64,000 nt of DNA from Phycisphaerae bacterium. Its GTDB lineage: Bacteria; Planctomycetota; Phycisphaerae; JAJVII01. Location: the NCBI GenBank assembly GCA_022072085.1, contig JAJVII010000015.1, positions 1 to 64,000 of the forward strand, given 5' to 3'. Below the pieces are notes generated by a model that ran no database searches, had not been told where the DNA came from, and saw only the letters and a list, made by a program, of their open reading frames with translations. Every line of letters begins with the position of its first letter. Position 1 is the stretch's first letter. The position numbers and the translations under genes are program-made. This document shows, piece by piece, positions 1-64,000 of this stretch.

Positions 1-44
1 GGCGGGCCTGGTCGCGCGACGGCAGCCGCGACCACTGCGCCAGG

Positions 45-1304
45 TTGATCGTTCGGTGGCAGGGCCCGCCCGACGCGGACCCCTCGGCCCCGCCCGCGCC
101 GCCGGCGACGACCCAGCCGGCTGAGCCCGCTGCGGCGCAGCCCGCGCCCCCGGCCCCCGACGAGCCGGCCAGCGCCTGGGTCAACGCGATGCTGGACAAC
201 CTGCTGGCGACCGGCAACCGCATCGCCGATCTGCCGCTGTTCATGATCTTCGGCGGGGTCGCGTGCTTCGGGGCGATCGCCCTGGGGCTGATCGCCCTGC
301 TCTGTCGCGGCGGCCGACGCCCGCGGCTGCGCCGTCTGCTGCGGGTGCTGGTCGCGCTGCTGGCGGTGCTGGCCGTCGCGGTCGCGGTCGATCACAAGCT
401 CGTCGGCATCCAGCGACAGCTCGGCGACATCCGCGACCGCATGAGCCGTGACGCGATGAGCCGGCTGGCGTCGCCGGGCGTCGGCCAGGGCGCCAGCCGC
501 CAGGCCTGGCTGTTCGACCTGCCGGCTGCCCGCGCGGACATCGAGCGACAGTTCGGTTCCGCGCAGGTGCTGCCGACCGCCTGCGACGACGCGACCGACG
601 TCGTGCAGATTCGCCTGGCCGACCCGCTGGTCAAGTGCTGGCTGGCGGTCATCGACCTGGCCCACCCGGGCCTGGAGATCTGCCTGGGCACGAACGTCGA
701 TCGCAAGAGCCTGACCTCGCGGTTCGCTCGCGACAACGGCTGCTCGGTCGCGATCAACGGCGAAGCCGGCCGATCGCCCGACGCCAACAGCGGCTTCGGC
801 GAGTGGATCGGCAACCTGATCGACCGCGGCAAGCCGATCCTGCTCCAGGACAGCGACAAGCGTCCGTTCCTCGCGTTCAGCCGCGAGAACCGCGCGACCT
901 ACTCGCCGGCCGCCGTCGTCGATCGCGAGGTCACGCCGGAGAAGTTCAACTGCATCTGGGGGCGGATCGACGCGATTGTTGGCGGCCAGGTCATCACCGC
1001 CGACTCGCGCAACCGCCAGCCGCGGACGACCATGGGCATCGACCGCGAAGGCCGCCGGCTCTACCTGCTGGTCGCCGACGGCCGCCAGCCCGGGCACAGC
1101 ATCGGCCTGACGCGTGCGGAGGTCGGGCGGCTGATGGCGGCCTTCGGCGCTCACGACGGCATGCTGTGCGACGAAGGGGGCTCGTCGTGCATCTACCTGG
1201 CCGCGCTGGGCGGCATCGCGAACACCCCCAGCGACAACCACGGCCAGGAGCGGCCGACCTACACGCACTTCGGCGTCCGCCTCGCCCCGCCGCCGGGCCA
1301 GTGA
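45..1304 (+). CDS. Membrane-anchored phosphodiester glycosidase-like protein, possibly 5'-partial
   Basis: The C-terminal half resembles the phosphodiester glycosidase (NAGPA) family, whose members remove GlcNAc linked by a phosphodiester or act on exopolysaccharide-related glycans. The visible family signature is an R-x-x-x-G-I-D-R-x-G-R-x-L-Y-L-L strand pair followed by DEGGSS at residues 376-381, where the family usually has DGGGSS. Residues 1-45 are rich in Pro and Ala and contain TTQP. Two hydrophobic segments at about 64-87 and 97-116 suggest membrane anchoring with the catalytic domain outside the cytoplasm. The TTG at 45 is only the first possible start in the window. The frame stays open to base 3, so the true start may lie upstream of the left edge. 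The fold is fairly clear; the substrate is unknown. Confidence 0.7.
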   Translation: MIVRWQGPPDADPSAPPAPPATTQPAEPAAAQPAPPAPDEPASAWVNAMLDNLLATGNRIADLPLFMIFGGVACFGAIALGLIALLCRGGRRPRLRRLLRVLVALLAVLAVAVAVDHKLVGIQRQLGDIRDRMSRDAMSRLASPGVGQGASRQAWLFDLPAARADIERQFGSAQVLPTACDDATDVVQIRLADPLVKCWLAVIDLAHPGLEICLGTNVDRKSLTSRFARDNGCSVAINGEAGRSPDANSGFGEWIGNLIDRGKPILLQDSDKRPFLAFSRENRATYSPAAVVDREVTPEKFNCIWGRIDAIVGGQVITADSRNRQPRTTMGIDREGRRLYLLVADGRQPGHSIGLTRAEVGRLMAAFGAHDGMLCDEGGSSCIYLAALGGIANTPSDNHGQERPTYTHFGVRLAPPPGQ

Positions 1305-1374
1305 CCCCGGCGAGAATCGCACCGCACATTCATCCGGCAGGCCACGGGGCGAGCGACCGGCGAGATCGGTCATG

Positions 1375-1451
1375 GGTCATTTCACATTTCACCTTCGAGA
1401 TTGGTCGCTGCCGGAACACCGGCCCTGCTCGATGTGCAATGAGCAATGATC
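1375..1451. repeat. Palindromic short-unit element (7-base units)
   Basis: The left arm (1375-1393) has two head-to-tail units of the type CATTTCA. The right arm (1433-1451), read on the other strand, has CATTGCT then CATTGCA. The arms agree at about 14 of 19 positions and are separated by 39 bases. It lies in the 497-base gap between the glycosidase-like gene and the HEAT lipoprotein. It is the most decayed of six elements in this window with the same architecture. Apart from it and the promoter at 1681, I see nothing else defined in the gap. Confidence 0.5.
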
Positions 1452-1680
1452 GACGTGAAGTTCCCGCGTCATGCCCGCCAGGCGCCCGCGTCCTTGCCCT
1501 GGCGGTCCCTGGCGTCACCCCCCTGCGAAAATCCGTCCAAAATTCCGAAAATTTTTCGCCGGCCGAACCGCCGGCCGGGCCGACGGATGGGCCGCCGGCC
1601 GGAATCGGCCCGGTTTACGCGGCTTCCGTAAGTCCCATTTTCCCCCGGCCGCGACCCTATATACGGAGGGCCCGCGCATC

Positions 1681-1709
1681 TTGCCGTCCTGCGCGGCGCG
1701 CGTTACGCT
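1681..1709 (+). promoter_or_regulatory. Candidate promoter for the HEAT-repeat lipoprotein
   Basis: TTGCCG at 1681-1686 and TACGCT at 1704-1709 are separated by 17 bases. This gives a leader of roughly 85 bases before the ATG at 1802. The geometry matches other promoters in the window. Confidence 0.4.
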
Positions 1710-1801
1710 GAAACTGAACGGGGGTTCCCGTGCCCAACGTCCGGAAGTCCGACCCGATCACCACGCAGCCAACAACCGTCGCCGGCTGCGGGGAGGTTCT
1801 C

Positions 1802-3304
1802 ATGTCAGGCAAAGCCTTGTCCGCTTTCGCGTGGGTGCTGGCGATCGTCGGCTGGCTGATCCTCTGTGCCGGTTGCGACCGGCCGGCGCCCGGCGCCCTG
1901 GAATTGCAGGTCGAAGGCGTCCACCTTAGATCGACCTCCCTCGACGTCGTGTTCGTCCGGGTCACGAACCGTTCCAACGAGGCCGTTCGCGTGCCGGGCG
2001 GGAACCCGCCCTACTCCGATGCGGCCGATCTGTTCGAGCTTTACCTGGACGGGCCGGGCGACTGGCATCGCGCGTCGTGGGATCGTCCGGCCCCCACGAC
2101 CGCAAACGTCGAGGAGCCCGCCAACTGGACCAGCTTTCTCGGCAACGAGGACCTTGGCCTGTTCGTCAACAAACCATCGGTCGAGTTGCCGGCCGGGAAG
2201 AGCGAACTGGTACTGCTGCCGGGGTATATCTTTCTGGACGCCATGAAGGCGTCGTATCTCCGGGTCGTCCTGCGGGTCACGCGGGCGGCGGGGCCTGACG
2301 GCTGGTCGGGCGCGGTCTCCTCGCAGCCATACCCGATCTACTGGGACGAACTGCACGCCACGACGCAGCCGGACAAGGCGGACCTGCCGGACTTCCTGCC
2401 GGCGTTCAGCCGCGCCAGGCCGATGGGCTGGAACATGTATGGGAACGAGTCGCAGTTCAGGCGGCTGGTCTGGTACTCCAACGGGTCGATGACGACGCAA
2501 CTGGAGCGTTATCGCGATGCCCAGGTAGCGACGGCAATGGAACGCCGGATGGCGGCCGAGGAAGACGATCAGATCAAGCTCTACGAGGCGGTGCTGGCCG
2601 CCCGGGCCGGCAGCACAGTCGGCCGCGACTTCATACTCCACGCTCGAAAGCGGACGGACAGGGAAATGGTCGTCAGCACGCTGGACGCCCTGATGTTTAT
2701 CGCGCGGACTGACCCCCATCCGCAGTGGGCCGTGGAGGCACTGAAACAGTCCCTGACGGATGATCGCAAAGTGATCGCGATGCCGGAGGGGTGGGGGTAT
2801 TCCGACGCCCCCACCATTCGAGAGGCGGCCGGTGACCTGTTCGTGCCGGAGGCCCTGCAACGCCTTCGCTCGCTGCCGGATGAGCCAGCGCCTCCGGAAG
2901 CGGCCAAGAGGCCGGTGGCGGAGCTCTGCCGGGCCCTGCTGGAGAGCGCATCTGCCGGCGGCCGCTGGACTGCGGCGAAGGCGTTGGAGGCCAAAGGCGA
3001 CGCGTCGGCGGTGCCCGCCCTGCTCCAGGCGGCCCGCAAGGACGTCGACGGCGACGTGGTGCTGCGCTCCATCTTCGCCCTGGGCAGTCTGCGTTCCAAG
3101 GCAGCGGTCGAGGCGTTGATCGCCTGCTTCGACATCGACTTCAGCGGCAAGAGCGCGATGAAGATATTCAATGAGCCGTGGCAGTTTCAGGACAAGATCG
3201 CCCGCTGCCTGCGCGGGCTGACCGGGCAGAACATCGGGGCCGACCCGGCCCGCTGGCGGCGATGGTGGGAGCGCGAAGGCCGCGCCGGGACGGACCTGCC
3301 GTAG
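1802..3304 (+). CDS. Lipoprotein with C-terminal HEAT-like repeats
   Basis: The 500-residue protein starts with a lipoprotein signal ending at AGC (Cys25). The ATG at 1802 was chosen because a GGGGAGG ribosome site lies just before it and the signal peptide starts there; an in-frame upstream start at 1730 would bury the signal peptide. The middle (about 30-350) has no family I recognise and contains TTQP. Residues about 380-465 have HEAT/PBS-lyase-like helical repeats (AAKALEAKGDASAVPALLQA and the following copy). The end, LTGQNIGADPARWRRWWERE, is of a type I associate with planctomycete HEAT-repeat proteins. It is probably a membrane-anchored protein-binding scaffold. Its role and partners are unknown. 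Confidence 0.7.
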   Translation: MSGKALSAFAWVLAIVGWLILCAGCDRPAPGALELQVEGVHLRSTSLDVVFVRVTNRSNEAVRVPGGNPPYSDAADLFELYLDGPGDWHRASWDRPAPTTANVEEPANWTSFLGNEDLGLFVNKPSVELPAGKSELVLLPGYIFLDAMKASYLRVVLRVTRAAGPDGWSGAVSSQPYPIYWDELHATTQPDKADLPDFLPAFSRARPMGWNMYGNESQFRRLVWYSNGSMTTQLERYRDAQVATAMERRMAAEEDDQIKLYEAVLAARAGSTVGRDFILHARKRTDREMVVSTLDALMFIARTDPHPQWAVEALKQSLTDDRKVIAMPEGWGYSDAPTIREAAGDLFVPEALQRLRSLPDEPAPPEAAKRPVAELCRALLESASAGGRWTAAKALEAKGDASAVPALLQAARKDVDGDVVLRSIFALGSLRSKAAVEALIACFDIDFSGKSAMKIFNEPWQFQDKIARCLRGLTGQNIGADPARWRRWWEREGRAGTDLP

Positions 3305-3320
3305 GCGGCGCGGTCGCCGC

Positions 3321-3349
3321 TGGACGGGCTTGGCGCGGGGTGCTATGCT
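3321..3349 (+). promoter_or_regulatory. Promoter for the two small lipoprotein genes
   Basis: TGGACG (3321-3326), a spacer of 17, and TATGCT (3344-3349), with TG one base before the -10 hexamer giving an extended -10. It lies about 50 bases before the ATG at 3404. The same -35 word precedes miaB. Confidence 0.55.
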
Positions 3350-3403
3350 TCTGCCGAACGGGTTCCGCTCGACTGCTGAAATTGAAACCAAGGAGAATGC
3401 CCG

Positions 3404-3832
3404 ATGACGACCAAGTCTGTCGCGACCGCGGCCGCTCTGGGGCTGCTGGTCCTGCTGGCCGGCTGCGAGACGGCCACCACTTCCGTCCGGTTCGAGACGC
3501 CGCAGCCGGCGACCATCCAGTACGCCGGGCAGTCCTATCCCCTGCCGGCGACCATCGACCTGATGCGTCCGACGAGCGACACCGGGTCGGTCAGGAGCCG
3601 GCTGGTGCTCCAGACGGCCGGGCCCGACGGCAAGGAAATGGTCGTCAACGGCATCGTCGAGGCCTACGGCTACAAGCCGACCGACATCGACCTGCTGGCC
3701 GTCAACGGCTGCAAGATCAACGAGTCGGCCATCAAGTCCATCGCCAACGGCGAAGTCATCACCATCACCGGCATGAGCGCGAGCCAGCAGAAGCTCTACG
3801 TGCTCAACCTCGGACTGGGCAAGGGACAATAG
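3404..3832 (+). CDS. Small lipoprotein of unknown function
   Basis: 142 residues. A hydrophobic signal ends in LLAGC, a good lipobox with Cys at 21, so the mature protein should be lipid-anchored. AAGGAG lies 7 bases before the ATG. The mature part (about 120 residues) looks like a compact, mostly beta domain: PATIQYAGQSYPLPATIDL, then a stretch ending in a short Ser/Gly tail. I do not recognise a family. The next gene begins one base after the stop codon, so the two are almost certainly co-transcribed and may act together at the envelope. Confidence 0.75.
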   Translation: MTTKSVATAAALGLLVLLAGCETATTSVRFETPQPATIQYAGQSYPLPATIDLMRPTSDTGSVRSRLVLQTAGPDGKEMVVNGIVEAYGYKPTDIDLLAVNGCKINESAIKSIANGEVITITGMSASQQKLYVLNLGLGKGQ

Positions 3833-3833
3833 C

Positions 3834-4208
3834 GTGAGCAGCAGCGTGCGGACAGGCTGGGCAATCGCGGCGCTGACGGCCATCGCGCTGGCCGTCGGCT
3901 GCCAGGCGCCGGAGCCCTACTCGCCCGAGATGGGCCAGGCGCGGCAGGTGCTGCCGGAGTCGGCCTACGTCGAGAATACGCAGGTCGCGTCGCACCAGGG
4001 GTTCACCTACGCCAAGGGCCACAGCGCCGACGCGTGGGTCGAGGACCTGCACGAGGCGTCGGCCACGACGCAGCCCGACCGGGCCGCGACGGCGCAGACC
4101 CGATCGGTTGGCAGTTCGGTGAAGATCGAGTCGGCCGGCGGGACGGCGACCGTGAAGTCCGCCAGCCCCGGCATTCAGGCAGGCACGCTCAAGCACGACG
4201 GGAAGTGA
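3834..4208 (+). CDS. Small lipoprotein, low complexity, unknown function
   Basis: 124 residues from a GTG start one base after the preceding stop, so expression is probably coupled to the upstream lipoprotein. The signal ends at AVGC (Cys23). The mature chain is short and polar, with the ATTQP linker word and a Ser/Thr/Ala-rich end, and probably little folded structure. The signal peptide and tight spacing support it as a real gene; no function can be given. Confidence 0.65.
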   Translation: MSSSVRTGWAIAALTAIALAVGCQAPEPYSPEMGQARQVLPESAYVENTQVASHQGFTYAKGHSADAWVEDLHEASATTQPDRAATAQTRSVGSSVKIESAGGTATVKSASPGIQAGTLKHDGK

Positions 4209-4234
4209 ACGAGGCCGAAATCAGAAAACGCACC

Positions 4235-4266
4235 GAGGCCCGCGGCGGCAAGCGCGGGCCTCTCTT
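4235..4266. terminator. Bidirectional intrinsic terminator between convergent genes
   Basis: A perfect 9-bp stem GAGGCCCGC/GCGGGCCTC with a 10-base loop, followed on the + strand by TCTT and on the - strand, six bases on, by TTTT. It lies between the lipoprotein stop (4208) and the end of the opposing zinc-ribbon gene (4288), and can serve both. Confidence 0.65.
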
Positions 4267-4287
4267 GCGCGCGGGCGGGGGCGCCCG

Positions 4288-4515
4288 CTATCCGCGGATC
4301 ATCTTGATCGCCCACAGAACGACGCCCGCGACGGCCAGCAGCAGGATCGCCCAGGCCAGCGCCTTGACCCAGAGCGGCTTGGGCGGGGTGAGCGTGACAG
4401 GCTGGTCGGCCGACCGGCCGCAGCGGGGGCAGCGGTCGGCGTCATCGGGCATGTCCGCGCCGCAGTGGGGGCAGGTTTCGCCGGCGTCGGGCTCGATCGG
4501 GTCAGCCTCGGTCAT
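4288..4515 (-). CDS. Zinc-ribbon single-pass membrane protein
   Basis: 75 residues. The N-terminal part holds CPHCG and CPRCG, two CxxC knuckles spaced as in a zinc ribbon, and the C-terminal part has one hydrophobic helix (WVKALAWAILLLAVAGVVLW) ending in a basic tail. The start overlaps the end of the CbiX-like gene by 14 bases, so the two form one transcript. The knuckles would lie in the cytoplasm if the basic C-terminus stays outside the membrane core, but orientation cannot be fixed. Function unknown. Confidence 0.75.
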   Translation of the reverse strand: MTEADPIEPDAGETCPHCGADMPDDADRCPRCGRSADQPVTLTPPKPLWVKALAWAILLLAVAGVVLWAIKMIRG

Positions 4516-4924
4516 GGTGCATTCCCATTGAAGATTGGGCCAGAGACTGGTCGATGCGTTTCCAGACCAGGCGGGTCATCAGGTCGTCCAGGCCCAGGGG
4601 CTCGGTGACGACGTGCGACACGCCGGGGAACTTCGCGGCGGCCTGGGCGGCCATCCGCGGGATGTCGAGCTGGCTGTGTTTGCCGGGGCTGAGGAAGTAG
4701 GGATGCACGACGACCTGCCCGGCCCCGCCGGCGACGGCGCTGCGGAAGGCCGACTCGATGCTCGGCTCGGCCAACTCCATGTGGGCGACGTAGACGGCCG
4801 AGCCCGGGCGGGCGGCGCGGAGGTTGTCGGCGACGGCGTCGAGCATGCGGTTGGCTTCGGCCAGCCGCGAGCCGTGATCGACCACGATCACCGCGACCTT
4901 CGATTGCATGCCCGGCTGATTCAA
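4502..4924 (-). CDS. cbiX: CbiX/SirB-like sirohydrochlorin chelatase
   Basis: About 140 residues, the size of the short single-domain CbiX/SirB chelatases that insert Co2+ or Fe2+ into sirohydrochlorin on the way to cobalamin or siroheme. The family signatures are VVDHGSR near the N-terminus (metal-binding His) and HPYFLSPGKHSQLDIP in the middle (second His plus the DIP motif). I chose the TTG at 4924 because AAGGAG lies 6 bases upstream and a promoter -10 lies just before that; an ATG at 4909 is possible, and longer frames would run through the promoter. Metal choice cannot be read from sequence. No other cobalamin or siroheme gene is nearby. Confidence 0.8.
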   Translation of the reverse strand: MNQPGMQSKVAVIVVDHGSRLAEANRMLDAVADNLRAARPGSAVYVAHMELAEPSIESAFRSAVAGGAGQVVVHPYFLSPGKHSQLDIPRMAAQAAAKFPGVSHVVTEPLGLDDLMTRLVWKRIDQSLAQSSMGMHHDRG

Positions 4925-4943
4925 GTGGCGCTCCTTCACCGTT

Positions 4944-4972
4944 AGCATAATGGCCGGCGGCCCGGCAGGCAA
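4944..4972 (-). promoter_or_regulatory. Promoter for cbiX and the zinc-ribbon gene
   Basis: On the minus strand TTGCCT (4972-4967), a 17-base spacer, then TATGCT (4949-4944). It is followed at once by AAGGAG and the TTG start, so the leader is very short (about 15 bases). Confidence 0.55.
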
Positions 4973-4991
4973 TGCCGCCGCGGACATCCCG

Positions 4992-5020
4992 TTGTGGCCG
5001 CCGCCGGCGCGCGTTACAAT
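4992..5020 (+). promoter_or_regulatory. Promoter for the lipoprotein gene at 5059
   Basis: TTGTGG (4992-4997), a 17-base spacer, TACAAT (5015-5020). It is divergent from the cbiX promoter but does not overlap it. Confidence 0.55.
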
Positions 5021-5058
5021 CCAGGCGAGCCTCATGTCTGTTCAGTCGAGGGAAAGCC

Positions 5059-5589
5059 ATGACGACTTCGCGACTGGCGGTGTCCGCGGCGATTCTGTTG
5101 TCACTGGGCGCGGCCCTGGCCGGATGCGGCCGCGACAAGAAGGACTCGGCCCGCCCGGCCGATTCCGGCTTCGACGGACCGCCCGTCGTGCCGGCCGAAC
5201 GGCTGAGCCGGTTCCTGCCGATGACCGTCGCCAACTGCACCATCGATCCGACGGCCAGCCGCGATCTGAACCAGGGCAAGGCGTCTTCGGTGACCCGCTG
5301 CTACAGAGGCGATGACCCCGCGTGGATGTTCGCGATCACTATCCGGTATGACGAGACGGACCCGCGGTCGGCCAAGGATCGACGCGAAGCGATGCTGGGC
5401 GACAAGGCCATCGAAGCGTTCGTCGGGGACTATCCGGCCGTGCAGGTCGACGTCAACCTCCAGCGGCAGTTCATCGTGTTCGCCGGCCGGTGCATCGTGA
5501 CGCTCACCGCCGGCATGAACGATACGCAACTCCTGCGCAACACGGCCGCGGCGTTTGACCTGGCCGCCCTGGCCCGACTGCCGGAGTAG
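5059..5589 (+). CDS. Lipoprotein of unknown function
   Basis: 176 residues from the ATG at 5059, which has GAGGGA just upstream. The signal ends in ALAGC (Cys22), followed by charged residues, then a domain with NCTIDPTASRDLNQGKASSVTRCY and a later GRCIVTLTAGMNDTQLLRNTAAAFDL. It looks like one alpha/beta domain of about 130 residues. I do not recognise the family. It stands alone with its own promoter and converges on the dehydrogenase gene, 8 bases away. Confidence 0.75.
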   Translation: MTTSRLAVSAAILLSLGAALAGCGRDKKDSARPADSGFDGPPVVPAERLSRFLPMTVANCTIDPTASRDLNQGKASSVTRCYRGDDPAWMFAITIRYDETDPRSAKDRREAMLGDKAIEAFVGDYPAVQVDVNLQRQFIVFAGRCIVTLTAGMNDTQLLRNTAAAFDLAALARLPE

Positions 5590-5597
5590 GCTCCCCC

Positions 5598-6548
5598 TCA
5601 GCCGCCCAGTTCCGCGATGGCCGATTCGAGCATCGAGAACGTGTCGTCCTGCGGCCGCCAGCCCAGCACGGTCCGCAACTTCGTGGTGTCCATGTCGTAG
5701 CTGTGGGCGTCCAGCGGGACGCGCTCGGCCGGGACGCCCAGCCGCTCGGAGAGTAACCGCCCGACCGCCGCCATGTCGCAGGAGGGGTGCACGCAGTTGA
5801 AGACCTGCCGCGTCGCCAGCGGGTTGCCCAGCGCCAGCCGCCAGGCCTGCACCACGTCGCGATAGCTGACGAACGTGCGGCGGATCGGCAGGCCGGAGGA
5901 CTGGTCGATGCCTACCAGCGCGAAGCCCTGCCCTTCGCCGTCGGCGCGCTTCTGGAGTTCCGGCGACATCGCGCCGCGGAACATGTTCTTCCAGGTGCGG
6001 CCTTTCACCTGGCCGGCCAGGAAGAACTTGAGCACGTCCATCGGGTAGCGGACGAACCCCATGCGCAGGATCGTGTAGGGGATGCCGTGCTGGAAGTCGT
6101 ATTGCGTGACCAGCGTCTCCTCGAGCACCTTGCTCAGCGGGTAGTAGCCGGGATAGGCGCGCAGCGGCGCGTCCTCGGTGAGCGGGCCCATGTGACGGTA
6201 GTACCAGATGCCGACCGACGCGTCGGCGCCGGCGAGAATGAGCTGTTCGCAGCCGCCGCGCTTCACGATCGCGTCCAGGATGTGGAACGTGCCGCGCACG
6301 GCCACGTCGATGAACGTGTCGCGGTCGTTCTTGGTCGTCGCGAGCTGGCAGACGATGTCGCTGTCGCCGAGGGTCCGCTGCACGGCGTCGAAGTCGCTGA
6401 CGCTGCCCTCGACGATGCGGCATCCTTCGGGCACGGGTCGGCTGTGTCGGAGGGCCGTCACCTCGTGGCCGTCGGCGACCAGCGCCCGGGCCACCTCGCT
6501 GCCGATCATGCCCGACGCCCCGAAGATCGCGATCCTGCGTGCCGCCAT
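5598..6548 (-). CDS. NAD-dependent epimerase/dehydratase family (extended SDR) protein
   Basis: 316 residues from the ATG at 6548, chosen because GGGAGA lies 7 bases upstream and the Rossmann fold starts at once (RRIAIFGASGMIGSEVARAL, with GxxGxxG). The extended-SDR active-site pair Y-x-x-x-K is seen in YYPLSK, with SVGIWYY upstream placing the usual Ser region. The C-terminal third (HPSCDMAAVGRLLSERLG) looks like the variable substrate domain. It probably acts on a nucleotide sugar or a related substrate; which one cannot be read. It is transcribed divergently from ilvD through a shared promoter region. Confidence 0.8.
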   Translation of the reverse strand: MAARRIAIFGASGMIGSEVARALVADGHEVTALRHSRPVPEGCRIVEGSVSDFDAVQRTLGDSDIVCQLATTKNDRDTFIDVAVRGTFHILDAIVKRGGCEQLILAGADASVGIWYYRHMGPLTEDAPLRAYPGYYPLSKVLEETLVTQYDFQHGIPYTILRMGFVRYPMDVLKFFLAGQVKGRTWKNMFRGAMSPELQKRADGEGQGFALVGIDQSSGLPIRRTFVSYRDVVQAWRLALGNPLATRQVFNCVHPSCDMAAVGRLLSERLGVPAERVPLDAHSYDMDTTKLRTVLGWRPQDDTFSMLESAIAELGG

Positions 6549-6578
6549 GTTCGATTCTCCCGGCCGGTGGAAGTGGCG

Positions 6579-6608
6579 ATTGTCTGACCCGCAACGGCCT
6601 CTTACAAT
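6579..6608. promoter_or_regulatory. Symmetric bidirectional promoter, SDR gene and ilvD
   Basis: The + strand reads TTGTCT (6580-6585), 17 bases, TACAAT (6603-6608), towards ilvD. The - strand reads TTGTAA (6607-6602), 17 bases, GACAAT (6584-6579), towards the SDR gene. Each -10 lies on top of the other promoter's -35, because the ends are the inverted pair ATTGT and ACAAT. Only one polymerase could occupy the site at a time. Confidence 0.55.
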
Positions 6609-6650
6609 AACGGATCGACAGGGCTCCGTCACGTGCCTGTGGAGGCTGCC

Positions 6651-8375
6651 ATGCGATCAGATGCGATCAAGAAGGGATTCGAGCGGGCGCCGCACCGCTC
6701 GCTGCTCAAGGCCGCCGGCGTCACCGACGCGGACATGGGCAAGCCGTTCATCGGCGTCTGCAACAGCTTTGTCGAGATCATCCCCGGCCACGTCCACCTG
6801 AACAAGGTGGGCGAGATCGTCAAGGCCGCGATCCGCGCCGCTGGCGGCGTGCCGTTCGAGTTCAACACCATCGGCGTGGACGACGGCATCGCGATGGGCC
6901 ACGTCGGCATGAAATACTCGCTGCCCAGCCGCGAGCTGATCGCCGACAGCGTCGAGACGATGGTGCGGGCCCACTGCTTCGACGGGCTGGTCTGCATCCC
7001 CAACTGCGACAAGATCGTGCCCGGGATGATGATGGGCGCCCTGCGCGTGAACGTGCCCGCCATCTTCGTCAGCGGCGGGCCGATGGCGGCCGGCCGAACC
7101 CGCGCCGGCGAAGCCGTCGATCTCATCAGCGTCTTCAAGGGCGTCGCGGAATTCAAGCAGGGCAAGATCAGCCAGGACGAGCTGACCGAGCTGGAGAACA
7201 CCGGCTGCCCGACCTGCGGCTCGTGCAGCGGCATGTTCACCGCCAACAGCATGAACTGCCTGAACGAGGCACTGGGCCTGGCCCTGTCGGGCAACGGCAC
7301 GATCCTGGCCGGCACGCGCGAGAACTTCAACCCGGCCCGCGTCGAGCTGTTCAAGCGGGCGGCCGCACAGGTTCTGACCCTGATCGAGAAGGACATCAAG
7401 CCGCGCGACATCGTCACCTTCGACGCGCTGGACAACGCGATCGCCCTGGACGTCGCAATGGGCGGCTCGACCAACACGATCCTGCACACGCTGGCGGTCG
7501 CCCGCGAGGCGGGCGTCGATTACACGCTGGCCCGCATGAACGAAATATCGCGCCGCACGCCGACGCTCTGCAAGGTCGCCCCCTCCAGCCGCTACCACGT
7601 CGAGGACGTGGACCGCGCCGGCGGCATCCACGCGATCCTGGCTGAGCTGGCCGACCTCGGCCTGCTCAACACCGACTGCCTGACCGTGACCGGGCGGACG
7701 ATCGGCCGGAACATCGCCGACGTCGGCCACCGCGGCGACGGCGAGGTCATCCGCCGCCCGGACAACGCCTACAGCCCGCGCGGCGGGCTGACGATCCTCT
7801 ACGGCAACCTTGCGACCGACGGCGCGGTGGTCAAGACAGCCGGCGTGTCCGAGAAGATGATGACCCACACGGGCCCCGCGGTGATCTTCGAGAGCCAGGA
7901 GGACGCCTGCAAGGGCATCCTGGCCGGCCGCGTCAAGCCCGGCGACGTCGTGGTCATTCGTTACGAGGGCCCGCGCGGCGGGCCGGGCATGCAGGAGATG
8001 CTCAGCCCCACCAGCTACATCATGGGCCTGGGCCTGGGCGAGTCGGTCGCTCTGGTCACCGACGGGCGGTTCAGCGGCGGCACGTTCGGCGCGTGCGTCG
8101 GCCACGTCAGCCCCGAGGCCGCGATGGGCGGCGCGATCGGCCTGCTGCGCGACGGCGACCGCATCACCGTGGACATCCCCAACGAGTCGCTGACCGTGGA
8201 CCTGAGCGAGGCCGAGCTGGCCCGTCGGCGGGCGGAGTGGCATCCGCCCACGCCGCGGCCGGAGGCGCAGAGCGGGTTCCTCTCCAAGTACGCCGCGATG
8301 GCCACCAGCGCCAACACCGGCGCGGTCCTGGACTGGTCGCACCTGGGCGCCGGCAATGCCGCGCCCGTGAAGTGA
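6651..8375 (+). CDS. ilvD: Dihydroxy-acid dehydratase
   Basis: Converts 2,3-dihydroxy-3-methylbutanoate and -methylpentanoate to the 2-oxo acids, the third step of valine, leucine and isoleucine synthesis, in the cytoplasm. The 574-residue length is normal. It starts with the family opening [19 protein letters not shown]; GGAGG lies 5 bases before this ATG. The cluster ligands are in [12 protein letters not shown] and [18 protein letters not shown]. The end of the gene overlaps the ribosome site of the DUF362 gene, so the two are probably one transcript. No other branched-chain gene is in the window. Confidence 0.97.
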
Positions 8376-8386
8376 AAGGAGTAGCG

Positions 8387-9553
8387 ATGAGCAGCACCGT
8401 ATTCTTCGGAAGCGCCAAGCAGCGCAAGCTGGCGGCGGCGGAAACGCTGCCGGCCAAGCTCGATCGGATCCTGGAGCGGCTGAAGATCCGCGAGCGCGTC
8501 GGCAAGAAGACCGTCGCGATCAAGATGCACCTGGGCGGCAACATCGGTTACTCGACGATCCATCCGGTGTTCGTGCGCAAGGTCGTCCAGGCCGTCGTCG
8601 AGGGCGGCGGCAAGCCGTTCGTCACCGACACCGCCGGCGCCTGCCGCACGTCGCCGCTGCGCGGCTACACGACCGAGACGATCGGCTGCCCGATCTACCC
8701 GACCGCCGGCCCGACCGACAAGCATGTGAAGGTCGTCCGCCGCCCGTTCAAGAACATCACCGACTGGCAACTCGGCGGCACGCTGATCGAGGCGGACTTC
8801 CTGATCAACTTCGCCCACGTGAAGGGCCACCCGAGTTGCGGCTTCGGCGCGTTGTTCAAGAACCTGGCCCTGGGCGGGATGGCCGGCCCGACCCGCGGTG
8901 CGATCCACGACACGCAGCACTTCGACCCTTACTTTTTCCCCGAGAAGGTCACGACCAACGGCGACACGCTCCAGCGGATCATCGACAGTTGCCCGCACAA
9001 GGCCCTGGTCCGCGACGAGAAGGACGCCGGCAGACTGCACCTTCATTTCGACCCCTGCAACCAGTGCCGCCGCTGCCTCAAGGTCGCTCCGCCCGGCTCG
9101 CTCAGGATCGACGCCGCCAACTTCTCCGCGTTCATCGAGGCCGAGGCCATCAGCGCCGGCCTGGTGCTGGAGCACTTCGGCGACGGGCAGGCCGCGTTCA
9201 TCTCGCTGGCCAACCTGCTCACGCCGGTCTGCGACTGTTTCGGTTTCACCGGCCCGGCCATCCTTCCGGACATCGGCGTGTTCGGCGGTGACGACATCGT
9301 CGCGACCGAGCAGGCGATGCTGGACAAGGTGGCCGAGTGCGAGCTGATCGTCGCCAACGTCCCGGACGAAATGGAGCCTCAGCCCGGCGCGGGCCATCCG
9401 TTCCAGGTTCTCCACGGGCCGCTGAAGAATCCCTACCTGCTCACCGAGTTCGGCGAGAAGCTCGGCCTGGGCAGCCGCGAATACGAGCTGATCGACGTGA
9501 TGGCTGACGCCACGGCGGCTGCTCCCGGCCACATCGCGGCCAAGCACATGTAG
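8387..9553 (+). CDS. DUF362 iron-sulfur protein
   Basis: 388 residues. The N-terminal 230 residues match the DUF362 family (KKTVAIKMHLGGNIGYSTIHPVF, then ADFLINFAHVKGHPSCGFGALFKNLALGG). A ferredoxin-like insert follows at about 200-245: SCPHKAL, then CNQCRRCLKVAPPGSL. A full 4Fe-4S motif would be CxxCxxCxxxCP; here the fourth Cys of that run is replaced by a Pro-rich segment, so a cluster would need the Cys of SCPH or would be lost. DUF362 proteins are uncharacterised redox-like proteins. AAAGGAG lies before the ATG, overlapping the ilvD stop. Confidence 0.85.
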   Translation: MSSTVFFGSAKQRKLAAAETLPAKLDRILERLKIRERVGKKTVAIKMHLGGNIGYSTIHPVFVRKVVQAVVEGGGKPFVTDTAGACRTSPLRGYTTETIGCPIYPTAGPTDKHVKVVRRPFKNITDWQLGGTLIEADFLINFAHVKGHPSCGFGALFKNLALGGMAGPTRGAIHDTQHFDPYFFPEKVTTNGDTLQRIIDSCPHKALVRDEKDAGRLHLHFDPCNQCRRCLKVAPPGSLRIDAANFSAFIEAEAISAGLVLEHFGDGQAAFISLANLLTPVCDCFGFTGPAILPDIGVFGGDDIVATEQAMLDKVAECELIVANVPDEMEPQPGAGHPFQVLHGPLKNPYLLTEFGEKLGLGSREYELIDVMADATAAAPGHIAAKHM

Positions 9554-9596
9554 GCCGACCCGGCCCGGCGGCTGACGACTCAGAAGGAGGCTCGCG

Positions 9597-10721
9597 ATGA
9601 CCCGCTTGTGGACCGTGACGCTGCTTTGCATTCTGTCGGCCAACCTCCAGGCCGCCGAACCGACTACCGCGCCCGACGGCCAGGCGGCCAAGCCGGCCTT
9701 CACGCCGAATCCCAAACTGGCCAACCTGGCCGACAACACCGTCATCGACCTCGGCCCGTTCACGTGGGAGAAGCCCGCGGGCGAAGGCGGCGGCGGGGCG
9801 CCGACCGACTACAGCGGGATGGTCTACGACCCGCACAATAACCGCATCCTGCTGTTCGGCGGCGGGCACGCGACGACCTGGACCGACGCGATCTACGCGT
9901 TCGACTTCAAGGACCTGACCTGGAAGTCGCTCTACACGCCGACGCCGGCCAGGTTCTACACCAAGGAGAACATGGACCGCGGCTTCTGGAAGGCCGGCGG
10001 CGCGGGAAACTACCCGCGCCCGGTCGGCCGACACACCTACGACCTGCTGGTAGTGCCCGACGACCGGGCGGAACTGCTCCTGCTGCGCGACGGCACGGGC
10101 CCGTCGGGAGCGGCCCCGGGGTTCGGTTACATCGGCGGCGCCGGCGGGGCGTATGACTTCACCTCCGGCAAGTGGAAGATGCTGCCGAGGATTCCCTTCG
10201 GCGGATACGGCGCGACGGCCGAGTACGACCCGGTCTCAAAGAAGGTCGTCGGCGTTGCCGGACAGAAGGTCTTCCTGTTCGATCCGGACACGGGCGAAAG
10301 CAAGGCCATCCTTCACGACATCATGGACAAGTACAAGGTGTCCAGCTACTCCGGCACGCTGGTCTACTTCCCGCCGGACGGCCGGATGTACGGCATCCCG
10401 TCCAGCAAGAAGGTCTGCGCCCTGGAACTGGACCGCAAGGACTTCAGCAAGTCGAAGATCGCCAACGTGGAGGTCTCCGGCGAATGTCCCCCGAGCGAAT
10501 GCGCCTTCGCCTGCGATTCGCACAACAGCGTGATCGGCGGCGGGGTGCTCCAGAACCGTTTCTATGTCTTCGACCCGGCGGCGAAGACCTGGACCTCGCA
10601 GGAGATCAAGGGCGGCCAGCCGGGCACGATGACTTTCCACTGCCTGGTCTACAGCCCGGTGGACAACGTGTACATCTTCATCGCCGGCCGGCACACCTGG
10701 GCCTATCGCTGGAAGCGATAG
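9597..10721 (+). CDS. Secreted kelch/galactose-oxidase-like beta-propeller protein
   Basis: 374 residues with a signal peptide (cleavage probably after LQAAE). GAAGGAGG precedes the ATG. The mature part has repeated blades of the form YDPHNNRILLFGGGHAT, GGAGGAYDFTSGKWKMLPR and VYSPVDNVYIFIAGRHTWAYRW, typical of kelch-type propellers that bind ligands or form the scaffold of oxidases. No copper-site signature is evident. It lies between the DUF362 and UbiD-like genes with short gaps (43 and 48 bases), so it may share their transcript, but its function need not be related. Confidence 0.75.
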   Translation: MTRLWTVTLLCILSANLQAAEPTTAPDGQAAKPAFTPNPKLANLADNTVIDLGPFTWEKPAGEGGGGAPTDYSGMVYDPHNNRILLFGGGHATTWTDAIYAFDFKDLTWKSLYTPTPARFYTKENMDRGFWKAGGAGNYPRPVGRHTYDLLVVPDDRAELLLLRDGTGPSGAAPGFGYIGGAGGAYDFTSGKWKMLPRIPFGGYGATAEYDPVSKKVVGVAGQKVFLFDPDTGESKAILHDIMDKYKVSSYSGTLVYFPPDGRMYGIPSSKKVCALELDRKDFSKSKIANVEVSGECPPSECAFACDSHNSVIGGGVLQNRFYVFDPAAKTWTSQEIKGGQPGTMTFHCLVYSPVDNVYIFIAGRHTWAYRWKR

Positions 10722-10769
10722 GGGTCGCCGGCCCGCGCGGCATTCGGGGCACTGCAAGAGAGGACCATC

Positions 10770-12230
10770 GTGGCCTATCGCGACCTGCGGGAATTCATTG
10801 GCGACCTCGAAGCGCACGGCCTGCTGAAGCGGGTGGCGGCGCCGGTCTCACGCGACCTGGAGATCACCGAAATCACCGACCGCGTCACCAAGGCGGCCGG
10901 GCCCGCGCTGCTGTTCGAGAAGGTGACCGGCTGCGACATGCCCGTGCTCATCAACGCGTTCGGCAGCGTCGAGCGGATGGCCATGGCGCTGGGTGTGGGC
11001 GACTTCGCCGAGCAGGCGGCCCGCATCGCCGAGCTGGTCAAGCCCGAGATCCCCGAGGGCTTCATCGAGAAGATCCGCAAGCTGCCGGCGCTGGCGAAGA
11101 TGGCCGGCTTCTCGCCGTCGGTCGTGCGCAAGGGCGTCTGCCAGGAGGTCGTCATCGAGGGCGACGCGGTGGACCTGAACCGGCTGCCCGCGCTGACCTG
11201 CTGGCCCGGCGACGGCGGACGCTATATCACCTTCCCGCTGATTTTCACACGGGACCCGGAGACGGGCGACCGCAACATCGGGCTCTACCGCATGCAGGTC
11301 TACGACCGCAACACGACCGGCATGCACTGGCAGGTTCACCACGACGGGGCGGCCCACTTCGCAAAGTATCGCAGGCGGGGCGAGCGCATGCCCCTGGCCG
11401 CGGTGGTCGGCGCCGACCCGGTCGTCAGTTACGCCGCCAGCGCCCCCCTCCCCCCCGGCATGGACGAGGCCTTCTTCGCCGGCTTCCTCCGCGGCAAGGG
11501 CATCGACCTGGTCAAGGGGCACACCATCGACATCGAGGTTCCCGCGACCGCGGAGATCGTGCTGGAGGGCTACGTGGACCCGGCTGAGCCGCTGCGGCGA
11601 GAAGGCCCCTTCGGCGATCACACCGGCTTCTACAGCCTCGCGGACGACTACCCCGTTTTCCACGTGACCGCGATCACGCACCGCCGCGACCCGATCTACC
11701 AGACGATCATTGTCGGCCGACCGCCGCAGGAAGACACCTGCATGGGCAAGGCGACCGAGCGGATGTTCCTGCCGCTGGTGCGGACGTTCATCCCCGAGGT
11801 GATCGACTACTGCCTGCCCGAGTTCGGCGTGTTCCACAACTGCGTCTTCGTCCGCATCGCCAAGCGCTACCCCTTCCAGGCCCGCAAGGTGATGCACGCG
11901 ATCTGGGGCCTGGGACAGATGATGTTCAGCAAGCTGATCGTCGTCGTGGACGAGGACGTTGACGTGCAGGACACCGACGCGGTCCTGTTCCACGTCGGGG
12001 CCAACGTGGACGCCCGCCGCGACACAGTCATCGTGGACGGGCCCGTGGACGTGCTGGACCACGCCTCGCCCTACGTCGGGGCCGGCAGCAAGATGGGCAT
12101 CGACGCAACGCGCAAGCTGCCCGGCGAGGGCGTCGTCCGCGAGTGGCCCGACCCGATCGTGATGAGCGACGTCGTGAAACGGCGTGTGGTGGAACGCTGG
12201 ACCGAATTGGGCCTGAACGATATCGGATGA
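10770..12230 (+). CDS. mqnL: UbiD-family decarboxylase, probably menaquinone pathway
   Basis: 486 residues, normal for UbiD enzymes, which decarboxylate aromatic or polyene acids using prenylated FMN made by UbiX. It starts at GTG 10770 after GAGAGGA and opens with YRDLREFIGDLEAHGLLKRV, the usual UbiD N-terminus. The catalytic ExxER-type region is EPLRREGPFGDHTGFYS. A UbiE-, a UbiX- and a UbiA-like gene follow within 5 kb and no men genes are seen, so I infer the MqnL role: decarboxylation of the 1,4-dihydroxy-6-naphthoate pathway intermediate after prenylation. A role in another decarboxylation is possible. Confidence 0.8.
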   Translation: MAYRDLREFIGDLEAHGLLKRVAAPVSRDLEITEITDRVTKAAGPALLFEKVTGCDMPVLINAFGSVERMAMALGVGDFAEQAARIAELVKPEIPEGFIEKIRKLPALAKMAGFSPSVVRKGVCQEVVIEGDAVDLNRLPALTCWPGDGGRYITFPLIFTRDPETGDRNIGLYRMQVYDRNTTGMHWQVHHDGAAHFAKYRRRGERMPLAAVVGADPVVSYAASAPLPPGMDEAFFAGFLRGKGIDLVKGHTIDIEVPATAEIVLEGYVDPAEPLRREGPFGDHTGFYSLADDYPVFHVTAITHRRDPIYQTIIVGRPPQEDTCMGKATERMFLPLVRTFIPEVIDYCLPEFGVFHNCVFVRIAKRYPFQARKVMHAIWGLGQMMFSKLIVVVDEDVDVQDTDAVLFHVGANVDARRDTVIVDGPVDVLDHASPYVGAGSKMGIDATRKLPGEGVVREWPDPIVMSDVVKRRVVERWTELGLNDIG

Positions 12231-12234
12231 TTCA

Positions 12235-12344
12235 CCGCAAAGACGCAAAGGACGCGAAGAGAGAAACAGAAGTCGGCCGCGTCGAAGCAGCCCCGGTCTT
12301 ATCTTGAAGGAATTATCTTCTTTGCGCTCTTTGCGCCTTCGCGG
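12235..12344. repeat. Palindromic short-unit element (9-base units)
   Basis: The left arm (12235-12260) is three 9-base units, CCGCAAAGA, CGCAAAGGA and CGCGAAGAG. The right arm (12316-12344), read on the other strand, is CCGCGAAGG, CGCAAAGAG and CGCAAAGAA. The loop is about 55 bases. It fills the gap between the mqnL stop and the menG start, and could form a large hairpin in the transcript. Confidence 0.75.
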
Positions 12345-12356
12345 CAACCTCTTCCC

Positions 12357-13115
12357 ATGAACCACCCGCGGCCCGATCTTGACGACCCGCACGCCTGGCC
12401 GGACAAGGCCCGCCGCGTCCGCGCGATGTTCGACCGCATCGCCCGCACCTACACGCGCGTCAACTCGATCATCAGCTTCGGCCGCGATGCCCACTGGCGG
12501 CGCCGGGCGGTCCGGCTGGCGGACCCGCATCCGGGCGAGCGGCTGCTGGACTGCTGCTGCGGGCCGGGCGAACTGGCCGACGCGTTCCTCGCCGCCCAGC
12601 CGGCGCTGGGGCGCGTGGTCGGGCTGGATTTCTCGGCCGGGATGATCCGCATGGCCGACGCCCGCCAGGCGTCGCGACGCCGCCGGCTGGAGCTGATGCT
12701 GGGCGACGCGATGAACCTGCCGTTCGACGAGGAGAGCTTCGACCTGGTAAGCTGCGCGTTCGGCGTGCGGAACCTGTCGGACCCGGCGGCGGGGCTGGCG
12801 GAGTTCGCCCGCGTGCTCGCCCCCGGCGGGCGGGCGGTCGTGCTGGAGTTCGCGATGCCACGACGGCGGCTGATGCGGTCGGGCTACCGCCTCTACTTCA
12901 ACCGCGTGCTGCCGGTGCTGGGCGGGCTGATCAGCGGCGATCGCGGCGCCTACGCCTACCTGCCGCGATCGGTGGAAACATTTTTCCAACCCGGGCAGAT
13001 AGTCGATATGCTGAAGATGGTCGGCCTGTGCGACATCGTGCAGGCTCCGCTCACCTGCGGCGTGGCCGTGGTGACGATCGGACGCAAACCGCCCCGGCCC
13101 GAAACGCGGGGTTGA
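12357..13115 (+). CDS. menG: Demethylmenaquinone methyltransferase (UbiE/MenG family)
   Basis: 252 residues. S-adenosylmethionine-dependent C-methyltransferase that makes menaquinone from demethylmenaquinone. The SAM-binding motif I is RLLDCCCGPGELADAFL (usually D-x-G-x-G-T-G; here Cys-rich), followed by VVGLDFSAGMIRMADARQ and the UbiE signature FGVRNLSDPAAGLAEFARVLAPGG. The end SVETFFQPGQIVDMLKMVG is also typical. The N-terminus AWPDKARRVRAMFDRIARTYTRVNSIISFGRD is standard. It sits between UbiD- and UbiX-like genes, and the next gene begins 3 bases after its stop. Confidence 0.92.
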   Translation: MNHPRPDLDDPHAWPDKARRVRAMFDRIARTYTRVNSIISFGRDAHWRRRAVRLADPHPGERLLDCCCGPGELADAFLAAQPALGRVVGLDFSAGMIRMADARQASRRRRLELMLGDAMNLPFDEESFDLVSCAFGVRNLSDPAAGLAEFARVLAPGGRAVVLEFAMPRRRLMRSGYRLYFNRVLPVLGGLISGDRGAYAYLPRSVETFFQPGQIVDMLKMVGLCDIVQAPLTCGVAVVTIGRKPPRPETRG

Positions 13116-13118
13116 CGC

Positions 13119-14978
13119 ATGGAACCATCGCCCGGCGACAACTTGGCCTCCGACAGCGGCCCGGACGTGCGTCCGCAGCGCCCGCGGGCCGCCCGCCCCA
13201 AGCCTGCCTGGCCCCAGCCGCCGCGAGCCTGGGACCGCAACCCGCACGGCGTGGCCATGCTCTTCCTGCTGCTGGCGCTGGGCGTATACATCTGCGGGTG
13301 CCTGCTGTTCTCGCGGCTGACGACGGGCGAGTATTTCGTCATCGACATGTTCAAGGCAGCCGGCCGACAGCCGTTAGGGGCGCTGCTGCTCAAGCCGGTC
13401 AGCATCTTCCAGGTTCCGCTGTATGCCGCGGTCATCGCCCTGCTGCTGGCGGCGCTGGTCACCGGCGTCATCATCATCTCGCAGTTCTACGGCGTGGGCT
13501 GGAGCCTCCTGTTCGTCCTGGCGACGGCCGCCCTGGCCCACCTGCCGCTGCTGGGCGCGGCGCTGCTGGGCGCGGCGCTGCTGGCCAACACCCGCGCGAT
13601 CCCGCTGACCAACCGTTTCGTCAAGGGGCTGATCGCCCTGGTCCTGCCGTCGGCGGCGATGTGGGTCTCGGTCAGCCATACCGAGACGCTCTCGGTCAAG
13701 CCGATCGAGGTGGTCTTCCTGCACTTCCCCTGGGTGGCCGCCGTCACGACGTCGGCGGTCGCGATGATGGTCTTCTGGCTCGCCGCCCGGCTGCTGCGCT
13801 ATCGCAGCGGACTGGGGGTGCTCTGCCTGGCGTCGCTGGTGGGGCTGGCCGTGGGGACCTTCTACTACGGCGTGGGGATGGACGAACTGGCGTTCCGCCT
13901 GCTGGACCGCGATCACGGCCTGGCCAGCCCGACGGACTTCTGCGGCGGATCGGTCAAGGCCGTCGCCGCCAAGGCGGCCGCCGAGTGGAAGAAGGAAGAC
14001 GGCGATGGAGACGGCGGCGTCGGACTGGCGGACATCGAGATAAAGGGCAAGGTCCTCGAGGAACTCGGCCGGTCGCGTGCCGCCGTGACCGGCGCGTGCG
14101 AAGCATTCCTCAGGCAGTTCCCGCGCAGCCGGTATTGCCCCTACGTGCGGTTCCTGCTGGCCCGGGCGTGGGACATGCGCGCGGACCTGATGGCCGTCAG
14201 CCTCAGGAAACAGGTCAGCTATTACGACGACATCGTGTCGCCACAGGGCTCGGCCGTGTGGCGCGACCTGCTGGTGGAGGACATGGACGATCCGCTGGCG
14301 ATCGTCGCGCGGGCCAAGCTGGGCCAATACCTCGTCGCCACCGGCAAGATCGAGGAGGGCCTGCAACTGCTCAAGGACGCCCGGGCGCTGGGCAACGAGT
14401 ACCTGGCCCGCCAGGCGCCGCAGGCCGAGCAGCACGAAGAAGGCCTGCTGAGCATCTTCAACATCCAGCCGCGCGACCCCGTGACCCCGGACCTCATCCG
14501 CGAGGCCGTCGAGCCGCTGGCCCAGTGGATCTGGCTGATCGAGAGCAACTGGTCGCCGCAGACCGACGCAGCCGACGGACGGCCCCTGGCCGAGTTGTTC
14601 GCACTGGACCCGCTGGACAGCCGGGCGCACATGGACTATCCCTCGCTGCTGCGGGCCCTGGTCGATAAGTACAACAACGGCAGGCTGGCCGACAACCTCC
14701 GCGAGCGCCGGTGCATGCTGGCCGGCACGGATGAAGCCCGGGCCATCGAACTGGGCGCCCTGATCCGCGACGCCAACACCGGCGACGACGCCCGCTGCGA
14801 GGCGACGGCCGACCTGGCCAGGCTGCTGTCACGCAGCAAGGATGTCGCTGACCGCCGAAGGGCCAAGCAGCTCTGGGAGAGCCTGCTGGAATCCGGCACG
14901 CCCTTCGCCGAGGACGCCAGGCGGGCCCTGCCCGAGCCCGGCCGGGCCCTGCAACCGGCGCCGACGACGCAGCCGTAA
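13119..14978 (+). CDS. Multi-pass membrane protein with helical C-terminal domain
   Basis: 619 residues, unknown. After a Pro-rich cytoplasmic N-terminus there are about six hydrophobic segments between residues 48 and 255 (MLFLLLALGVYICGCLLF, VPLYAAVIALLLAALVTGVI and four more). The rest (270-610) is soluble and helical, with TPR-like stretches such as AIVARAKLGQYLVATGKIEEGLQLLKDAR, and the chain ends in PTTQP. A 15-base tandem duplication at about 13553-13582 encodes LLGAA twice in a membrane segment. It begins 3 bases after menG and lies inside the quinone cluster, so an envelope role near quinone enzymes is possible but unsupported. Confidence 0.7.
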   Translation: MEPSPGDNLASDSGPDVRPQRPRAARPKPAWPQPPRAWDRNPHGVAMLFLLLALGVYICGCLLFSRLTTGEYFVIDMFKAAGRQPLGALLLKPVSIFQVPLYAAVIALLLAALVTGVIIISQFYGVGWSLLFVLATAALAHLPLLGAALLGAALLANTRAIPLTNRFVKGLIALVLPSAAMWVSVSHTETLSVKPIEVVFLHFPWVAAVTTSAVAMMVFWLAARLLRYRSGLGVLCLASLVGLAVGTFYYGVGMDELAFRLLDRDHGLASPTDFCGGSVKAVAAKAAAEWKKEDGDGDGGVGLADIEIKGKVLEELGRSRAAVTGACEAFLRQFPRSRYCPYVRFLLARAWDMRADLMAVSLRKQVSYYDDIVSPQGSAVWRDLLVEDMDDPLAIVARAKLGQYLVATGKIEEGLQLLKDARALGNEYLARQAPQAEQHEEGLLSIFNIQPRDPVTPDLIREAVEPLAQWIWLIESNWSPQTDAADGRPLAELFALDPLDSRAHMDYPSLLRALVDKYNNGRLADNLRERRCMLAGTDEARAIELGALIRDANTGDDARCEATADLARLLSRSKDVADRRRAKQLWESLLESGTPFAEDARRALPEPGRALQPAPTTQP

Positions 14979-15011
14979 GCGTCCCTCCCCCATCGACCCC
15001 GAGCCCCGCCG

Positions 15012-15040
15012 TTTCAACGCCTGCGGTCAGCCGGTATAAT
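15012..15040 (+). promoter_or_regulatory. Candidate promoter for the UbiX-like gene
   Basis: TATAAT at 15035-15040 with TTTCAA 17 bases upstream (15012-15017). The -35 is weak. The start codon is 40 bases downstream with GGAGGA before it. Confidence 0.45.
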
Positions 15041-15079
15041 ACCCGCGCCCGGCTGCCCGCCGGGGTCAGGAGGAATCTC

Positions 15080-15661
15080 TTGAGCCGACGGATCGTCATG
15101 GCCATCACCGGCGCGTCCGGCGCCCCTTACGCCACGCGTCTGCTGCAACTGCTGCTGGGCGCAGGCGTCGAGGTGCACCTGGTCATCTCCGCGCCCGGCA
15201 GGCGGCTGCTGGCCGAGGAGGCCGGCGTCGCCGAGGCCTCCCCCGCCGCCCTGGCGCCGGGGTGCGACGCGAGCCGGCTGATCATTCACCCCTGTCAGGA
15301 CATCGGCGCCGCCATCGCCAGCGGATCGTTCCTCACCGACGGCATGGTCATCTGCCCCTGTTCGAGCAACACGCTGGCGGCCGTCGCGGGCGGCCTGGGC
15401 GACAACCTGATCACGCGGGCGGCGCAAGTGACGCTCAAGGAGCGCCGCCGACTGGTGCTCGTGCCGCGCGAGACGCCGCTGTCGCCCATCGAGATCGAGA
15501 ACATGCACCGGCTCTCGCAGGCCGGGGCGATCCTCTGCCCGGCCTGCCCGGGCTTTTACCTCAAGCCGACCCGCGTCAGCGACCTGGTGGATTTCGTCGT
15601 CGGCAAGGTGCTGGACCTGCTGGGGGTCGCGCATGGTCTGGGGACACGGTATCAGCCTTGA
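15080..15661 (+). CDS. mqnM: UbiX-family flavin prenyltransferase
   Basis: 193 residues. Makes prenylated FMN, the cofactor of UbiD enzymes, from FMN and dimethylallyl phosphate. The start is TTG 15080 with GGAGGA 7 bases upstream. Family features are the opening RIVMAITGASGAPYATRLLQLLL, GSFLTDGMVICPCSSNTLAAVAGG and the late RETPLSPIEIENMHRLSQAGAIL and VDFVVGKVLDLLG. It should serve the UbiD-like protein encoded 3 kb upstream; with the MqnP-like gene overlapping its stop, the MqnM assignment follows. Length is normal. Confidence 0.92.
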   Translation: MSRRIVMAITGASGAPYATRLLQLLLGAGVEVHLVISAPGRRLLAEEAGVAEASPAALAPGCDASRLIIHPCQDIGAAIASGSFLTDGMVICPCSSNTLAAVAGGLGDNLITRAAQVTLKERRRLVLVPRETPLSPIEIENMHRLSQAGAILCPACPGFYLKPTRVSDLVDFVVGKVLDLLGVAHGLGTRYQP

Positions 15662-16566
15662 CCGCACCGGCACGACACACGCCGCTGTTCCGCGCCCTGC
15701 TTGAGAACATCAAGTTCGCGCACACCATCTTCGCGCTGCCGTTCGCGCTGATCGGCATGTTCCTGGCTGCCGCCGCGGCGGACCCGCATCACCCGATCCC
15801 GCCGGCCGGCGTCATCGGGCTGATCCTGGTCTGCATGGTCACCGCCCGGTCGTCGGCCATGACCGCCAACCGCATCATGGACCTTCGTCTGGACGCCCGC
15901 AACCCGCGCACGTGCAATCGGCCGATGGTCACCGGGCAGGTCTCGCGCCGGGCGGCCTGGCTGTTCCTGGCCTGCAACGCCGCGCTCTTCCTGGCGGCCT
16001 GCCTGACATTCCTGGCCGTCTACGGCAACCCCTGGCCACTGGTCCTGGCGGCGGTGGCCATGGTCGTGCTCTGCGGCTACCCGCTGGCCAAGCACTTCAC
16101 GATCCTCTCGCATTTCTGGCTGGGCCTGTCGCTGGGGCTGGCGCCCGTCGGGGCGTGGGTTGCGACCGATCCGGCGTCGTTCGACCTGCCCGCCATCGTG
16201 CTGATGCTCGCGGTGACGGCGTGGACCGCGGGCTTTGACATACTCTACGCCTGCCAGGACCTGGAGGTGGACCGCCGCGAGGGGCTGCACGCCATCCCCG
16301 CCCGGCTGGGCGTGAAGCCGGCCCTGCTGATCAGCCGGGGCTGCCACGTGGTCACCGCGGGCCTGCTGGTCGCGCTGGGCCTGCTCTGTCCGGCCTTGGG
16401 GTGGATCTACGGCGTGGGGGCGGGCGTCGCGGTGCTGCTGCTGGGCTACGAGCAGTCGCTGGTCCGCCCCGACGACCTGTCGCGGATCAACGTCGCCTTC
16501 TTCACCGTGAACGGGCTGATCAGCGTGATACTGGCGCTGTTCGTAATCGTGGACGTGTTCGTCTGA
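15658..16566 (+). CDS. mqnP: UbiA-family prenyltransferase, probably MqnP
   Basis: 302 residues. Attaches a polyprenyl chain to an aromatic acid in the membrane. The first Asp-rich motif is N-R-I-M-D-L-R-L-D in a prenyltransferase context (NRIMDLRLDARNPRT) and the second is DILYACQDLEVDRREGLHAIP. About eight or nine hydrophobic helices are visible. The start is taken as TTG 15658, which overlaps the UbiX stop as TTGA; no ATG or GTG lies nearby in frame. The neighbourhood (UbiD, UbiE, UbiX) points to the futalosine-pathway enzyme rather than ubiquinone synthesis. Confidence 0.85.
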   Translation: MTAPARHTPLFRALLENIKFAHTIFALPFALIGMFLAAAAADPHHPIPPAGVIGLILVCMVTARSSAMTANRIMDLRLDARNPRTCNRPMVTGQVSRRAAWLFLACNAALFLAACLTFLAVYGNPWPLVLAAVAMVVLCGYPLAKHFTILSHFWLGLSLGLAPVGAWVATDPASFDLPAIVLMLAVTAWTAGFDILYACQDLEVDRREGLHAIPARLGVKPALLISRGCHVVTAGLLVALGLLCPALGWIYGVGAGVAVLLLGYEQSLVRPDDLSRINVAFFTVNGLISVILALFVIVDVFV

Positions 16567-16582
16567 CCGCCGGGGCCGGGGG

Positions 16583-17557
16583 CTACTGCGATTCCAACTC
16601 ATCTTCGTCGACCAGCACGGCCGCCAGGTCGTCGGGCGAACGCTGGTCGCGCCGGATGTATCGCCGCCAGCAGGCCAGCAGCGGCCCGCTGAGCACATAG
16701 CCGACGCTGGCGACGACCAGGGCCTTCTCGCGGAAGATCAGCAGCGCCGCGGCCGCCAACAGCGCCAGCACGAGTTTGCCGAACGGGTAGCGCCGCTGGC
16801 CGAAGTGCGTCATCGCGTGCGGATAGGGCACGTTGGCGACCATCATCAGCCCCGCGCACAACGCGACCACCGGCAGGGCCCAGATCAGGATGTGCACCGC
16901 CTTGCCGACGAACTCGATGTACTGCTCCATCAGCAGCACGAGCGACGCCAGCGCCGCAGCCGCACCGGGGCTGGGCAGCCCCTTGAACCACAGATGGGCC
17001 GCCTCGTCCTCGGTCGTCTCGACGTTGAACCGCGCCAGCCGAAGGGCCGCGCAGCACGCGAACAGCGCCGCAATGACCCAGGTCGCGCGGATGGCGATGC
17101 GGATGCCCCGGTCGCTGCCCAGCAGCCAGTTGTCCTCGAACCACTGCTGGCCGTTCGCGTTGAGATAGTGGGCGATCAGCATCAGCATCAGCATAGCCGG
17201 GGCGACGCCGAAACTGACCACGTCGGACAGGCTGTCGAGCTGAGCCCCCAGGTCGCTGGTCGAGCGGGTCATGCGGGCCAGTCGGCCGTCCAGGGCGTCG
17301 AAGACCATCGCCAGGAAGATCAGCCAGCCGGCGACGGTGAAATAGCTCACGTCGGTAAAGCCGCGTGGGAAGGCCCCGGCGCTGGCGCGGGCGGCACAAT
17401 AGATGGCCCCGAACCCGCAGACCAGGTTGCCCAGCGTCGCCAGCGTCGGCAGCACGCTGCCGGTGGCGGCGCGCAGGGCGGCCCGGCGGCGGCGCGGCGC
17501 AGGCGACTGCCCCTGCTCCTCCAGGCTGGGTCGCGGTTCCTTGATCTCGCTGACCAT
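16583..17557 (-). CDS. pssA: CDP-diacylglycerol-serine O-phosphatidyltransferase
   Basis: 324 residues. Makes phosphatidylserine from CDP-diacylglycerol and serine at the inner membrane. It carries the full CDP-alcohol phosphotransferase signature DG-x2-AR-x8-G-x3-D-x3-D (DGRLARMTRSTSDLGAQLDSLSD). Six to eight hydrophobic segments are visible. The start at 17557 opens with MVSEIKEPRPSLEEQG and a charged, Arg-rich N-terminal extension of about 30 residues. The gene directly upstream on the same strand is a phosphatidylserine decarboxylase, 54 bases away, so the two give phosphatidylethanolamine. It converges on mqnP with a 16-base gap and no obvious terminator. Confidence 0.92.
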   Translation of the reverse strand: MVSEIKEPRPSLEEQGQSPAPRRRRAALRAATGSVLPTLATLGNLVCGFGAIYCAARASAGAFPRGFTDVSYFTVAGWLIFLAMVFDALDGRLARMTRSTSDLGAQLDSLSDVVSFGVAPAMLMLMLIAHYLNANGQQWFEDNWLLGSDRGIRIAIRATWVIAALFACCAALRLARFNVETTEDEAAHLWFKGLPSPGAAAALASLVLLMEQYIEFVGKAVHILIWALPVVALCAGLMMVANVPYPHAMTHFGQRRYPFGKLVLALLAAAALLIFREKALVVASVGYVLSGPLLACWRRYIRRDQRSPDDLAAVLVDEDELESQ

Positions 17558-17611
17558 GAGATGCCTCTGTCAATTCGCGAACGGGCCGCTCGCAGCCCGA
17601 AGCCGAAACGG

Positions 17612-18316
17612 TTACGCCGTCTCCGACGCGCCGACGGGGGACGCGTCAGCCGCCATCACCTCGGTCACGCGGGCCAGCACATCGCGGCCGGCCCGCACCT
17701 TCTGCCCTACCATCACATCGACCAGCAGGCCGGCGGACCTTGGGACGATCAGTTCCGTGCGGCTGCCGAACTTGATCATGCCGAAGATCTGCCCGCGCTC
17801 CAGCGGCTGGCCGACCTTCGTGTCGCAGACGATCCGCCGGGCGATCAGGCCGGCGATCTGCCGCACCAGCAGCGGGCAGCCGACCTCCGTGTCGCGCAGG
17901 CCGACGGCGCAGGACTCGTTCACCTCGCCGGCGTCGGCCCGCATGGCGTTCACCTTCAGCCCGGGCTTGTAGTTCACGTAATCGACCGTGCCGGCAGCCG
18001 GCGACCGGTTGATGTGGACGTTGAACACGTTCAGGAAGATGCCGATGCGGACGGCCGGGCAGTTCAGGAACTCCGACCCTTCCAGTTCGGTGATGTCGGT
18101 GATCTTCCCGTCGGCGGGGGCGACCAGCAGCCCGGGCCCCCGTGGGATCGTCCGGGGCGGATTGCGGAAGAACGCCACCAGCCACAACCACAGCAGCGAC
18201 CAGAGGATGGAGAGCGTCCAGCCGAACGGGATGAACAGGCAGGAGAGCGCCGACAAGCCCAGCCAGGCGGCTGTCCCGATCAGCACCTCCCATCGTCCGT
18301 AGCGTGTGATGAGCAT
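17612..18316 (-). CDS. psd: Phosphatidylserine decarboxylase, short type
   Basis: 234 residues. A pyruvoyl enzyme that turns phosphatidylserine into phosphatidylethanolamine. Two hydrophobic helices at the N-terminus (VLIGTAAWLGLSALSCLFI and the next) anchor it. Then come LVAPADGKITDI, IGIFLNVFNVHINRSP and the GS of IKFGSRTEL, where the chain self-cleaves to give the pyruvoyl group. I chose the ATG at 18316: TATAAT (18329-18324) lies 7 bases before it, so a transcript would start at or next to the codon, and no ribosome site is present. An in-frame ATG at 18325 overlaps that hexamer. Confidence 0.88.
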   Translation of the reverse strand: MLITRYGRWEVLIGTAAWLGLSALSCLFIPFGWTLSILWSLLWLWLVAFFRNPPRTIPRGPGLLVAPADGKITDITELEGSEFLNCPAVRIGIFLNVFNVHINRSPAAGTVDYVNYKPGLKVNAMRADAGEVNESCAVGLRDTEVGCPLLVRQIAGLIARRIVCDTKVGQPLERGQIFGMIKFGSRTELIVPRSAGLLVDVMVGQKVRAGRDVLARVTEVMAADASPVGASETA

Positions 18317-18323
18317 CCGGTTC

Positions 18324-18352
18324 ATTATAACAGTTCGGCGCGGGGATGAAAC
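18324..18352 (-). promoter_or_regulatory. Promoter for psd-pssA, probably leaderless
   Basis: Minus strand TATAAT (18329-18324) with a TTTCAT-like -35 about 16-17 bases upstream (near 18351-18346). Seven bases separate the -10 from the ATG at 18316. Confidence 0.5.
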
Positions 18353-18392
18353 AGCGGGTTGCCGGCGCACCAGGGCAAACGCAAGGTCATGA

Positions 18393-18491
18393 ACGCAGAG
18401 TGGAAGAGGTGCAGAGGCGAGGACAGAGGTCTCTTCCTTTCGAGGAATTCAAGACTCTGTCGGACCTCTGCCCCTCTCATCCGCGCTGCGT
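18393..18491. repeat. Palindromic short-unit element (GCAGAG type)
   Basis: The left arm (18393-18430) contains ACGCAGAG, then AGAGGTGCAGAGG and ACAGAG. The right arm (18453-18491), read on the other strand, has ACGCAG, AGAGGGGCAGAGG and ACAGAG in the same order. The loop is 22 bases. The units are more decayed than in the elements at 12235 and 36308. It lies in the 360-base gap between the divergent psd and eno genes; the rest of that gap holds their two promoters. Confidence 0.65.
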
Positions 18492-18495
18492 CTAA

Positions 18496-19965
<1,470 letters not shown>

Positions 19966-19982
19966 GATCGCGGAAGGCAAGG

Positions 19983-20510
19983 ATGCTCTCCCGAATCGTC
20001 AACGCGGTAGGCTTTTGGCTGCTGACGCTCTTGGCGTTCGCCCTGTTCGCGCCGCCGGTCCTGGCGCCGCTCATCCGGGAGAATCGCGAGCTGCACGCCA
20101 GCGAGGTCGACCTGCGGCACGCCAACATTACCGTGGCCCGCGAAGCCGAGGACCTCGACCACGCCGTGCAGCAGCATCGCCAGCGCGATCCGCAGGTGCT
20201 CCGCCAACTGGCCCAGGAGAGGCTGAACTATCAGCCTCGCACGGGCCAGCCCGTTCCGCTGTTGCCGGCGCCCGACGAGGCCGAACAGGAACAGGCCGCT
20301 GCCGCGGAAGGCGGCCAACTGGATCGAAGCCTCAAGCTCAGCGGCGACTGCGACCAGGCCGGCCCCCTGACCGGCCTGGCCCAGACCGACCTGTTCGAGC
20401 AGCTCTGCAAGCCCCGCACGAAGAAGGTGCTGCTGGGCCTGGCAGCCGCGGCGCTGACGCTGGCGTTCGTGCTGTTCGGCGGCCTGTGGAAGAAGCCCGA
20501 CGCCGCCTGA
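19983..20510 (+). CDS. FtsB/DivIC-like membrane protein with an extra C-terminal helix
   Basis: 175 residues. Layout: hydrophobic helix at about 9-31, then a charged coiled-coil stretch (RENRELHASEVDLRHANITV), then LRQLAQERLNYQPRTGQPV, which resembles the end of FtsB/DivIC septum proteins (usually ERLG-Y-xxPGE), then a polar segment and a second helix at about 147-166. FtsB and DivIC have one helix only, so the C-terminal one is unusual. It directly follows eno, as ftsB does in many Proteobacteria; this supports the call but is not proof. It is probably co-transcribed with eno. Confidence 0.6.
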   Translation: MLSRIVNAVGFWLLTLLAFALFAPPVLAPLIRENRELHASEVDLRHANITVAREAEDLDHAVQQHRQRDPQVLRQLAQERLNYQPRTGQPVPLLPAPDEAEQEQAAAAEGGQLDRSLKLSGDCDQAGPLTGLAQTDLFEQLCKPRTKKVLLGLAAAALTLAFVLFGGLWKKPDAA

Positions 20511-20533
20511 CCCCTTGACGATGCAGACGCACC

Positions 20534-20565
20534 GGCCCGGTCCCCTTGCGGGATCGGGCCTTTTC
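20534..20565 (+). terminator. Intrinsic terminator after eno operon
   Basis: An 11-bp stem (20534-20544 with 20550-20560, one G-T pair) with a 5-base loop, followed by TTTTCATTTC. It separates this operon from the convergent miaB. Confidence 0.75.
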
Positions 20566-20593
20566 ATTTCCCCCGGAGGCGTTGCGGGACAGC

Positions 20594-22096
20594 TCAGCGC
20601 AGGACGGTGAGGCCCTTGTAGCCCAGCGGCGTCACCGCCGGACGTGGGGCTGAAAGCGGCGCGGCGACGGCGACCAGTTCGCCCACGACGCTGTAGGGGT
20701 TGATCTCTCGGACGCGGACCTCACACAGGCTGCCGACCAGGGACGCCGGCTCCGCGCCCGGCGGCGGGTCGAAGACGACGATCCGGTCGGCCTGCGTTCG
20801 GCCGGCCAACTGGCCGCGGGCCACGGCCGTGCTGCCGTCGGCAGCCAGCTTGCTCGGACCTTCCACCAGCACCTGCACGGTCATGCCGAGCAGTTCGCGG
20901 TTGAGCTGCTGGCAGACGGCCTCCTGCTCGTCGAGCAGAATGCGGTTGCGTTCGCGCTTGACCGGCTCGGGAACGTCATCGGGCTGGTTGCGGAACGCGG
21001 CCGTGCCCGGCCTCGCGGAATACTTGAAGATGTAGCTGTTCTTGTAGCGCACGCGGCGGACCATCTCGACGCTGGCGGCGAAGTCCGCGTCGCTCTCGCC
21101 GGGGAAGCCCACGATGAAATCGCCGACGATGGAGACGTCCGAGACGATCTCGCGGGCGCGGTCGATCAGCCGATAGTAGTCGGCGGCCGTGTACTGCCGC
21201 CTCATCGCCCGCAGGACGCGGTCGCTGCCGGACTGGGCCGGGATATGCAGGAAGGGGCAGACGTTGGGCACGTCGGCCATCACTCGCAGGATGTCCTCGT
21301 CGAAGTCGCCTGGGTAGCTGGTGACAAACCGCACGCGGACCAGGCCCGGGACGGCCGCGACGCGCTCCAGCAGCCGTGCGAACGTGACGGTCGTGCCGGC
21401 CTCATCGACCTGCACGTAGCTGTTCACGGTCTGGCCGATCAGCGTGACCTCGCGGCAGCCGGCGCGGGCGAGCATCTGGGCCTCGGCGACAATGTGCTCG
21501 GGACGGCGACTGCGCTCCTTGCCGCGGACAGTCGGCACGACGCAGTAGGTGCAGAACTTGTCGCACCCGCGCTGCACGCGGACGTACGCCTGGATCGGGC
21601 TGGCGTCGGGGGAGAAGGAACGCGACAGGTCCAGCGCCTCCAGGGCGTCGTGCTCGCGGGCGCGGTCGAGCGTTGAGCTGCGCCGGCTCTGGAGGCCGTG
21701 CAAAGCGAACGCCCGCTCGCGCGTGCTGGCGACGGCGGCGATCAGTTCGGGCAGGCGGTCCAGTTCGCCGGGCGAGCAGAGAAGGTCCACGTGCGGGAAT
21801 CGGCGGGCCAGGTTCTCTCCTTCGCGCTGGGCCTGGCAGCCGATGACGCCAAGGATCATGTCAGGCCGGGCGGTCTTGATCGGCCGAAGTTCGCCCAGGC
21901 GGCTGTAGACTTTCTGCTCGGCGTGGTCGCGGACGGAGCATGTGTTGAACAGGACCAGGTCCGCACCGTCGCGGTCGGCGGTGCGGCGGTAGCCCAGGCG
22001 CGCAAGCTGGCCGAGGACCAGTTCGCTGTCCAGGATGTTCATCTGGCAGCCGAAGGTCTCCAGGAACAGCGTCTTGTCGGCGAGGTCGTGGCTCAT
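20594..22096 (-). CDS. miaB: tRNA-2-methylthio-N6-dimethylallyladenosine synthase
   Basis: 500 residues. Radical SAM enzyme that adds the methylthio group to i6A37 of tRNAs reading UNN codons. The N-terminal methylthiotransferase domain has FGCQMN, NTCSVRDHAEQK and GVIGCQAQ, giving the three Cys of the auxiliary cluster. The radical SAM Cys are in CDKFCTYC, and a TRAM domain ends the chain. The start is the ATG at 22096, preceded by a promoter with a short leader. It is a separate unit from the TPR gene upstream and converges on eno's operon. Confidence 0.95.
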   Translation of the reverse strand: MSHDLADKTLFLETFGCQMNILDSELVLGQLARLGYRRTADRDGADLVLFNTCSVRDHAEQKVYSRLGELRPIKTARPDMILGVIGCQAQREGENLARRFPHVDLLCSPGELDRLPELIAAVASTRERAFALHGLQSRRSSTLDRAREHDALEALDLSRSFSPDASPIQAYVRVQRGCDKFCTYCVVPTVRGKERSRRPEHIVAEAQMLARAGCREVTLIGQTVNSYVQVDEAGTTVTFARLLERVAAVPGLVRVRFVTSYPGDFDEDILRVMADVPNVCPFLHIPAQSGSDRVLRAMRRQYTAADYYRLIDRAREIVSDVSIVGDFIVGFPGESDADFAASVEMVRRVRYKNSYIFKYSARPGTAAFRNQPDDVPEPVKRERNRILLDEQEAVCQQLNRELLGMTVQVLVEGPSKLAADGSTAVARGQLAGRTQADRIVVFDPPPGAEPASLVGSLCEVRVREINPYSVVGELVAVAAPLSAPRPAVTPLGYKGLTVLR

Positions 22097-22112
22097 GGTC
22101 AGACAGACCCGT

Positions 22113-22141
22113 CAGTGTAGCCGCGCCGGGTCCGGCCGTCC
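22113..22141 (-). promoter_or_regulatory. Promoter for miaB
   Basis: Minus strand TGGACG (22141-22136), a 17-base spacer, TACACT (22118-22113). The start codon is 17 bases downstream of the -10, leaving about 10 bases of leader and no ribosome site. Confidence 0.5.
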
Positions 22142-22172
22142 AGCGAAGGTGCGTCGTCGGGTTGGGACGGCG

Positions 22173-25100
22173 TCAGGATTGCCGCTGTGTGCGGGCGCGC
22201 TTGGCCCGGGCCAGCATCACGAAGTATGCGCCCACCAGCACGACGAACGCCCCGCCGCCGAACAACAGGATCGTGCCGAACTGGCTGCCCTGGCTCATGC
22301 CCTGCGGGCCGGACGCCACGTCCTCCAGGTCCTCCTCGGCGGCCGGTCCCGAGGTCGTCGGCGCGTTGGCGGCAGCGGCCATCAGCTCGCTGCGGACCTT
22401 GTTGTATCGCGGAATCAGCCACGCCGGCAGTGCGTAGTCGGAGCGCGGGGCCGATCCGTCCGGCGGCTGGGGCGGGTCCTTCTGTAGCTGGTCCGACTTC
22501 TGGCGGTGATATTCCAGCGATGTCAGGCTCTCGCGGATGAACTTGCCCTGCCGCAGGTTGCCCTCGCACACGCCGATCTCGCCGCGCCACCAGAGCTCGT
22601 TGTAGATGAAATTGGGACGCATGGTCTGGGCGACCTGGTTGTAGAGGGCGACGGCCTTGCCCGACTGGCCGAGGTGGAACCAGGCGTCGGCCAACTCGAT
22701 GAGGAAGTTGGGATCCTGCGTGAAGTTGCCCTCGACACTCTGGCCAGGCGCCGTGTTGGGCGGCGGCACATAGAGCGGAGCAAGCAGCTTGCTCGCCTCC
22801 TCGTACTGGCCGAGCCAGTTGTAGGTGCGGGCCAGGTGGACGCGGTAGGCGGTCGTCTCCTCCGGCGGCATGGGCTTGTCGGGATTGCCGGCCATGTAGG
22901 CGTCGGCTTCCTTGACAACCGCCCGGGCCAGCTTGTGGGCCAGGTCGGCCACCGGGCGGGTCTTCTCCTCGGGGGCCTCCTGCTCGCGGAGCTTCTTGTA
23001 CTCGTCCTCGATCTTGGGCAGGGCGAGCATGATCTCGCCGCGAAGGTTGTCGGCCCCCGAGTCGGTCAGCGCCAGCAGACGCGGCATGGCCTCATTGACG
23101 CGGCCGGCCGCCAGCAGGACCTTCACCTCGTATCGCTCGGCCCGGGTGCGGACCTCGGGCTTGACCGACTCATCCTTGCGGACCGCGGACAACGCCCCGA
23201 TAGCGCGGTTCACGTCCTGGATCGCATCGTAGTAGAGCCGCCCGGCCTCGAGCTTGAAGTCGGGGCCCAGGCTGTGGACGCGGTCGGCTTCGGTGAGCAG
23301 CTTCTGCTTCTCGGCGCCCGAGGCCGACTCGGCCTGCTGGCGCAGGTCGGCGGCGCGGCGGTCGGCGATGTCGGCGAAATCCGCCAGCTTCTGAAGGTCG
23401 CCCAGGGCCTGGCTGGGGTCGAGGCCGCGGCTGCTCGTCCGGGCCATGTAGAGCTTCAGGATCGACCAGGCCTGCTGCTCGGACGCCTCGTAGCCGTAGC
23501 GTCCCTTGCCGGCCATCTGGCCGAACGTCGTGGCCGCCTCGCGATAGAGAGGGGCCGCGTCGTCCGTCGGCTTGCCCTCGGTCTTGAGCTTGCTCGCGAG
23601 GTTCTCGGCCTTCCTGAACTGCGCCAGCCCGAGCCACAGCCGCGACTGCTCCAGTTCGTCGCCGGAGGCGACCTCCGCGTAGAGTTTCAGCACATCGACG
23701 AGATTGTCCAGCCGCTGGGCGTCGGTGTACTTGTCGTCCATGTTCTCCAGGGCGTTGACCAGGAACCGCAGCACCTCCGTGCGCTGGGAGTAGTCCTTGA
23801 CCTCGGAGAGCAGTCGGTTGAACGCCCCGACGGCCAGCAGGTAGGTTTGCTGGCTCTTGGGCTTGTCGGCGGCCGAGAGATTCTGAGCCCAGAGCACGCA
23901 CGCCTGGCCGAGCCCCTGGAGGGCCTTGCCCAGGTGGGCCTGCTTGATCTTCTCGTCGCCGGTCTCGGCGGTCGCCCGTTCGGCCATTGCGCCGTAGATC
24001 GCGACCGACCGCTCGTACTTGCCCGCGTTCAGGGCCCGCTCGGCTTCGCGGTCCATGGCGTACCAGTCCATCGCCTTGAGCTGCTCGGCCGTCGGCGGGG
24101 CGTCCGGCACGGGACCGGAGTTGGCGGCGCCGTAGATCAGGTCGACCATGGCCGCGACCATGTCCTTGGTCCCGGGCTTGTCCTTGGCCAGTTGTTGCAG
24201 CAGGTTCCGGGCGTCGGACTTGGCGGTCGCGGCCCTTTCGCCGGCCTCGTTGCGGAGCCGGTCGGCGGCGGCCTTGTCGTTCTGCCGTTCGGCGTTCTCG
24301 GCGTCGATCTTCAACTGATCGGCCTTGGCGGCGGCCTCGTCCACGAGCGTGCGGGCCACGGCGAACTTGTTGAACGCATACCATGCGTCCACCTGCTTGA
24401 GTTCGGGGGTGGATTCGATGAACGCCTCCTGGTCGCGAAGGACGGCCATCGCGCCGAGCTGGCTGTGCACGAGGGCGGTCGGCGCAGCCGCCTCCAGCGC
24501 CAGGCGGTTGATCCGCTGGACCTGCCCGTCGGTCAGTTTGTCCAGGCCGCGGGCCGCCAGGTCGCGGGCCTCGCGGTCCAGCACGGGGGTCGCACGCCAG
24601 TCGTCAGGCACGTAGAAGTCGCGATCGGTGATCAGCCGGTTGAGGCCGGCGAGCATCTGGGCCTTGCCCTGTTCGGTGAACTTGCCGACCGAGCCATCCT
24701 TGACCAGTTGCTGGACCGGCTGGGTCAGCTTCTCCCAGATGCGTTTGGCCGCGGAGCGACCGGTGCGGGCGCCGGCCAGCGTGACGTCGCTGCATATCTT
24801 CTGCCAGTCCTTGATGTCGTCCATCCGCAGCAGCGAGGTGCCGCCGAACTGCTTCTTGAACCGAAGCGCCCGGGCCTTGAGCGTGTAGGCCTGGAACTGC
24901 TTCTGGAGAATGTCCTTATGGAGGGCGGCCGACTCCGCCCTGGCCGGATCGGCAGCCGGCGCCGTGACCGCCAGCAGGCCGTTTGCCTGGTCGATGGCCG
25001 CGTCGTAGTGCCCGGCGAAAAGCTCGGCCCAGCCGACGTGCAGTCGGCTGATGGCCTGGATCTGGAGGTCCCTGTTCCGCGTGTAGGTGCCGAAGAAGTC

Positions 25101-25856
25101 GGTCGTCTCCTTCAGCCCGCCGCTGAAGACGTCGAGAATGTTCTGCGTGGCCTTGGCCGGGTCGGCGCCCGAATCGACGACCTGAGCCCAGACAACCTGG
25201 GTGCGGAAGAAGCTGTAGCAGGCCCACTGGTAGTCGAACTGGCGGCTGGCTGCGTTGAGCTGCTGCCACTTGCCGCCGGGGGCCATGGCCGCCCGCAGTT
25301 GGGCCTGAGGCAGGTTGCCGATCTTGTCCATCTCGGCGTGAACGTAGGTGCGGCCTTCCTCGATGGCCGGCTGGGCCTGCTGAAGGGCCTTGGCCATCCG
25401 GGTCAGCTCGCTCTTGAGGACGATCTCATACGCGATGCGCGTGCTGATCGGGTCGCAGATGCCGTCCAGGATGCCGGACGACAGCGAGAGCATCCACTGG
25501 AGGCGGTCGGCGTCGTCCTTGAAGCGGCTGATGAGGGCGCCGTAGAGGACGTTGGCGTCGTCGCGGGCCTTGTCGCGATCGTCGGGGGTCTGCCTGGCGT
25601 CGCGGGCGATCCCCTCCTTCTTGCCGATCTCAGCCAGCAGGGCGTCGCGCGAGGCGGTCTGCGGATCGACCGAGGTGTCGCCGTCCAGGGCGGCGAGCAA
25701 CTCGGTCATGTGATACTGCTGAAGCGCGACGACGAGTCGGCCGTCAGGCAGGTCGGGGCGGTCGATCGCGGGTTGAGCGAAGGCAGCCGGGGCGATCAGC
25801 GCGGCTGCCAGGAACGTCAGGGCCGTCAGGACCTTGGGTCGGGTCGTCTGTGCCAT
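22173..25856 (-). CDS. Very large exported TPR-like protein with C-terminal membrane anchor
   Basis: 1227 residues from the ATG at 25856, which has GGAGA 5 bases upstream (a GTG at 25868 is also in frame). The signal peptide is MAQTTRPKVLTALTFLAAAL with cleavage near AFA-QP. The bulk is alpha-helical with many TPR-like pairs (AIDQANGLLAV, YEEASKLLAPLY, SGKAVALYNQVAQTMRPNFI, ELWWRGEIGVCEGNLRQGKF). The end has one membrane helix, TILLFGGGAFVVLVGAYFVM, and a basic tail. So the helical part should lie in the periplasm, anchored to the inner membrane. It is the last gene after exbB-exbD-exbD, which suggests a partner or scaffold of that proton-driven complex. No enzyme motif is seen. Confidence 0.75.
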   Translation of the reverse strand: MAQTTRPKVLTALTFLAAALIAPAAFAQPAIDRPDLPDGRLVVALQQYHMTELLAALDGDTSVDPQTASRDALLAEIGKKEGIARDARQTPDDRDKARDDANVLYGALISRFKDDADRLQWMLSLSSGILDGICDPISTRIAYEIVLKSELTRMAKALQQAQPAIEEGRTYVHAEMDKIGNLPQAQLRAAMAPGGKWQQLNAASRQFDYQWACYSFFRTQVVWAQVVDSGADPAKATQNILDVFSGGLKETTDFFGTYTRNRDLQIQAISRLHVGWAELFAGHYDAAIDQANGLLAVTAPAADPARAESAALHKDILQKQFQAYTLKARALRFKKQFGGTSLLRMDDIKDWQKICSDVTLAGARTGRSAAKRIWEKLTQPVQQLVKDGSVGKFTEQGKAQMLAGLNRLITDRDFYVPDDWRATPVLDREARDLAARGLDKLTDGQVQRINRLALEAAAPTALVHSQLGAMAVLRDQEAFIESTPELKQVDAWYAFNKFAVARTLVDEAAAKADQLKIDAENAERQNDKAAADRLRNEAGERAATAKSDARNLLQQLAKDKPGTKDMVAAMVDLIYGAANSGPVPDAPPTAEQLKAMDWYAMDREAERALNAGKYERSVAIYGAMAERATAETGDEKIKQAHLGKALQGLGQACVLWAQNLSAADKPKSQQTYLLAVGAFNRLLSEVKDYSQRTEVLRFLVNALENMDDKYTDAQRLDNLVDVLKLYAEVASGDELEQSRLWLGLAQFRKAENLASKLKTEGKPTDDAAPLYREAATTFGQMAGKGRYGYEASEQQAWSILKLYMARTSSRGLDPSQALGDLQKLADFADIADRRAADLRQQAESASGAEKQKLLTEADRVHSLGPDFKLEAGRLYYDAIQDVNRAIGALSAVRKDESVKPEVRTRAERYEVKVLLAAGRVNEAMPRLLALTDSGADNLRGEIMLALPKIEDEYKKLREQEAPEEKTRPVADLAHKLARAVVKEADAYMAGNPDKPMPPEETTAYRVHLARTYNWLGQYEEASKLLAPLYVPPPNTAPGQSVEGNFTQDPNFLIELADAWFHLGQSGKAVALYNQVAQTMRPNFIYNELWWRGEIGVCEGNLRQGKFIRESLTSLEYHRQKSDQLQKDPPQPPDGSAPRSDYALPAWLIPRYNKVRSELMAAAANAPTTSGPAAEEDLEDVASGPQGMSQGSQFGTILLFGGGAFVVLVGAYFVMLARAKRARTQRQS

Positions 25857-25885
25857 CGATGTCTCCACGGGGCGGGAATCCAGGC

Positions 25886-25911
25886 GGACGCCGGGGGGAG
25901 GCCGGGCGTCC
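25886..25911. other. Hairpin between exbD and the TPR gene
   Basis: The inverted pair GGACGCC (25886-25892) and GGCGTCC (25905-25911) encloses a G-rich 12-base loop. It lies in the 90-base gap between the second exbD and the TPR gene. There is no run of T, so it may stabilise or partly block the transcript rather than end it. Confidence 0.4.
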
Positions 25912-25946
25912 GGCGACGTGCTTCCCCTCGGCCAGCGCCCGGGTCG

Positions 25947-26453
25947 CTAGCCGCTGATCATCCAACTGACTTGCCGATATCCGCTGACCAGCGTCAGGTT
26001 GTATGCCTGAAGAACAAATTGCCAGGGCACGTTGGCCGCCGGCTTGATAATCACGGCCGTGCTTGGGTCGTCGGGAGGAAAGGCCCCGTGCATGGAATTC
26101 AGGACGCTGGCCAGGTCGGCGACGCCTCCCGGAACCTCCTGGTTGTTCACCAGGACCCTTGCGCTGACCTCGCCGGGTTTGTCGCCGGTGACTGGCTGAA
26201 GGGCGATCTCCAGCGGCGCCCTGGGCGGCGGCGCGTTGTTCGGGTCGACCTCGGGCAGCTTGGAGGCCAGCACGCCTTCGGGCGGGTTGAAGTTGGTCCC
26301 CACGATGAAGAAGATGAGCAGCAGGAATGTGACGTCGATCATCGGGGTCATGTTGACGGTGCCCGCGCCGCCGCTGGCGGCCCGCCGCTTCTTGCGGGCC
26401 GACTCGTGGTGGACCGTTTCCTGCGGGTTGACCGGGGCCTTCTTGGCGCTCAC
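25947..26453 (-). CDS. exbD: ExbD/TolR-family biopolymer transport protein (second copy)
   Basis: 168 residues. The GTG at 26453 was chosen because GGAGGTG lies 4 bases upstream; longer frames run into the preceding gene. The single helix carries the proton-path motif NMTPMIDVTFLLLIFFIVGT with the key Asp at 40. The rest is the periplasmic ExbD domain, ending VSGYRQVSWMISG. The N-terminal 34 residues are basic and cytoplasmic. ExbD proteins work with ExbB to use the proton gradient to drive an envelope partner; no tonB or tolA is present here, so the partner is probably one of the local TPR or VWA proteins (inference). Confidence 0.88.
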   Translation of the reverse strand: MSAKKAPVNPQETVHHESARKKRRAASGGAGTVNMTPMIDVTFLLLIFFIVGTNFNPPEGVLASKLPEVDPNNAPPPRAPLEIALQPVTGDKPGEVSARVLVNNQEVPGGVADLASVLNSMHGAFPPDDPSTAVIIKPAANVPWQFVLQAYNLTLVSGYRQVSWMISG

Positions 26454-26476
26454 TTGACACCTCCGGCACTGCGAAA

Positions 26477-26995
26477 TCAGTGACTCTGCTGCTTGAGCTT
26501 CTCGCCGTACTTGCCCATCGGGCCGGCCAGGTAGATGTCGCGGATCTTCATCGTCGCCAACGTCACCATCATGTTGCGGACGTGCTTCCACGCCAGCGTC
26601 TTGTGGCATCGCAGGATGATCTTGAGCGTGCCACCCTTCTCCCTCACCTTGGCGTCCTGCTCGCGGATCATCGTGGTTATGAGTTCGTCGGGGTTCTTGC
26701 TCTCCAGCGCCGCCATGCGGGTCACGTTGATCGGGCCCACCTTGACGTAGTCCAGCTCACGCTTGTCGGTGCTGTCCTCTTTGGCCATCATGTTGACCAG
26801 CAGCTTGAACTCAGCCGGCGCCGGGGCGGTGACCGAAGTATTCCAGTCCAGTTCGGGCAGCAGGATCTTCGGGTCGGTCTCGGCCGATGCGAACTGGCTG
26901 ACCAGCAGGAAGAAGAGGATGAGCTGGAAGACCACGTCGATCATCGGCGTCATGTTCATGCCGACGTCTTCGCTCTTTTTCCTGGACTTGGCCAT
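26477..26995 (-). CDS. exbD: ExbD/TolR-family biopolymer transport protein (first copy)
   Basis: 172 residues from the ATG at 26995, with GAGGA upstream. Helix motif NMTPMIDVVFQLILFFLLVSQF, Asp at 20. The periplasmic part differs clearly from the second copy: ELDWNTSVTAPAPAEFKLLVNMMAKEDSTDKREL and IRDIYLAGPMGKYGEKLKQQSH. Two unlike ExbD proteins beside one ExbB suggest a hetero-oligomeric stator. It lies 23 bases before the second exbD and 46 after exbB, in one transcript. Confidence 0.9.
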   Translation of the reverse strand: MAKSRKKSEDVGMNMTPMIDVVFQLILFFLLVSQFASAETDPKILLPELDWNTSVTAPAPAEFKLLVNMMAKEDSTDKRELDYVKVGPINVTRMAALESKNPDELITTMIREQDAKVREKGGTLKIILRCHKTLAWKHVRNMMVTLATMKIRDIYLAGPMGKYGEKLKQQSH

Positions 26996-27041
26996 CGTCG
27001 GTCCTCGCTAATCTCGCGTGGGACGCCGGGTTCCCGTGATA

Positions 27042-27845
27042 TCAGGCGGTCGGGGCGGGCTTGGGCGCGGTGACCGGCTTGGGGGCGGCCGCGGGCGGAG
27101 CAGCCGCCGGGGTCTTGGGAGCCGCCGGGTTGAACATGCCCAGCAGGCTCTGGGCTCGCAGGGCGGCCTCGGCCGACAGCGCCTCGATCCGGTTGCGGAT
27201 CGCCGCGAACACCGACAGCGCGGGGATGGCGATGATCAGGCCCCAGAACGTCGTGACCAGAGCGACGGAGATGCCGTCAGCCAGTTCGGCCGCGTTGGGC
27301 ACGCCGCCCACTTCCACGATCTTGTTGAACGTCAGAATCATGCCGACGACCGTGCCGAAGAGCCCGACCATCGGTGCGATGTTGCCGATGAGGTTGAGAA
27401 ACTCGATGCGCCGCAGGCTGTTGCTCGACCACCCGTCGATCGCCTCTTCCATCGCCCGCTCCATGGCCGGATAGCCGTTGGAGGCCTCGGCCAGGGCGGC
27501 GTGGACGACGCTGCTGATCATGGTCGGGTCGTTGGCGGAATACTCGATGGCCTCGCGATACTGGCGGGCCTCCAGCAGCGAGCGGATCTGCTCCATCGTC
27601 TCGTCGCTGATCAGACTGGAGCGGCGGAACTCGAGGAAGTACATCACCGAGAGGGCGACCATCGCCACGCTCATCGGCAGCTCGAGGAACCAGACCACCC
27701 ACCCGCCGCGGACGAAGAAGTGCTGGAGCCAGGTCACCTTCTCGGGCTTGGGCGCACCGCCCTGGGCCCAGACGCTGGAGGTCGCCAGCAGAACCCCCGC
27801 CACGATCATGACCGCCAGTAACGCGAATCGTGTCGTACGCCGCAT
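27042..27845 (-). CDS. exbB: MotA/TolQ/ExbB-family proton channel protein
   Basis: 267 residues. The N-terminus looks like a signal peptide (MRRTTRFALLAVMIVAGVLLATSSVWAQ), as in many ExbB proteins outside Proteobacteria. Then come three membrane helices: the first near 45-68, and the pair FLNLIGNIAPMVGLFGTVVGMILTF and SVALVTTFWGLIIAIPALSVF, which carry the conserved ExbB channel motif. The chain ends in an Ala/Pro/Lys repeat (PAAAPPAAAPKPVTAPKPAP). With the two ExbD proteins it should form the proton-conducting part of the motor. It is the first gene of its operon, with its own promoter. Confidence 0.93.
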   Translation of the reverse strand: MRRTTRFALLAVMIVAGVLLATSSVWAQGGAPKPEKVTWLQHFFVRGGWVVWFLELPMSVAMVALSVMYFLEFRRSSLISDETMEQIRSLLEARQYREAIEYSANDPTMISSVVHAALAEASNGYPAMERAMEEAIDGWSSNSLRRIEFLNLIGNIAPMVGLFGTVVGMILTFNKIVEVGGVPNAAELADGISVALVTTFWGLIIAIPALSVFAAIRNRIEALSAEAALRAQSLLGMFNPAAPKTPAAAPPAAAPKPVTAPKPAPTA

Positions 27846-27942
27846 GCCGTCTCCTCGCTACTTACCTTTTTGACGGGATCGGCCGACGCCTCGCGGACGA
27901 TCGGCCCTGTCTCCCGGGGTCGCCAGAGTAATAAGGCTAACT

Positions 27943-27972
27943 AGTGTAACGGCATCCATGCCGGGGATACAA
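27943..27972 (-). promoter_or_regulatory. Promoter for the exbB operon
   Basis: Minus strand TTGTAT (27972-27967), an 18-base spacer, TACACT (27948-27943). The leader before exbB is about 90 bases. Confidence 0.5.
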
Positions 27973-27980
27973 CGGCCCAT

Positions 27981-28004
27981 GCGTCCTGCGGGCGCTTATT
28001 TTTT
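27981..28004 (+). terminator. Terminator-like hairpin, antisense to the local genes
   Basis: A stem of 6 bp (27981-27986 with 27990-27995), a 3-base loop, then TTATTTTTT on the + strand. All genes nearby run on the - strand, so it would stop antisense RNA. On the - strand no T run follows the stem. Confidence 0.4.
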
Positions 28005-29084
28005 CTACTGCTCCAGCCTCGCCAGCGCCGCCCGGGCGGCCGCCGCCTGGGGCGTCTGACGGTAACGCTGCTCAGCCAGCACGCGGTAGAGCGCCCGGGC
28101 CACGTCAGGCCGATTCAGCCTCTCGTGAATCCGGGCCGTCTCGAGCATCGCCTGCGGGGCCTGCGGCGACTGCGGGAAGTAAACCACCACCCGCATGTAG
28201 GCCAGCCCGGCCCGGCGATCGTCGCCCGCTCCGGCATACAGCTCCCCGACCAGCGTGCAGAATGCCGGCAGCGCCTTGGCCGACAGCCGCCTCGACACGC
28301 CGCGAGCCAGCCGCAGGCCACCACTGAAATCTTTGCCTACCAACGCCTTGCGTATCGGTGACAGCAACACCCGATCGGCCTGTGGCAGATCGGGGTCATC
28401 CAAGTCGCCCGCCGGGGGGGTGTCCCCCGGCGTCGCTGGCAGCGGCTGGGCGGCTGGCGGCACGGGTACCGGCGAATCGGCCGGCGGCGGGGCCGTCTCG
28501 ATCTTGCCCATCTCTGCCAGCAGCGACCGGACGGCCGCCTGTCGCGACTCGGGCACTTCCTTGAGCCCGGCAGCCAGCCGATCGATCGCCGCCTTCAACT
28601 GCCCGGCGTCGATCGTCGCCGGACGGGCAGGCGGATCGACCTTGGGCGTCGGCCAGTCAAGTTTCAGCCAGCGGACCCAGGCGTCCACCGACTTATCGAA
28701 CCGCCCCGCCCGGTCCCAGTCGCGGACGAGCGGGGGCAGGATCACGCCCCACACCCACGGGTCCAGGTCGGTCGGCTGAATCTGCTCCAGCAGCTCGGCG
28801 GCCTGCCGGAACTTGCCGTCCTTCTCCGCGGCGCGGGCCTGGGCCATCTGGGGGTAGCGGTCCAGTTCCATCCAGGCCAACTCGGCCAGGGGCCGGGTCA
28901 GGCTGCGGCCGAGGTAGCGGAAGGCGACGCCCTGGACCGGATCGACGGAAATCACGACGGCCTTGTCGTAGGGGATGTTCCCGACTTCCAGCCGGTCGGC
29001 CCGGGCTCCGCTGGCGGCGGCTGCCAGCAGCATCCCGGCAACCAGCCATCGCCCGATAGTTCGGCCCGTTCGGCGGCGATTCAT
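28005..29084 (-). CDS. Exported protein with C-terminal TPR-like repeats
   Basis: 359 residues. Signal peptide MNRRRTGRTIGRWLVAGMLLAAAASGARA. The mature N-terminus (DRLEVGNIPYDKAVVISVDPVQGVAFRYLG) forms a small beta-type domain of a kind I do not recognise. The rest is helical with TPR-like pairs (KFRQAAELLEQIQP, AGLAYMRVVVYFPQSPQAPQAMLETARIHERLN). A Pro-rich linker at about 205-225 separates the two helical blocks. It follows the two VWA genes with a 76-base gap, so it is probably transcribed with them, and lies upstream of the exbB promoter. Confidence 0.7.
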   Translation of the reverse strand: MNRRRTGRTIGRWLVAGMLLAAAASGARADRLEVGNIPYDKAVVISVDPVQGVAFRYLGRSLTRPLAELAWMELDRYPQMAQARAAEKDGKFRQAAELLEQIQPTDLDPWVWGVILPPLVRDWDRAGRFDKSVDAWVRWLKLDWPTPKVDPPARPATIDAGQLKAAIDRLAAGLKEVPESRQAAVRSLLAEMGKIETAPPPADSPVPVPPAAQPLPATPGDTPPAGDLDDPDLPQADRVLLSPIRKALVGKDFSGGLRLARGVSRRLSAKALPAFCTLVGELYAGAGDDRRAGLAYMRVVVYFPQSPQAPQAMLETARIHERLNRPDVARALYRVLAEQRYRQTPQAAAARAALARLEQ

Positions 29085-29160
29085 ACCCAGCCTGTGCGAT
29101 CATCCTGTCAGTCATTCATCGACGGGCGGCCGGCCCCGACCGGCGTCGCCTCGGCGTCAC

Positions 29161-30339
29161 TCAATAGCCCGAGCCGAAATCTTCCTCGCTGATGAACTTG
29201 TAGGTGCCGCCATTCTGGTTGGCTATTTCCTTCAGCAGTTTCTCGCCGCTCCGCTCGCGGAAGCCGATCGTGTTGATCTTGACCTCACGCTTCGGGTTGA
29301 GCTGCGAAATCGTGTTCAGCGTCTCCTGTGGAAACAGGCCGTCGGTCAGGATGTAGATCAGCTCGGGCGGGCCGCCGGGGATCTGAAAGGCCTTCTCCAG
29401 CGACTTCTGCGGGTCGGACTTGCCGATCCTGGAGCCCGCGACGCGGCTCTCGATCCACTTCTTGGCTTCCAGCTTGGCGCTGGTGTTGGCGAACTGAAGC
29501 ATCGCCTTGGCCTCGATCTTCAATTCGTCGGGCTGACCGTCGGCGAAGAAGATCACCTGGAACTGCTGGACCGGCTGAAGGTCGCGGATGGAGCGCAGCA
29601 ACTCCTGCTGAACGTAGGCAAAGCTGGCGTTCATGAGCATCGAGCCGGACTTGTCCACGACGTAGACGATCTTGGTGACGTTGCCGCCGGCCTCGGAGCC
29701 GAAGAACTTGGCCCCGGCGTTCTGCGCCCCCCCGGGCAGCGCCGAGAACGCCGAACTGCTGGAGGCCCCGCTGGTCGGTATCGCGATGATGCGGTTGGGG
29801 GTGTCGTTGGTTGTCTGGTTCTTCATCATGTCCGGCGCGGGGTTCAGGTCGACCTGGCGGCTCTGGTCGAACTTCTCCACCGTTTCATTGTCGGTGGTCT
29901 GCTCGCTGCCGGGGTCCTTCACGTAATGCGAGTCGGGGATCGTCACCTTCTTCTTGGGCAGAGTGTCGGCCTGGTCGGCCTGGTTGAGGAAGACCATGAA
30001 CGCCAGCACCACCGCCAGGCCGACGTGGAAGAGAATCGAGATCGCCCACGGCATCAGGATGGACATCGCCGCCAGGGCCGAGTCCTCCTCGACCAGCACG
30101 GGCTCGGGCTCATCAACGGTCACCTGCGGCCGCGCGCCGTTCATTACCCGCGGCGCCGGGGCCGTGGTCCCGTTGGCCACCACGCTGGGCTGGGGCATCG
30201 GCCTGGGCGCGACCGGCGCCAGTCCGGCCGGCACGGTCAGCACCGCGTCGCAGTTGGTGCAGGTCACCTGGTCGCCGCCGGAGACGTCGATCTTCAACAG
30301 CTTACCGCATTTCTCGCACTTGAACTCCACCTGTGCCAT
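29161..30339 (-). CDS. VWA-domain membrane protein with N-terminal zinc ribbon
   Basis: 392 residues. Layout: zinc ribbon with CxxC pairs at residues 8/11 and 27/30 (cytoplasmic), a linker, one membrane helix at about 94-118 (LMPWAISILFHVGLAVVLAFMVFL), a low-complexity linker with many Asn, Ser and Thr, then a VWA domain from 223 with the metal site motif DKSGSM (229-234) and later TDGLFPQETL. The VWA domain should lie in the periplasm and bind a protein partner through a bound metal ion. It is a paralogue of the gene directly upstream, with which it shares the helix and VWA but not the ribbon. Confidence 0.82.
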   Translation of the reverse strand: MAQVEFKCEKCGKLLKIDVSGGDQVTCTNCDAVLTVPAGLAPVAPRPMPQPSVVANGTTAPAPRVMNGARPQVTVDEPEPVLVEEDSALAAMSILMPWAISILFHVGLAVVLAFMVFLNQADQADTLPKKKVTIPDSHYVKDPGSEQTTDNETVEKFDQSRQVDLNPAPDMMKNQTTNDTPNRIIAIPTSGASSSSAFSALPGGAQNAGAKFFGSEAGGNVTKIVYVVDKSGSMLMNASFAYVQQELLRSIRDLQPVQQFQVIFFADGQPDELKIEAKAMLQFANTSAKLEAKKWIESRVAGSRIGKSDPQKSLEKAFQIPGGPPELIYILTDGLFPQETLNTISQLNPKREVKINTIGFRERSGEKLLKEIANQNGGTYKFISEEDFGSGY

Positions 30340-30447
30340 TGATCTACCTCCAGGCCGGTTCGATCGGGCGGCTGTGCGCAGGCAGCCGCTCCCTCGCGAG
30401 TTCCGGCGTTCTTCATTCTGCCTTAAGCCCGGCGGGCTGTCAAAGCA

Positions 30448-31476
30448 TTATCGCTTCCCCGCCGGCCTGCCCCCTTCCACCATCTCGTCGGCGTCGCCGC
30501 TCTCCAGGGCCTCGCGGCTGACGAACAGGAACGAGCCGCCGTTCTTGCCGGCGATCCGCTTGAGTTGCTCGCTGGCCTCCTGGTCCACGTAGGCGATCGT
30601 GTCCACGCGGACCTTTCGGCCGACGTTCAGCCGGTCAATCAGCCCCTCGGTCTCGTTGGGAATGCGGCCGTCGGTGAGGAAGACGATCTGCTCGGGCGGG
30701 CCGCCGGGGATGCGGAAGGCCAGCTCGATCGCCTTGGCCGGCCGCGTGCTGCCGCTGCCGTTGTCATTGATGGCCATCTTGTCGTAAATCTGCGCCTTCG
30801 CCTCGGCCTTGGCCCGCGTGCCTGCGAAGGCCAGACCGATCCGCCTCTCGATGGTCACCGGCCTCGGCTGGCCGTCGGAGAAGAAGATCACCGCGAACTC
30901 CTGCTCCGTCGCCAGTCTCTCGATGATGCGGACCAGTTCCTTCTGAAGGTAGGGGAAGGTCGCGGTCATCGAGCCGGAACTGTCCACAACATAGACGACC
31001 TTCCGGGCCGGCGGACCGGGCAGGCCGAAGATTCCCGTACCCGACATGTCGCCGAATCCCGGATCGCCGGGCGGACCGACGCGAACCGTCGGAGTCTCAT
31101 CATTGGGGGTTTCGATCTTGGGCGGGCCCGCCTGAATTCCCGTCAACGAATCCACGTGAATAAGGGGCATCGAGGCAACATCCGCCGGTGTCGGCTGGCT
31201 GCCGGGGTTGCGACCCAGGCCTTCGGTGGCGGTTGGCGGGATCGGCGGCGGCGGCAACGTCGCCTCGAAGCCTTCGATGGTGGTGCCAGGCCTGACAGGC
31301 ACATCGTCCGCCTGCTGCGGGCCGTAGACGATGATGAACATCAGCAGGATCATCAGCCCGATGTGAAAGCAGATGGAAATCGCCCAGGGCATCAGGGCGG
31401 CGGCGGCTTCCAGGGCCGAACGGTCCTGCGAATCGCCCGAGTCCAGCACCGGCAGACGAACATCGACGGAGGTCAT
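30448..31476 (-). CDS. VWA-domain membrane protein
   Basis: 342 residues from the ATG at 31476, preceded by GGGGAG. Short cytoplasmic N-terminus, one membrane helix at about 29-51 (LMPWAISICFHIGLMILLMF), a Pro-rich linker, then a VWA domain with DSSGSM (165-170) and LTDGRIPNET. It has the same plan and clear similarity to the next gene downstream (for example IPGGPPE, then LTDG, near the end of the VWA), but no zinc ribbon. The pair, one after the other, suggests a hetero-oligomer. The VWA-VWA-TPR set next to ExbB/ExbD/ExbD/TPR points to one envelope system (inference). Confidence 0.82.
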   Translation of the reverse strand: MTSVDVRLPVLDSGDSQDRSALEAAAALMPWAISICFHIGLMILLMFIIVYGPQQADDVPVRPGTTIEGFEATLPPPPIPPTATEGLGRNPGSQPTPADVASMPLIHVDSLTGIQAGPPKIETPNDETPTVRVGPPGDPGFGDMSGTGIFGLPGPPARKVVYVVDSSGSMTATFPYLQKELVRIIERLATEQEFAVIFFSDGQPRPVTIERRIGLAFAGTRAKAEAKAQIYDKMAINDNGSGSTRPAKAIELAFRIPGGPPEQIVFLTDGRIPNETEGLIDRLNVGRKVRVDTIAYVDQEASEQLKRIAGKNGGSFLFVSREALESGDADEMVEGGRPAGKR

Positions 31477-31836
31477 GACCTGCTCCCCGGATCAGGAACC
31501 CGCCGCGCCAAACACTGACACCGCCGCAGAGGCGCTGCGGGTCGGTTTACCCTCGTGGCCCCGGGTGGGGGTGGGAACTCGCGCCGGCGCGCGTGCAAAT
31601 GTCCCGAGGCCCTGCCTGGCTGCCCGCGATGTCAATAGAAACTCTGTGTCGGTGGGGAATCACTGCCGTCCCGGGAGGGCGATCTCTGTCGGTCAGCCGG
31701 GGCCGAAGATGGGCCGGCCGTCGGCCGACGATGGGGGGTTGAGATGTGCGGGACCAGCAGGCCCGCTCGACTATCTCTAATTCAAAGATAGCCCGGACCT
31801 GCGGGGGCGTCAAAGAAATTCCGTGTGGCGCGATAC
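31477..31836. other. Intergenic region, no gene found
   Basis: About 360 bases upstream of the first VWA gene. A promoter for that gene must lie here but I see no convincing -35/-10 pair. A short inverted pair, CTATCT and AGATAG (31771-31776 and 31786-31791), is the only defined structure. Confidence 0.4.
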
Positions 31837-31864
31837 AGGAGAGAGGAGATAGGAGAGAGGAGCA
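31837..31864. repeat. Single-armed array of 7-base units
   Basis: Four direct units, AGGAGAG, AGGAGAT, AGGAGAG, AGGAGCA. It has the same unit length and style as one arm of the palindromic elements in this window, but I found no inverted partner nearby. It lies just past the tRNA terminator. Confidence 0.6.
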
Positions 31865-31893
31865 AGAAAGACGGGCGGCGCGGGACGCCGCCC
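31865..31893 (-). terminator. Intrinsic terminator of tRNA-Leu
   Basis: A perfect 8-bp stem GGGCGGCG/CGCCGCCC (31873-31880 with 31886-31893) and a 5-base loop, followed on the - strand by GTCTTTCTTGC. Confidence 0.65.
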
Positions 31894-31905
31894 CTGCTCA
31901 CGCAA

Positions 31906-31989
31906 TGCGACCGGAGGGACTCGAACCCCCACGGGAGTTACCCCACCAGGACCTAAACCTGGCGCGTCTGCCAATTCCGCCACGGTCGC
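31906..31989 (-). tRNA. tRNA-Leu (anticodon UAG)
   Basis: On the - strand the acceptor arms GCGACCG (31989-31983) and CGGTCGC (31913-31907) pair fully. The anticodon stem CCAGG/CCTGG encloses a 7-base loop with TAG (31955-31953). The D-arm, a long variable arm as in class II tRNAs, and the GGTTCGAGTCC T-arm are present. The 3' CCA is not encoded: the discriminator A is followed by TTG, so it must be added by the CCA enzyme. Confidence 0.96.
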
Positions 31990-32001
31990 GTGAGAAGACC
32001 T

Positions 32002-32030
32002 ATTCTAACGTCGGACATCGGGCATGCAAA
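32002..32030 (-). promoter_or_regulatory. Promoter of tRNA-Leu
   Basis: Minus strand TTTGCA (32030-32025), a 17-base spacer, TAGAAT (32007-32002). The tRNA 5' end follows 12 bases after the -10. Confidence 0.55.
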
Positions 32031-32058
32031 TGTTGGCGGATTTCGCTCCGCCTGACGA

Positions 32059-32064
32059 TATAAT
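32059..32064 (+). promoter_or_regulatory. -10 element for the doxX gene
   Basis: TATAAT 55 bases before the ATG at 32119. The nearest -35-like word (TTGGCG, 32033-32038) is 20 bases away, so the -35 is uncertain. Confidence 0.4.
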
Positions 32065-32118
32065 CGTAACCGCGGTTGCACTGGCAAGCCGGTGACACGA
32101 ATCTAAGGAGCAACGGTC

Positions 32119-32706
32119 ATGCTCGACAATGCACGCGTTCGATTGGCCAGCCTGGGCCCGCTGGTTCTGAGGCTGGGGCTGGGCCTGGGGTTCCTGCTGC
32201 ACGGGTGGGGCAAGTTCAGCACGCTGATCGACGGGCAGGAACTGGCAATGACCGCCAACATGTGGTGGCCGACCGGCTTGGCCTGGGCGATCGCATCCAC
32301 CGAGTTCATCGGCGGGCTCTGCCTGATCGTCGGGCTGCTGACGCGGTTCTGGGCCGCCGGTCAGGTCATCGCCATGACCGTCGCGCTGTGCAAGTTTCAT
32401 ATCACGCCGCTGGAGGAGACTTGTTCGCGGCTGGGCGAGGTCTTCCGCAGCCTGTTCGAGGGCAACGGCGACGCCATGCGGACCTCTCTCGAGCAGACCG
32501 CCATGGCGTTCGGCGGCATCCAGACGCCGCTGCTGTTCGGCGTGATCGCCCTGGCGCTGTTCCTGATGGGCCCGGGCTGCTGGAGCATCGACCACCTGGT
32601 CGGGCTGATCTTCCGGGGCCGCAAAGCCAACGCCGTCGTCGGCATGGGCATGCGGTTCCCGGCCCGCGAAGGCGACGACGACGCCCCGCCCGCGCCGCCG
32701 GCCTGA
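32119..32706 (+). CDS. DoxX-family membrane protein
   Basis: 195 residues. AAGGAG lies 8 bases before the ATG. Four hydrophobic helices, and the DoxX opening LVLRLGLGLGFLLHGWGKFS followed by GLAWAIASTEFIGGLCLIVGLLTRFWA. The segment at about 90-125 between helices three and four is longer than usual and charged (TPLEETCSRLGEVFRSLFEGNG). DoxX proteins are small integral membrane proteins linked to quinone or redox functions in a few cases, with no general role known. It is a single-gene unit with its own terminator. Confidence 0.85.
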   Translation: MLDNARVRLASLGPLVLRLGLGLGFLLHGWGKFSTLIDGQELAMTANMWWPTGLAWAIASTEFIGGLCLIVGLLTRFWAAGQVIAMTVALCKFHITPLEETCSRLGEVFRSLFEGNGDAMRTSLEQTAMAFGGIQTPLLFGVIALALFLMGPGCWSIDHLVGLIFRGRKANAVVGMGMRFPAREGDDDAPPAPPA

Positions 32707-32727
32707 GCCGTTCCTCGCCATCCCCCA

Positions 32728-32758
32728 GGGCCCAGCCGACCGCCGGCTGGGCCCTTTT
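32728..32758 (+). terminator. Intrinsic terminator after doxX
   Basis: A perfect 11-bp stem GGGCCCAGCCG/CGGCTGGGCCC with a 5-base loop and TTTT at its foot. Confidence 0.85.
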
Positions 32759-32801
32759 CGTTCCCGGTCCGGAACGAGCTTTCCCGCCGGAACATCTTGC
32801 A

Positions 32802-32807
32802 TACAAT
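32802..32807 (+). promoter_or_regulatory. -10 element for the NSS transporter gene
   Basis: TACAAT 69 bases before the ATG; the -35 region is weak (CTTTCC at 17 bases). Confidence 0.35.
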
Positions 32808-32875
32808 CCCCGGACGGCGCATAGTGTCCGCATTGCACGTCGCGGGCTCATCGCTCTGAACGGGAGGATCGCAGA

Positions 32876-35281
32876 ATGGAACTGGAGCCGCAGGGGCGCG
32901 AGAACTGGGGCACGCGGGCCGGTTTCGTCCTGGCCGCCATCGGGTCGGCCGTCGGCCTGGGCAACCTCTGGGGCTTCCCCTACAAGCTCTACAGCTACGG
33001 CGGCGGCGCGTTCCTGATTCCCTATGTCATCGCGATGGTCCTGGTCGGCCTGCCGCTGATGATCGTCGAATTCTCCCTCGGCCACATGAGCCAGCGGGCC
33101 GCCCCCGACGCCCTGCGCCACGTCAACCGCCGGGCGGAGTTCGTCGGCTGGTGGCAGATACTGCTCAGCTTCGTCATCATCACCTACTACGCCGTCATCC
33201 TCGCCTGGTGCATCAGCTTCCTGGGCTACTCGATCAAGGGCATTTTCGCGCACGGCGGGCAGCTCCCCTGGGCCGGCGAGGGCATGGCCGGCGTGAAGAA
33301 GGCCCGCGAGTTCTTCTTCGGGCAGTATCTCCACCAGACCGACGGGCCGGCGCTGGGCAGTCTTCAGTGGCCCATCATCGCGGCACTCGTCGTCACCTGG
33401 CTGTTCATGTACCTCTGCGTCTTCCGCGGCGTGAAACTGGTCAGCAAGGTCGTCCTCTGGACCGTGCCCCTACCCTGGCTGATGCTGCTGATCCTGACCG
33501 TCCGCGGGCTCACGCTCACCGGCGCCGACCGCGGACTGGAGTTCTACCTCGAGCCGCACTGGGCGCAGTTGGCCAAGCCCGAAACGTGGCGGTGGGCCTT
33601 CGGGCAGACGTTCTTCTCGCTCTCGCTGGCCTTCGGCGTGATGATCACCTACGCCAGCTTCCTGCACCGCAAGAGCGACCTGAACAACAACGCCGCGATC
33701 ATCGGCCTGGCCGATCTGGGCACCAGCTTCGTCGCCGGCCTGGCCGTCTTCGCCACGCTGGGCGCGATGAGCTACGCCAGCGCGTTGGCCGGCCATCCGA
33801 CGCCCGTCGGCAAGGTCGTCGACCAGGGCCCGAGCCTCGCGTTCGTGGCCTTCCCCTACGCGCTGGCCCAGCTCCCCTACTCCGCCTGGTTCAGCCTGGT
33901 CTTCTTCATCGCCCTGCTGACGCTCGGCATCGACTCGGCATTTTCCATCACCGAGTCGGTCATCGCCGGCATCGTCGACAAGACCGGCTGGACGCGCGGC
34001 AAGGTCGTCCTGACCGTTCACGTCGTCGGCCTGGCCCTGGGGCTGATCTACTGCACGCAGGGCGGTCTCACCTGGCTGGGCACGATGGATGATTTCATCA
34101 ACGGGCCTTACGGCATCGCCCTGCTGGGCCTGATCGAGTGCCTGGTTGTCGGCTGGCTGTTCCGCCTCGACCGCCTGCGCGGCCACGCCAACGAGCGCAG
34201 CGACTGGAAGCTCGGCCGCTGGTGGAACGTCCTCGTCCGCGGCGTCATCCCCATCGTCCTCTCGGCCCTGATCGCCTGGAGCCTGTACGACAACATGAGC
34301 AGCCCCTCGGGCTACGTCCGCAGCTACGCCAGCGACCCGGTTGCGATCGCCGTCCCCGCCACCCCCGGCATCGGCGAGAAGCAGTCGCTTCAGCTCCAGA
34401 TCGGCGACAAGACCGTCACTCTCTCCGACGCTGACGCCAAGAGCCGCGACGGCTGGGAAGTGACCGGCTACGGAGGCTCGTTCACGAAGTTGGGCGCTGA
34501 AGGCAGCGTCGCCGCCGCGGCTCCCACAGGTCTCCGCTACACCGCCAGGGGCCTGCCGCCCGCGACGAAGCTGACCCCCAGGTACCGCTGGACGGCCGAC
34601 CCGGACCTCGGGACGGAATCCTACACCGACCTGTCAGCCGTGACGACGACGCGCAGACCGGCCGGCTGGAACATACCCAATCTGGTCGGAGTGATCATCT
34701 TCGCCCTGGCGCCCCTGGTCGCGATCGCCTTTGCCCTGATCCGCTTCCGCCACTCACCAACGGAGTTGACCCAGGCCGACAGGCCCGCCGACCGTGCCGG
34801 GTCCAGCGGTCTGGCACTGCTGCTGGCGCTGGCTGCGGTAACGCTGACGATCGTCGCGTTCAAGCCCATCCTGGGCATCTCCGCCGACAGCAGGCTGGGC
34901 ATCGCCCCCGACGCGGGGACTGTGCGAATGGCGGCCGGGTTGCTGGCCGCCGCCGTAGCCGCCGGCATCCTGGCGCTCGTCCTCAGCGGATCGGCGCTGA
35001 AGCGATCCGAGTCCGGCGGGCGGCGGCCGTCGCCTTTCACGCAGTTCGGCGGCATGCTGGGCAACATTGGCCTGGGCGCGGGCCTGGGCATGGGGCTGGC
35101 CCTGCTGACGCTGGTCCATCCGTTCGAGGGCGGCAAGGCCGTCCGCGACCAGCAACTCTCGGTCACCAGCTACGTGATGATGGGCCTGGGCTTCGCGCTG
35201 ATCGTCGGCGGCCTGTTCTGGTGCTTCTTCAGGGCCTTCAAGTCCGCCACCAGCGCCGAAGAGCAACTGCCCGAGACGTGA
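32876..35281 (+). CDS. Sodium-dependent NSS-family transporter with enlarged C-terminal part
   Basis: 801 residues; the family is usually 450-600. Residues 1-470 are a clear neurotransmitter:sodium symporter core: ENWGTRAGFVLAAIGSAVGLGNLWGFPYKLYSYGG (first helix with the Na+ and substrate site) and FSLSLAFGVMITYASF (helix six region). Members import amino acids or related solutes with Na+. After about residue 470 there is a soluble insert (474-598) that I cannot assign, with QSLQLQIGDKTVTLSDADAK, then a helix at 601-622 and four more hydrophobic segments to the end. GGGAGGA precedes the ATG. The queG gene starts 31 bases after its stop. Confidence 0.88.
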   Translation: MELEPQGRENWGTRAGFVLAAIGSAVGLGNLWGFPYKLYSYGGGAFLIPYVIAMVLVGLPLMIVEFSLGHMSQRAAPDALRHVNRRAEFVGWWQILLSFVIITYYAVILAWCISFLGYSIKGIFAHGGQLPWAGEGMAGVKKAREFFFGQYLHQTDGPALGSLQWPIIAALVVTWLFMYLCVFRGVKLVSKVVLWTVPLPWLMLLILTVRGLTLTGADRGLEFYLEPHWAQLAKPETWRWAFGQTFFSLSLAFGVMITYASFLHRKSDLNNNAAIIGLADLGTSFVAGLAVFATLGAMSYASALAGHPTPVGKVVDQGPSLAFVAFPYALAQLPYSAWFSLVFFIALLTLGIDSAFSITESVIAGIVDKTGWTRGKVVLTVHVVGLALGLIYCTQGGLTWLGTMDDFINGPYGIALLGLIECLVVGWLFRLDRLRGHANERSDWKLGRWWNVLVRGVIPIVLSALIAWSLYDNMSSPSGYVRSYASDPVAIAVPATPGIGEKQSLQLQIGDKTVTLSDADAKSRDGWEVTGYGGSFTKLGAEGSVAAAAPTGLRYTARGLPPATKLTPRYRWTADPDLGTESYTDLSAVTTTRRPAGWNIPNLVGVIIFALAPLVAIAFALIRFRHSPTELTQADRPADRAGSSGLALLLALAAVTLTIVAFKPILGISADSRLGIAPDAGTVRMAAGLLAAAVAAGILALVLSGSALKRSESGGRRPSPFTQFGGMLGNIGLGAGLGMGLALLTLVHPFEGGKAVRDQQLSVTSYVMMGLGFALIVGGLFWCFFRAFKSATSAEEQLPET

Positions 35282-35300
35282 GCGGCGGGCTCGCACGCCG

Positions 35301-35306
35301 TATAAT
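35301..35306 (+). promoter_or_regulatory. -10 element for queG, leaderless start
   Basis: TATAAT ends 6 bases before the ATG at 35313, so transcription should start at or next to the A of the start codon. No ribosome site is present. No strong -35. Confidence 0.5.
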
Positions 35307-35312
35307 GGCCGC

Positions 35313-36299
35313 ATGTCCCCCGGCAACTTGAACGCACTGGTCAAACGACTGGCCCGCGAGGCCGGGTTCTGGCGCGCCGGCGTCACCTCGGCGGCGCCGG
35401 TCGGCCGGGCGGACTTTCTGCACAACTGGCTGGTCGCCGGGCACGCCGGCAAGATGGACTACCTCGCCCGCCACGCCGAACTCCGCGACGACCCGCGGCG
35501 GCTGCTCGACGGCGCCCGCAGCGTCATCTGCCTGGCAGCCGACTACCGCGACGCCGGACCCGACGACCGCGAGCCCTGCCCCGCCGGCATGGGCTACGTC
35601 GCCCGCTACGCCCGCGGGCGTGACTACCACGATGTGCTCCGCAAGCGGGCCTGGCGGTTGGTGGATCGGCTGCGCGAGGAACTGGACGAGGGAAAGGGGG
35701 ACAGTGATGGCAGCTTCGACGCCCGCGTCTGTGTCGACACCGCGCCCCTGTTGGAGCGCGAGTTCGCCGCCCGTGCGGGCCTGGGCTGGATCGGCAAGAA
35801 CACGATGTTGATCGACCCGGCGTCGGGCAGCTACTGTTTCCTGGCTGAGATAGTCACGACACTCCAGATCGCCCCCGACCGGCCGATCGAGGACCACTGC
35901 GGCCGCTGCCGCCGCTGCCTGGACGCCTGCCCCACAGCCGCCTTCCCCCAGTCCGGCGTGATGGACGCCCGGCGCTGCATCAGCTACCTGACCATCGAAC
36001 TGCGCGACGAGCACCTGCCGTCGGACCTGGCTGGGCCGATCGGCAGCCACCTGTTCGGCTGCGACATCTGCCAGTCCGTCTGCCCCTTCAACGAACGGTT
36101 CAGCGAAGTCACGGGCGACGAGCAACTCGTCCCGCCGACCGCCGCCGCGCGGGCCCTGCTGCCGCTGGCCGAGGTGGCCGAGTGGGACCGCGAGCGACGC
36201 GTTGAAGCCCTCCGCGGCAGCGCCGCCAAGCGAGCCAAGCCGGAGATGTGGCGCCGCAACGCCCTCAACGCCCAGGCCAACGCAAAGTCCCCGGAGTGA
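35313..36299 (+). CDS. queG: Epoxyqueuosine reductase
   Basis: 328 residues. Cobalamin- and iron-sulfur-dependent enzyme of the last queuosine step in tRNA. It has two 4Fe-4S motifs, CGRCRRCLDACPTAAF and CDICQSVCPFN, and the conserved active-site region MGYVARYARGRDYH, plus GWIGKNTMLID. Length is usual for the short QueG type, without the C-terminal HEAT repeats of longer ones. The promoter geometry suggests a leaderless mRNA. No other queuosine gene is in the window. It converges on the PL26-like gene across a palindromic element. Confidence 0.95.
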   Translation: MSPGNLNALVKRLAREAGFWRAGVTSAAPVGRADFLHNWLVAGHAGKMDYLARHAELRDDPRRLLDGARSVICLAADYRDAGPDDREPCPAGMGYVARYARGRDYHDVLRKRAWRLVDRLREELDEGKGDSDGSFDARVCVDTAPLLEREFAARAGLGWIGKNTMLIDPASGSYCFLAEIVTTLQIAPDRPIEDHCGRCRRCLDACPTAAFPQSGVMDARRCISYLTIELRDEHLPSDLAGPIGSHLFGCDICQSVCPFNERFSEVTGDEQLVPPTAAARALLPLAEVAEWDRERRVEALRGSAAKRAKPEMWRRNALNAQANAKSPE

Positions 36300-36307
36300 A
36301 GAGAAGA

Positions 36308-36404
36308 ACATCCGCAGATTACGCATATCTCGCAGATTCAGGGAAAGAGCCGGGTTTCACCAACTCTCCCGAGAATCTGCGTCATCTGCGTAATCTGCGG
36401 ATGA
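36308..36404. repeat. Palindromic short-unit element (9-base units), best preserved
   Basis: The left arm (36308-36339) runs CCGCAGATTA, CGCATATCT, CGCAGATTC. The right arm (36371-36404), read on the other strand, gives CCGCAGATTA, CGCAGATGA, CGCAGATTC. The arms differ at about four positions. The loop is 31 bases. It lies between the stops of two convergent genes and may act as a bidirectional stop, although no T run follows. Confidence 0.85.
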
Positions 36405-36425
36405 TTTCCTTTTCCGGGCGTTACC

Positions 36426-39400
36426 TTACTTCGCCTCAGCCACGTTGCTGATGTCGCTGCGGTTGCTGCTGTCGTCGAAGCTGACCAGGGCAAAATACTT
36501 CGCGCCCTCGGGGACCTCGACGGTTAGGGAGACCTTCAGGCCCGCCGTCGCCGGGGCTGGTTCGCCCGCGACGTTGCCGGCCAGGAACCAGTTGGTCACC
36601 GCGTTGTCCTTGCCCGCGGCGTAGAGCGGCAGGAAGGCCTCGTAGCTCACGATCGGCTTGTCCGAAAACTTGAGCTGGTAGCTGGCGACCTTGCCGCCGC
36701 CGGCGTCGGCGGGGCCGGTGAAGTTGGCCGTCGCCTTGCCGCCGCTGACCGAGACGGCCAGGTCTTTGACGGCCGCCGGGGCTTCGCCGTCAGCGCGGTC
36801 GTGCGACCAGACGTAGAACGTCTTGCCGGTGAAGCAGACGGTCTCGGAGTGAACGCCGTAGTAGTTGACCCACTTGGCGACGCCGCCCACGTTGCTCATC
36901 GTGGGCGAGTTGTAGCCGCGGTGGCTGCCGGAGAACCAGAAGTCGTAGGCCCGCTGCTTGCACAACGTCACCCCGGCGAAGTAGTAGGCCCGGGCGCAGA
37001 CGTCGGGGTAGAACTCAGCCAGGTAGCCGTTGATCGCCAGCCCCTGCCCGTACTGGTCCGCGTCAGCCGGCAGCACCCAGCTCGCGTAGTCCTTGACCTC
37101 GCCCTTGACCGGCCAGTCGGCCAGCATCTTGCCGTAGTAGAGGTTGCCGTGCCGCGGCTGGTAGAGCACGCGCGACGCGCCCTGGCCGAACGCAATGACC
37201 CAGTCGCGGGCGTCCTCGTTGCCCGTCAGGCGGTAGTAAAGCTCCATCGCGTTGCTCAGCGGCGGAAACATCCAGGTGTGCGGCGCGACGTTCGGCTGCC
37301 AGCGGGCGCCGGTCCTGGGATCGACCAGTTCGCCGGTCTTGAAGTCGATCGTGACGCCCGAGGCCTTGAAGGCATCGACGCCCTGCTGACCGACGTAACC
37401 CTTGGCCCAGTTGAGCACGGCCTGGGTCTTCGCCTCATCGCTGTCCGCCTTGCCGACGATCTCCCGCAGGTTCCACCCGGCCGGCTGCACCAGGCCGCGC
37501 GGCTCGGGAACGGGCCGCTTCAGGAAGACCGCCGCCACGTAGTCGCCGGCCTCGATAAGGAACGGGTCGTTGGGCAGCAGCTCGCGGGCGGCGTTGATGA
37601 GGTAGCACGACCGCGTGAAATCGCGGCTGAAGTTGTTGGTCTTGCCCGGCGTCTTGCTGAAGGCCCGGCGTTGGGCGTCGTAGTTCTGCTCGGCGTCGTC
37701 GACGGCTGTCTCCAGCGCGTCACGGTCGCCGGTGATGCAGTACCACCCGGCGATGCCTTCGCCCCAGTTGTGGCAGTAGCAGGCCTTGCTGTTGGCCAGG
37801 AAGCTGCAATCCTGGGCGTCCATCTCGCCCCAGCTCATCAGCTTGCTGCCCATGCCGGTGCCCCAGGGCGCGGGCATGCCGTTGCGCAGACCGGTGACGG
37901 GGTCAGCCGGCCGCTGCGGGCTGTTGCCGCCGCTGGGCCCGCCGCTGGTCCACCAGACGCCGCCGTCCTTGAACCGCCAGCCGTCGGTGCGGAAGGGCTG
38001 GAGGTCCATGTTGTAGTTGGCCCACCCGGTCGCGTAGTCGAAGAACGCCCGGTCGCCGGTCCGCAGATACATCAGCGTCAGCGACTCGACGATGTCCTCC
38101 TCGGTCTCGTAGTGGTTGTCCTCGCCGCGGATGTAGCGGCGGCGGTCGTTGACGCCCGGGCCCTTGGGGGCTCGGCCGGCGTCGAACTTCCAGCCCCACT
38201 TCTCGTAGGCCTTCATCTCGTCGGCCTGCGTGCCGAAGCGGCCCACCGCCAGCGCCTCGGTGTCGAAATACCAGTGCGACGGAGCCAGCGCGTGCAGCGG
38301 CGCCCGGGCCAGCGCCGTCTCGCGGGCCATTCCGGCGGCGTCGGTCGCGAAGTCGATCACGTAGAACGAGCTGATGTGCGTGCTGTCCAGCAACCAGCGG
38401 TACTTGGCGTAGAACGGCAGACCCAGCGAGCGATACTCCTTCTGCATCTGGCCGTATTCCCCCTGCATCTTCTTCTTGGCATCCGCGTCCTTCTCCTCGC
38501 GGATCTTCTGGTTCAGCTCGCGCATCGGGCCGTCCAGTTTGTCGGTGACGTCCTGGCAGAACCGCTCGGCGACGCCCGTCAGCACCAGGCCCGCCTTGCC
38601 GGCCGACAGAGCGCGGGCCGGGTCGTCCGTGAAGTAGAGGTCCGCAACGCCGACGCCGGATCCGCCCGAGACGAGCCAGCCCGGGCAGACCTCGACGGGC
38701 GTCTTGGCGCCTTCCTCGACCGCGTTGGACCAGCTCTGTTTGCCATCGACCGTCACGACGCACCCGCCGGAGACCCGCGCCCCCAGCCCCTGGTGAACCG
38801 CGACGTCGCCGCCGGCCTTGATCGGCGTCGCCAGGCCCACCGTCGTTTCGCCGGCCGACGCGAGCGTCAGCACGACCGAGGAGTCCTTGATCCGCCTGTG
38901 GGTGTAGTGGTCAGGCGTGGAGTTGGTCAGCGAATACTTGACCTCCACGTCGCTGTGACCGGCCCAGGCGGTGATCCGCGCGACGTAGCCGAGCCCGTTG
39001 TCGGCGCCGTCGTCGAAGTGGCCCTTGATGCAGACGGTCGCCCGCAGGGCTCCGGCGTATTCCACGGTCACGCTGTCAGGCGCCTTGGCCGGGTAGGTCG
39101 CGAGCTTCGAGGCGTCGGTGCCGTCGGTGTAGCTGGCCGACCCGCCGGTGACGACCTTTCGGCCGCCGACAGCGACCGAATCGAACAGCGCGAACGGCTT
39201 GCTTCTGCTGATGACCAGCGTCGCCCTGCCGGTATCGATGGTAACGGCGTCGGCGCCGTCGGCGACGATGGACTTGGCCGCCGGCGCCTTGGCCTGACCG
39301 GTCTTCAGCGTGAAGGTCTTCGCTTCATGCGGCTTGAGGTCCGCCTTGAAGCTCAGCAGCACCCAGCGCAGCGACCCGTCCGGCTCGGTCACCAGCGGAT

Positions 39401-39614
39401 CGACCTGGAGGGCCACCGGCTGGCCCGCGGCGTCGACCAGTTGCAGCGTGCCGGCATCCTTCACTTCGCCCCTCGGCAGCGGGATGCCGCCGAACACCGG
39501 GGCGTCGGCCCGCTCCAGGCCGGCCGGCTCGGTCACGGTGACGGGAATCTCCAGCGCCCAGGCAGGCGCCGTCAGAATCATAGCCGCGATGGTCGTCAGG
39601 ATGATACGCCGCAT
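36426..39614 (-). CDS. Large secreted protein resembling PL26 exo-rhamnogalacturonan lyases
   Basis: 1062 residues from the ATG at 39614, with AAGGAG 6 bases upstream. Signal peptide to about AWA-LE. The N-terminal 100 residues resemble the RIFT-barrel domain of PcRGLX-type exo-rhamnogalacturonan lyases (PVFGGIPLPRGEVKDAGTLQLVDA, then PDGSLRWVLLSFKADL). The long middle, rich in Trp and Tyr, would be the catalytic helical barrel (NYNMDLQPFRTDGWRFKDGGVWW, GWNLREIVGKADSDEAKTQA). The last 110 residues look like a fibronectin-type III domain. A role in breaking down pectin-like polymers fits, but the family call is from memory of its motifs and needs a search. Single gene, own ribosome site. Confidence 0.65.
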   Translation of the reverse strand: MRRIILTTIAAMILTAPAWALEIPVTVTEPAGLERADAPVFGGIPLPRGEVKDAGTLQLVDAAGQPVALQVDPLVTEPDGSLRWVLLSFKADLKPHEAKTFTLKTGQAKAPAAKSIVADGADAVTIDTGRATLVISRSKPFALFDSVAVGGRKVVTGGSASYTDGTDASKLATYPAKAPDSVTVEYAGALRATVCIKGHFDDGADNGLGYVARITAWAGHSDVEVKYSLTNSTPDHYTHRRIKDSSVVLTLASAGETTVGLATPIKAGGDVAVHQGLGARVSGGCVVTVDGKQSWSNAVEEGAKTPVEVCPGWLVSGGSGVGVADLYFTDDPARALSAGKAGLVLTGVAERFCQDVTDKLDGPMRELNQKIREEKDADAKKKMQGEYGQMQKEYRSLGLPFYAKYRWLLDSTHISSFYVIDFATDAAGMARETALARAPLHALAPSHWYFDTEALAVGRFGTQADEMKAYEKWGWKFDAGRAPKGPGVNDRRRYIRGEDNHYETEEDIVESLTLMYLRTGDRAFFDYATGWANYNMDLQPFRTDGWRFKDGGVWWTSGGPSGGNSPQRPADPVTGLRNGMPAPWGTGMGSKLMSWGEMDAQDCSFLANSKACYCHNWGEGIAGWYCITGDRDALETAVDDAEQNYDAQRRAFSKTPGKTNNFSRDFTRSCYLINAARELLPNDPFLIEAGDYVAAVFLKRPVPEPRGLVQPAGWNLREIVGKADSDEAKTQAVLNWAKGYVGQQGVDAFKASGVTIDFKTGELVDPRTGARWQPNVAPHTWMFPPLSNAMELYYRLTGNEDARDWVIAFGQGASRVLYQPRHGNLYYGKMLADWPVKGEVKDYASWVLPADADQYGQGLAINGYLAEFYPDVCARAYYFAGVTLCKQRAYDFWFSGSHRGYNSPTMSNVGGVAKWVNYYGVHSETVCFTGKTFYVWSHDRADGEAPAAVKDLAVSVSGGKATANFTGPADAGGGKVASYQLKFSDKPIVSYEAFLPLYAAGKDNAVTNWFLAGNVAGEPAPATAGLKVSLTVEVPEGAKYFALVSFDDSSNRSDISNVAEAK

Positions 39615-39734
39615 GAGAGGCTCCTTTGTGCAGTACAAGCCGAAACGGACCGGCGGTGGCCGACTGTGCAAACCGTTACTTTGCGGAATCCGCGGACGAT
39701 TTGCAACCCCTTGCCGCCGCGGACGAGGAGCCGC

Positions 39735-40265
39735 TCAGGCGGGCGAGTAGGCGGGCACGCCGACGATCTGGTTGCACGGTTCCACGCTGTCGCGGCTGCC
39801 TTCGGGGTAGAAGCGGGCCTCGATCACGACCTCGCGGGTCCCCGTCGGCAGGTTGCCCAGAGGCAGGCGGAAACTGTAGGTAATCAGCCCGTAGCGGTCG
39901 CGCTGGACGCAGCCCAGGCTCTGCTCGAAGGGGATGTCATACTCGGCGCAGGGGATCCGCGTGCGGGCCGACTCCCGTCCGGGGAAGACCGAGAAGTGGA
40001 ACCGCCCGCGCCCAACGACGGCCTCCCACTTCGGCTGCTCGACGTAAAGGCGGCAGAAGACGGTGACGCTGTCGGCCCAGCCATCCTTGTCGGTGTCGCT
40101 GGCCACCGGCTCGACCGTGAAGCCGAGATGCTGCACGTCGGTCCTCGGCTCGGGCGACCGGGAGTCGGCGGACAAGCCCGAATGGCGCACGCAGCCGCCG
40201 AGGCCGGTCGCCGCCAGCAGGACACAGATCGCGAACGGGCGCACGGGACTCATGCTCGAACTCAC
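39735..40265 (-). CDS. Small lipoprotein coupled to gspD
   Basis: 176 residues. The signal ends in TGLGGC (Cys25 from the GTG start), so it is a lipoprotein. The mature part, with GFTVEPVASDTDKDGWADSVTVFCRLYVEQ, looks like a beta-sandwich; DTDKDGWAD resembles a calcium-binding loop. GTG 40265 overlaps the gspD stop as GTGA, which suggests coupled translation; ATG 40253 is an alternative. Secretins often need a small lipoprotein pilot (GspS, PilW or PilF in known systems). This protein resembles none of them that I know, but position and anchor make it a candidate. Confidence 0.7.
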   Translation of the reverse strand: MSSSMSPVRPFAICVLLAATGLGGCVRHSGLSADSRSPEPRTDVQHLGFTVEPVASDTDKDGWADSVTVFCRLYVEQPKWEAVVGRGRFHFSVFPGRESARTRIPCAEYDIPFEQSLGCVQRDRYGLITYSFRLPLGNLPTGTREVVIEARFYPEGSRDSVEPCNQIVGVPAYSPA

Positions 40266-43200
40266 TCCCGCCGGTCGGCGGTCAACAGGTCCGGGTCGAT
40301 GCGGACGGGCGGCAACTCCTCCGGCGGCGTCGGCGCCGCGTGGACCGAGGCGTCACCCAGTTCAACCGGTCCGGCCTTGGCCGGCGGCGCGAGGATGGCC
40401 GCCAGCCCCTGGGCCGCCGCCGACAACCCGACGCGCGGATCCGACGGGGCGACCGACCCCACGCGGCCGTCGGGCTGGGTGGTCGGCGACGGCGGAGCGG
40501 TCATCGAGCCGGGCTCGCCGGGAGCCGGCTTGTCCGGCGGGGTCGGCGCCTGCGGCGAGGGCAGCGGCTGATTGCGGGCCCCGGGCGTGCGAATCTCCGT
40601 GTCGACGCTCTGGGTGAACGGGGGCCCTTGCGGCGGGCGGATGTTCATCAGCTCGGTGTCCTCGCTGTTGCGCGGCATGATCGTGATGCGGTTGCGCTCC
40701 TCGGTGCTGACGCGGGCGGCGTCCTCGACGGTCCGCAGGACGCGCGGGGTCAGGACGATCAGCAGCTCGGTGCGTTCCTTCGTGCGGCTGGTGCTGCGCC
40801 AGGCGGCGCCCCAGATGCCGGGCAGGTCGCCCAGCACGGGAACCTTGCGCTGCGTGTCCGACTCGCTGGTGCGGATCAATCCGCCGATCACGATCGTCTG
40901 GTTGTCCTTGACGGTCACGGTGGTCGTCGCGGACCGGTTGTTGATGATAGGCAACTCCGTGCCGTTGTTGATCTGCACCGTGCTCTTGGACAACGAGCTG
41001 ATCTCCGGGCTGATCAGCATGTTCACGAAGCCGTCGGCGTTGATCTTGGGCGTCACCTTCAGGATGATGCCCACGTCCTCGTACGTCACGTTGCTGTAGT
41101 TGTCGCCGTTGCTGGTGATCTGCGTGCTGGTCACGATCGGCACGCGCGAGCCGACATTGATCTCGGCTTCCTGATTGTCGCTGGCCAGGATCTGCGGACG
41201 GCTGAGCACTTCGACCCGGCTCTGGGCGCGCAGCGCCCGCAGGAAGAACTCGAAGTCCGTGCCCGTCAGGCTGACCGCGATGCCGCCGTTGAGGGCCTGG
41301 GCGGCCTGTACGCCGAAACTGGTCCCGGCGCTGAACGTGCCGGCCTTGACGGCGGTCGTATACTTCAACTCCGCGCCGACCTGCGTGTCGTCGGTGAGCG
41401 TGACCTCGGCCAGCAGGACCTGGATGAGCACCTGCGGCGGCGGCTGGTCGAGCTCGTTGACGATCTGGGAGACCTCCTCGAAGTACCGCGGCGACGCCGA
41501 CAGCAGCAGCTTGTTGGAGCTGTCCTCTGCGACGACCGACACCTGCGTGTCCAGGGCCGCCAGCCCGCTCTTGGAGGCGTTGCTGCCCAGCAGGGCCGTC
41601 ATGTTCTGGCTCAGCTTGGTCAGGTGGGCGTTGAGCGCCGTGGCGATCTCGGACGCCTTGCCATTCTTGATCGTGTAAACCTTGTTGACGCGCTCGACGA
41701 CGTCCGAGCCGTCCAGCTTGTCGATCAGCTCCTTGACGACCTGGAGGTCCTCCGGCACGCCGGTGACGATCAGCGAGTTGGTCCGGCTGTCCACGACCAG
41801 GCTCAGTTCCGGCCGATAGGGGCTGGGCGGCGTGCCGCTGGGCGTGACGCCGGCGATGGCCGGACCGACAGCGGCCGGGGTGGCCGGCGTGGCCACCGGC
41901 GTCACCGGCGTCGGCATGCCCGCCGGGGGCGTCGGTCCGAGCTGGAACTGCTGCTGCGGCTGCTGCGTGTTCTTGTTCGACGACGCGCCGAGCTGGAACA
42001 GATCCTTGACGATCTGCGCCGTCTGCGAGGCGTCGGCATTCTTGAGCTGGAAGATCTCCACCTGGGCCCAGACGCGGCTGGGCGTGTCCAGTTCCTTGAT
42101 GAGCGATTCCAGCATGTCCACCGTCTCAGCCGGCGCCGAAAGCAGCAGACTGTTGGTCCGGGCGTCGGGGGCGACGAGGATTTCGTCCTTGTAGGTCAGG
42201 ATCGCCTGGCTGATCGCCTGGTTGTTGGAGACGAACTTGGTCAGCGTCGCCCGGCGGGCGCTGTTGGCGGCGCTGGAGCTGCCCTTGTCGCTGAGCATGT
42301 CGGCGAGGATCTTGGCCAGCGTGTCGGCTTCGGCGTTCTGAAGCGGGAAGATCCGCATCGTCTTGAACACCGTCACCGGGGCGTTGTCCAGCTTTTTGAT
42401 GAGGTCGCCGACGGCCTGCATGTCGGCCTTGGCGGCCTGAACGACGATGGCGTTGAGGCGGCTGTCGACCGAGATGTTGACGCTCTTGGACTGCGTCCGC
42501 TGGGCGTAGAGCTGCTTGAGCGTCTGGGCCATCGCGTCGGCGTCGGCCTGGAGCAGCGGGAAAATCTGCGTGCCATCCGACGCATCGGGCGTGCGGTCGA
42601 GCTTGGCGACCAGGTCCTCGACGATGCTCATGTCGTCGCGCGTCGCCGAGACGATCAGCGTGTTGGAGGCGTCGTCGGCTGCGATGGTCACCGCCGCCGA
42701 CTGCGTTGTGCCTGCGCCTCCGGCGCTGCGCCGCTTGGTCATCAGGCTGTCCAGCATCGGGGCCAGCGTGATGGCCGACGCGCTCTTGAGTTCGAACAGG
42801 CGGATGTCCATCGTCCGCGTCGGGTCCACCTTGTCCAGGTCCTTGAGCAGCCGCTCGACGTCGGTGAAGGCCTCCTTGCTGCCCGAGACGATCAGCGTGT
42901 TGGAGCGGATGTCGCTGGTGACGGTGACCGGCAGCAGGTCGACGCCGGCCTGCTTGGCGGCCGCCTGCTTGCGGTCGAAGAGCTGCTGGAGCAGCGGGGC
43001 CGTCTTGGTCGCGTCAGCGTTGACCACCGGGAACAGCCGGATGTCGCCGAACGCCCCCTCGGGCGTCGGCTTGTCCAGCGTGTTGATCAGCCCCTCGATG
43101 ATCGCCAGGTTCTGCTTGCTGGCCGACACCACCACCGAGTTGGTCCGCAGGTCGCTGGTGATGGTGACCTTGTCGGCCGGCGTCGCGGTGCGCGAGGCGG

Positions 43201-46200
43201 CCTGCCCCGGCACGTAAATGCCGTTCTTGTAGAGCCCGCTGACCATGTCGGCGACGCGGTTGGCATCAGCGAACTTCAGCACGTAGAATCGCACCAGCCC
43301 GCTGTCGCTGGGCGGCTCGATGTCCAGCTTGCTCAGCAGGCCCTGGAGGATCTCCATGTTCGATTTCTTGGCCGTCACGATCAGCGAGTTGGTCAGCGGC
43401 TCGACGCCGATGGTGACCTGGTCGGACGGCAGGGCCCTGGCGCCGGGCGCCAGCGAGGCGTTCAGCCGGTTGGTGAACAGCGTCGTCAGCAGCGGGGCCA
43501 GCAGGCCCGCGTCGCCGTGGGCCACCGGGACGATCTGCGTTTCGATTGACCCGCTCAGCGAGGGCACGTCAAGCTGGTTGACCAGCACCTCGACGAGGGC
43601 GACGGCCTCCTCGACGCCGGCGGCCAGCAGCGTGTTGGTCCGCGTGTCCACGGCGAACGAGACCTGGTTGGCCAGCGCCTTTCCGACAGCCGATTCGGTG
43701 GTCACCTGGCCCGGGGCGGCAGGCTTGCCGGTGCCCGGCTGAAGCAGCAGCTTGCGGGAATCGTCGAACAGCTTGCTCAGCGACTGCGACAACTGCGTCG
43801 CGTCGGCGTTCTTGACCGGGAAGATGCGGACGGTGACCGCGTCGGCCAGCGGCAGAGCGTCCATCATCTTGATCACCGCGGTGATGGCCGCCACGTTCTC
43901 CTCGCTGGAGCTGATGACCAGCGAGTTGGTGCCGGCCTCGGGGGTGATGTTGATCGGCTTGTCCAGGTCCAGGTCCGTGACCGGCTTGCCATCGCCGGTG
44001 ACTACCTTCATGCGGCGGATCTGCTCCTGGATCGCCTTGGCGGCCGGCGTGACCACGCCCTTGTCGTCGCGCTTGAGCATGCCGGAGATCACCGTCGCCA
44101 GCTTGGTCGCGTCGGAGTGCTTGAGCGCCAGCACGGTCATCACTGCTTCGGAGAACGGCGGCACCTGGTCGAGCTTGTCGACGAGTTCCTGAATCTGCGG
44201 CAGCATGTTCTCCGGCGCCGTCACGATCAGCACGTTGGTCCGCTCGTCGGGGGCGATGGAGAACTTGATCCCCGGCTGACCGCCCTGGCGGAGCATGTTG
44301 GTCAGCATCGTCGCGACCTTGGCCGCCTCAGCGTGCTGGAGGGCGATGATCTTGAACCCCGACGGGTTCACCTGGATCGCGTCAAGCTGCTGGACGAGCC
44401 CCTCGACCTCGGCCATCCGCTCCGCGGAGGCCGCGACCACCAGCGAGTTGGTCGTCGCGTCGCCGCTGACGCTGATCTGGTCCTCGGGGCGCAGCGGCTG
44501 GCCCCGGCGGCTGGCCAGTTGCTGCTGGAACAGCCGCGTCAGGCTCTGGGCCAGCGCCGCCGCCTGGGCGTTCTTGAGCGGGAAGATCTTCACCTGGAGC
44601 TTCTGCGGACCGGAAGCGGCCTCGATCTGGTCGATCAGCTTCTGAAGCTCGGCCATCGTCTTCTCGTCAGCCGACACGATCAGCGCCGACGCATTGGGCA
44701 CGCTGGAGACGTCCACGCGGACGCCGGGCATGGCCCGCGGGCCGGTGGAGCCCTTGGCGCCCTTGGCGCCGGACTGGCCCTTGATCATCTCGTCGAGCAA
44801 CTTCTTCATGTCGTCAGGGCTGGTGTTCTTGAGCGGGACGACGTAGACCTTCAGATCCCCCCCGCCGGGTGGGATGGTGTCCAGCTTCTCGATGAGCTGC
44901 TCGATGGCCGGGAACTGGTCCGCCGGTCCTGCCAGCACGATCGAGTTGGTCCCGCTGTCGGCGCCGATGGCGACGCGGGCGGCCTTGGCGCCCTTTGGCG
45001 TCGTGGAGTTGACGGCGGCGTCGTGGACCTTCTGGAGCATCGGGGCCAGGTCGACGGCGTCGGCCCGGTTGAGCGTCACGACCTTGGTCTCCATCTTGCC
45101 GGAGATGTCCTCGCGGTCCATCTGGGCGACCAGCGTGGTCACTTCCTTGATCTGCGCGTCCGTGCCGTTGATCAGGATCGTGTTGGAGGCCGGCTCGGAG
45201 GTGATGACGGCCGGCGTGGCGCCGGCGCCTCGGCCGCGCCCGCCGCCGGACTGCTGGTAGAGCGGCTTGAGGGCGTTGACGATGTCGTCGCTCTTGGCGA
45301 ACTTGAGCTGGAGGGTCTGGACCTTGCGGGCCGCCCCTTCGCCGGACTCAAGCTGCTTGATGAGCCCCTCGATCATGGTCTGGTCTTCGGGCACGCCCAT
45401 CACGATGACGGTGTTGGTGGTGGCGTCGCCCTGGGCTGACGCGACCGGGCGGCCCTGCACGCGGGGCTGGGCGCGGACGACCTGGTTGATCGCCGCCGCC
45501 ACGTCGGTCGCCTGGGCGACCTTCAGCGGGTAGACCTGCATCTTGGGCACCCACTCGTTGCCCGCGTCGAGCTTCTCGACCATCGCGGCGATCGCCTTCT
45601 GGTCGATCTCGGGCGCGGTCACCAGCAGCGAGTTGCTGGCGGTGTCGGCGGCGATCTTGACCGATGTTCCGGTCGCCCCGCCGCGACCGCCGCGCCCGCC
45701 GCCGCTGCCGCCGTAGATCTGCGACAGGGCCTGGGCGAGCTGCCGGGCGTCGCCGTACTTCAGCCGATAGACGACCAGCACGCCCTCGGAGCCCTTCTTG
45801 TCGAGTTCCAGGATGAGCTGGCCGATCTCCTCCATGTCCGACGCGGCGGCCTTGACGATCAGCGAGTTGGACCGCGGGTCGGGCGAGACGACGGCCGGCG
45901 TCGTCTGCTGGCGGGCCGTCCCGCCGCGGGCCTGGCGCTGCTGGGTATAGGTCGCCGTGAAGATCGGCGCCAGTTCCTCGGCCCGTGCGTTGGACAGCGG
46001 GAAGATCTTGACCTTGGTCTCAACCGCGACCGGGGCCTTGTCCAGGATGGTCAGGAGCTGCTCGATGACGGCCAGCCCCTCGGTCGGCGCCGCAACGACC
46101 AGCGAGTTGGCGGCCGTGTTGGCGGTGATCGTCATGCGCCCGGCGTTGATCAACTGGATCATTTCCTGATCGGTCGGCGCCGTGCCGGCCTTCTGCATGC

Positions 46201-49200
46201 GGACGATCTGCTGCTTGAGGGCCGCCAGCGTCGTGCCTGACTCCTGTCCGCCGCCGCCGCCGGTCATGCGGAAGAGCTGCTTGAGGTTGCGCTCGGCCTC
46301 GGAGGCGTCGATGTTCTTGAGCGTGAAGACGCGGACCTCCAGCACCCCCGGCGGCAGCACGACATCCAGGGCGCGGACCAGCGGCTCGATCAGGGTGAAC
46401 TCCGACGAGCTGGCCTTGACGATGATCGAATTGGTCCGCAAGTCCGGCACAACGGTGATCCGGCGCACGACCTGGCGGGCGGCCTGCTGCTGCGGCTGCT
46501 GTGCCTGACCCGGCTGGGTCTGGCCGTTGGTCTGGCCGCCCTGCTGGCCGCGACGGCCGCGGCCGCTCTGGTTCTGCTGGTCGCCGCCCTGCTGCTGTTG
46601 CTGGATCTGCTGAACCTGCTGCTGCACCGTCTGGGCGGTCTGGGCGGTGCGGACGTCGTTGAACAACTTCTCCAGCGTCGCCGCCAGGGACTCCGGCTCG
46701 GCGTTGGTCAGCTTGTAGATGCGAATCTCGTAGTCGGTCCCCTGCCCCGACTCGGCCAGCGCGTCCAGGATGTCGTGAATCCGCTGCACCTGGTCGGCAG
46801 TGCCCTGCACGACCAGCGCGTTGGTCACCGGGTCGTAGAAGACGGTCGGCGGGATCGACTCGTCGGCCGGCTGCGTCGTCGGTCGGCCGGCGGTCATGAC
46901 GTGGCCCTTGGGCTTGCCCGTCGGGCCGCTGTCGTCGGGAACCTCGATGGTGGGCGGCTCGCCGTTGCCATTACCGTTTCCGTCGCCTTCGCCGTCGGCG
47001 CCGATCGCGGCGGCGAGGATGGCACGAACCATTGGCCCAAAGCGTCCGAACGAGCCGGGCGTCAGTTGCGAGTGCGGCTGGCCGGGCGCAGCCGTCGGCC
47101 TGACCGGCGGCGTCGCGGGGCCCGTCGGCTGGCTCATGTCGCGGATGATGATGCCGCCTTCGTCAGGGGCCTTGAACTCGATGACCTTGACGCCCCCGTT
47201 GGACTCGTCAAGCTGCGGGTAGATGATCTGGAGCGACTGGGCGGCCTTGCGGGCGTTCATGCCGCGCGGCAGCGGAATGATCTCGGTGACCACGCGCCTG
47301 CCGCCCTCGGTCGTGCCCAGCCCGTCCATCTCGGTGACCAGCTTGTCCACCCAGACATACTGCTCGTCGGTGCCCGAGAAGATGATCTGGTTGGTGATCA
47401 GGTCCGAGTCCATCGTCGGGGCGTGGCCCTTGCCCCAGCGGTCCTCAGCCAGCGGCCTGAGCTTGTCGATCAGTTCGTCTGCCTTGGCGGTGAACAGCGG
47501 GATGTAGTGAATCTGGGCCCGGGCGACCGGGGCGACGTCGAGCTGGCGGATCAGCCCGTCGAGCACCTTCCAGTTGGCGTCGGTGGTGTTGATGACCAGG
47601 GCGTCGCCGCTGGGGTCTTCGGCGATGGTCATGGGCCCGGAGACTGGCGAGCCCTGGCGGCCGTAGAGGTCGTTGATGACCTTGATCATGTCGGCCGGCC
47701 AGACGTTGGCCAGCACCACGCGGTGGATGCTGCTGTTGGCGCCGGCGCCTTCCTGGAGCTTGCCGACGAGCTGCTCGATGGCCGCCACGTCCGTGCCCGG
47801 TCCGGTGACGATCAGGCTGTTGGAGGCGACGTCGGTGGCGATCCGCGCGTTGGACCCCGCGACCTTGGGGCCGTTCTGCTGGCCGATGCCCAGCGCGGTG
47901 CGCAGGGTGTTGGCCATCTCGTCGGCCTTGGCGGAAGTCAGCCGCACGATGCGGATCTGCGGGACCGCGTCGGGCCCGCCGGCGGCCAGGTTGGTCACGA
48001 GCTGCTCAGCCGTCTGCACCAGGTCCGGCGCCCCGGCCAGCACGAGCTGCGTGCCCTGCTGGTCGGCAGAGATGCGAAGCTGCTCGGTCGCCGGGCGGCC
48101 CTGGTTCTGGCTGGCCAGCACGGTCTGGAGCACGCTCACCAGGTTCCAGGAATTGCCGGTGGCCACGGGCACGATCTTGACGACCGAACGGGCCAGCACC
48201 CGCGTCCGCAGCCGCTCGATCTCCTTTTCGATCAGCGCGAAGTCGTTGGCCCGGGCCGTGACGAACAGCGTATTGCTCATCGGCTCGGGGACGAAGGCGG
48301 CAATCATCTCCTCGCGGCGGATTTTCTCGGCGAACGCGACGCCCAGCGCCGAAGCCAACTGCTGGGCGTTGGCGCCGTCGGCCAGTTCGTAGCTGCGCGT
48401 CGTCGCATCGGGCGCCGCCTGGCCGCCGTCGAGGCTGGCGATGATCTGGGAAATCTGGGGCATCGCCGAAGCCGACGCCGACACTACCACGGCGTTCTGG
48501 TTGCGGTCGGGCGAGATGCGCACGTCGCCCAGGTCCCTGCGTCCGCTGCACAGGTTGCTGAGGATCGCAGCCACGTCGTCGGCCTTGGCGGTTGTGTTCA
48601 GTTTGATCAGCCGCGTCTCAGCCGACGGCACGCCGGCCTTGTCCAGGTCCTGGATCAGCGGGACGACCTCGTTGTAGGCGTCCTTGTCGGCGATGACGTA
48701 GAGACGCCCGGTTGTGTCGTCGCCGCGGAAGCGGATCTGGAGCTTGCCCTCGCTGGCGCGAATCTTGTTCAGGTCCGCGTAGAGATCGGTCATGGTGGCG
48801 GCAACGGTGCTGGCGTTGGCGACCTTGAGTTCGACGCCGCGAATGTCGGGCGACGTGCCGGCCATGCCGGGCCGGTCCAGTTCCTTGAGCACTTCCTGAG
48901 CGAAGTCGACGGCGCCGGCTTCGCCGGTGACGATGACGAACCGCCCATTGGGCGAGGGGGCGACCTGGGCATTGTACTGCTGGCCGGTGAGAATCTGGCC
49001 CAGCGGACCGGCGACCAGGTGCGAATCCAGGTTGTTTACGGGCAACTGCCGCAGGACCGTGCGGCCCTTGAACTGCTGCTTGAGCGTCTCGAGCATCTTC
49101 TCGATGCGGGCGAAGTCGGCCTTGCGGGCCGTGACGAACAGCAGCGCGGATGCCGGGTCGGCGTCGAAGGAGGCCGCCATCGCCCCGCTCTTGACGTCGG

Positions 49201-52200
49201 GCGCGAACGCCCGCACCAGGTCGTCGCGGGCCGACGCCGCCGCCTGGCCGCTGCTCATCTGGTAGTTGCGGACCTCGGTCACGTCGTCGGCCGACTCGGC
49301 GTCCAGCTTGCCGATCGCCTGAACCATGTCCTCGACGACGTGCGGGTCGCCGGTGAGGATGATCCCGCGGCCGGCGGGCGCCGCCACCATCTGCGTGTTC
49401 TTGGGCAGGACGAAGCCCTGCCGCCGCCCGTTGTATTGCCCGTAGAGTCGGCTGACCGTCTCGATCATCCGGGCCGGGTCGCCCTTGATCGCCACGGTGC
49501 GGACCTCGGCGCGCTGGCCCTGGCTGGCCTTGTCGATTTCCTCGGCCAACTGCTTGACCCGGGCGAAGGATTCGTCGTCGGCGAAGATGAACAGCCGCCC
49601 GCTGTCGGCGTCGGCCTGGAGGCGAACCTGCGGCTTGCGCTGGTGGCGGAGCTGGCGGTTCACGTCCTGGAGCAGGTTGTTCAACGTGTCGGCCACCTTG
49701 GCCGGGTCGGCGCTCTCCAGCACGACGGCGTGGAACGGCAGCGTCTGGTCCTCCAGGTCGGGCACGTCAAGCTGCTTGACGAGCTGGCCGACCAGGTCCA
49801 GCGTCTGCGTGTCGGACCATGCGAACAGATTGCCGCCGCGGTCGTCCGGCTGCAACCGCAGGCGGTCGTCGGCCGGTCCCGTGTGCGGCCGGGCGCGGAC
49901 CAGGGCGTCGATTGGCCCGGCCAACTGGCTGGGCAGCGCATACTGGAGCTTGAAGGAGCGCATCGCCCCCTTGCTGCGCAGCTCCGACTGGGCCTCGTTC
50001 AGCTTGGCCTCGACCAGCTTGAAGTCGCTGGGCTTGGCGGTGACGAAGATCGTCGCCGTCGGGTCGTCCACGTCGAAGCTGACGGCCAGCTCGCCCGAGG
50101 CCAGCTTGTCCGACAACAGCTTCTGGACCAGCGTGACGGCCTGGCGGGCCTGTTGGGCGGTCTGGGCCTTGTAGGTCCGCAGTTCGCTGTTCTCGTTGAC
50201 GATGCCCGGCTGGGGAACGTCGAGCTGGCGGGTCAGCTCGCGGACCTGCTCCATCTGCGTCGGCTGAGCGTCAACGACGAGGATCATCCGTTTGTCGTCG
50301 CTGACGGTGGTCACGCCGCCGGAGGCGGCGCGGTTGTAGCGAGAGGCCCCGCCGAAGAACTGCTGCACCGCCCGCTCCAGCTCGCTGGGCTTGATGTTGG
50401 TCAGCCGGAATATCTCGGTCTTGGTCTTCTGGTCGGTCGCGGACTTCTCCAGGTCCTCCATCAGCGCCTTGATCTGCTGCCATTGCTTCTCGGTGCTGGA
50501 CAGCAGCAGGCTGCGGCTGTCGTCGCTGGCGTCCATGATCGGCTTGGGGTCGCCCAGCTTGCCCGTGTTGACCAGCATGTTGTTGACGTGCTCGATGAAC
50601 TTGCGGGCGTCGAGCTGCCTGAGGTCCACAATGCGGATATCGCGGACGAGTTCTTCGTCAGGCTGGGTGGACGCCCCCGGCACGGGCACGTCGAGTTCCC
50701 TGATCAGCTCGTCGGCGCGGTCCATCATCGCCCCGGCGTTGGTCTGGAGCAGCAGCGTGTTGAGGCGGTTGTCCTCGACGACCTCCAACTTCAGCTCGCC
50801 CTGCCGCGGGATCAGCCGACGCAGCGTGTTGGCCAGTTGCGACGCCTGGGCATACTTCAGCGTGACGATCTTGTGCTGCTCGATCGACTCCTGCACCTTC
50901 TCCAGGTTCGCGATCAACTCCTCGATGTCCTTCATCCGAGCCGGGGTGGCCGTCACGATCAGGCGGCGGAACTGCTCGTCCACCGTGACGCGGATGTCGG
51001 ACCCGGCGGCCACAGGCTTGCCGTCGCCTGTGTATTTCTGGCCGCGGAAGGCGTTGCTGATCACGTCGCTGGCGCGGCGGACGTCGGCATGCTGGAGCTG
51101 GAACATCTTGGTGACCAGGGTCGCCTGCTCGCCGCCGAGCTCGGTGTCCAGCTTGTTGATGATGTCCTCGACCTGCTTCATGTCATCATGCGAGGCCATC
51201 ACCAGGATCGACCCGGAACGCCGGTCGGGGACGATCGCGCCCGGCGTGCGGCGGTGGACGACGGTCTTGTCGCCTTCCTTGACCGTGATCGGCGTGCCGG
51301 TGAGCTGGATGAGGGTCTGGACCATCTGGTCGGGGTCGGCGAACTTCAGCTTGAAGACGCGGAACTCGACCTCCGTCGGGCTCAGGCCCGGCGTCTGAAC
51401 GGCGTTGATCACCGACGCCAGGCTGCGGATGTTCGCAGCCGTGTCGGTCACCACCAGCAGGTCGCCGCCGCTGGGGGACATCGCCCCGAACGTGCTGACC
51501 AGCGGCCGCAACTGGACGGCCATGTCGCGAGCCACGCCCGGCGTGGAGAGCACGACCGTGACGATCTGGTTGGGCAGCACGTCGGGACCGGGCAGCGTAC
51601 CCTTGTAGACCGGCAGCGGCCGGGTCTTCACCTCGGCCAGCGGCATCAGCAGCAGGTGGTTGCGGTCGCGGATCATGTACAGGCTGCGGGTCATCAGGAT
51701 CGAGTTGAGGACGTCGATCGCCTCGTCGATGGTGTAGGCCCGCGGGCTGTAGTAGGTCACCTCGCCGGTGACGTTGGTCGTGCCGATGATGCTCAGGCCG
51801 GTGATGCGGCTGAAGTACTGAAGGATGTTGGAAAGCTGCTGGTTGGCGAAAACGAATCGGATGGTCTTGGGAACCACGGGGGCCTGCGGCTGGGCCGGGG
51901 CAGCCGGCGCGTGCGGGGCCGGGCCGACGGCCACCTCGGTATCGGGCTGGGTCGTGGGGGCCTCAGCCTCCTGGTCGGGCTGCGTGGTCGGGGCCTCGGC
52001 CGCCTCGTCGGGCTGGGTGGTGGGCGCCTCGGCCACTTCCTCGATCACGAACGGGCCGATCACCTGGCCGGGACCGATCATGGGACTCGCGGCGATCCCC
52101 TCGCCGGGTGTGGACGGGCCGGAGCCGCCGGACCGCGGCGGCGGCGGCGGGCTGGCGGGGCGTACGCCGCTGCGACCGCTGTCGTTGCGTCCGCTGGTGT

Positions 52201-52429
52201 TGCCGGTGTTGGCGGTGTTGCCGGTGTTGTCATTCGTTCCGCTGACGCCCGAGGCCGAGCCGCCGTCGGGGACGCGAACGTATCGCACCTTGCCGTCAGG
52301 GTCGGTCACCTTCTGCCAGGTGTCGGCGCGCAGCAGGTGGGCTGTCGCCAACAGCAGGCCGACGGCCAACAGGCCCGTCAACCAGCGGCGCATGGGGCGG
52401 CGAAACGTGGTGGTTTGGTTGCTGATCAT
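40262..52429 (-). CDS. gspD: Giant type II secretion secretin with about 40 N-domains
   Basis: 4055 residues; ordinary GspD proteins have about 650. Layout: signal peptide (1-36), a low-complexity linker with three AEAPTTQPD repeats (133-163), an STN/N0-type domain at about 188-265 (IRFVFANQQLSNILQYFSRI), then about 40 N1/N2-type domains of 60-130 residues each (284-3660), then the secretin barrel (about 3663-3900; VLIQVLLAEV, VEVLSRPQILASDNQEAEINVGSRVPI, VPVLGDLPGIWG), then a Pro-rich tail. Repeat consensus: IFPLKNADAxxLAxxLxxLF, then RTNSLIVTA and IExLIxKLD. The barrel is normal, so it should form the outer-membrane pore. Three domains carry long Gln-, Asn/Gly- or Pro-rich inserts. It follows the GspM/C gene and is in frame throughout. 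Confidence 0.95.
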   Translation of the reverse strand: MISNQTTTFRRPMRRWLTGLLAVGLLLATAHLLRADTWQKVTDPDGKVRYVRVPDGGSASGVSGTNDNTGNTANTGNTSGRNDSGRSGVRPASPPPPPRSGGSGPSTPGEGIAASPMIGPGQVIGPFVIEEVAEAPTTQPDEAAEAPTTQPDQEAEAPTTQPDTEVAVGPAPHAPAAPAQPQAPVVPKTIRFVFANQQLSNILQYFSRITGLSIIGTTNVTGEVTYYSPRAYTIDEAIDVLNSILMTRSLYMIRDRNHLLLMPLAEVKTRPLPVYKGTLPGPDVLPNQIVTVVLSTPGVARDMAVQLRPLVSTFGAMSPSGGDLLVVTDTAANIRSLASVINAVQTPGLSPTEVEFRVFKLKFADPDQMVQTLIQLTGTPITVKEGDKTVVHRRTPGAIVPDRRSGSILVMASHDDMKQVEDIINKLDTELGGEQATLVTKMFQLQHADVRRASDVISNAFRGQKYTGDGKPVAAGSDIRVTVDEQFRRLIVTATPARMKDIEELIANLEKVQESIEQHKIVTLKYAQASQLANTLRRLIPRQGELKLEVVEDNRLNTLLLQTNAGAMMDRADELIRELDVPVPGASTQPDEELVRDIRIVDLRQLDARKFIEHVNNMLVNTGKLGDPKPIMDASDDSRSLLLSSTEKQWQQIKALMEDLEKSATDQKTKTEIFRLTNIKPSELERAVQQFFGGASRYNRAASGGVTTVSDDKRMILVVDAQPTQMEQVRELTRQLDVPQPGIVNENSELRTYKAQTAQQARQAVTLVQKLLSDKLASGELAVSFDVDDPTATIFVTAKPSDFKLVEAKLNEAQSELRSKGAMRSFKLQYALPSQLAGPIDALVRARPHTGPADDRLRLQPDDRGGNLFAWSDTQTLDLVGQLVKQLDVPDLEDQTLPFHAVVLESADPAKVADTLNNLLQDVNRQLRHQRKPQVRLQADADSGRLFIFADDESFARVKQLAEEIDKASQGQRAEVRTVAIKGDPARMIETVSRLYGQYNGRRQGFVLPKNTQMVAAPAGRGIILTGDPHVVEDMVQAIGKLDAESADDVTEVRNYQMSSGQAAASARDDLVRAFAPDVKSGAMAASFDADPASALLFVTARKADFARIEKMLETLKQQFKGRTVLRQLPVNNLDSHLVAGPLGQILTGQQYNAQVAPSPNGRFVIVTGEAGAVDFAQEVLKELDRPGMAGTSPDIRGVELKVANASTVAATMTDLYADLNKIRASEGKLQIRFRGDDTTGRLYVIADKDAYNEVVPLIQDLDKAGVPSAETRLIKLNTTAKADDVAAILSNLCSGRRDLGDVRISPDRNQNAVVVSASASAMPQISQIIASLDGGQAAPDATTRSYELADGANAQQLASALGVAFAEKIRREEMIAAFVPEPMSNTLFVTARANDFALIEKEIERLRTRVLARSVVKIVPVATGNSWNLVSVLQTVLASQNQGRPATEQLRISADQQGTQLVLAGAPDLVQTAEQLVTNLAAGGPDAVPQIRIVRLTSAKADEMANTLRTALGIGQQNGPKVAGSNARIATDVASNSLIVTGPGTDVAAIEQLVGKLQEGAGANSSIHRVVLANVWPADMIKVINDLYGRQGSPVSGPMTIAEDPSGDALVINTTDANWKVLDGLIRQLDVAPVARAQIHYIPLFTAKADELIDKLRPLAEDRWGKGHAPTMDSDLITNQIIFSGTDEQYVWVDKLVTEMDGLGTTEGGRRVVTEIIPLPRGMNARKAAQSLQIIYPQLDESNGGVKVIEFKAPDEGGIIIRDMSQPTGPATPPVRPTAAPGQPHSQLTPGSFGRFGPMVRAILAAAIGADGEGDGNGNGNGEPPTIEVPDDSGPTGKPKGHVMTAGRPTTQPADESIPPTVFYDPVTNALVVQGTADQVQRIHDILDALAESGQGTDYEIRIYKLTNAEPESLAATLEKLFNDVRTAQTAQTVQQQVQQIQQQQQGGDQQNQSGRGRRGQQGGQTNGQTQPGQAQQPQQQAARQVVRRITVVPDLRTNSIIVKASSSEFTLIEPLVRALDVVLPPGVLEVRVFTLKNIDASEAERNLKQLFRMTGGGGGQESGTTLAALKQQIVRMQKAGTAPTDQEMIQLINAGRMTITANTAANSLVVAAPTEGLAVIEQLLTILDKAPVAVETKVKIFPLSNARAEELAPIFTATYTQQRQARGGTARQQTTPAVVSPDPRSNSLIVKAAASDMEEIGQLILELDKKGSEGVLVVYRLKYGDARQLAQALSQIYGGSGGGRGGRGGATGTSVKIAADTASNSLLVTAPEIDQKAIAAMVEKLDAGNEWVPKMQVYPLKVAQATDVAAAINQVVRAQPRVQGRPVASAQGDATTNTVIVMGVPEDQTMIEGLIKQLESGEGAARKVQTLQLKFAKSDDIVNALKPLYQQSGGGRGRGAGATPAVITSEPASNTILINGTDAQIKEVTTLVAQMDREDISGKMETKVVTLNRADAVDLAPMLQKVHDAAVNSTTPKGAKAARVAIGADSGTNSIVLAGPADQFPAIEQLIEKLDTIPPGGGDLKVYVVPLKNTSPDDMKKLLDEMIKGQSGAKGAKGSTGPRAMPGVRVDVSSVPNASALIVSADEKTMAELQKLIDQIEAASGPQKLQVKIFPLKNAQAAALAQSLTRLFQQQLASRRGQPLRPEDQISVSGDATTNSLVVAASAERMAEVEGLVQQLDAIQVNPSGFKIIALQHAEAAKVATMLTNMLRQGGQPGIKFSIAPDERTNVLIVTAPENMLPQIQELVDKLDQVPPFSEAVMTVLALKHSDATKLATVISGMLKRDDKGVVTPAAKAIQEQIRRMKVVTGDGKPVTDLDLDKPINITPEAGTNSLVISSSEENVAAITAVIKMMDALPLADAVTVRIFPVKNADATQLSQSLSKLFDDSRKLLLQPGTGKPAAPGQVTTESAVGKALANQVSFAVDTRTNTLLAAGVEEAVALVEVLVNQLDVPSLSGSIETQIVPVAHGDAGLLAPLLTTLFTNRLNASLAPGARALPSDQVTIGVEPLTNSLIVTAKKSNMEILQGLLSKLDIEPPSDSGLVRFYVLKFADANRVADMVSGLYKNGIYVPGQAASRTATPADKVTITSDLRTNSVVVSASKQNLAIIEGLINTLDKPTPEGAFGDIRLFPVVNADATKTAPLLQQLFDRKQAAAKQAGVDLLPVTVTSDIRSNTLIVSGSKEAFTDVERLLKDLDKVDPTRTMDIRLFELKSASAITLAPMLDSLMTKRRSAGGAGTTQSAAVTIAADDASNTLIVSATRDDMSIVEDLVAKLDRTPDASDGTQIFPLLQADADAMAQTLKQLYAQRTQSKSVNISVDSRLNAIVVQAAKADMQAVGDLIKKLDNAPVTVFKTMRIFPLQNAEADTLAKILADMLSDKGSSSAANSARRATLTKFVSNNQAISQAILTYKDEILVAPDARTNSLLLSAPAETVDMLESLIKELDTPSRVWAQVEIFQLKNADASQTAQIVKDLFQLGASSNKNTQQPQQQFQLGPTPPAGMPTPVTPVATPATPAAVGPAIAGVTPSGTPPSPYRPELSLVVDSRTNSLIVTGVPEDLQVVKELIDKLDGSDVVERVNKVYTIKNGKASEIATALNAHLTKLSQNMTALLGSNASKSGLAALDTQVSVVAEDSSNKLLLSASPRYFEEVSQIVNELDQPPPQVLIQVLLAEVTLTDDTQVGAELKYTTAVKAGTFSAGTSFGVQAAQALNGGIAVSLTGTDFEFFLRALRAQSRVEVLSRPQILASDNQEAEINVGSRVPIVTSTQITSNGDNYSNVTYEDVGIILKVTPKINADGFVNMLISPEISSLSKSTVQINNGTELPIINNRSATTTVTVKDNQTIVIGGLIRTSESDTQRKVPVLGDLPGIWGAAWRSTSRTKERTELLIVLTPRVLRTVEDAARVSTEERNRITIMPRNSEDTELMNIRPPQGPPFTQSVDTEIRTPGARNQPLPSPQAPTPPDKPAPGEPGSMTAPPSPTTQPDGRVGSVAPSDPRVGLSAAAQGLAAILAPPAKAGPVELGDASVHAAPTPPEELPPVRIDPDLLTADRRE
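47540..50182 (-). repeat. Three tandem four-domain modules inside gspD
   Basis: Residues 750-1045, 1050-1335 and 1343-1630 each hold four N-type domains and are 285-296 residues long. Matching domains are alike: first ones share FVTA then DF and a IE/VE pair (IFVTAKPSDFKLVEAKL, LFVTARKADFARIEKML, LFVTARANDFALIEKEI). Third ones share QVRLQADADSGRLFIFAD and QIRFRGDDTTGRLYVIAD. The fourth ones of blocks one and three share PARMIETVSRLYG and PADMIKVINDLYG. Confidence 0.65.
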
Positions 52430-52497
52430 GATCCGACTCCCGATTCAATTGCCGGCCCGGCTGCATCGCCCGGACCCGGCCTGGTCAACTCCATTCG

Positions 52498-53664
52498 CTA
52501 CCGCGGTTCCGAATCGCCGACGCCTCCCGAGGCCGAGGTCATCGGCGCCAGCGGGACGTATTGCTCCGCGGGGACCTTGCGCTCGAACGTCTGCGTCGGG
52601 CTGACCTCGACGACCCAGCGACGCCCGTCCAGTTCGATCACGGCGTAGCACCGCGCGGCGTCCACGGCGACCAGCGTCCCGTCGTCGGGCAGCTTGTCGC
52701 CGACCTTGTAGTCGACGGTCGTCTTGGTCTTGCTGTTGGCCACCGAGGCGATGCCCACCGGCCCGCCCGCCCCCTCCTGCTCATACACGCCGCTCAGCCG
52801 AAGATAGCGGTCGATCGGGTCCGGCGGCGGTTTGACAGGATCCGGCGGTTTGACAGGATCCGGCGGCTTGACAGGATCCGGCGGCTTGACGACGACGACC
52901 GGCTTGGGCGCCTCCCACCGCTGGAACATGCTGTAGTTCGTGTCGGTCAGGCTGGCCAGCGTCGTCGACCAGGCAGGCGGCAGGGGCTTGCCCTGCTTCT
53001 TGAGCTTGTCCAGTTCCGCCTGCCGGGCCGTGGCGGCCTCGGCCTGGAGCACGGGCAACTCGGCCACGTCGAAGCGTTTGGGCTTCTGGTCCATCCAGAC
53101 CGATCGGTAGTGCAGTTCGCACTCCATCGTCGTCGTGGCCGGAGAAATCCTGTCGTTGTCGGCCAGCAGCGCCGGCTTGATGTCGATCTGCTGGATGGCC
53201 CCCAGCCGCTCGTACTCGTTGACGTGGCGGATCGCGGAAAGCGCATCCACCAGCGTGCCCTTTCCGTTGATGACCGCGTCGAAGGTCTGATAGTCCAGAT
53301 TGCTGTTGCGCATCTTGGGCGGAGTGGTCGTCACCAGCGGGCTGCGGGCGTCGCGCGGACGCAAGCCACGTCCCTCGCGGTCGCGCGACACCAGCCGCTC
53401 GAGCTGGTCGCGCATCGCGCTGGCGGCGTCGTTCACGGTCCCGGCGGCGTAGCTGCGCCGGCCGAGCAGGGCCCACCGGTTCTCCCACATCGTCCTGGCA
53501 TCGATGTCGGCCTTCTGGCGGGCGATGTCGTCGTCGATCCGCTTCTCGCGGGCCGCCAGGCCCTGCCAGGGCTCGATGAACAGGCTCATCCCCAGGCGCA
53601 GCGCCAGCAGCGAGCCGCCCAGGCCCAGGACGATGAACAGGAGCATGCGTTCGCGTTTCGCCAT
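52498..53664 (-). CDS. GspM-like protein fused to a GspC-type HR domain
   Basis: 388 residues. One N-terminal membrane helix (8-30), a coiled-coil stretch (36-60) and an alpha/beta region to about 200, the plan of GspM/PilO inner-membrane proteins. A Pro linker of four VKPPDP-type units follows (259-283). The last part (286-353), RLSGVYEQEGAGGPVGIASV, then YKVGDKLPDDGTLVAVDAARCYAVIELDGRRW, resembles the homology region of GspC and PilP, which binds the secretin N0 domain. No separate gspC exists in the operon. The domain reading is by eye. The gene lies 68 bases before gspD and 10 after gspL. Confidence 0.7.
   Translation of the reverse strand: MAKRERMLLFIVLGLGGSLLALRLGMSLFIEPWQGLAAREKRIDDDIARQKADIDARTMWENRWALLGRRSYAAGTVNDAASAMRDQLERLVSRDREGRGLRPRDARSPLVTTTPPKMRNSNLDYQTFDAVINGKGTLVDALSAIRHVNEYERLGAIQQIDIKPALLADNDRISPATTTMECELHYRSVWMDQKPKRFDVAELPVLQAEAATARQAELDKLKKQGKPLPPAWSTTLASLTDTNYSMFQRWEAPKPVVVVKPPDPVKPPDPVKPPDPVKPPPDPIDRYLRLSGVYEQEGAGGPVGIASVANSKTKTTVDYKVGDKLPDDGTLVAVDAARCYAVIELDGRRWVVEVSPTQTFERKVPAEQYVPLAPMTSASGGVGDSEPR
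52816..52890 (-). repeat. Tandem 18-base repeat in the gspM/C linker
   Basis: About four copies of an 18-base unit (GGATCC plus GGCGGTTTGACA in + strand reading) encode repeated VKPPDP. Copies two to four are nearly identical, which suggests recent slippage. Confidence 0.8.
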
Positions 53665-53674
53665 GGCGTTTCCG

Positions 53675-55363
53675 CTAGCGTCCTTTCACGGGCTGGTCCT
53701 GAATGATCCGGATCGTGAACCGCGTCTGGCGGCCCTCGGACCGGCGATCCGGCACGGGAATCTGTCGGCCGGCCACCTCGTTCACGCGGTAGAGGTCCTT
53801 GAGCTTCTCGCGCAACAGCGTCACGCGATCCATCGGAACCATGTTTCCCTTTTCGTCCTTCACCCGGACGTAGCCGTTGTCGGCCAACCCCTCCAGGGTG
53901 ATCGTCCACTCGCCCTTGTCCTTGTGCACGGCCGCGACGTGGAAGACGTGGATGCCGGAATGGAAATCGCGGAGTTCCTTCCAGGCGGCCAGGTCTTCGG
54001 GCGCGGTCGTCGGCTGCGGCTCTGCGCCGGCGACCCACATCTGGTTCAGCCGCTCCAGTTCCGTCAGCCACTCGGGGTCCGGCTGGGCGCGGGCGGTGAC
54101 GGCCTTCACCTGGTCGGCCAGGTCGCGAACGGCCTTGGCCTTGGGCTTGAGTTTGGCCAGTTCGCCGTCCTTGCGATTGACCTTGCCCTCGCTGATCGAA
54201 TAGGCCACCGCGTTGGCGACGATGCACAGCAGCAGGCCGGCCGCCACCGCCCCGCCGACCAGCAGCTTCTTGCGGCGCCGCCTGGCGTTCAGGTCCACCG
54301 GCTTGTGCGGGTGGAGGAAATCGAACGGCGGCTGGGCCTTGTCCATGTGCCCCATGGCCAGTCCGATGACCGCGGAGAACTCGCCCGCCTGTTCGCGCTG
54401 CTTTCGCGGCAGGTGGATCGACTCGGAGGGGTCGAGGATTCGCCCGGGAACCTCCAGCCGCTGGCTGAGCAGGTCGGCGATCGGACGGGCCATCCGCATC
54501 GGCGCCGCCACGACCACCCCCTCGACCTCCAGCCCGCTGACCGTCGCCCGCGCCGCCTGCACCGAGCGGAGCACTTCGAGGTTCAGCCGGTCCATGAACT
54601 CGCGCGACTCGGGGGCGTCGTGGGCCGAGTCCGGCCGGGCCGCCTGCACCGACGCCGATCGGCTGAACAGCAGCGTGCCCTTGCGGACGACATTGATCTC
54701 GGTCATCGCCGGCCCGACGTCCACCATCAGCAGGCAGGCGTCGTCGTGCAGGCAGGTGCGCAGGGTCCGCAGGTTGCAGAAGCAGCGCAGCCCGATGCGG
54801 GCCGCCGTCAGGCCCGCACGCTCCATGACGGCGGTGTAGTAATCGACGACCTCGCGGCGGGTCGCCGCCACGAGCAGTTCCGTGTTGGTGGCCGCCGGGG
54901 CGACGGGCGGCGGGGAGCCGTTGGCGGCGGCGCCGTTGGACGCCGCTCCGCCGTTGACGCCGGCCGGTCCTTCCGATCCGCCCAGGTGCTCGCCGACGGT
55001 GTAGTCGATGACCGCCTCGTTGGCGGCGAAGGGCAGTTCCTTCTGCATCTGGAACTGGACCAGGGCAGCCAGTTCCTCGTCCGGCACCGGGGGCACCGAG
55101 AGGTTCTTGAGCACCACGCGGTCGCGCGGCAGCGCCACCAGCGTCCGCGCCCCGGCGCAGCCGTGCCGCGCCAGCACGCCCCTCAGCCACACGCCGAACG
55201 CCCCCGGGTCGTCCGTCGAAACGGTCTGGGGCACCGACTCGCTGAACATGCGCTTCACGCTCAGCCGCCCCGTGCCGGCCTGCGCGGCGATGGCGCGGAC
55301 CTGTCGCTGGTCCCAGTCCAGGGCCAGTATTTCCCGGTTGAAGAGTTTCAACGTCAAGCCCAT
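53675..55363 (-). CDS. gspL: GspL/PilM-like assembly protein with PilN-like C-terminus
   Basis: 562 residues from the ATG at 55363 (GGAGA upstream). The cytoplasmic N-terminal part (1-345) is actin-like as in PilM and GspL: LALDWDQRQVRAI, TLVALPRDRVVLKNLSVPP, LLMVDVGPAMTEI, VVVAAPMRMARPIADLL. A membrane helix at about 367-389 follows a basic run, then a coiled coil and a periplasmic ferredoxin-like part to the end. This combines PilM- and PilN-type parts in one chain, as GspL does. It should link the GspE ATPase to the periplasmic parts. Residues 127-160 are a Gly/Ala/Pro linker. Confidence 0.88.
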   Translation of the reverse strand: MGLTLKLFNREILALDWDQRQVRAIAAQAGTGRLSVKRMFSESVPQTVSTDDPGAFGVWLRGVLARHGCAGARTLVALPRDRVVLKNLSVPPVPDEELAALVQFQMQKELPFAANEAVIDYTVGEHLGGSEGPAGVNGGAASNGAAANGSPPPVAPAATNTELLVAATRREVVDYYTAVMERAGLTAARIGLRCFCNLRTLRTCLHDDACLLMVDVGPAMTEINVVRKGTLLFSRSASVQAARPDSAHDAPESREFMDRLNLEVLRSVQAARATVSGLEVEGVVVAAPMRMARPIADLLSQRLEVPGRILDPSESIHLPRKQREQAGEFSAVIGLAMGHMDKAQPPFDFLHPHKPVDLNARRRRKKLLVGGAVAAGLLLCIVANAVAYSISEGKVNRKDGELAKLKPKAKAVRDLADQVKAVTARAQPDPEWLTELERLNQMWVAGAEPQPTTAPEDLAAWKELRDFHSGIHVFHVAAVHKDKGEWTITLEGLADNGYVRVKDEKGNMVPMDRVTLLREKLKDLYRVNEVAGRQIPVPDRRSEGRQTRFTIRIIQDQPVKGR

Positions 55364-55432
55364 GTTCTCCGTCCGACCGCCCCCGCGCCGGGCCGACCGG
55401 CCCGTCCGCGCAGGCTGCATGATACCCGCATT

Positions 55433-56887
55433 CTAACGCTCTGACCGCCCCTTGCCGCCCTCCAGATCGCCTGTCAGCACGTAGGCCGGACCCAGGTCCG
55501 TCAGGTCGCGGAAATAGAGCGTCCGCGAATTGCCCTGGGAGACGTCCACCACCACTTCGATCCGGCGGTAGAGCCCCAACTGCTCGCTGTAGCCGACCGA
55601 CTCGATGCGATACTGCTTGCCGCCGCCGCGCAGCGCCGGGGCCAGTTCCCTGAACCGTTCCACCGACAGCACGCCCTGCGTCAGCAGCCAGGCGTAGTTG
55701 TTGCGGTCAGCCGGCGCCAGGTTCGCCCTGGCGCTGGCGGCAGCGTCGGCTTCGGCTTCGTTGAACCCGACGGCCATCAGCACCACGCGCGAGGCAGCCG
55801 ACGGGTTCACCGTGCCCGACCGCAGCCCGCCCCGGCCGCCTCGGCCGCTGCCGGCGGTCAGTTCCTCCAGCACCCTGGGCAGTTCGTCCAGATGCCCCGT
55901 CGCCAGCGGCGAGGTGAGCTGCTGGTCCTTGCCGTTCACCTTCACCGCCTCATCGAAGCCGACCAGGTCCGCGGTGTTGGCAAAGGTCACGCCCGCCTGC
56001 CGGGCCTTGACGATGAAGTCAGCCAGTTCCTTGCTGATGCCCCGCCCGGTCAGGCTCCGCGACAGGCCCTGGCCGGACCCGTTGATATCCACGCGCTGCT
56101 GGCCGGCGGCGGTCTGTCCGTTGTCGAACGCGTAGACCGTCAGGTAGGGATACCACCCGCGGTCGAGCTTGCCATCGGCGTTGTCCAGCGGCAGCGACTG
56201 GTCGCCGTCGTTCTCATTGGGGTCCAGCAGCCCGTTGCGGTTCATGTCTTCGCCGTAGAGCAGCTGCGCCGTCACGCCGCGCACCAGCAGCAACTCGTCC
56301 ACCGACTGGAACAGCCCGCTGTTGTTGGGGCTGTAGGGGTTGTCGAGCTGCTCGTAGTAGTCGCGCTCCGCTCCCAGCGGCCGGGGCTCGTCGTTGGTGT
56401 CGCGCCAGTCGATGATCGCGTCGGCGATCTCCGGCGTCATGCCCGGCAGCCGCATGAGCTGCTCAGCCGTCGCCCCCGACAGCGACAGCTTGCCCGACTC
56501 GTCGGCAATGCCGTAGGCCGTCGTCTTGTCGTCGCGGTCGATCGCGTGAACCAGGCTGAACCGCCACTGCACCTGCCCGCCGTCGCTGACCAGCACGCCG
56601 CGGAACAGGTCCGGGTTGTCGGTGAGGTCCAGCTTCGGGTCGCGCGCGGGGTTGAGCAGCTCGGCGATCGCCAGGTTGACGCCCGAGCGGGCCGCCTCCA
56701 TCGCCTCGGCCGACCGCGTCCCGGCGGCGCTGCCCGCGGACTGAGACTGGACGAAGAAGCTCAACCCGGCCGCCAGCAGCCCGGCCATCATCACCACGAT
56801 CAGCGTGACGTAAAGGATCACGCCCCGTCGGCGGACGGGTGGCGCGGACCGGGTTGCCTTCGCATGGGTCATCTGTCGTTCGTTCAT
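55433..56887 (-). CDS. gspK: GspK-type minor pseudopilin
   Basis: 484 residues from the ATG at 56887; an ATG at 56872 and a GTG at 56899 are also possible. The prepilin-type N-terminus is RRRGVILYVTLIVVMMAGLLAAGLSFF, without the Glu at +5, as is usual for GspK at the pilus tip. Then come the helical domains of GspK: QLMRLPGMTPEIADAIIDWRD (helix-hairpin-helix type) with YYEQLDNPYSPNNSGLFQSVDELLLVRGV, and DMNRNGLLDPNENDGDQ, a possible Ca2+ loop. It is larger than typical GspK (about 330). It lies 14 bases after gspJ. Confidence 0.9.
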   Translation of the reverse strand: MNERQMTHAKATRSAPPVRRRGVILYVTLIVVMMAGLLAAGLSFFVQSQSAGSAAGTRSAEAMEAARSGVNLAIAELLNPARDPKLDLTDNPDLFRGVLVSDGGQVQWRFSLVHAIDRDDKTTAYGIADESGKLSLSGATAEQLMRLPGMTPEIADAIIDWRDTNDEPRPLGAERDYYEQLDNPYSPNNSGLFQSVDELLLVRGVTAQLLYGEDMNRNGLLDPNENDGDQSLPLDNADGKLDRGWYPYLTVYAFDNGQTAAGQQRVDINGSGQGLSRSLTGRGISKELADFIVKARQAGVTFANTADLVGFDEAVKVNGKDQQLTSPLATGHLDELPRVLEELTAGSGRGGRGGLRSGTVNPSAASRVVLMAVGFNEAEADAAASARANLAPADRNNYAWLLTQGVLSVERFRELAPALRGGGKQYRIESVGYSEQLGLYRRIEVVVDVSQGNSRTLYFRDLTDLGPAYVLTGDLEGGKGRSER

Positions 56888-56901
56888 CTGCCGGGGCACG
56901 G

Positions 56902-57870
56902 TCAGTTCCTGCTCTGCTGGCGGACGCCGCTGCCGCCGAACATCTCGCCGCTGGGGATCAGCACCACGCGCTGATACGAGTGCGCCGGCAGCGGCTCGCG
57001 GTCGCTGGCGGCCTTGCTGTCGTCGAACAGTTCCGCCAGGCGGCCGCTCGTCGTCTCGCCCGCGTCGATCTCCTCCTGCGTCAGCAGCGGGGCGAAGCCG
57101 ACAGTGATCTCGACGGCCTGCGGGGTGGGTCCGCTGGCGAAGTCCGTCTGCCACGTCCCGTTGACGTAGTAGCGAAGATAAATCCACTGCACTTCCGGGC
57201 AGATCTTCTCGGTCACGCGGAGCGGGTCGGCGTTCTCTTCGGCCGCCGGGTCGGTCGCCGTGCCGTCGGGGGCAGCCGTCCCCATCCGCTGGGCCAGCAG
57301 CCGCTCCCAGGGCGAGACCTCGTCGGCGGCCCCGTCGTCGCCGCCGGTGACCGACATGTCCGACAGGTCGGCCTGGCTGATCCGCCGCTCGACGAACGGA
57401 CGAGACGAGCGGTAGAGCCCGCTGCCGTCGACCCAGAACCAGTTGACCTCGAACACGTCGTAGAGCGGCGGGCGCTGCCCGGACCCGCCCTCCTTGTCCA
57501 GCACGCTGGGGTCGATGAACCGGCCCGGCGGGATATTTCGGCTGGACAGGTACGCCACGCGCGAGGTCGAGCCGGTCATGCCGCCGTCGGGCGAGACGCC
57601 CTCATTGCCGCCGGAAACCGAGAAGCCCCGCCGCACCGACCGCATCCGCACGAACGTCGTGACCGCCGACACGCTCTCCATTTCCGTCGCCATCCGGTCC
57701 AGCACGACACGGGCGAGCTGGGCCTCGACGGAGGCCTCCTGCGTCCGGTCGCGCACGGTCAGCGAATACTCGTAGAACGAGAACAGCGCCGCCGTCAGCA
57801 GCACGATGATGGCGATCGCCACCAGCACCTCCAGCAGCGTGAAGCCCGCGGATTGGACGCGCGTTCTCAT
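56902..57870 (-). CDS. gspJ: GspJ-type minor pseudopilin
   Basis: 322 residues. The prepilin signal is QSAGFTLLEVLVAIAIIVLL, with the processing site before Phe and Glu at +5. The globular part has VELSH-like features of GspJ only in a loose way (RVVLDRMATEMESVSAV, then YDVFEVNWFWVDGSGLYRSSRPF). Its ATG directly follows the gspI stop with no gap, so translation is probably coupled. Minor pseudopilins I, J and K form the tip complex that starts pilus assembly. The assignment rests on order H-I-J-K and size. Confidence 0.85.
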   Translation of the reverse strand: MRTRVQSAGFTLLEVLVAIAIIVLLTAALFSFYEYSLTVRDRTQEASVEAQLARVVLDRMATEMESVSAVTTFVRMRSVRRGFSVSGGNEGVSPDGGMTGSTSRVAYLSSRNIPPGRFIDPSVLDKEGGSGQRPPLYDVFEVNWFWVDGSGLYRSSRPFVERRISQADLSDMSVTGGDDGAADEVSPWERLLAQRMGTAAPDGTATDPAAEENADPLRVTEKICPEVQWIYLRYYVNGTWQTDFASGPTPQAVEITVGFAPLLTQEEIDAGETTSGRLAELFDDSKAASDREPLPAHSYQRVVLIPSGEMFGGSGVRQQSRN

Positions 57871-58515
57871 CTAGGGCGTCCCTCCGGTCCGACCACGGCC
57901 GCCGCCGCCGCGCGTGTTCCCGCTGTTGCCGCTGTTCCCGCTGTTCCCGCCCGTCGAGCTGCCACCGCCGGTCGAACTGCCACCGGGGGGCGTGCCCGAT
58001 CCGCCGGTCGGGTCGGTCGTGCCGCCGGTCGTGCCGGAGGCGTCGGTTCCGTCGGCGGACTCATCCTCCGGCGTGGGCGGCTGCTCGCCGTAGACCCAGC
58101 CGGTCAGGCTGATGCGATGACTGATGTCATCCTCGTCGATGCTCCGGGCGTCGGGCTTGCCCCAGCTCACCGTCACGGTGATGAACCGCAGGTTGGGGAT
58201 GTCCGGGGCGTCGTCGACGGCCAGCCGGTAGTGATACTCAGGAAACCCCGGCGCGAAGTTGCCGTCCTTGCCGTCGGTGACGTCGGCGAACTCCTGGGCC
58301 CGGATGCGGGCGAGCATCGACTGGGCGAATTCCATTGCCTGGGTCTTTCGGCCGATGTCCCGGCTCTGCGACAGGCCGCCGACGATCGACCCGCCGATCA
58401 GCGACGCGCCGATCAGGAACAGCGCCAGCGCCAGAACGACTTCCAGCAGGATGGCGCCGCGGCGCCGGCCCTGCATTCGGCGGTCGTCATTCGGCATTCG
58501 GCGTTGATTCGTCAT
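57871..58515 (-). CDS. gspI: GspI-type minor pseudopilin with Gly/Ser/Thr tail
   Basis: 214 residues. The prepilin signal is RRRGAILLEVVLALALFLIG (Ala at +1, Glu at +5). The globular part is short and GspI-like, with EFAQSMLARIRAQEF. From about residue 150 the chain is low complexity: Gly, Ser, Thr and Asn repeats (GNSGNSGNSGN type), not found in the GspI proteins I know. The stop is joined directly to the gspJ start. An internal ATG at residue 7 is a possible start. Confidence 0.85.
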   Translation of the reverse strand: MTNQRRMPNDDRRMQGRRRGAILLEVVLALALFLIGASLIGGSIVGGLSQSRDIGRKTQAMEFAQSMLARIRAQEFADVTDGKDGNFAPGFPEYHYRLAVDDAPDIPNLRFITVTVSWGKPDARSIDEDDISHRISLTGWVYGEQPPTPEDESADGTDASGTTGGTTDPTGGSGTPPGGSSTGGGSSTGGNSGNSGNSGNTRGGGGRGRTGGTP

Positions 58516-58537
58516 TCCGATTTCGCCGTTCGTCGTT

Positions 58538-59185
58538 TCACTGCGGCCCGGCCGCGTCGGCTGTCAGGTCGGCAGCCGGCTGGATCGTCGCCAGTCCCGT
58601 CTGGCCGCGAAGGAACACGTCATAGCCCGCGCCGTCGCGGTTGCGGATCGTAATCGTCACGTCGCCGACCTGCGAGGAGCCGTCGGGGGCGAAGACCACC
58701 GACGACAACTCGCTGGGGATCGGCCCGCCGCCGGACGGGGCCGCTCCGCCCTGGCCGTCGTCGGCATAACTGGCCTTGGTCTCGCCGGTGACGCCCGCGA
58801 AGATCGGATCGCTCACCGTCACCGAGACCACCTGGAGCTGGCTGCCCGGCAGTTGCCAGTCGGCCCAGGACGCCATCAGCGGCTCGAACGCGCCGGGCTT
58901 GGCCAGCGGGTCGCGCTCGATGTAGACGCGGACGGAGGTCGCCGCCGGCTGGCCCTCGATCATCGGCGCCGCGGGTGGTGCGACGAACCGCACCTCCAGG
59001 CGGCAGCCGCGCTGCTGGGCCTGCGCCGACGCCATGTAGAGCAGCCCGCGAAGCTGCTCGGCCGAGCTGATCAGCCGGCGCTGCTCAAGCTGGCCGCTGA
59101 ACGTGGGCATGACCATCGCGGCCAGGATCACCAGCAGGGCGATCGCCAGCAGCACTTCCATCAGCGTGAAGCCGCGGCGGGTCAT
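58538..59185 (-). CDS. gspH: GspH-type minor pseudopilin
   Basis: 215 residues. The prepilin signal is TRRGFTLMEVLLAIALLVILAAMVMP, with Phe at +1 and Glu at +5. The globular part has the GspH layout of a beta-sandwich, with AEQLRGLLYMASAQAQQRGCRLEVRF (first helix and strand) and SSVVFAPDGSSQVGDVTITIRN near the end. It is a minor pseudopilin at the pilus tip region. It lies 117 bases after gspG and 22 before gspI. Confidence 0.88.
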   Translation of the reverse strand: MTRRGFTLMEVLLAIALLVILAAMVMPTFSGQLEQRRLISSAEQLRGLLYMASAQAQQRGCRLEVRFVAPPAAPMIEGQPAATSVRVYIERDPLAKPGAFEPLMASWADWQLPGSQLQVVSVTVSDPIFAGVTGETKASYADDGQGGAAPSGGGPIPSELSSVVFAPDGSSQVGDVTITIRNRDGAGYDVFLRGQTGLATIQPAADLTADAAGPQ

Positions 59186-59302
59186 GACGATCCTCTTGCC
59201 CAGGCTGCGGGAGGCGCCCCCGGCGACACGGCCGGTCGGAGGACCGGCCGGCTCGCGCGAACGGAAACCGGTCGCTGCGACCGGGGAACGAGGGACGCCG
59301 GG

Positions 59303-59761
59303 CTACTTGTTCGTCCCGCTCTCCTCGGTCCAGTTCTTCACGTCGTCGTCGGTGCCCGCCTGCTTGTCGGGCCCGTTGGACGAGAGGTCGTAGCCCTCCT
59401 TGTTATGCTCCCCGGCCTTGCCGTCGGTGCAGACGTAGACATATTCCACGCCCCAGGGATCCTTGAGGTCGGAGTTCTTGGCCAGGTAGCCGACCCACTT
59501 GTCATAGCCGTCGCCGTCCGGCTTGACCTGGAGGGCCTTGAGCCCCTCTTCGGTCGTCGGGTAGCGGTCGAAGTCGTGGTGGAACCCCTCCATCGCCACG
59601 CCGATCGCCCCGTTGGGCGCAATGGCCGACTTGGCCAGGTCGATCTTGGCCGCCTTGCTCCTCCCCATGAACATCGGGATGGCCGCCCCGGCCAGGATGA
59701 CCAGGATGGCGATGACCAGCAGCAGTTCCATCAGGGTGAAGCCATGTCGCACGCGTCGCAT
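59303..59761 (-). CDS. gspG: GspG major pseudopilin
   Basis: 152 residues from the ATG at 59761, with AAGGAG 6 bases upstream. The signal is RHGFTLMELLLVIAILVILAGAAIP. It is the main subunit of the secretion pseudopilus. The end YDLSSNGPDKQAGTDDDVKNW keeps the family's Ca2+-binding pattern, and DPWGVEYVYVCTDGK is also standard. It is slightly longer than the usual 140 because of an insert at about 38-52. It follows the palindromic element that lies after gspF. Confidence 0.96.
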   Translation of the reverse strand: MRRVRHGFTLMELLLVIAILVILAGAAIPMFMGRSKAAKIDLAKSAIAPNGAIGVAMEGFHHDFDRYPTTEEGLKALQVKPDGDGYDKWVGYLAKNSDLKDPWGVEYVYVCTDGKAGEHNKEGYDLSSNGPDKQAGTDDDVKNWTEESGTNK

Positions 59762-59788
59762 CAGTCGCTCCTTGAAAAGTAGTTCCAC

Positions 59789-59896
59789 ACTTCGAGTTTC
59801 GAGTTCCAAGTTCCGAGTTTCAAGTCACTCGTTCCAGTCGCCAAGTCGGGTTCCCGGCCTGAACTTCTCACTCGGAACTTGAAACTTGAAACTTCC
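59789..59896. repeat. Palindromic short-unit element (7-base units) in the gsp operon
   Basis: The left arm (59789-59824) runs CGAGTTT, CGAGTTC, CAAGTTC, CGAGTTT, CAAG. The right arm (59861-59896), read on the other strand, runs GAAGTTT, CAAGTTT, CAAGTTC, CGAGTGA, GAAGTTC. The loop is 36 bases. It abuts the gspF stop and ends just before the gspG ribosome site. Confidence 0.8.
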
Positions 59897-61117
59897 TTAT
59901 ACTCCGCTGGTCGACATCGAGAAGATCGGCAGCAGCAGGCTGAACGCGATCGCGAACACGACCAGCGCCATCACCAGCAGCAGCATCGGCTCGATCAGCC
60001 GAACCAGCGTGTCGATCGACCGGGCCAACCGACGCTCGGTCGACTCGGCCACGTTCACCAGCACCGTGTCCAGGGTGTTTGACTGTTCAGCCACGTCGAT
60101 CATGTCCAGGATGTCCGCCGGGAAGTAACCTCCCTTGCTCAGGGGCACAGCCAGCGGCTCGCCGCGGCGGACCGCCTCGATCGATTCGTCCACGACGGCT
60201 GCCAGCGTGCGGTTGCCGATGGAATCGCGGCTGATCCGCAGCGCCGACAGGATGCCCACGCCGTTCTTAATCAGCGTGCCCAGCACGCGGCAGAACCGGG
60301 CGACGGCCATCAGGGCGATCACCTGCCCAATCATCGGCAGACGCAGCCGCGTGCGGTCCCACCAGGCCCGTCCAGCCTCGCTGGAGAGCACGCCGTAGAG
60401 CCCGCCGACCACCGCGACCATGCCGATCAGACCGAACATCCAGTTGGCCTCCATGAAGGTGGAGACCTTCAGCAGTATCTTCGTGCTCATCGGCAGGTCC
60501 ATCCGCGTCGGGTCCAGGAACCCCGCGAACTTAGGCACGAAGAAGACCATCAGCAGGATCACGATGGCCGTCCCCATGAACAGCAGGAAGCAGGGGTAGG
60601 CCAGCGAACCGAGAACCTTGGACCGCAACTCGTCCTGCCGCTCAGTGAAGTTGGCCAGCCGCGTCAGCACGTCCTCGATGAAGCCGCCCTCCTCGCCGGC
60701 CCGCACCATCGCGGTGTGCAGGTCGGGGAAGACGCTCGGAAACCGGCCCAGCGAGTCGGCGAAGGTCGTGCCGCCGGCCACCTGGCTGCGCACGTCGTCC
60801 AGCACGCGGGCCAACCCGACCCGCCGCTGGTTCTGCCGCACCAGCACCTCCAGCGCCCGCAGCAGCGGCACGCCGGCATTGAGCAGGTCGGCCAACTGGG
60901 CGTAGAGCATCGACAGCCGCCGGGTCGAGACCAGCCGCTTGCCGATCCGCAGCCCCTTGGCGCCCAGCGCCGCGGCCTCGTCCATCTCGCGCAGGTCCAG
61001 CGGCATGAGCTGGCGGCGGTCCAGGTCGCGCAGGGCGGCCTGCGAGTTGTCGGCCGTCAGCGTTCCGCTGACCCGCTGCCCGCTGGCGTCCCGCGCTTCG
61101 TAGACAAATGTCGCCAT
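59897..61117 (-). CDS. gspF: GspF inner-membrane platform protein
   Basis: 406 residues from the ATG at 61117; a longer frame upstream only reads through a palindromic element. Two GspF domains: the first with LLNAGVPLLRALEVLVRQ and TFADSLGRFPSVFPDLHTAMVRAGEEGG, the second with LGTLIKNGVGILSALRISRD and DMIDVAEQSNTLDTVL. Three membrane helices (near 170-190, 215-240 and 380-400). It is the platform on which the ATPase acts to add pseudopilins. There is no clear ribosome site. Confidence 0.95.
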   Translation of the reverse strand: MATFVYEARDASGQRVSGTLTADNSQAALRDLDRRQLMPLDLREMDEAAALGAKGLRIGKRLVSTRRLSMLYAQLADLLNAGVPLLRALEVLVRQNQRRVGLARVLDDVRSQVAGGTTFADSLGRFPSVFPDLHTAMVRAGEEGGFIEDVLTRLANFTERQDELRSKVLGSLAYPCFLLFMGTAIVILLMVFFVPKFAGFLDPTRMDLPMSTKILLKVSTFMEANWMFGLIGMVAVVGGLYGVLSSEAGRAWWDRTRLRLPMIGQVIALMAVARFCRVLGTLIKNGVGILSALRISRDSIGNRTLAAVVDESIEAVRRGEPLAVPLSKGGYFPADILDMIDVAEQSNTLDTVLVNVAESTERRLARSIDTLVRLIEPMLLLVMALVVFAIAFSLLLPIFSMSTSGV

Positions 61118-61135
61118 GCAACTACGTTTCCGAAA

Positions 61136-61257
61136 GATTCGCCACAGATGTACGCCGATGAACACAGATGGATCGGAGAGAAGACAGGGCCGAGCCGCCT
61201 TCGTCTTCGACCGATCCGCATTCATCCGAGTTCATCTGTGGCCATCTGTGGCAAATC
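61136..61257. repeat. Palindromic short-unit element (10-base units) in the gsp operon
   Basis: The left arm (61136-61176) has CACAGATGTA, CGCCGATGAA, CACAGATGGA, TCGG. The right arm (61211-61257), read on the other strand, has CACAGATGGC, CACAGATGAA, CTCGGATGAA and then GGATCGG. The loop is 34 bases. It lies between gspE and gspF. Confidence 0.8.
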
Positions 61258-61317
61258 CTCTTTCTTGTCCGAATCCCCATCGGCGGCCGTCCGCGGCCTC
61301 GCCGTTGGCGGCGGAGG

Positions 61318-62997
61318 TCATCCCGTGCTCTGCGAGACGCGGGCCACTTCCTCCGGCGTGGTCTGGCCGGACAGCACCTTTCGCCATCCGTCCTGGCGGA
61401 TGGTGACCATCCCCTCCTTGATCGCCTCGGCCTTGATGGACCCGACGCTGCGGCGTTCCAGGATCAGCTCGCGGATGGGCTCGGAGAGCGGGAACAGCTC
61501 GAACACGCCAACGCGCCCGTGATAGCCGGTGTTGTGGCAGGCCTTGCATCCACCACCGCGATAGATCACGCCATCGGGCGGCGGCGGGCAGTCCTCCGGC
61601 AGGGCGTCGGGCGTCCAGGGCTCCTTGCACTGCGGGCAGATCCGCCGCACGAGCCGCTGAGCCAGGACGGCCTCGACCGTGCTGGTCACCAGGAACGGCT
61701 CGATGCCCATGTCCAGCAGGCGCGTCGTCGCGCTGGGGGCGTCGTTGGTGTGCAGTGTGCTGAAGACCAGGTGGCCGGTCAGCGCCGCCTGCACCGCCGC
61801 CTCGGCCGTCTCCAGGTCGCGGATTTCGCCGACCATCACCACGTCCGGGTCGTGACGCAGGATCGACCGCAGGCCGCGGGCGAACGTGAGCCCCACCTTC
61901 GGCTGCACCTGGATCTGGTTCACGCCGTTGAGGTGATACTCCACCGGGTCCTCGACGGTGATCAGCTTGATCTCGTCGCTGACGATCTGGTTGAGCGCGG
62001 CATAGAGCGTCGTCGTCTTGCCCGACCCGGTCGGGCCGGTCACCAGCAGAATGCCGTGCGGCCGCTCGATCAGCTTCTGGAAGATGCGGTAGTGGTCCTC
62101 CTGCATGCCCAGGTCGCGCAGCGTCAGGATCAGCGACGCCCGGTCGAGGATGCGCATCACCACGCCCTCGCCGAAAAGCATCGGGATGATGCTCACGCGG
62201 ATGTCGACCTCGCGGCCCTGGAGCCGCACCTTGATCCGCCCGTCCTGCGGCAGGCGCTTCTCGGCGATGTTCAGGCCCGACATGATCTTGATGCGGCTGA
62301 TGATCGCCGACTTGAACCGCTGAATCTGCGCCGGCACGTTGGCCCGGTGCAGCACGCCGTCCACGCGGTAGCGCACCAGCAGTTCGCCCTCGTACGGTTC
62401 GACGTGCACGTCGGAGGCCCGCTCCTTGATTGCCTCCAGAAGAATCTCGTTCACCAGCTTAACGACCGACGCCTCCTGGGCCTCCTCCAGCAGGTTCTTG
62501 TCCTCGACGTCGTAGCGGTCGGCCAGCTCGCTGGTCGAGACCTGCGTCTCGTCCATGAGCGTCTCGATGGTCTCGCCGGCGACGCCGAAGTGGTTCTTGA
62601 TGATCGCGTCGATCTCACCCCGCGCCGTCAGAACCGGCTCGACGTGGCAGCCCAGCAGCATCCGCAGTTCGTCCAGGGCGTAAACGTCGAACGGGTCGCT
62701 GGTCGCAATCCAGAGTTGGCCGTTCCGCTTGTGCAGGGGGATCAGCCCGTGGCGGTGAACCAGCTTGGCCGGCATCGCCCGCAGCAGGTCGAGGTCCACC
62801 TGGTCGGGCGTCAACTCGACGTAGGGAATCGAAAGCTGTTCGCTGAGCGCCCGCAGCAGCGTCCGCTCGTCGACGTAGCCCATGTCCAGCAACACGCGAT
62901 CCAGCCGCGTGCCCTGGCGCAGATGGACAGACTGCGCCTCGGCCAGTTGCTCGGGCGTGAGCACCCCCCGTTCGACCAGTAGTTCACCTATACTCAT
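61318..62997 (-). CDS. gspE: GspE secretion ATPase
   Basis: 559 residues. Cytoplasmic ATPase that drives pseudopilus assembly. N1-type domains (1-150), then the ATPase: Walker A GPTGSGKTTTL (321-331), an Asp box near ITVEDPVEYHLNGVNQIQV, Walker B LRHDPDVVMVGEIRD, and a His box TGHLVFSTLHTNDA. The four-Cys zinc site is at 454, 457, 484 and 487 (CPQC and CKAC). It is the first gene of the operon. The leader has no strong ribosome site. A stretch of about 365 bases upstream holds the likely promoter. Confidence 0.96.
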   Translation of the reverse strand: MSIGELLVERGVLTPEQLAEAQSVHLRQGTRLDRVLLDMGYVDERTLLRALSEQLSIPYVELTPDQVDLDLLRAMPAKLVHRHGLIPLHKRNGQLWIATSDPFDVYALDELRMLLGCHVEPVLTARGEIDAIIKNHFGVAGETIETLMDETQVSTSELADRYDVEDKNLLEEAQEASVVKLVNEILLEAIKERASDVHVEPYEGELLVRYRVDGVLHRANVPAQIQRFKSAIISRIKIMSGLNIAEKRLPQDGRIKVRLQGREVDIRVSIIPMLFGEGVVMRILDRASLILTLRDLGMQEDHYRIFQKLIERPHGILLVTGPTGSGKTTTLYAALNQIVSDEIKLITVEDPVEYHLNGVNQIQVQPKVGLTFARGLRSILRHDPDVVMVGEIRDLETAEAAVQAALTGHLVFSTLHTNDAPSATTRLLDMGIEPFLVTSTVEAVLAQRLVRRICPQCKEPWTPDALPEDCPPPPDGVIYRGGGCKACHNTGYHGRVGVFELFPLSEPIRELILERRSVGSIKAEAIKEGMVTIRQDGWRKVLSGQTTPEEVARVSQSTG

Positions 62998-63362
62998 AGT
63001 ACTCTTAACGCACGTTCCGCGTAGACGTTGCAGTTGTTTGCCCGGATTTATCGACGGGTCTGCGACCTTGGCCAGTCCGGGGCGTCGGCCACCGCCGCCG
63101 GCTCAATCGCTAACCCCCGTTGGTCGCGGCAGTTTCGGGTTTCTTTGGCCCTGCCAAACGGACCCCTTCCGCCCCCATTCCACAGGTTGCAGCCACGATT
63201 CCCATTCTCATTATAAGCCGGGCCCGCCCTGTGACGACAATCGCCCCTGGCTGGGGGCGCCCTCGGCTGCAAGCCCATTGTCAGATGTATATACGACTGG
63301 GATCGGGCGCAGGTTTCCCGGCTTCGGGCCAAGCCGGCGGCCGACACGCGCAGCCGGCCGGA
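62998..63362. other. Intergenic region between purF and gspE
   Basis: No gene found in 365 bases. It holds a candidate promoter for gspE and, at 63318-63337, a 7-bp stem CCGGCTT/AAGCCGG that could end purF but lacks a T run. Confidence 0.5.
63210..63240 (-). promoter_or_regulatory. Candidate promoter for the gsp operon
   Basis: Minus strand TTGTCG (63240-63235), a 19-base spacer, TATAAT (63215-63210), about 210 bases before the gspE start. The spacer is long. Confidence 0.35.
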
Positions 63363-64000
63363 TCAGAACATCTGCATCTGGTGGCGTTCGAGGCTGAACT
63401 TGCTCACTGTGTAGGTGACGGGGATCCGATACGTGCCGCTCCAGCAGGCGTGACAGTAGTGGGCAGGGTCGCCTTTGAAACACGCCAGCATGCCTTCGAG
63501 ACTCAGGTAGGCCAGGCTGTCCACGCCCAGGAATCGGCTGATCTCCTCGACGGTGCGGCCGTGGGCGATCAGTTCCTCCTGCGTCGGGAAGTCGATGCCG
63601 TAGAAGCAGGGGTGCCGCAGCGGCGGACAACTCACGCGCATGTGGATCTCGCGGGCGCCGGCGCTGCGCAGCGCCTGGATCTTGCCACGGGTCGTTGTGC
63701 CGCGTACGATCGAGTCGTCCACCACCACGACGCGCTTGCCATCCACCGACTCGCGGATCACCGTCAGCTTCATCTTCACCGCGTCGGAGCGGCCCTTCTC
63801 GGTCGGCTGAATGAACGTCCGGCCGATGTAGTGGTTGCGCACGAAGCCGCGCTCCAGCGGCACGCCGCTGGCCGCCGAGTAACCCATCGCCGCCGACCGC
63901 CCGCTGTCGGGAATCGCGACGACGACATCAGCGTCGACCGGCGACTCCTCGCCCAGCCGCATCCCCAGCCGCTTGCGCACGTGGTGGACGTTCTCGTCGA
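63363..64000 (-). CDS. purF: Amidophosphoribosyltransferase, C-terminal part
   Basis: The 3' end of purF; the gene runs off the right edge, so the N-terminal glutaminase part is not visible. The enzyme makes phosphoribosylamine in the first step of purine synthesis. The PRPP-binding motif is VVVVDDSIVRGTTT. Upstream come VVAIPDSGRSAAMGYSAASG and RNHYIGRTFIQP, all typical, and the frame continues through DENVHHVRKRLG to the window edge. Downstream, Cys residues in FKGDPAHYCHACWSG match the ligands seen in cluster-containing PurF proteins. Confidence 0.95.
   Translation of the reverse strand, partial: DENVHHVRKRLGMRLGEESPVDADVVVAIPDSGRSAAMGYSAASGVPLERGFVRNHYIGRTFIQPTEKGRSDAVKMKLTVIRESVDGKRVVVVDDSIVRGTTTRGKIQALRSAGAREIHMRVSCPPLRHPCFYGIDFPTQEELIAHGRTVEEISRFLGVDSLAYLSLEGMLACFKGDPAHYCHACWSGTYRIPVTYTVSKFSLERHQMQMF

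What the first reader, a model, noticed from the sequence alone, without database searches (positions are those of the whole stretch)
40262..52429. Secretin with about 40 periplasmic N-domains (4055 residues)
A normal secretin barrel and STN/N0-type start are joined by a run of about 40 N1/N2-type domains where known GspD proteins have three. The frame is open over 12.2 kb and every repeat keeps hydrophobic positions and the RTNSLIVTA and KLD words, so the array is under selection. Known GspD N-domains rise roughly 3 nm each (general structural knowledge, approximate). Stacked, 40 rings would span on the order of 100 nm, much more than a usual periplasm. The channel may cross an enlarged periplasm, fold back, or form a different sheath. 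I know of no description of this.
Basis: partly seen in the sequence, partly recalled or inferred. Interest (0 to 1): 0.95.

Follow-up and report, generated by a model that had tools for sequence, protein, structure and literature searches.

The report
Giant planctomycete secretin with 40 N-domains
A bacterial export channel protein that normally carries about four small periplasmic domains carries about 40 here, and related planctomycetes carry 20 to 62, which would make a tube of roughly 100 nm or more if the domains stack as rings the way they do in known relatives.

Summary
Window 40262-52429 (-) is one open frame of 4055 aa: signal peptide, N0-like domain, 40 N1-type (Secretin_N) domains by my count, one secretin barrel, a proline-rich tail. 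It closes a type II secretion operon (gspE-F-G-H-I-J-K-L-M-D) and is followed by a small lipoprotein gene from a family with no Pfam name, found in 71 of the 80 named relative loci.

It is not an oddity of one assembly. A sister genus has the same domains in the same order. Of 139 orthologous frames in the class, 72 are at least 3000 aa, several on single-contig genomes. Fully read one-gene arrays hold 21-62 domains; other planctomycetes hold 5-12. In congeners the domains are under purifying selection (dN/dS 0.07-0.19, like the barrel). Arrays grew by multi-domain duplication. In one clade the array is cut into two or three separately exported proteins, each cut lying inside a domain, so two half-domains must meet.

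Best explanation: a T2SS secretin whose N-domains stack as many rings into a very long periplasmic tube. Fold and selection are shown; ring stacking and length are inferred. No published description was found in the open-access papers searched. New variant of a known kind.

The parts
40262..52429 (-). giant GspD, 4055 aa
52322..52429 (-). signal peptide region (residues 1-36, ...RRWLTGLLAVGLLLATAHLLRAD)
   Evidence: sequence; no signal-peptide predictor was run
51644..51862 (-). N0-like domain (residues ~190-262)
   Evidence: Pfam type_II_gspD_N0 24.5 bits, just under the curated cut-off
51380..51574 (-). first, divergent N1-type domain (residues 286-350)
   Evidence: read by eye; motif score not above chance
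46751..51370 (-). N-terminal, more diverged half of the array: 18 chained domains, one of them really two (residues 354-1893)
   Evidence: AlphaFold of residues 517-967, mean pLDDT 88
41444..46732 (-). C-terminal half of the array: 20 domains (residues 1900-3662)
   Evidence: AlphaFold of residues 3128-3917, mean pLDDT 75
40733..41236 (-). secretin barrel domain (residues 3732-3899)
   Evidence: Pfam Secretin E 2e-49; Foldseek hits to GspD structures
40265..40708 (-). proline-rich C-terminal tail (residues 3908-4055); no S-domain recognised
39735..40265 (-). small lipoprotein (lipobox LGGC), start overlaps the gspD stop; member of a conserved gspD-linked family without a Pfam model; pilotin-like role proposed
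52498..53664 (-). gspM-like protein (by position; homologue in the sister genus); its C-terminus weakly resembles the GspC HR domain (Pfam T2SSC E 0.03, below cut-off)
53675..55420 (-). gspL (PilM-type)
55433..56920 (-). gspK (pseudopilin; ORF listed as 55433-57187, coding start uncertain)
56902..57870 (-). gspJ (pseudopilin with N-methylation motif)
57871..58515 (-). gspI (by position and sequence; no Pfam hit)
58538..59185 (-). gspH
59303..59809 (-). gspG (major pseudopilin, T2SSG)
59897..61225 (-). gspF
61318..62997 (-). gspE ATPase

Best explanation
This is the outer-membrane secretin (GspD) of a planctomycete type II secretion system whose periplasmic N-domain stack has been lengthened about tenfold. 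About a dozen or more copies assemble a barrel in the outer membrane, and each of the 40 N-domains forms a ring with its counterparts, so the rings stack into a periplasmic tube with N0 at the inner-membrane platform. At about 2.5-4 nm per ring (Thermus PilQ, six N-rings plus secretin, is 35 nm long) the tube would be roughly 100-160 nm. It would let the pseudopilus-driven machine reach the outer membrane where the planctomycete periplasm is greatly widened. Ring number evolves by duplication of multi-domain blocks and is then held by selection. SHOWN: the frame, domain content, operon, fold of sampled stretches (predicted), purifying selection and domain-by-domain orthology in relatives, spread in relatives, split arrays. 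INFERRED: ring stacking, tube length, matching to a wide periplasm, secretion as the function.
For: Domains and fold: Pfam/NCBIfam. AlphaFold gives repeated beta-alpha-beta-beta-alpha units even in the most diverged part (517-967, mean pLDDT 88) and in 3128-3917; best Foldseek hits of both are GspD and other secretin-system chains. Operon gspE..M before gspD, same order in relatives. Genuine and old: the sister genus has a contig-truncated frame of 2217 aa with 17 of 18 domains as collinear reciprocal best hits; four congeners have 50/50 collinear domains, two others 38/38. Of 139 class frames, 72 are >=3000 aa, including single-contig genomes. Selection: dN/dS 0.07-0.19 in the array against 0.03-0.13 in the part after it, no domain above pN/pS 0.51. 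Fixed geometry: inter-domain linkers are 6 +/- 2 residues in 92% of 750 cases, while loops inside domains vary widely. The sheet face turned away from the helices keeps a hydrophobic strip (positions A3, A5, B13: 73, 75, 95% hydrophobic in 2118 domains), as expected of a buried interface (facing inferred from couplings). Split clade: two or three adjacent genes, cuts inside a domain, downstream pieces with their own signal-peptide-like start; complete two-gene totals 34-49 domains. Precedent: Thermus PilQ, six stacked rings spanning most of a wide periplasm (PMC5745081); planctomycete periplasm can be greatly enlarged (PMC5394234).
Against: No assembly was modelled. Monomer pTM is 0.40-0.41, so domain-to-domain orientation is unpredicted. 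Coupling analysis found no neighbour-domain coupling clearly above the lag-2 to lag-4 controls. The same genome has four secretins of only 487-860 aa, and some Phycisphaerae have an ordinary GspD of 685-850 aa, so a uniformly 100-nm periplasm is unlikely. No periplasm width is known for this uncultured organism.
Confidence: 0.62

Rival explanations
1. Beads on a string: only the few domains next to the barrel form rings; the rest hang as a flexible chain or cage of independent domains that tether the barrel to N0 and the inner-membrane platform or bind cargo.
For: AlphaFold gives well-folded single domains but no fixed arrangement (pTM about 0.4); no clear neighbour coupling; large low-complexity loops in several domains.
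Against: Near-constant short linkers, conserved hydrophobic sheet face in most domains, selection on single domains like that on the barrel, and cuts inside a domain in split arrays, which a loose tether would not require. Known GspD/PilQ N-domains form rings.
Confidence: 0.22
2. Stacked rings, but the tube does not span to the inner membrane in a straight line: it lies along, folds back in, or lines an invaginated periplasm, or acts as a storage or uptake conduit rather than a secretion channel.
For: Planctomycetes accumulate macromolecules in a convoluted periplasm by an unclear route (PMC5394234); ordinary secretins coexist in the same cell.
Against: An N0-like domain and a complete T2SS pseudopilus/ATPase operon are kept, which points to inner-membrane docking and export.
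Confidence: 0.1
3. The giant secretin is the planctomycete crateriform (pit) structure that clamps outer and inner membrane together.
For: [quoted passage not shown] secretins can make surface pores.
Against: Crateriform structures are reported in Planctomycetia, whose GspDs have only 5-12 N-domains in the loci read, and are reported lacking in described Phycisphaeraceae (PMC8882080); they hold the membranes close together, not 100 nm apart.
Confidence: 0.03
4. Assembly artefact or decaying gene.
For: Long repeats can be misassembled and this genome is a 72-contig draft.
Against: Domains are only about 23% identical to each other, so no repeat collapse or expansion is expected; single-contig genomes and dozens of relatives agree; dN/dS in relatives far below 1.
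Confidence: 0.01

Closest known systems
T2SS secretin GspD (TIGR02517; e.g. E. coli/V. cholerae/Klebsiella/Pseudomonas structures 5wq7, 5wq8, 6hcg, 5wln)
   Same: Secretin barrel, N0-like start, N1-type beta-alpha-beta-beta-alpha domains, gsp operon
   Different: About 40 N1-type domains instead of three; 4055 aa instead of about 650; no S-domain recognised; followed by an unnamed lipoprotein family
Thermus thermophilus PilQ
   Same: Extended periplasmic stack (six N-rings, 35 nm), read as adaptation to a wide periplasm (PMC5745081)
   Different: Type IV pilus/DNA-uptake secretin of 757 aa, six rings; here about seven times as many N-domains, in a T2SS operon
GspD of other Planctomycetota (Pirellulaceae, Gemmataceae and others)
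   Same: Related secretin barrel and the same downstream lipoprotein family in most loci
   Different: 1080-2160 aa with 5-12 N-domains in the loci read; intermediate in size between ordinary GspD and the Phycisphaerae arrays
Planctomycete 'giant genes' (PMC5177795)
   Same: Large single open reading frames are a known planctomycete trait
   Different: A text search of that paper finds no mention of secretion; giant genes are there ascribed mostly to surface proteins and PKS/NRPS

Membership tests
T2SS secretin GspD | C-terminal secretin barrel domain of GspD type | tested here: met
   Pfam Secretin E 2e-49; TIGR02517 1088 bits over cut-off 351; GspD chains are the best solved relatives
T2SS secretin GspD | N0 domain at the start | tested here: inconclusive
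   Pfam N0 24.5 bits, cut-off 27, at the expected place
T2SS secretin GspD | N1-type domains between N0 and barrel | tested here: met
   35 Secretin_N stretches; fold predicted and matched to GspD
T2SS secretin GspD | usual number of three such domains (N1-N3) | tested here: not met
   40 domains: hence a variant, not a standard member
T2SS secretin GspD | encoded with GspE, F, G-K, L, M | tested here: met
   (I and M by position and similarity between relatives)
T2SS secretin GspD | GspC partner | tested here: inconclusive
   No gspC gene recognised in the operon; gspM C-terminus weakly like the GspC HR domain, E 0.03, below cut-off; no structure hit by sequence
T2SS secretin GspD | S-domain and pilotin | tested here: inconclusive
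   No S-domain hit; an unnamed lipoprotein follows gspD
T2SS secretin GspD | forms a ring-shaped multimer and secretes folded proteins | not testable with these tools
   needs cryo-EM and secretion assays
Type IV pilus secretin PilQ | AMIN domains and pilus operon (pilMNOPQ) | tested here: not met
   No AMIN hit; the operon is gspE-M with a T2SSG major pseudopilin, although GspL is PilM-like
Crateriform structure component | present in species that show crateriform structures, absent where they are lacking | tested here: inconclusive
   Planctomycetia have short arrays; described Phycisphaeraceae lack the structures; no species-level match was made

The most novel reading that the evidence does not exclude
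Phycisphaerae build the longest trans-envelope protein tube known, 20-62 stacked secretin rings and probably 50-200 nm, with lineage-specific ring number; in one clade the tube is assembled from two or three separately exported polypeptides joined end to end by a ring domain whose two halves lie on different proteins and complete each other in trans.
Probability: 0.5. Interest if true: 0.95.

Novelty: new variant of a known kind. Interest (0 to 1): 0.86.

Why it matters
Secretins are among the best-studied bacterial channels, and a six-ring PilQ was described as one of the largest. Twenty to 62 N-domains across a large part of a bacterial class change what is thought possible for one transport channel, give a molecular handle on the debated wide periplasm of planctomycetes (does ring number track membrane distance?), and offer a natural experiment in modular growth of a machine, including arrays cut inside a domain. 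How a pseudopilus piston works through such a tube becomes a testable question.

Tried and rejected
Coupling (mean-field DCA) between neighbouring domains: top pair at lag 1 z 4.9 against 4.2-4.3 at lags 2-3, so no usable evidence for or against stacking. Search for other envelope-spanning proteins that would scale with a wide periplasm: no TamB; MCE proteins have one domain each; uninformative (PF13502 was not in the library). First alignment for the N-terminal fold failed because overlapping self-windows aligned by identity; redone with non-overlapping windows. Foldseek against viral models: low-TM matches to repeats of giant viruses, judged meaningless. GspC as part of gspM: below threshold. 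Crateriform-structure idea: judged unlikely on distribution. Ten literature searches (the cap) found no description of long planctomycete GspDs; two hits checked do not describe one. Subscription papers and bioRxiv preprints are largely not held.
Full report
OBSERVATION. The minus-strand frame 40262-52429 is open for 4055 codons. Codon-position GC is the same along the whole gene and close to that of the neighbouring gsp genes (GC3 0.92-0.96 against 0.90-0.92), so it is one coding sequence; the 2016-aa + strand frame over it is its antisense shadow. Pfam finds 35 Secretin_N stretches, one Secretin domain and a sub-threshold GspD N0; NCBIfam assigns GspD. A two-block motif model trained on this and 20 related proteins finds 38 domains here and none in 45,891 shuffled residues. 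One of these is two domains (973-1045 and 1052-1118), and a divergent first domain lies at 286-350 (read by eye; motif score not above chance), giving 40. The claim that all repeats keep exact words is not: the key Asn and the 'LD' are each kept in 24 of 38.

CONTEXT. The gene is the last gsp gene of gspE-F-G-H-I-J-K-L-M-D. The same order is found before giant gspD genes in other genomes and in the sister genus, whose contig breaks after 2217 aa of the same gene. The gene after gspD, 39735-40265, overlaps its stop by 4 bases and encodes a small lipoprotein. An iterative profile search started from a relative finds this family once in each of 82 loci, 71 of the 80 collected from named genomes plus 11 fetched regions; the window's own copy is the only hit among 360 window frames (E 3e-16), and Pfam has no model for it. 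A pilotin-like role is a proposal. The genome has four other secretins, 487-860 aa.

COMPARISON. In the class, 139 orthologous frames were found at E <= 1e-100: 72 of at least 3000 aa (median 4451), 8 of 2000-3000, 44 of 1250-2000, 15 below 900; the longest seen in any search is 6169 aa with 62 domains. Single-contig genomes G003, G037 and G031 carry frames of 4557, 4484 and 4634 aa; a complete chromosome, CP070772.1, has at least 40 domains in the part read. Other planctomycetes have 5-12 domains, outgroups about three. A quick tree of the barrel separates the loci with long arrays from a Planctomycetia clade of 5-12 domains (SH-aLRT only, no bootstrap; the window's own placement is weakly supported). 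Not all Phycisphaerae have one: several have ordinary GspDs, and many genomes have no match at these thresholds.

EVOLUTION AND SELECTION. Four congeners have 50 domains each, all reciprocal best hits in the same order; two others 38 of 38; L036/L037, in different genera, keep 38 of 39 collinear at 70% median identity. Within one protein the domains are only 20-30% identical on average, so each position has its own long history. dN/dS in the array is 0.07-0.19, against 0.03-0.13 for the part after the last N-domain, and no domain exceeds pN/pS 0.51. These pairs come from relatives; the window's own close relatives are too few for the test. Arrays L037 (62) and L039 (32) contain tandem copies of five-domain blocks, mostly at 60-88% identity: growth by block duplication.

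SPLIT ARRAYS. In one clade (SH-aLRT 96), apparently common in families f12, f14 and f17 as judged by frame length, the array is divided between adjacent genes. P1 carries 21-36 domains and ends in a lone first half (beta1-alpha1) of an N-domain; P2 has a signal-peptide-like start and begins with a lone second half (beta2-beta3-alpha2), then 11-15 domains and the barrel. The half-domain scores exceed the 99th percentile of shuffles in most cases tested (not every tail reached the listing threshold). L165 has three genes with two such joints (second joint read by eye), and L078 looks like an independent case. Totals of the complete two-gene cases, the cut domain included, are 34-49. Signal peptides were judged by hydrophobic stretch only. 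The simplest reading is that the pieces assemble end to end with the cut domain completed in trans.

STRUCTURE. [quoted passage not shown]), and with orthologues six domains plus barrel for 3128-3917 (pLDDT 75); best Foldseek hits are GspD and related secretin-system chains. Domain-to-domain orientation is not predicted (pTM 0.4). Linkers between domains are 6 +/- 2 residues in 92% of 750 cases, and coupling analysis is consistent with the fold and shows a conserved hydrophobic strip on the sheet face turned away from the helices. Both fit a regular assembly but do not prove rings. Neighbour-domain coupling was not detected.

MECHANISM. By homology with solved secretins, N-domains form stacked rings; Thermus PilQ with six is 35 nm long and is said to span most of a wide periplasm (PMC5745081). 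Planctomycetes have a periplasm that can be greatly enlarged (PMC5394234). I therefore favour a tube of about 100-160 nm that carries the T2SS across a wide periplasm; the rise per ring is an extrapolation. Against a uniformly wide periplasm stand the ordinary secretins in the same cell; planctomycete envelopes are, however, uneven, with close and wide zones (PMC5394234). Beads on a string is the main rival.

NOVELTY. Ten full-text searches found no description, within an open-access library. The protein belongs to the GspD family by its barrel, fold and operon, but departs from the usual domain number; it is filed as a new variant of a known kind.

Noticed in passing
window 39735-40265 (-): Lipoprotein gene overlapping the gspD stop; family found next to gspD in 82 loci across Planctomycetota, no Pfam model. 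Candidate secretin partner (pilotin-like).
   Followed up: partly
L046, L065, L068, L076, L078, L087, L106, L107, L162-L169, L171: GspD arrays cut into two (L165: three) adjacent genes, with the cut inside an N-domain and a signal-peptide-like start on the downstream piece.
   Followed up: partly
L160:3130-8328 (G000 contig 6): 1732-aa protein of the same genome with two strong Secretin_N domains but no secretin barrel.
   Followed up: no
L037 and L039: Tandem five-domain block duplications inside the array (mostly 60-88% identity), recent growth of the array.
   Followed up: partly
window 26477-31476 (-): ExbB/ExbD-like genes and two von Willebrand-type proteins with a similar layout, close to each other (read from the translations only).
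   Followed up: no
window 52498-53664 (-): gspM C-terminus after a PPDPVK repeat weakly resembles the GspC HR domain; possible GspM-GspC fusion, below Pfam's cut-off.
   Followed up: partly
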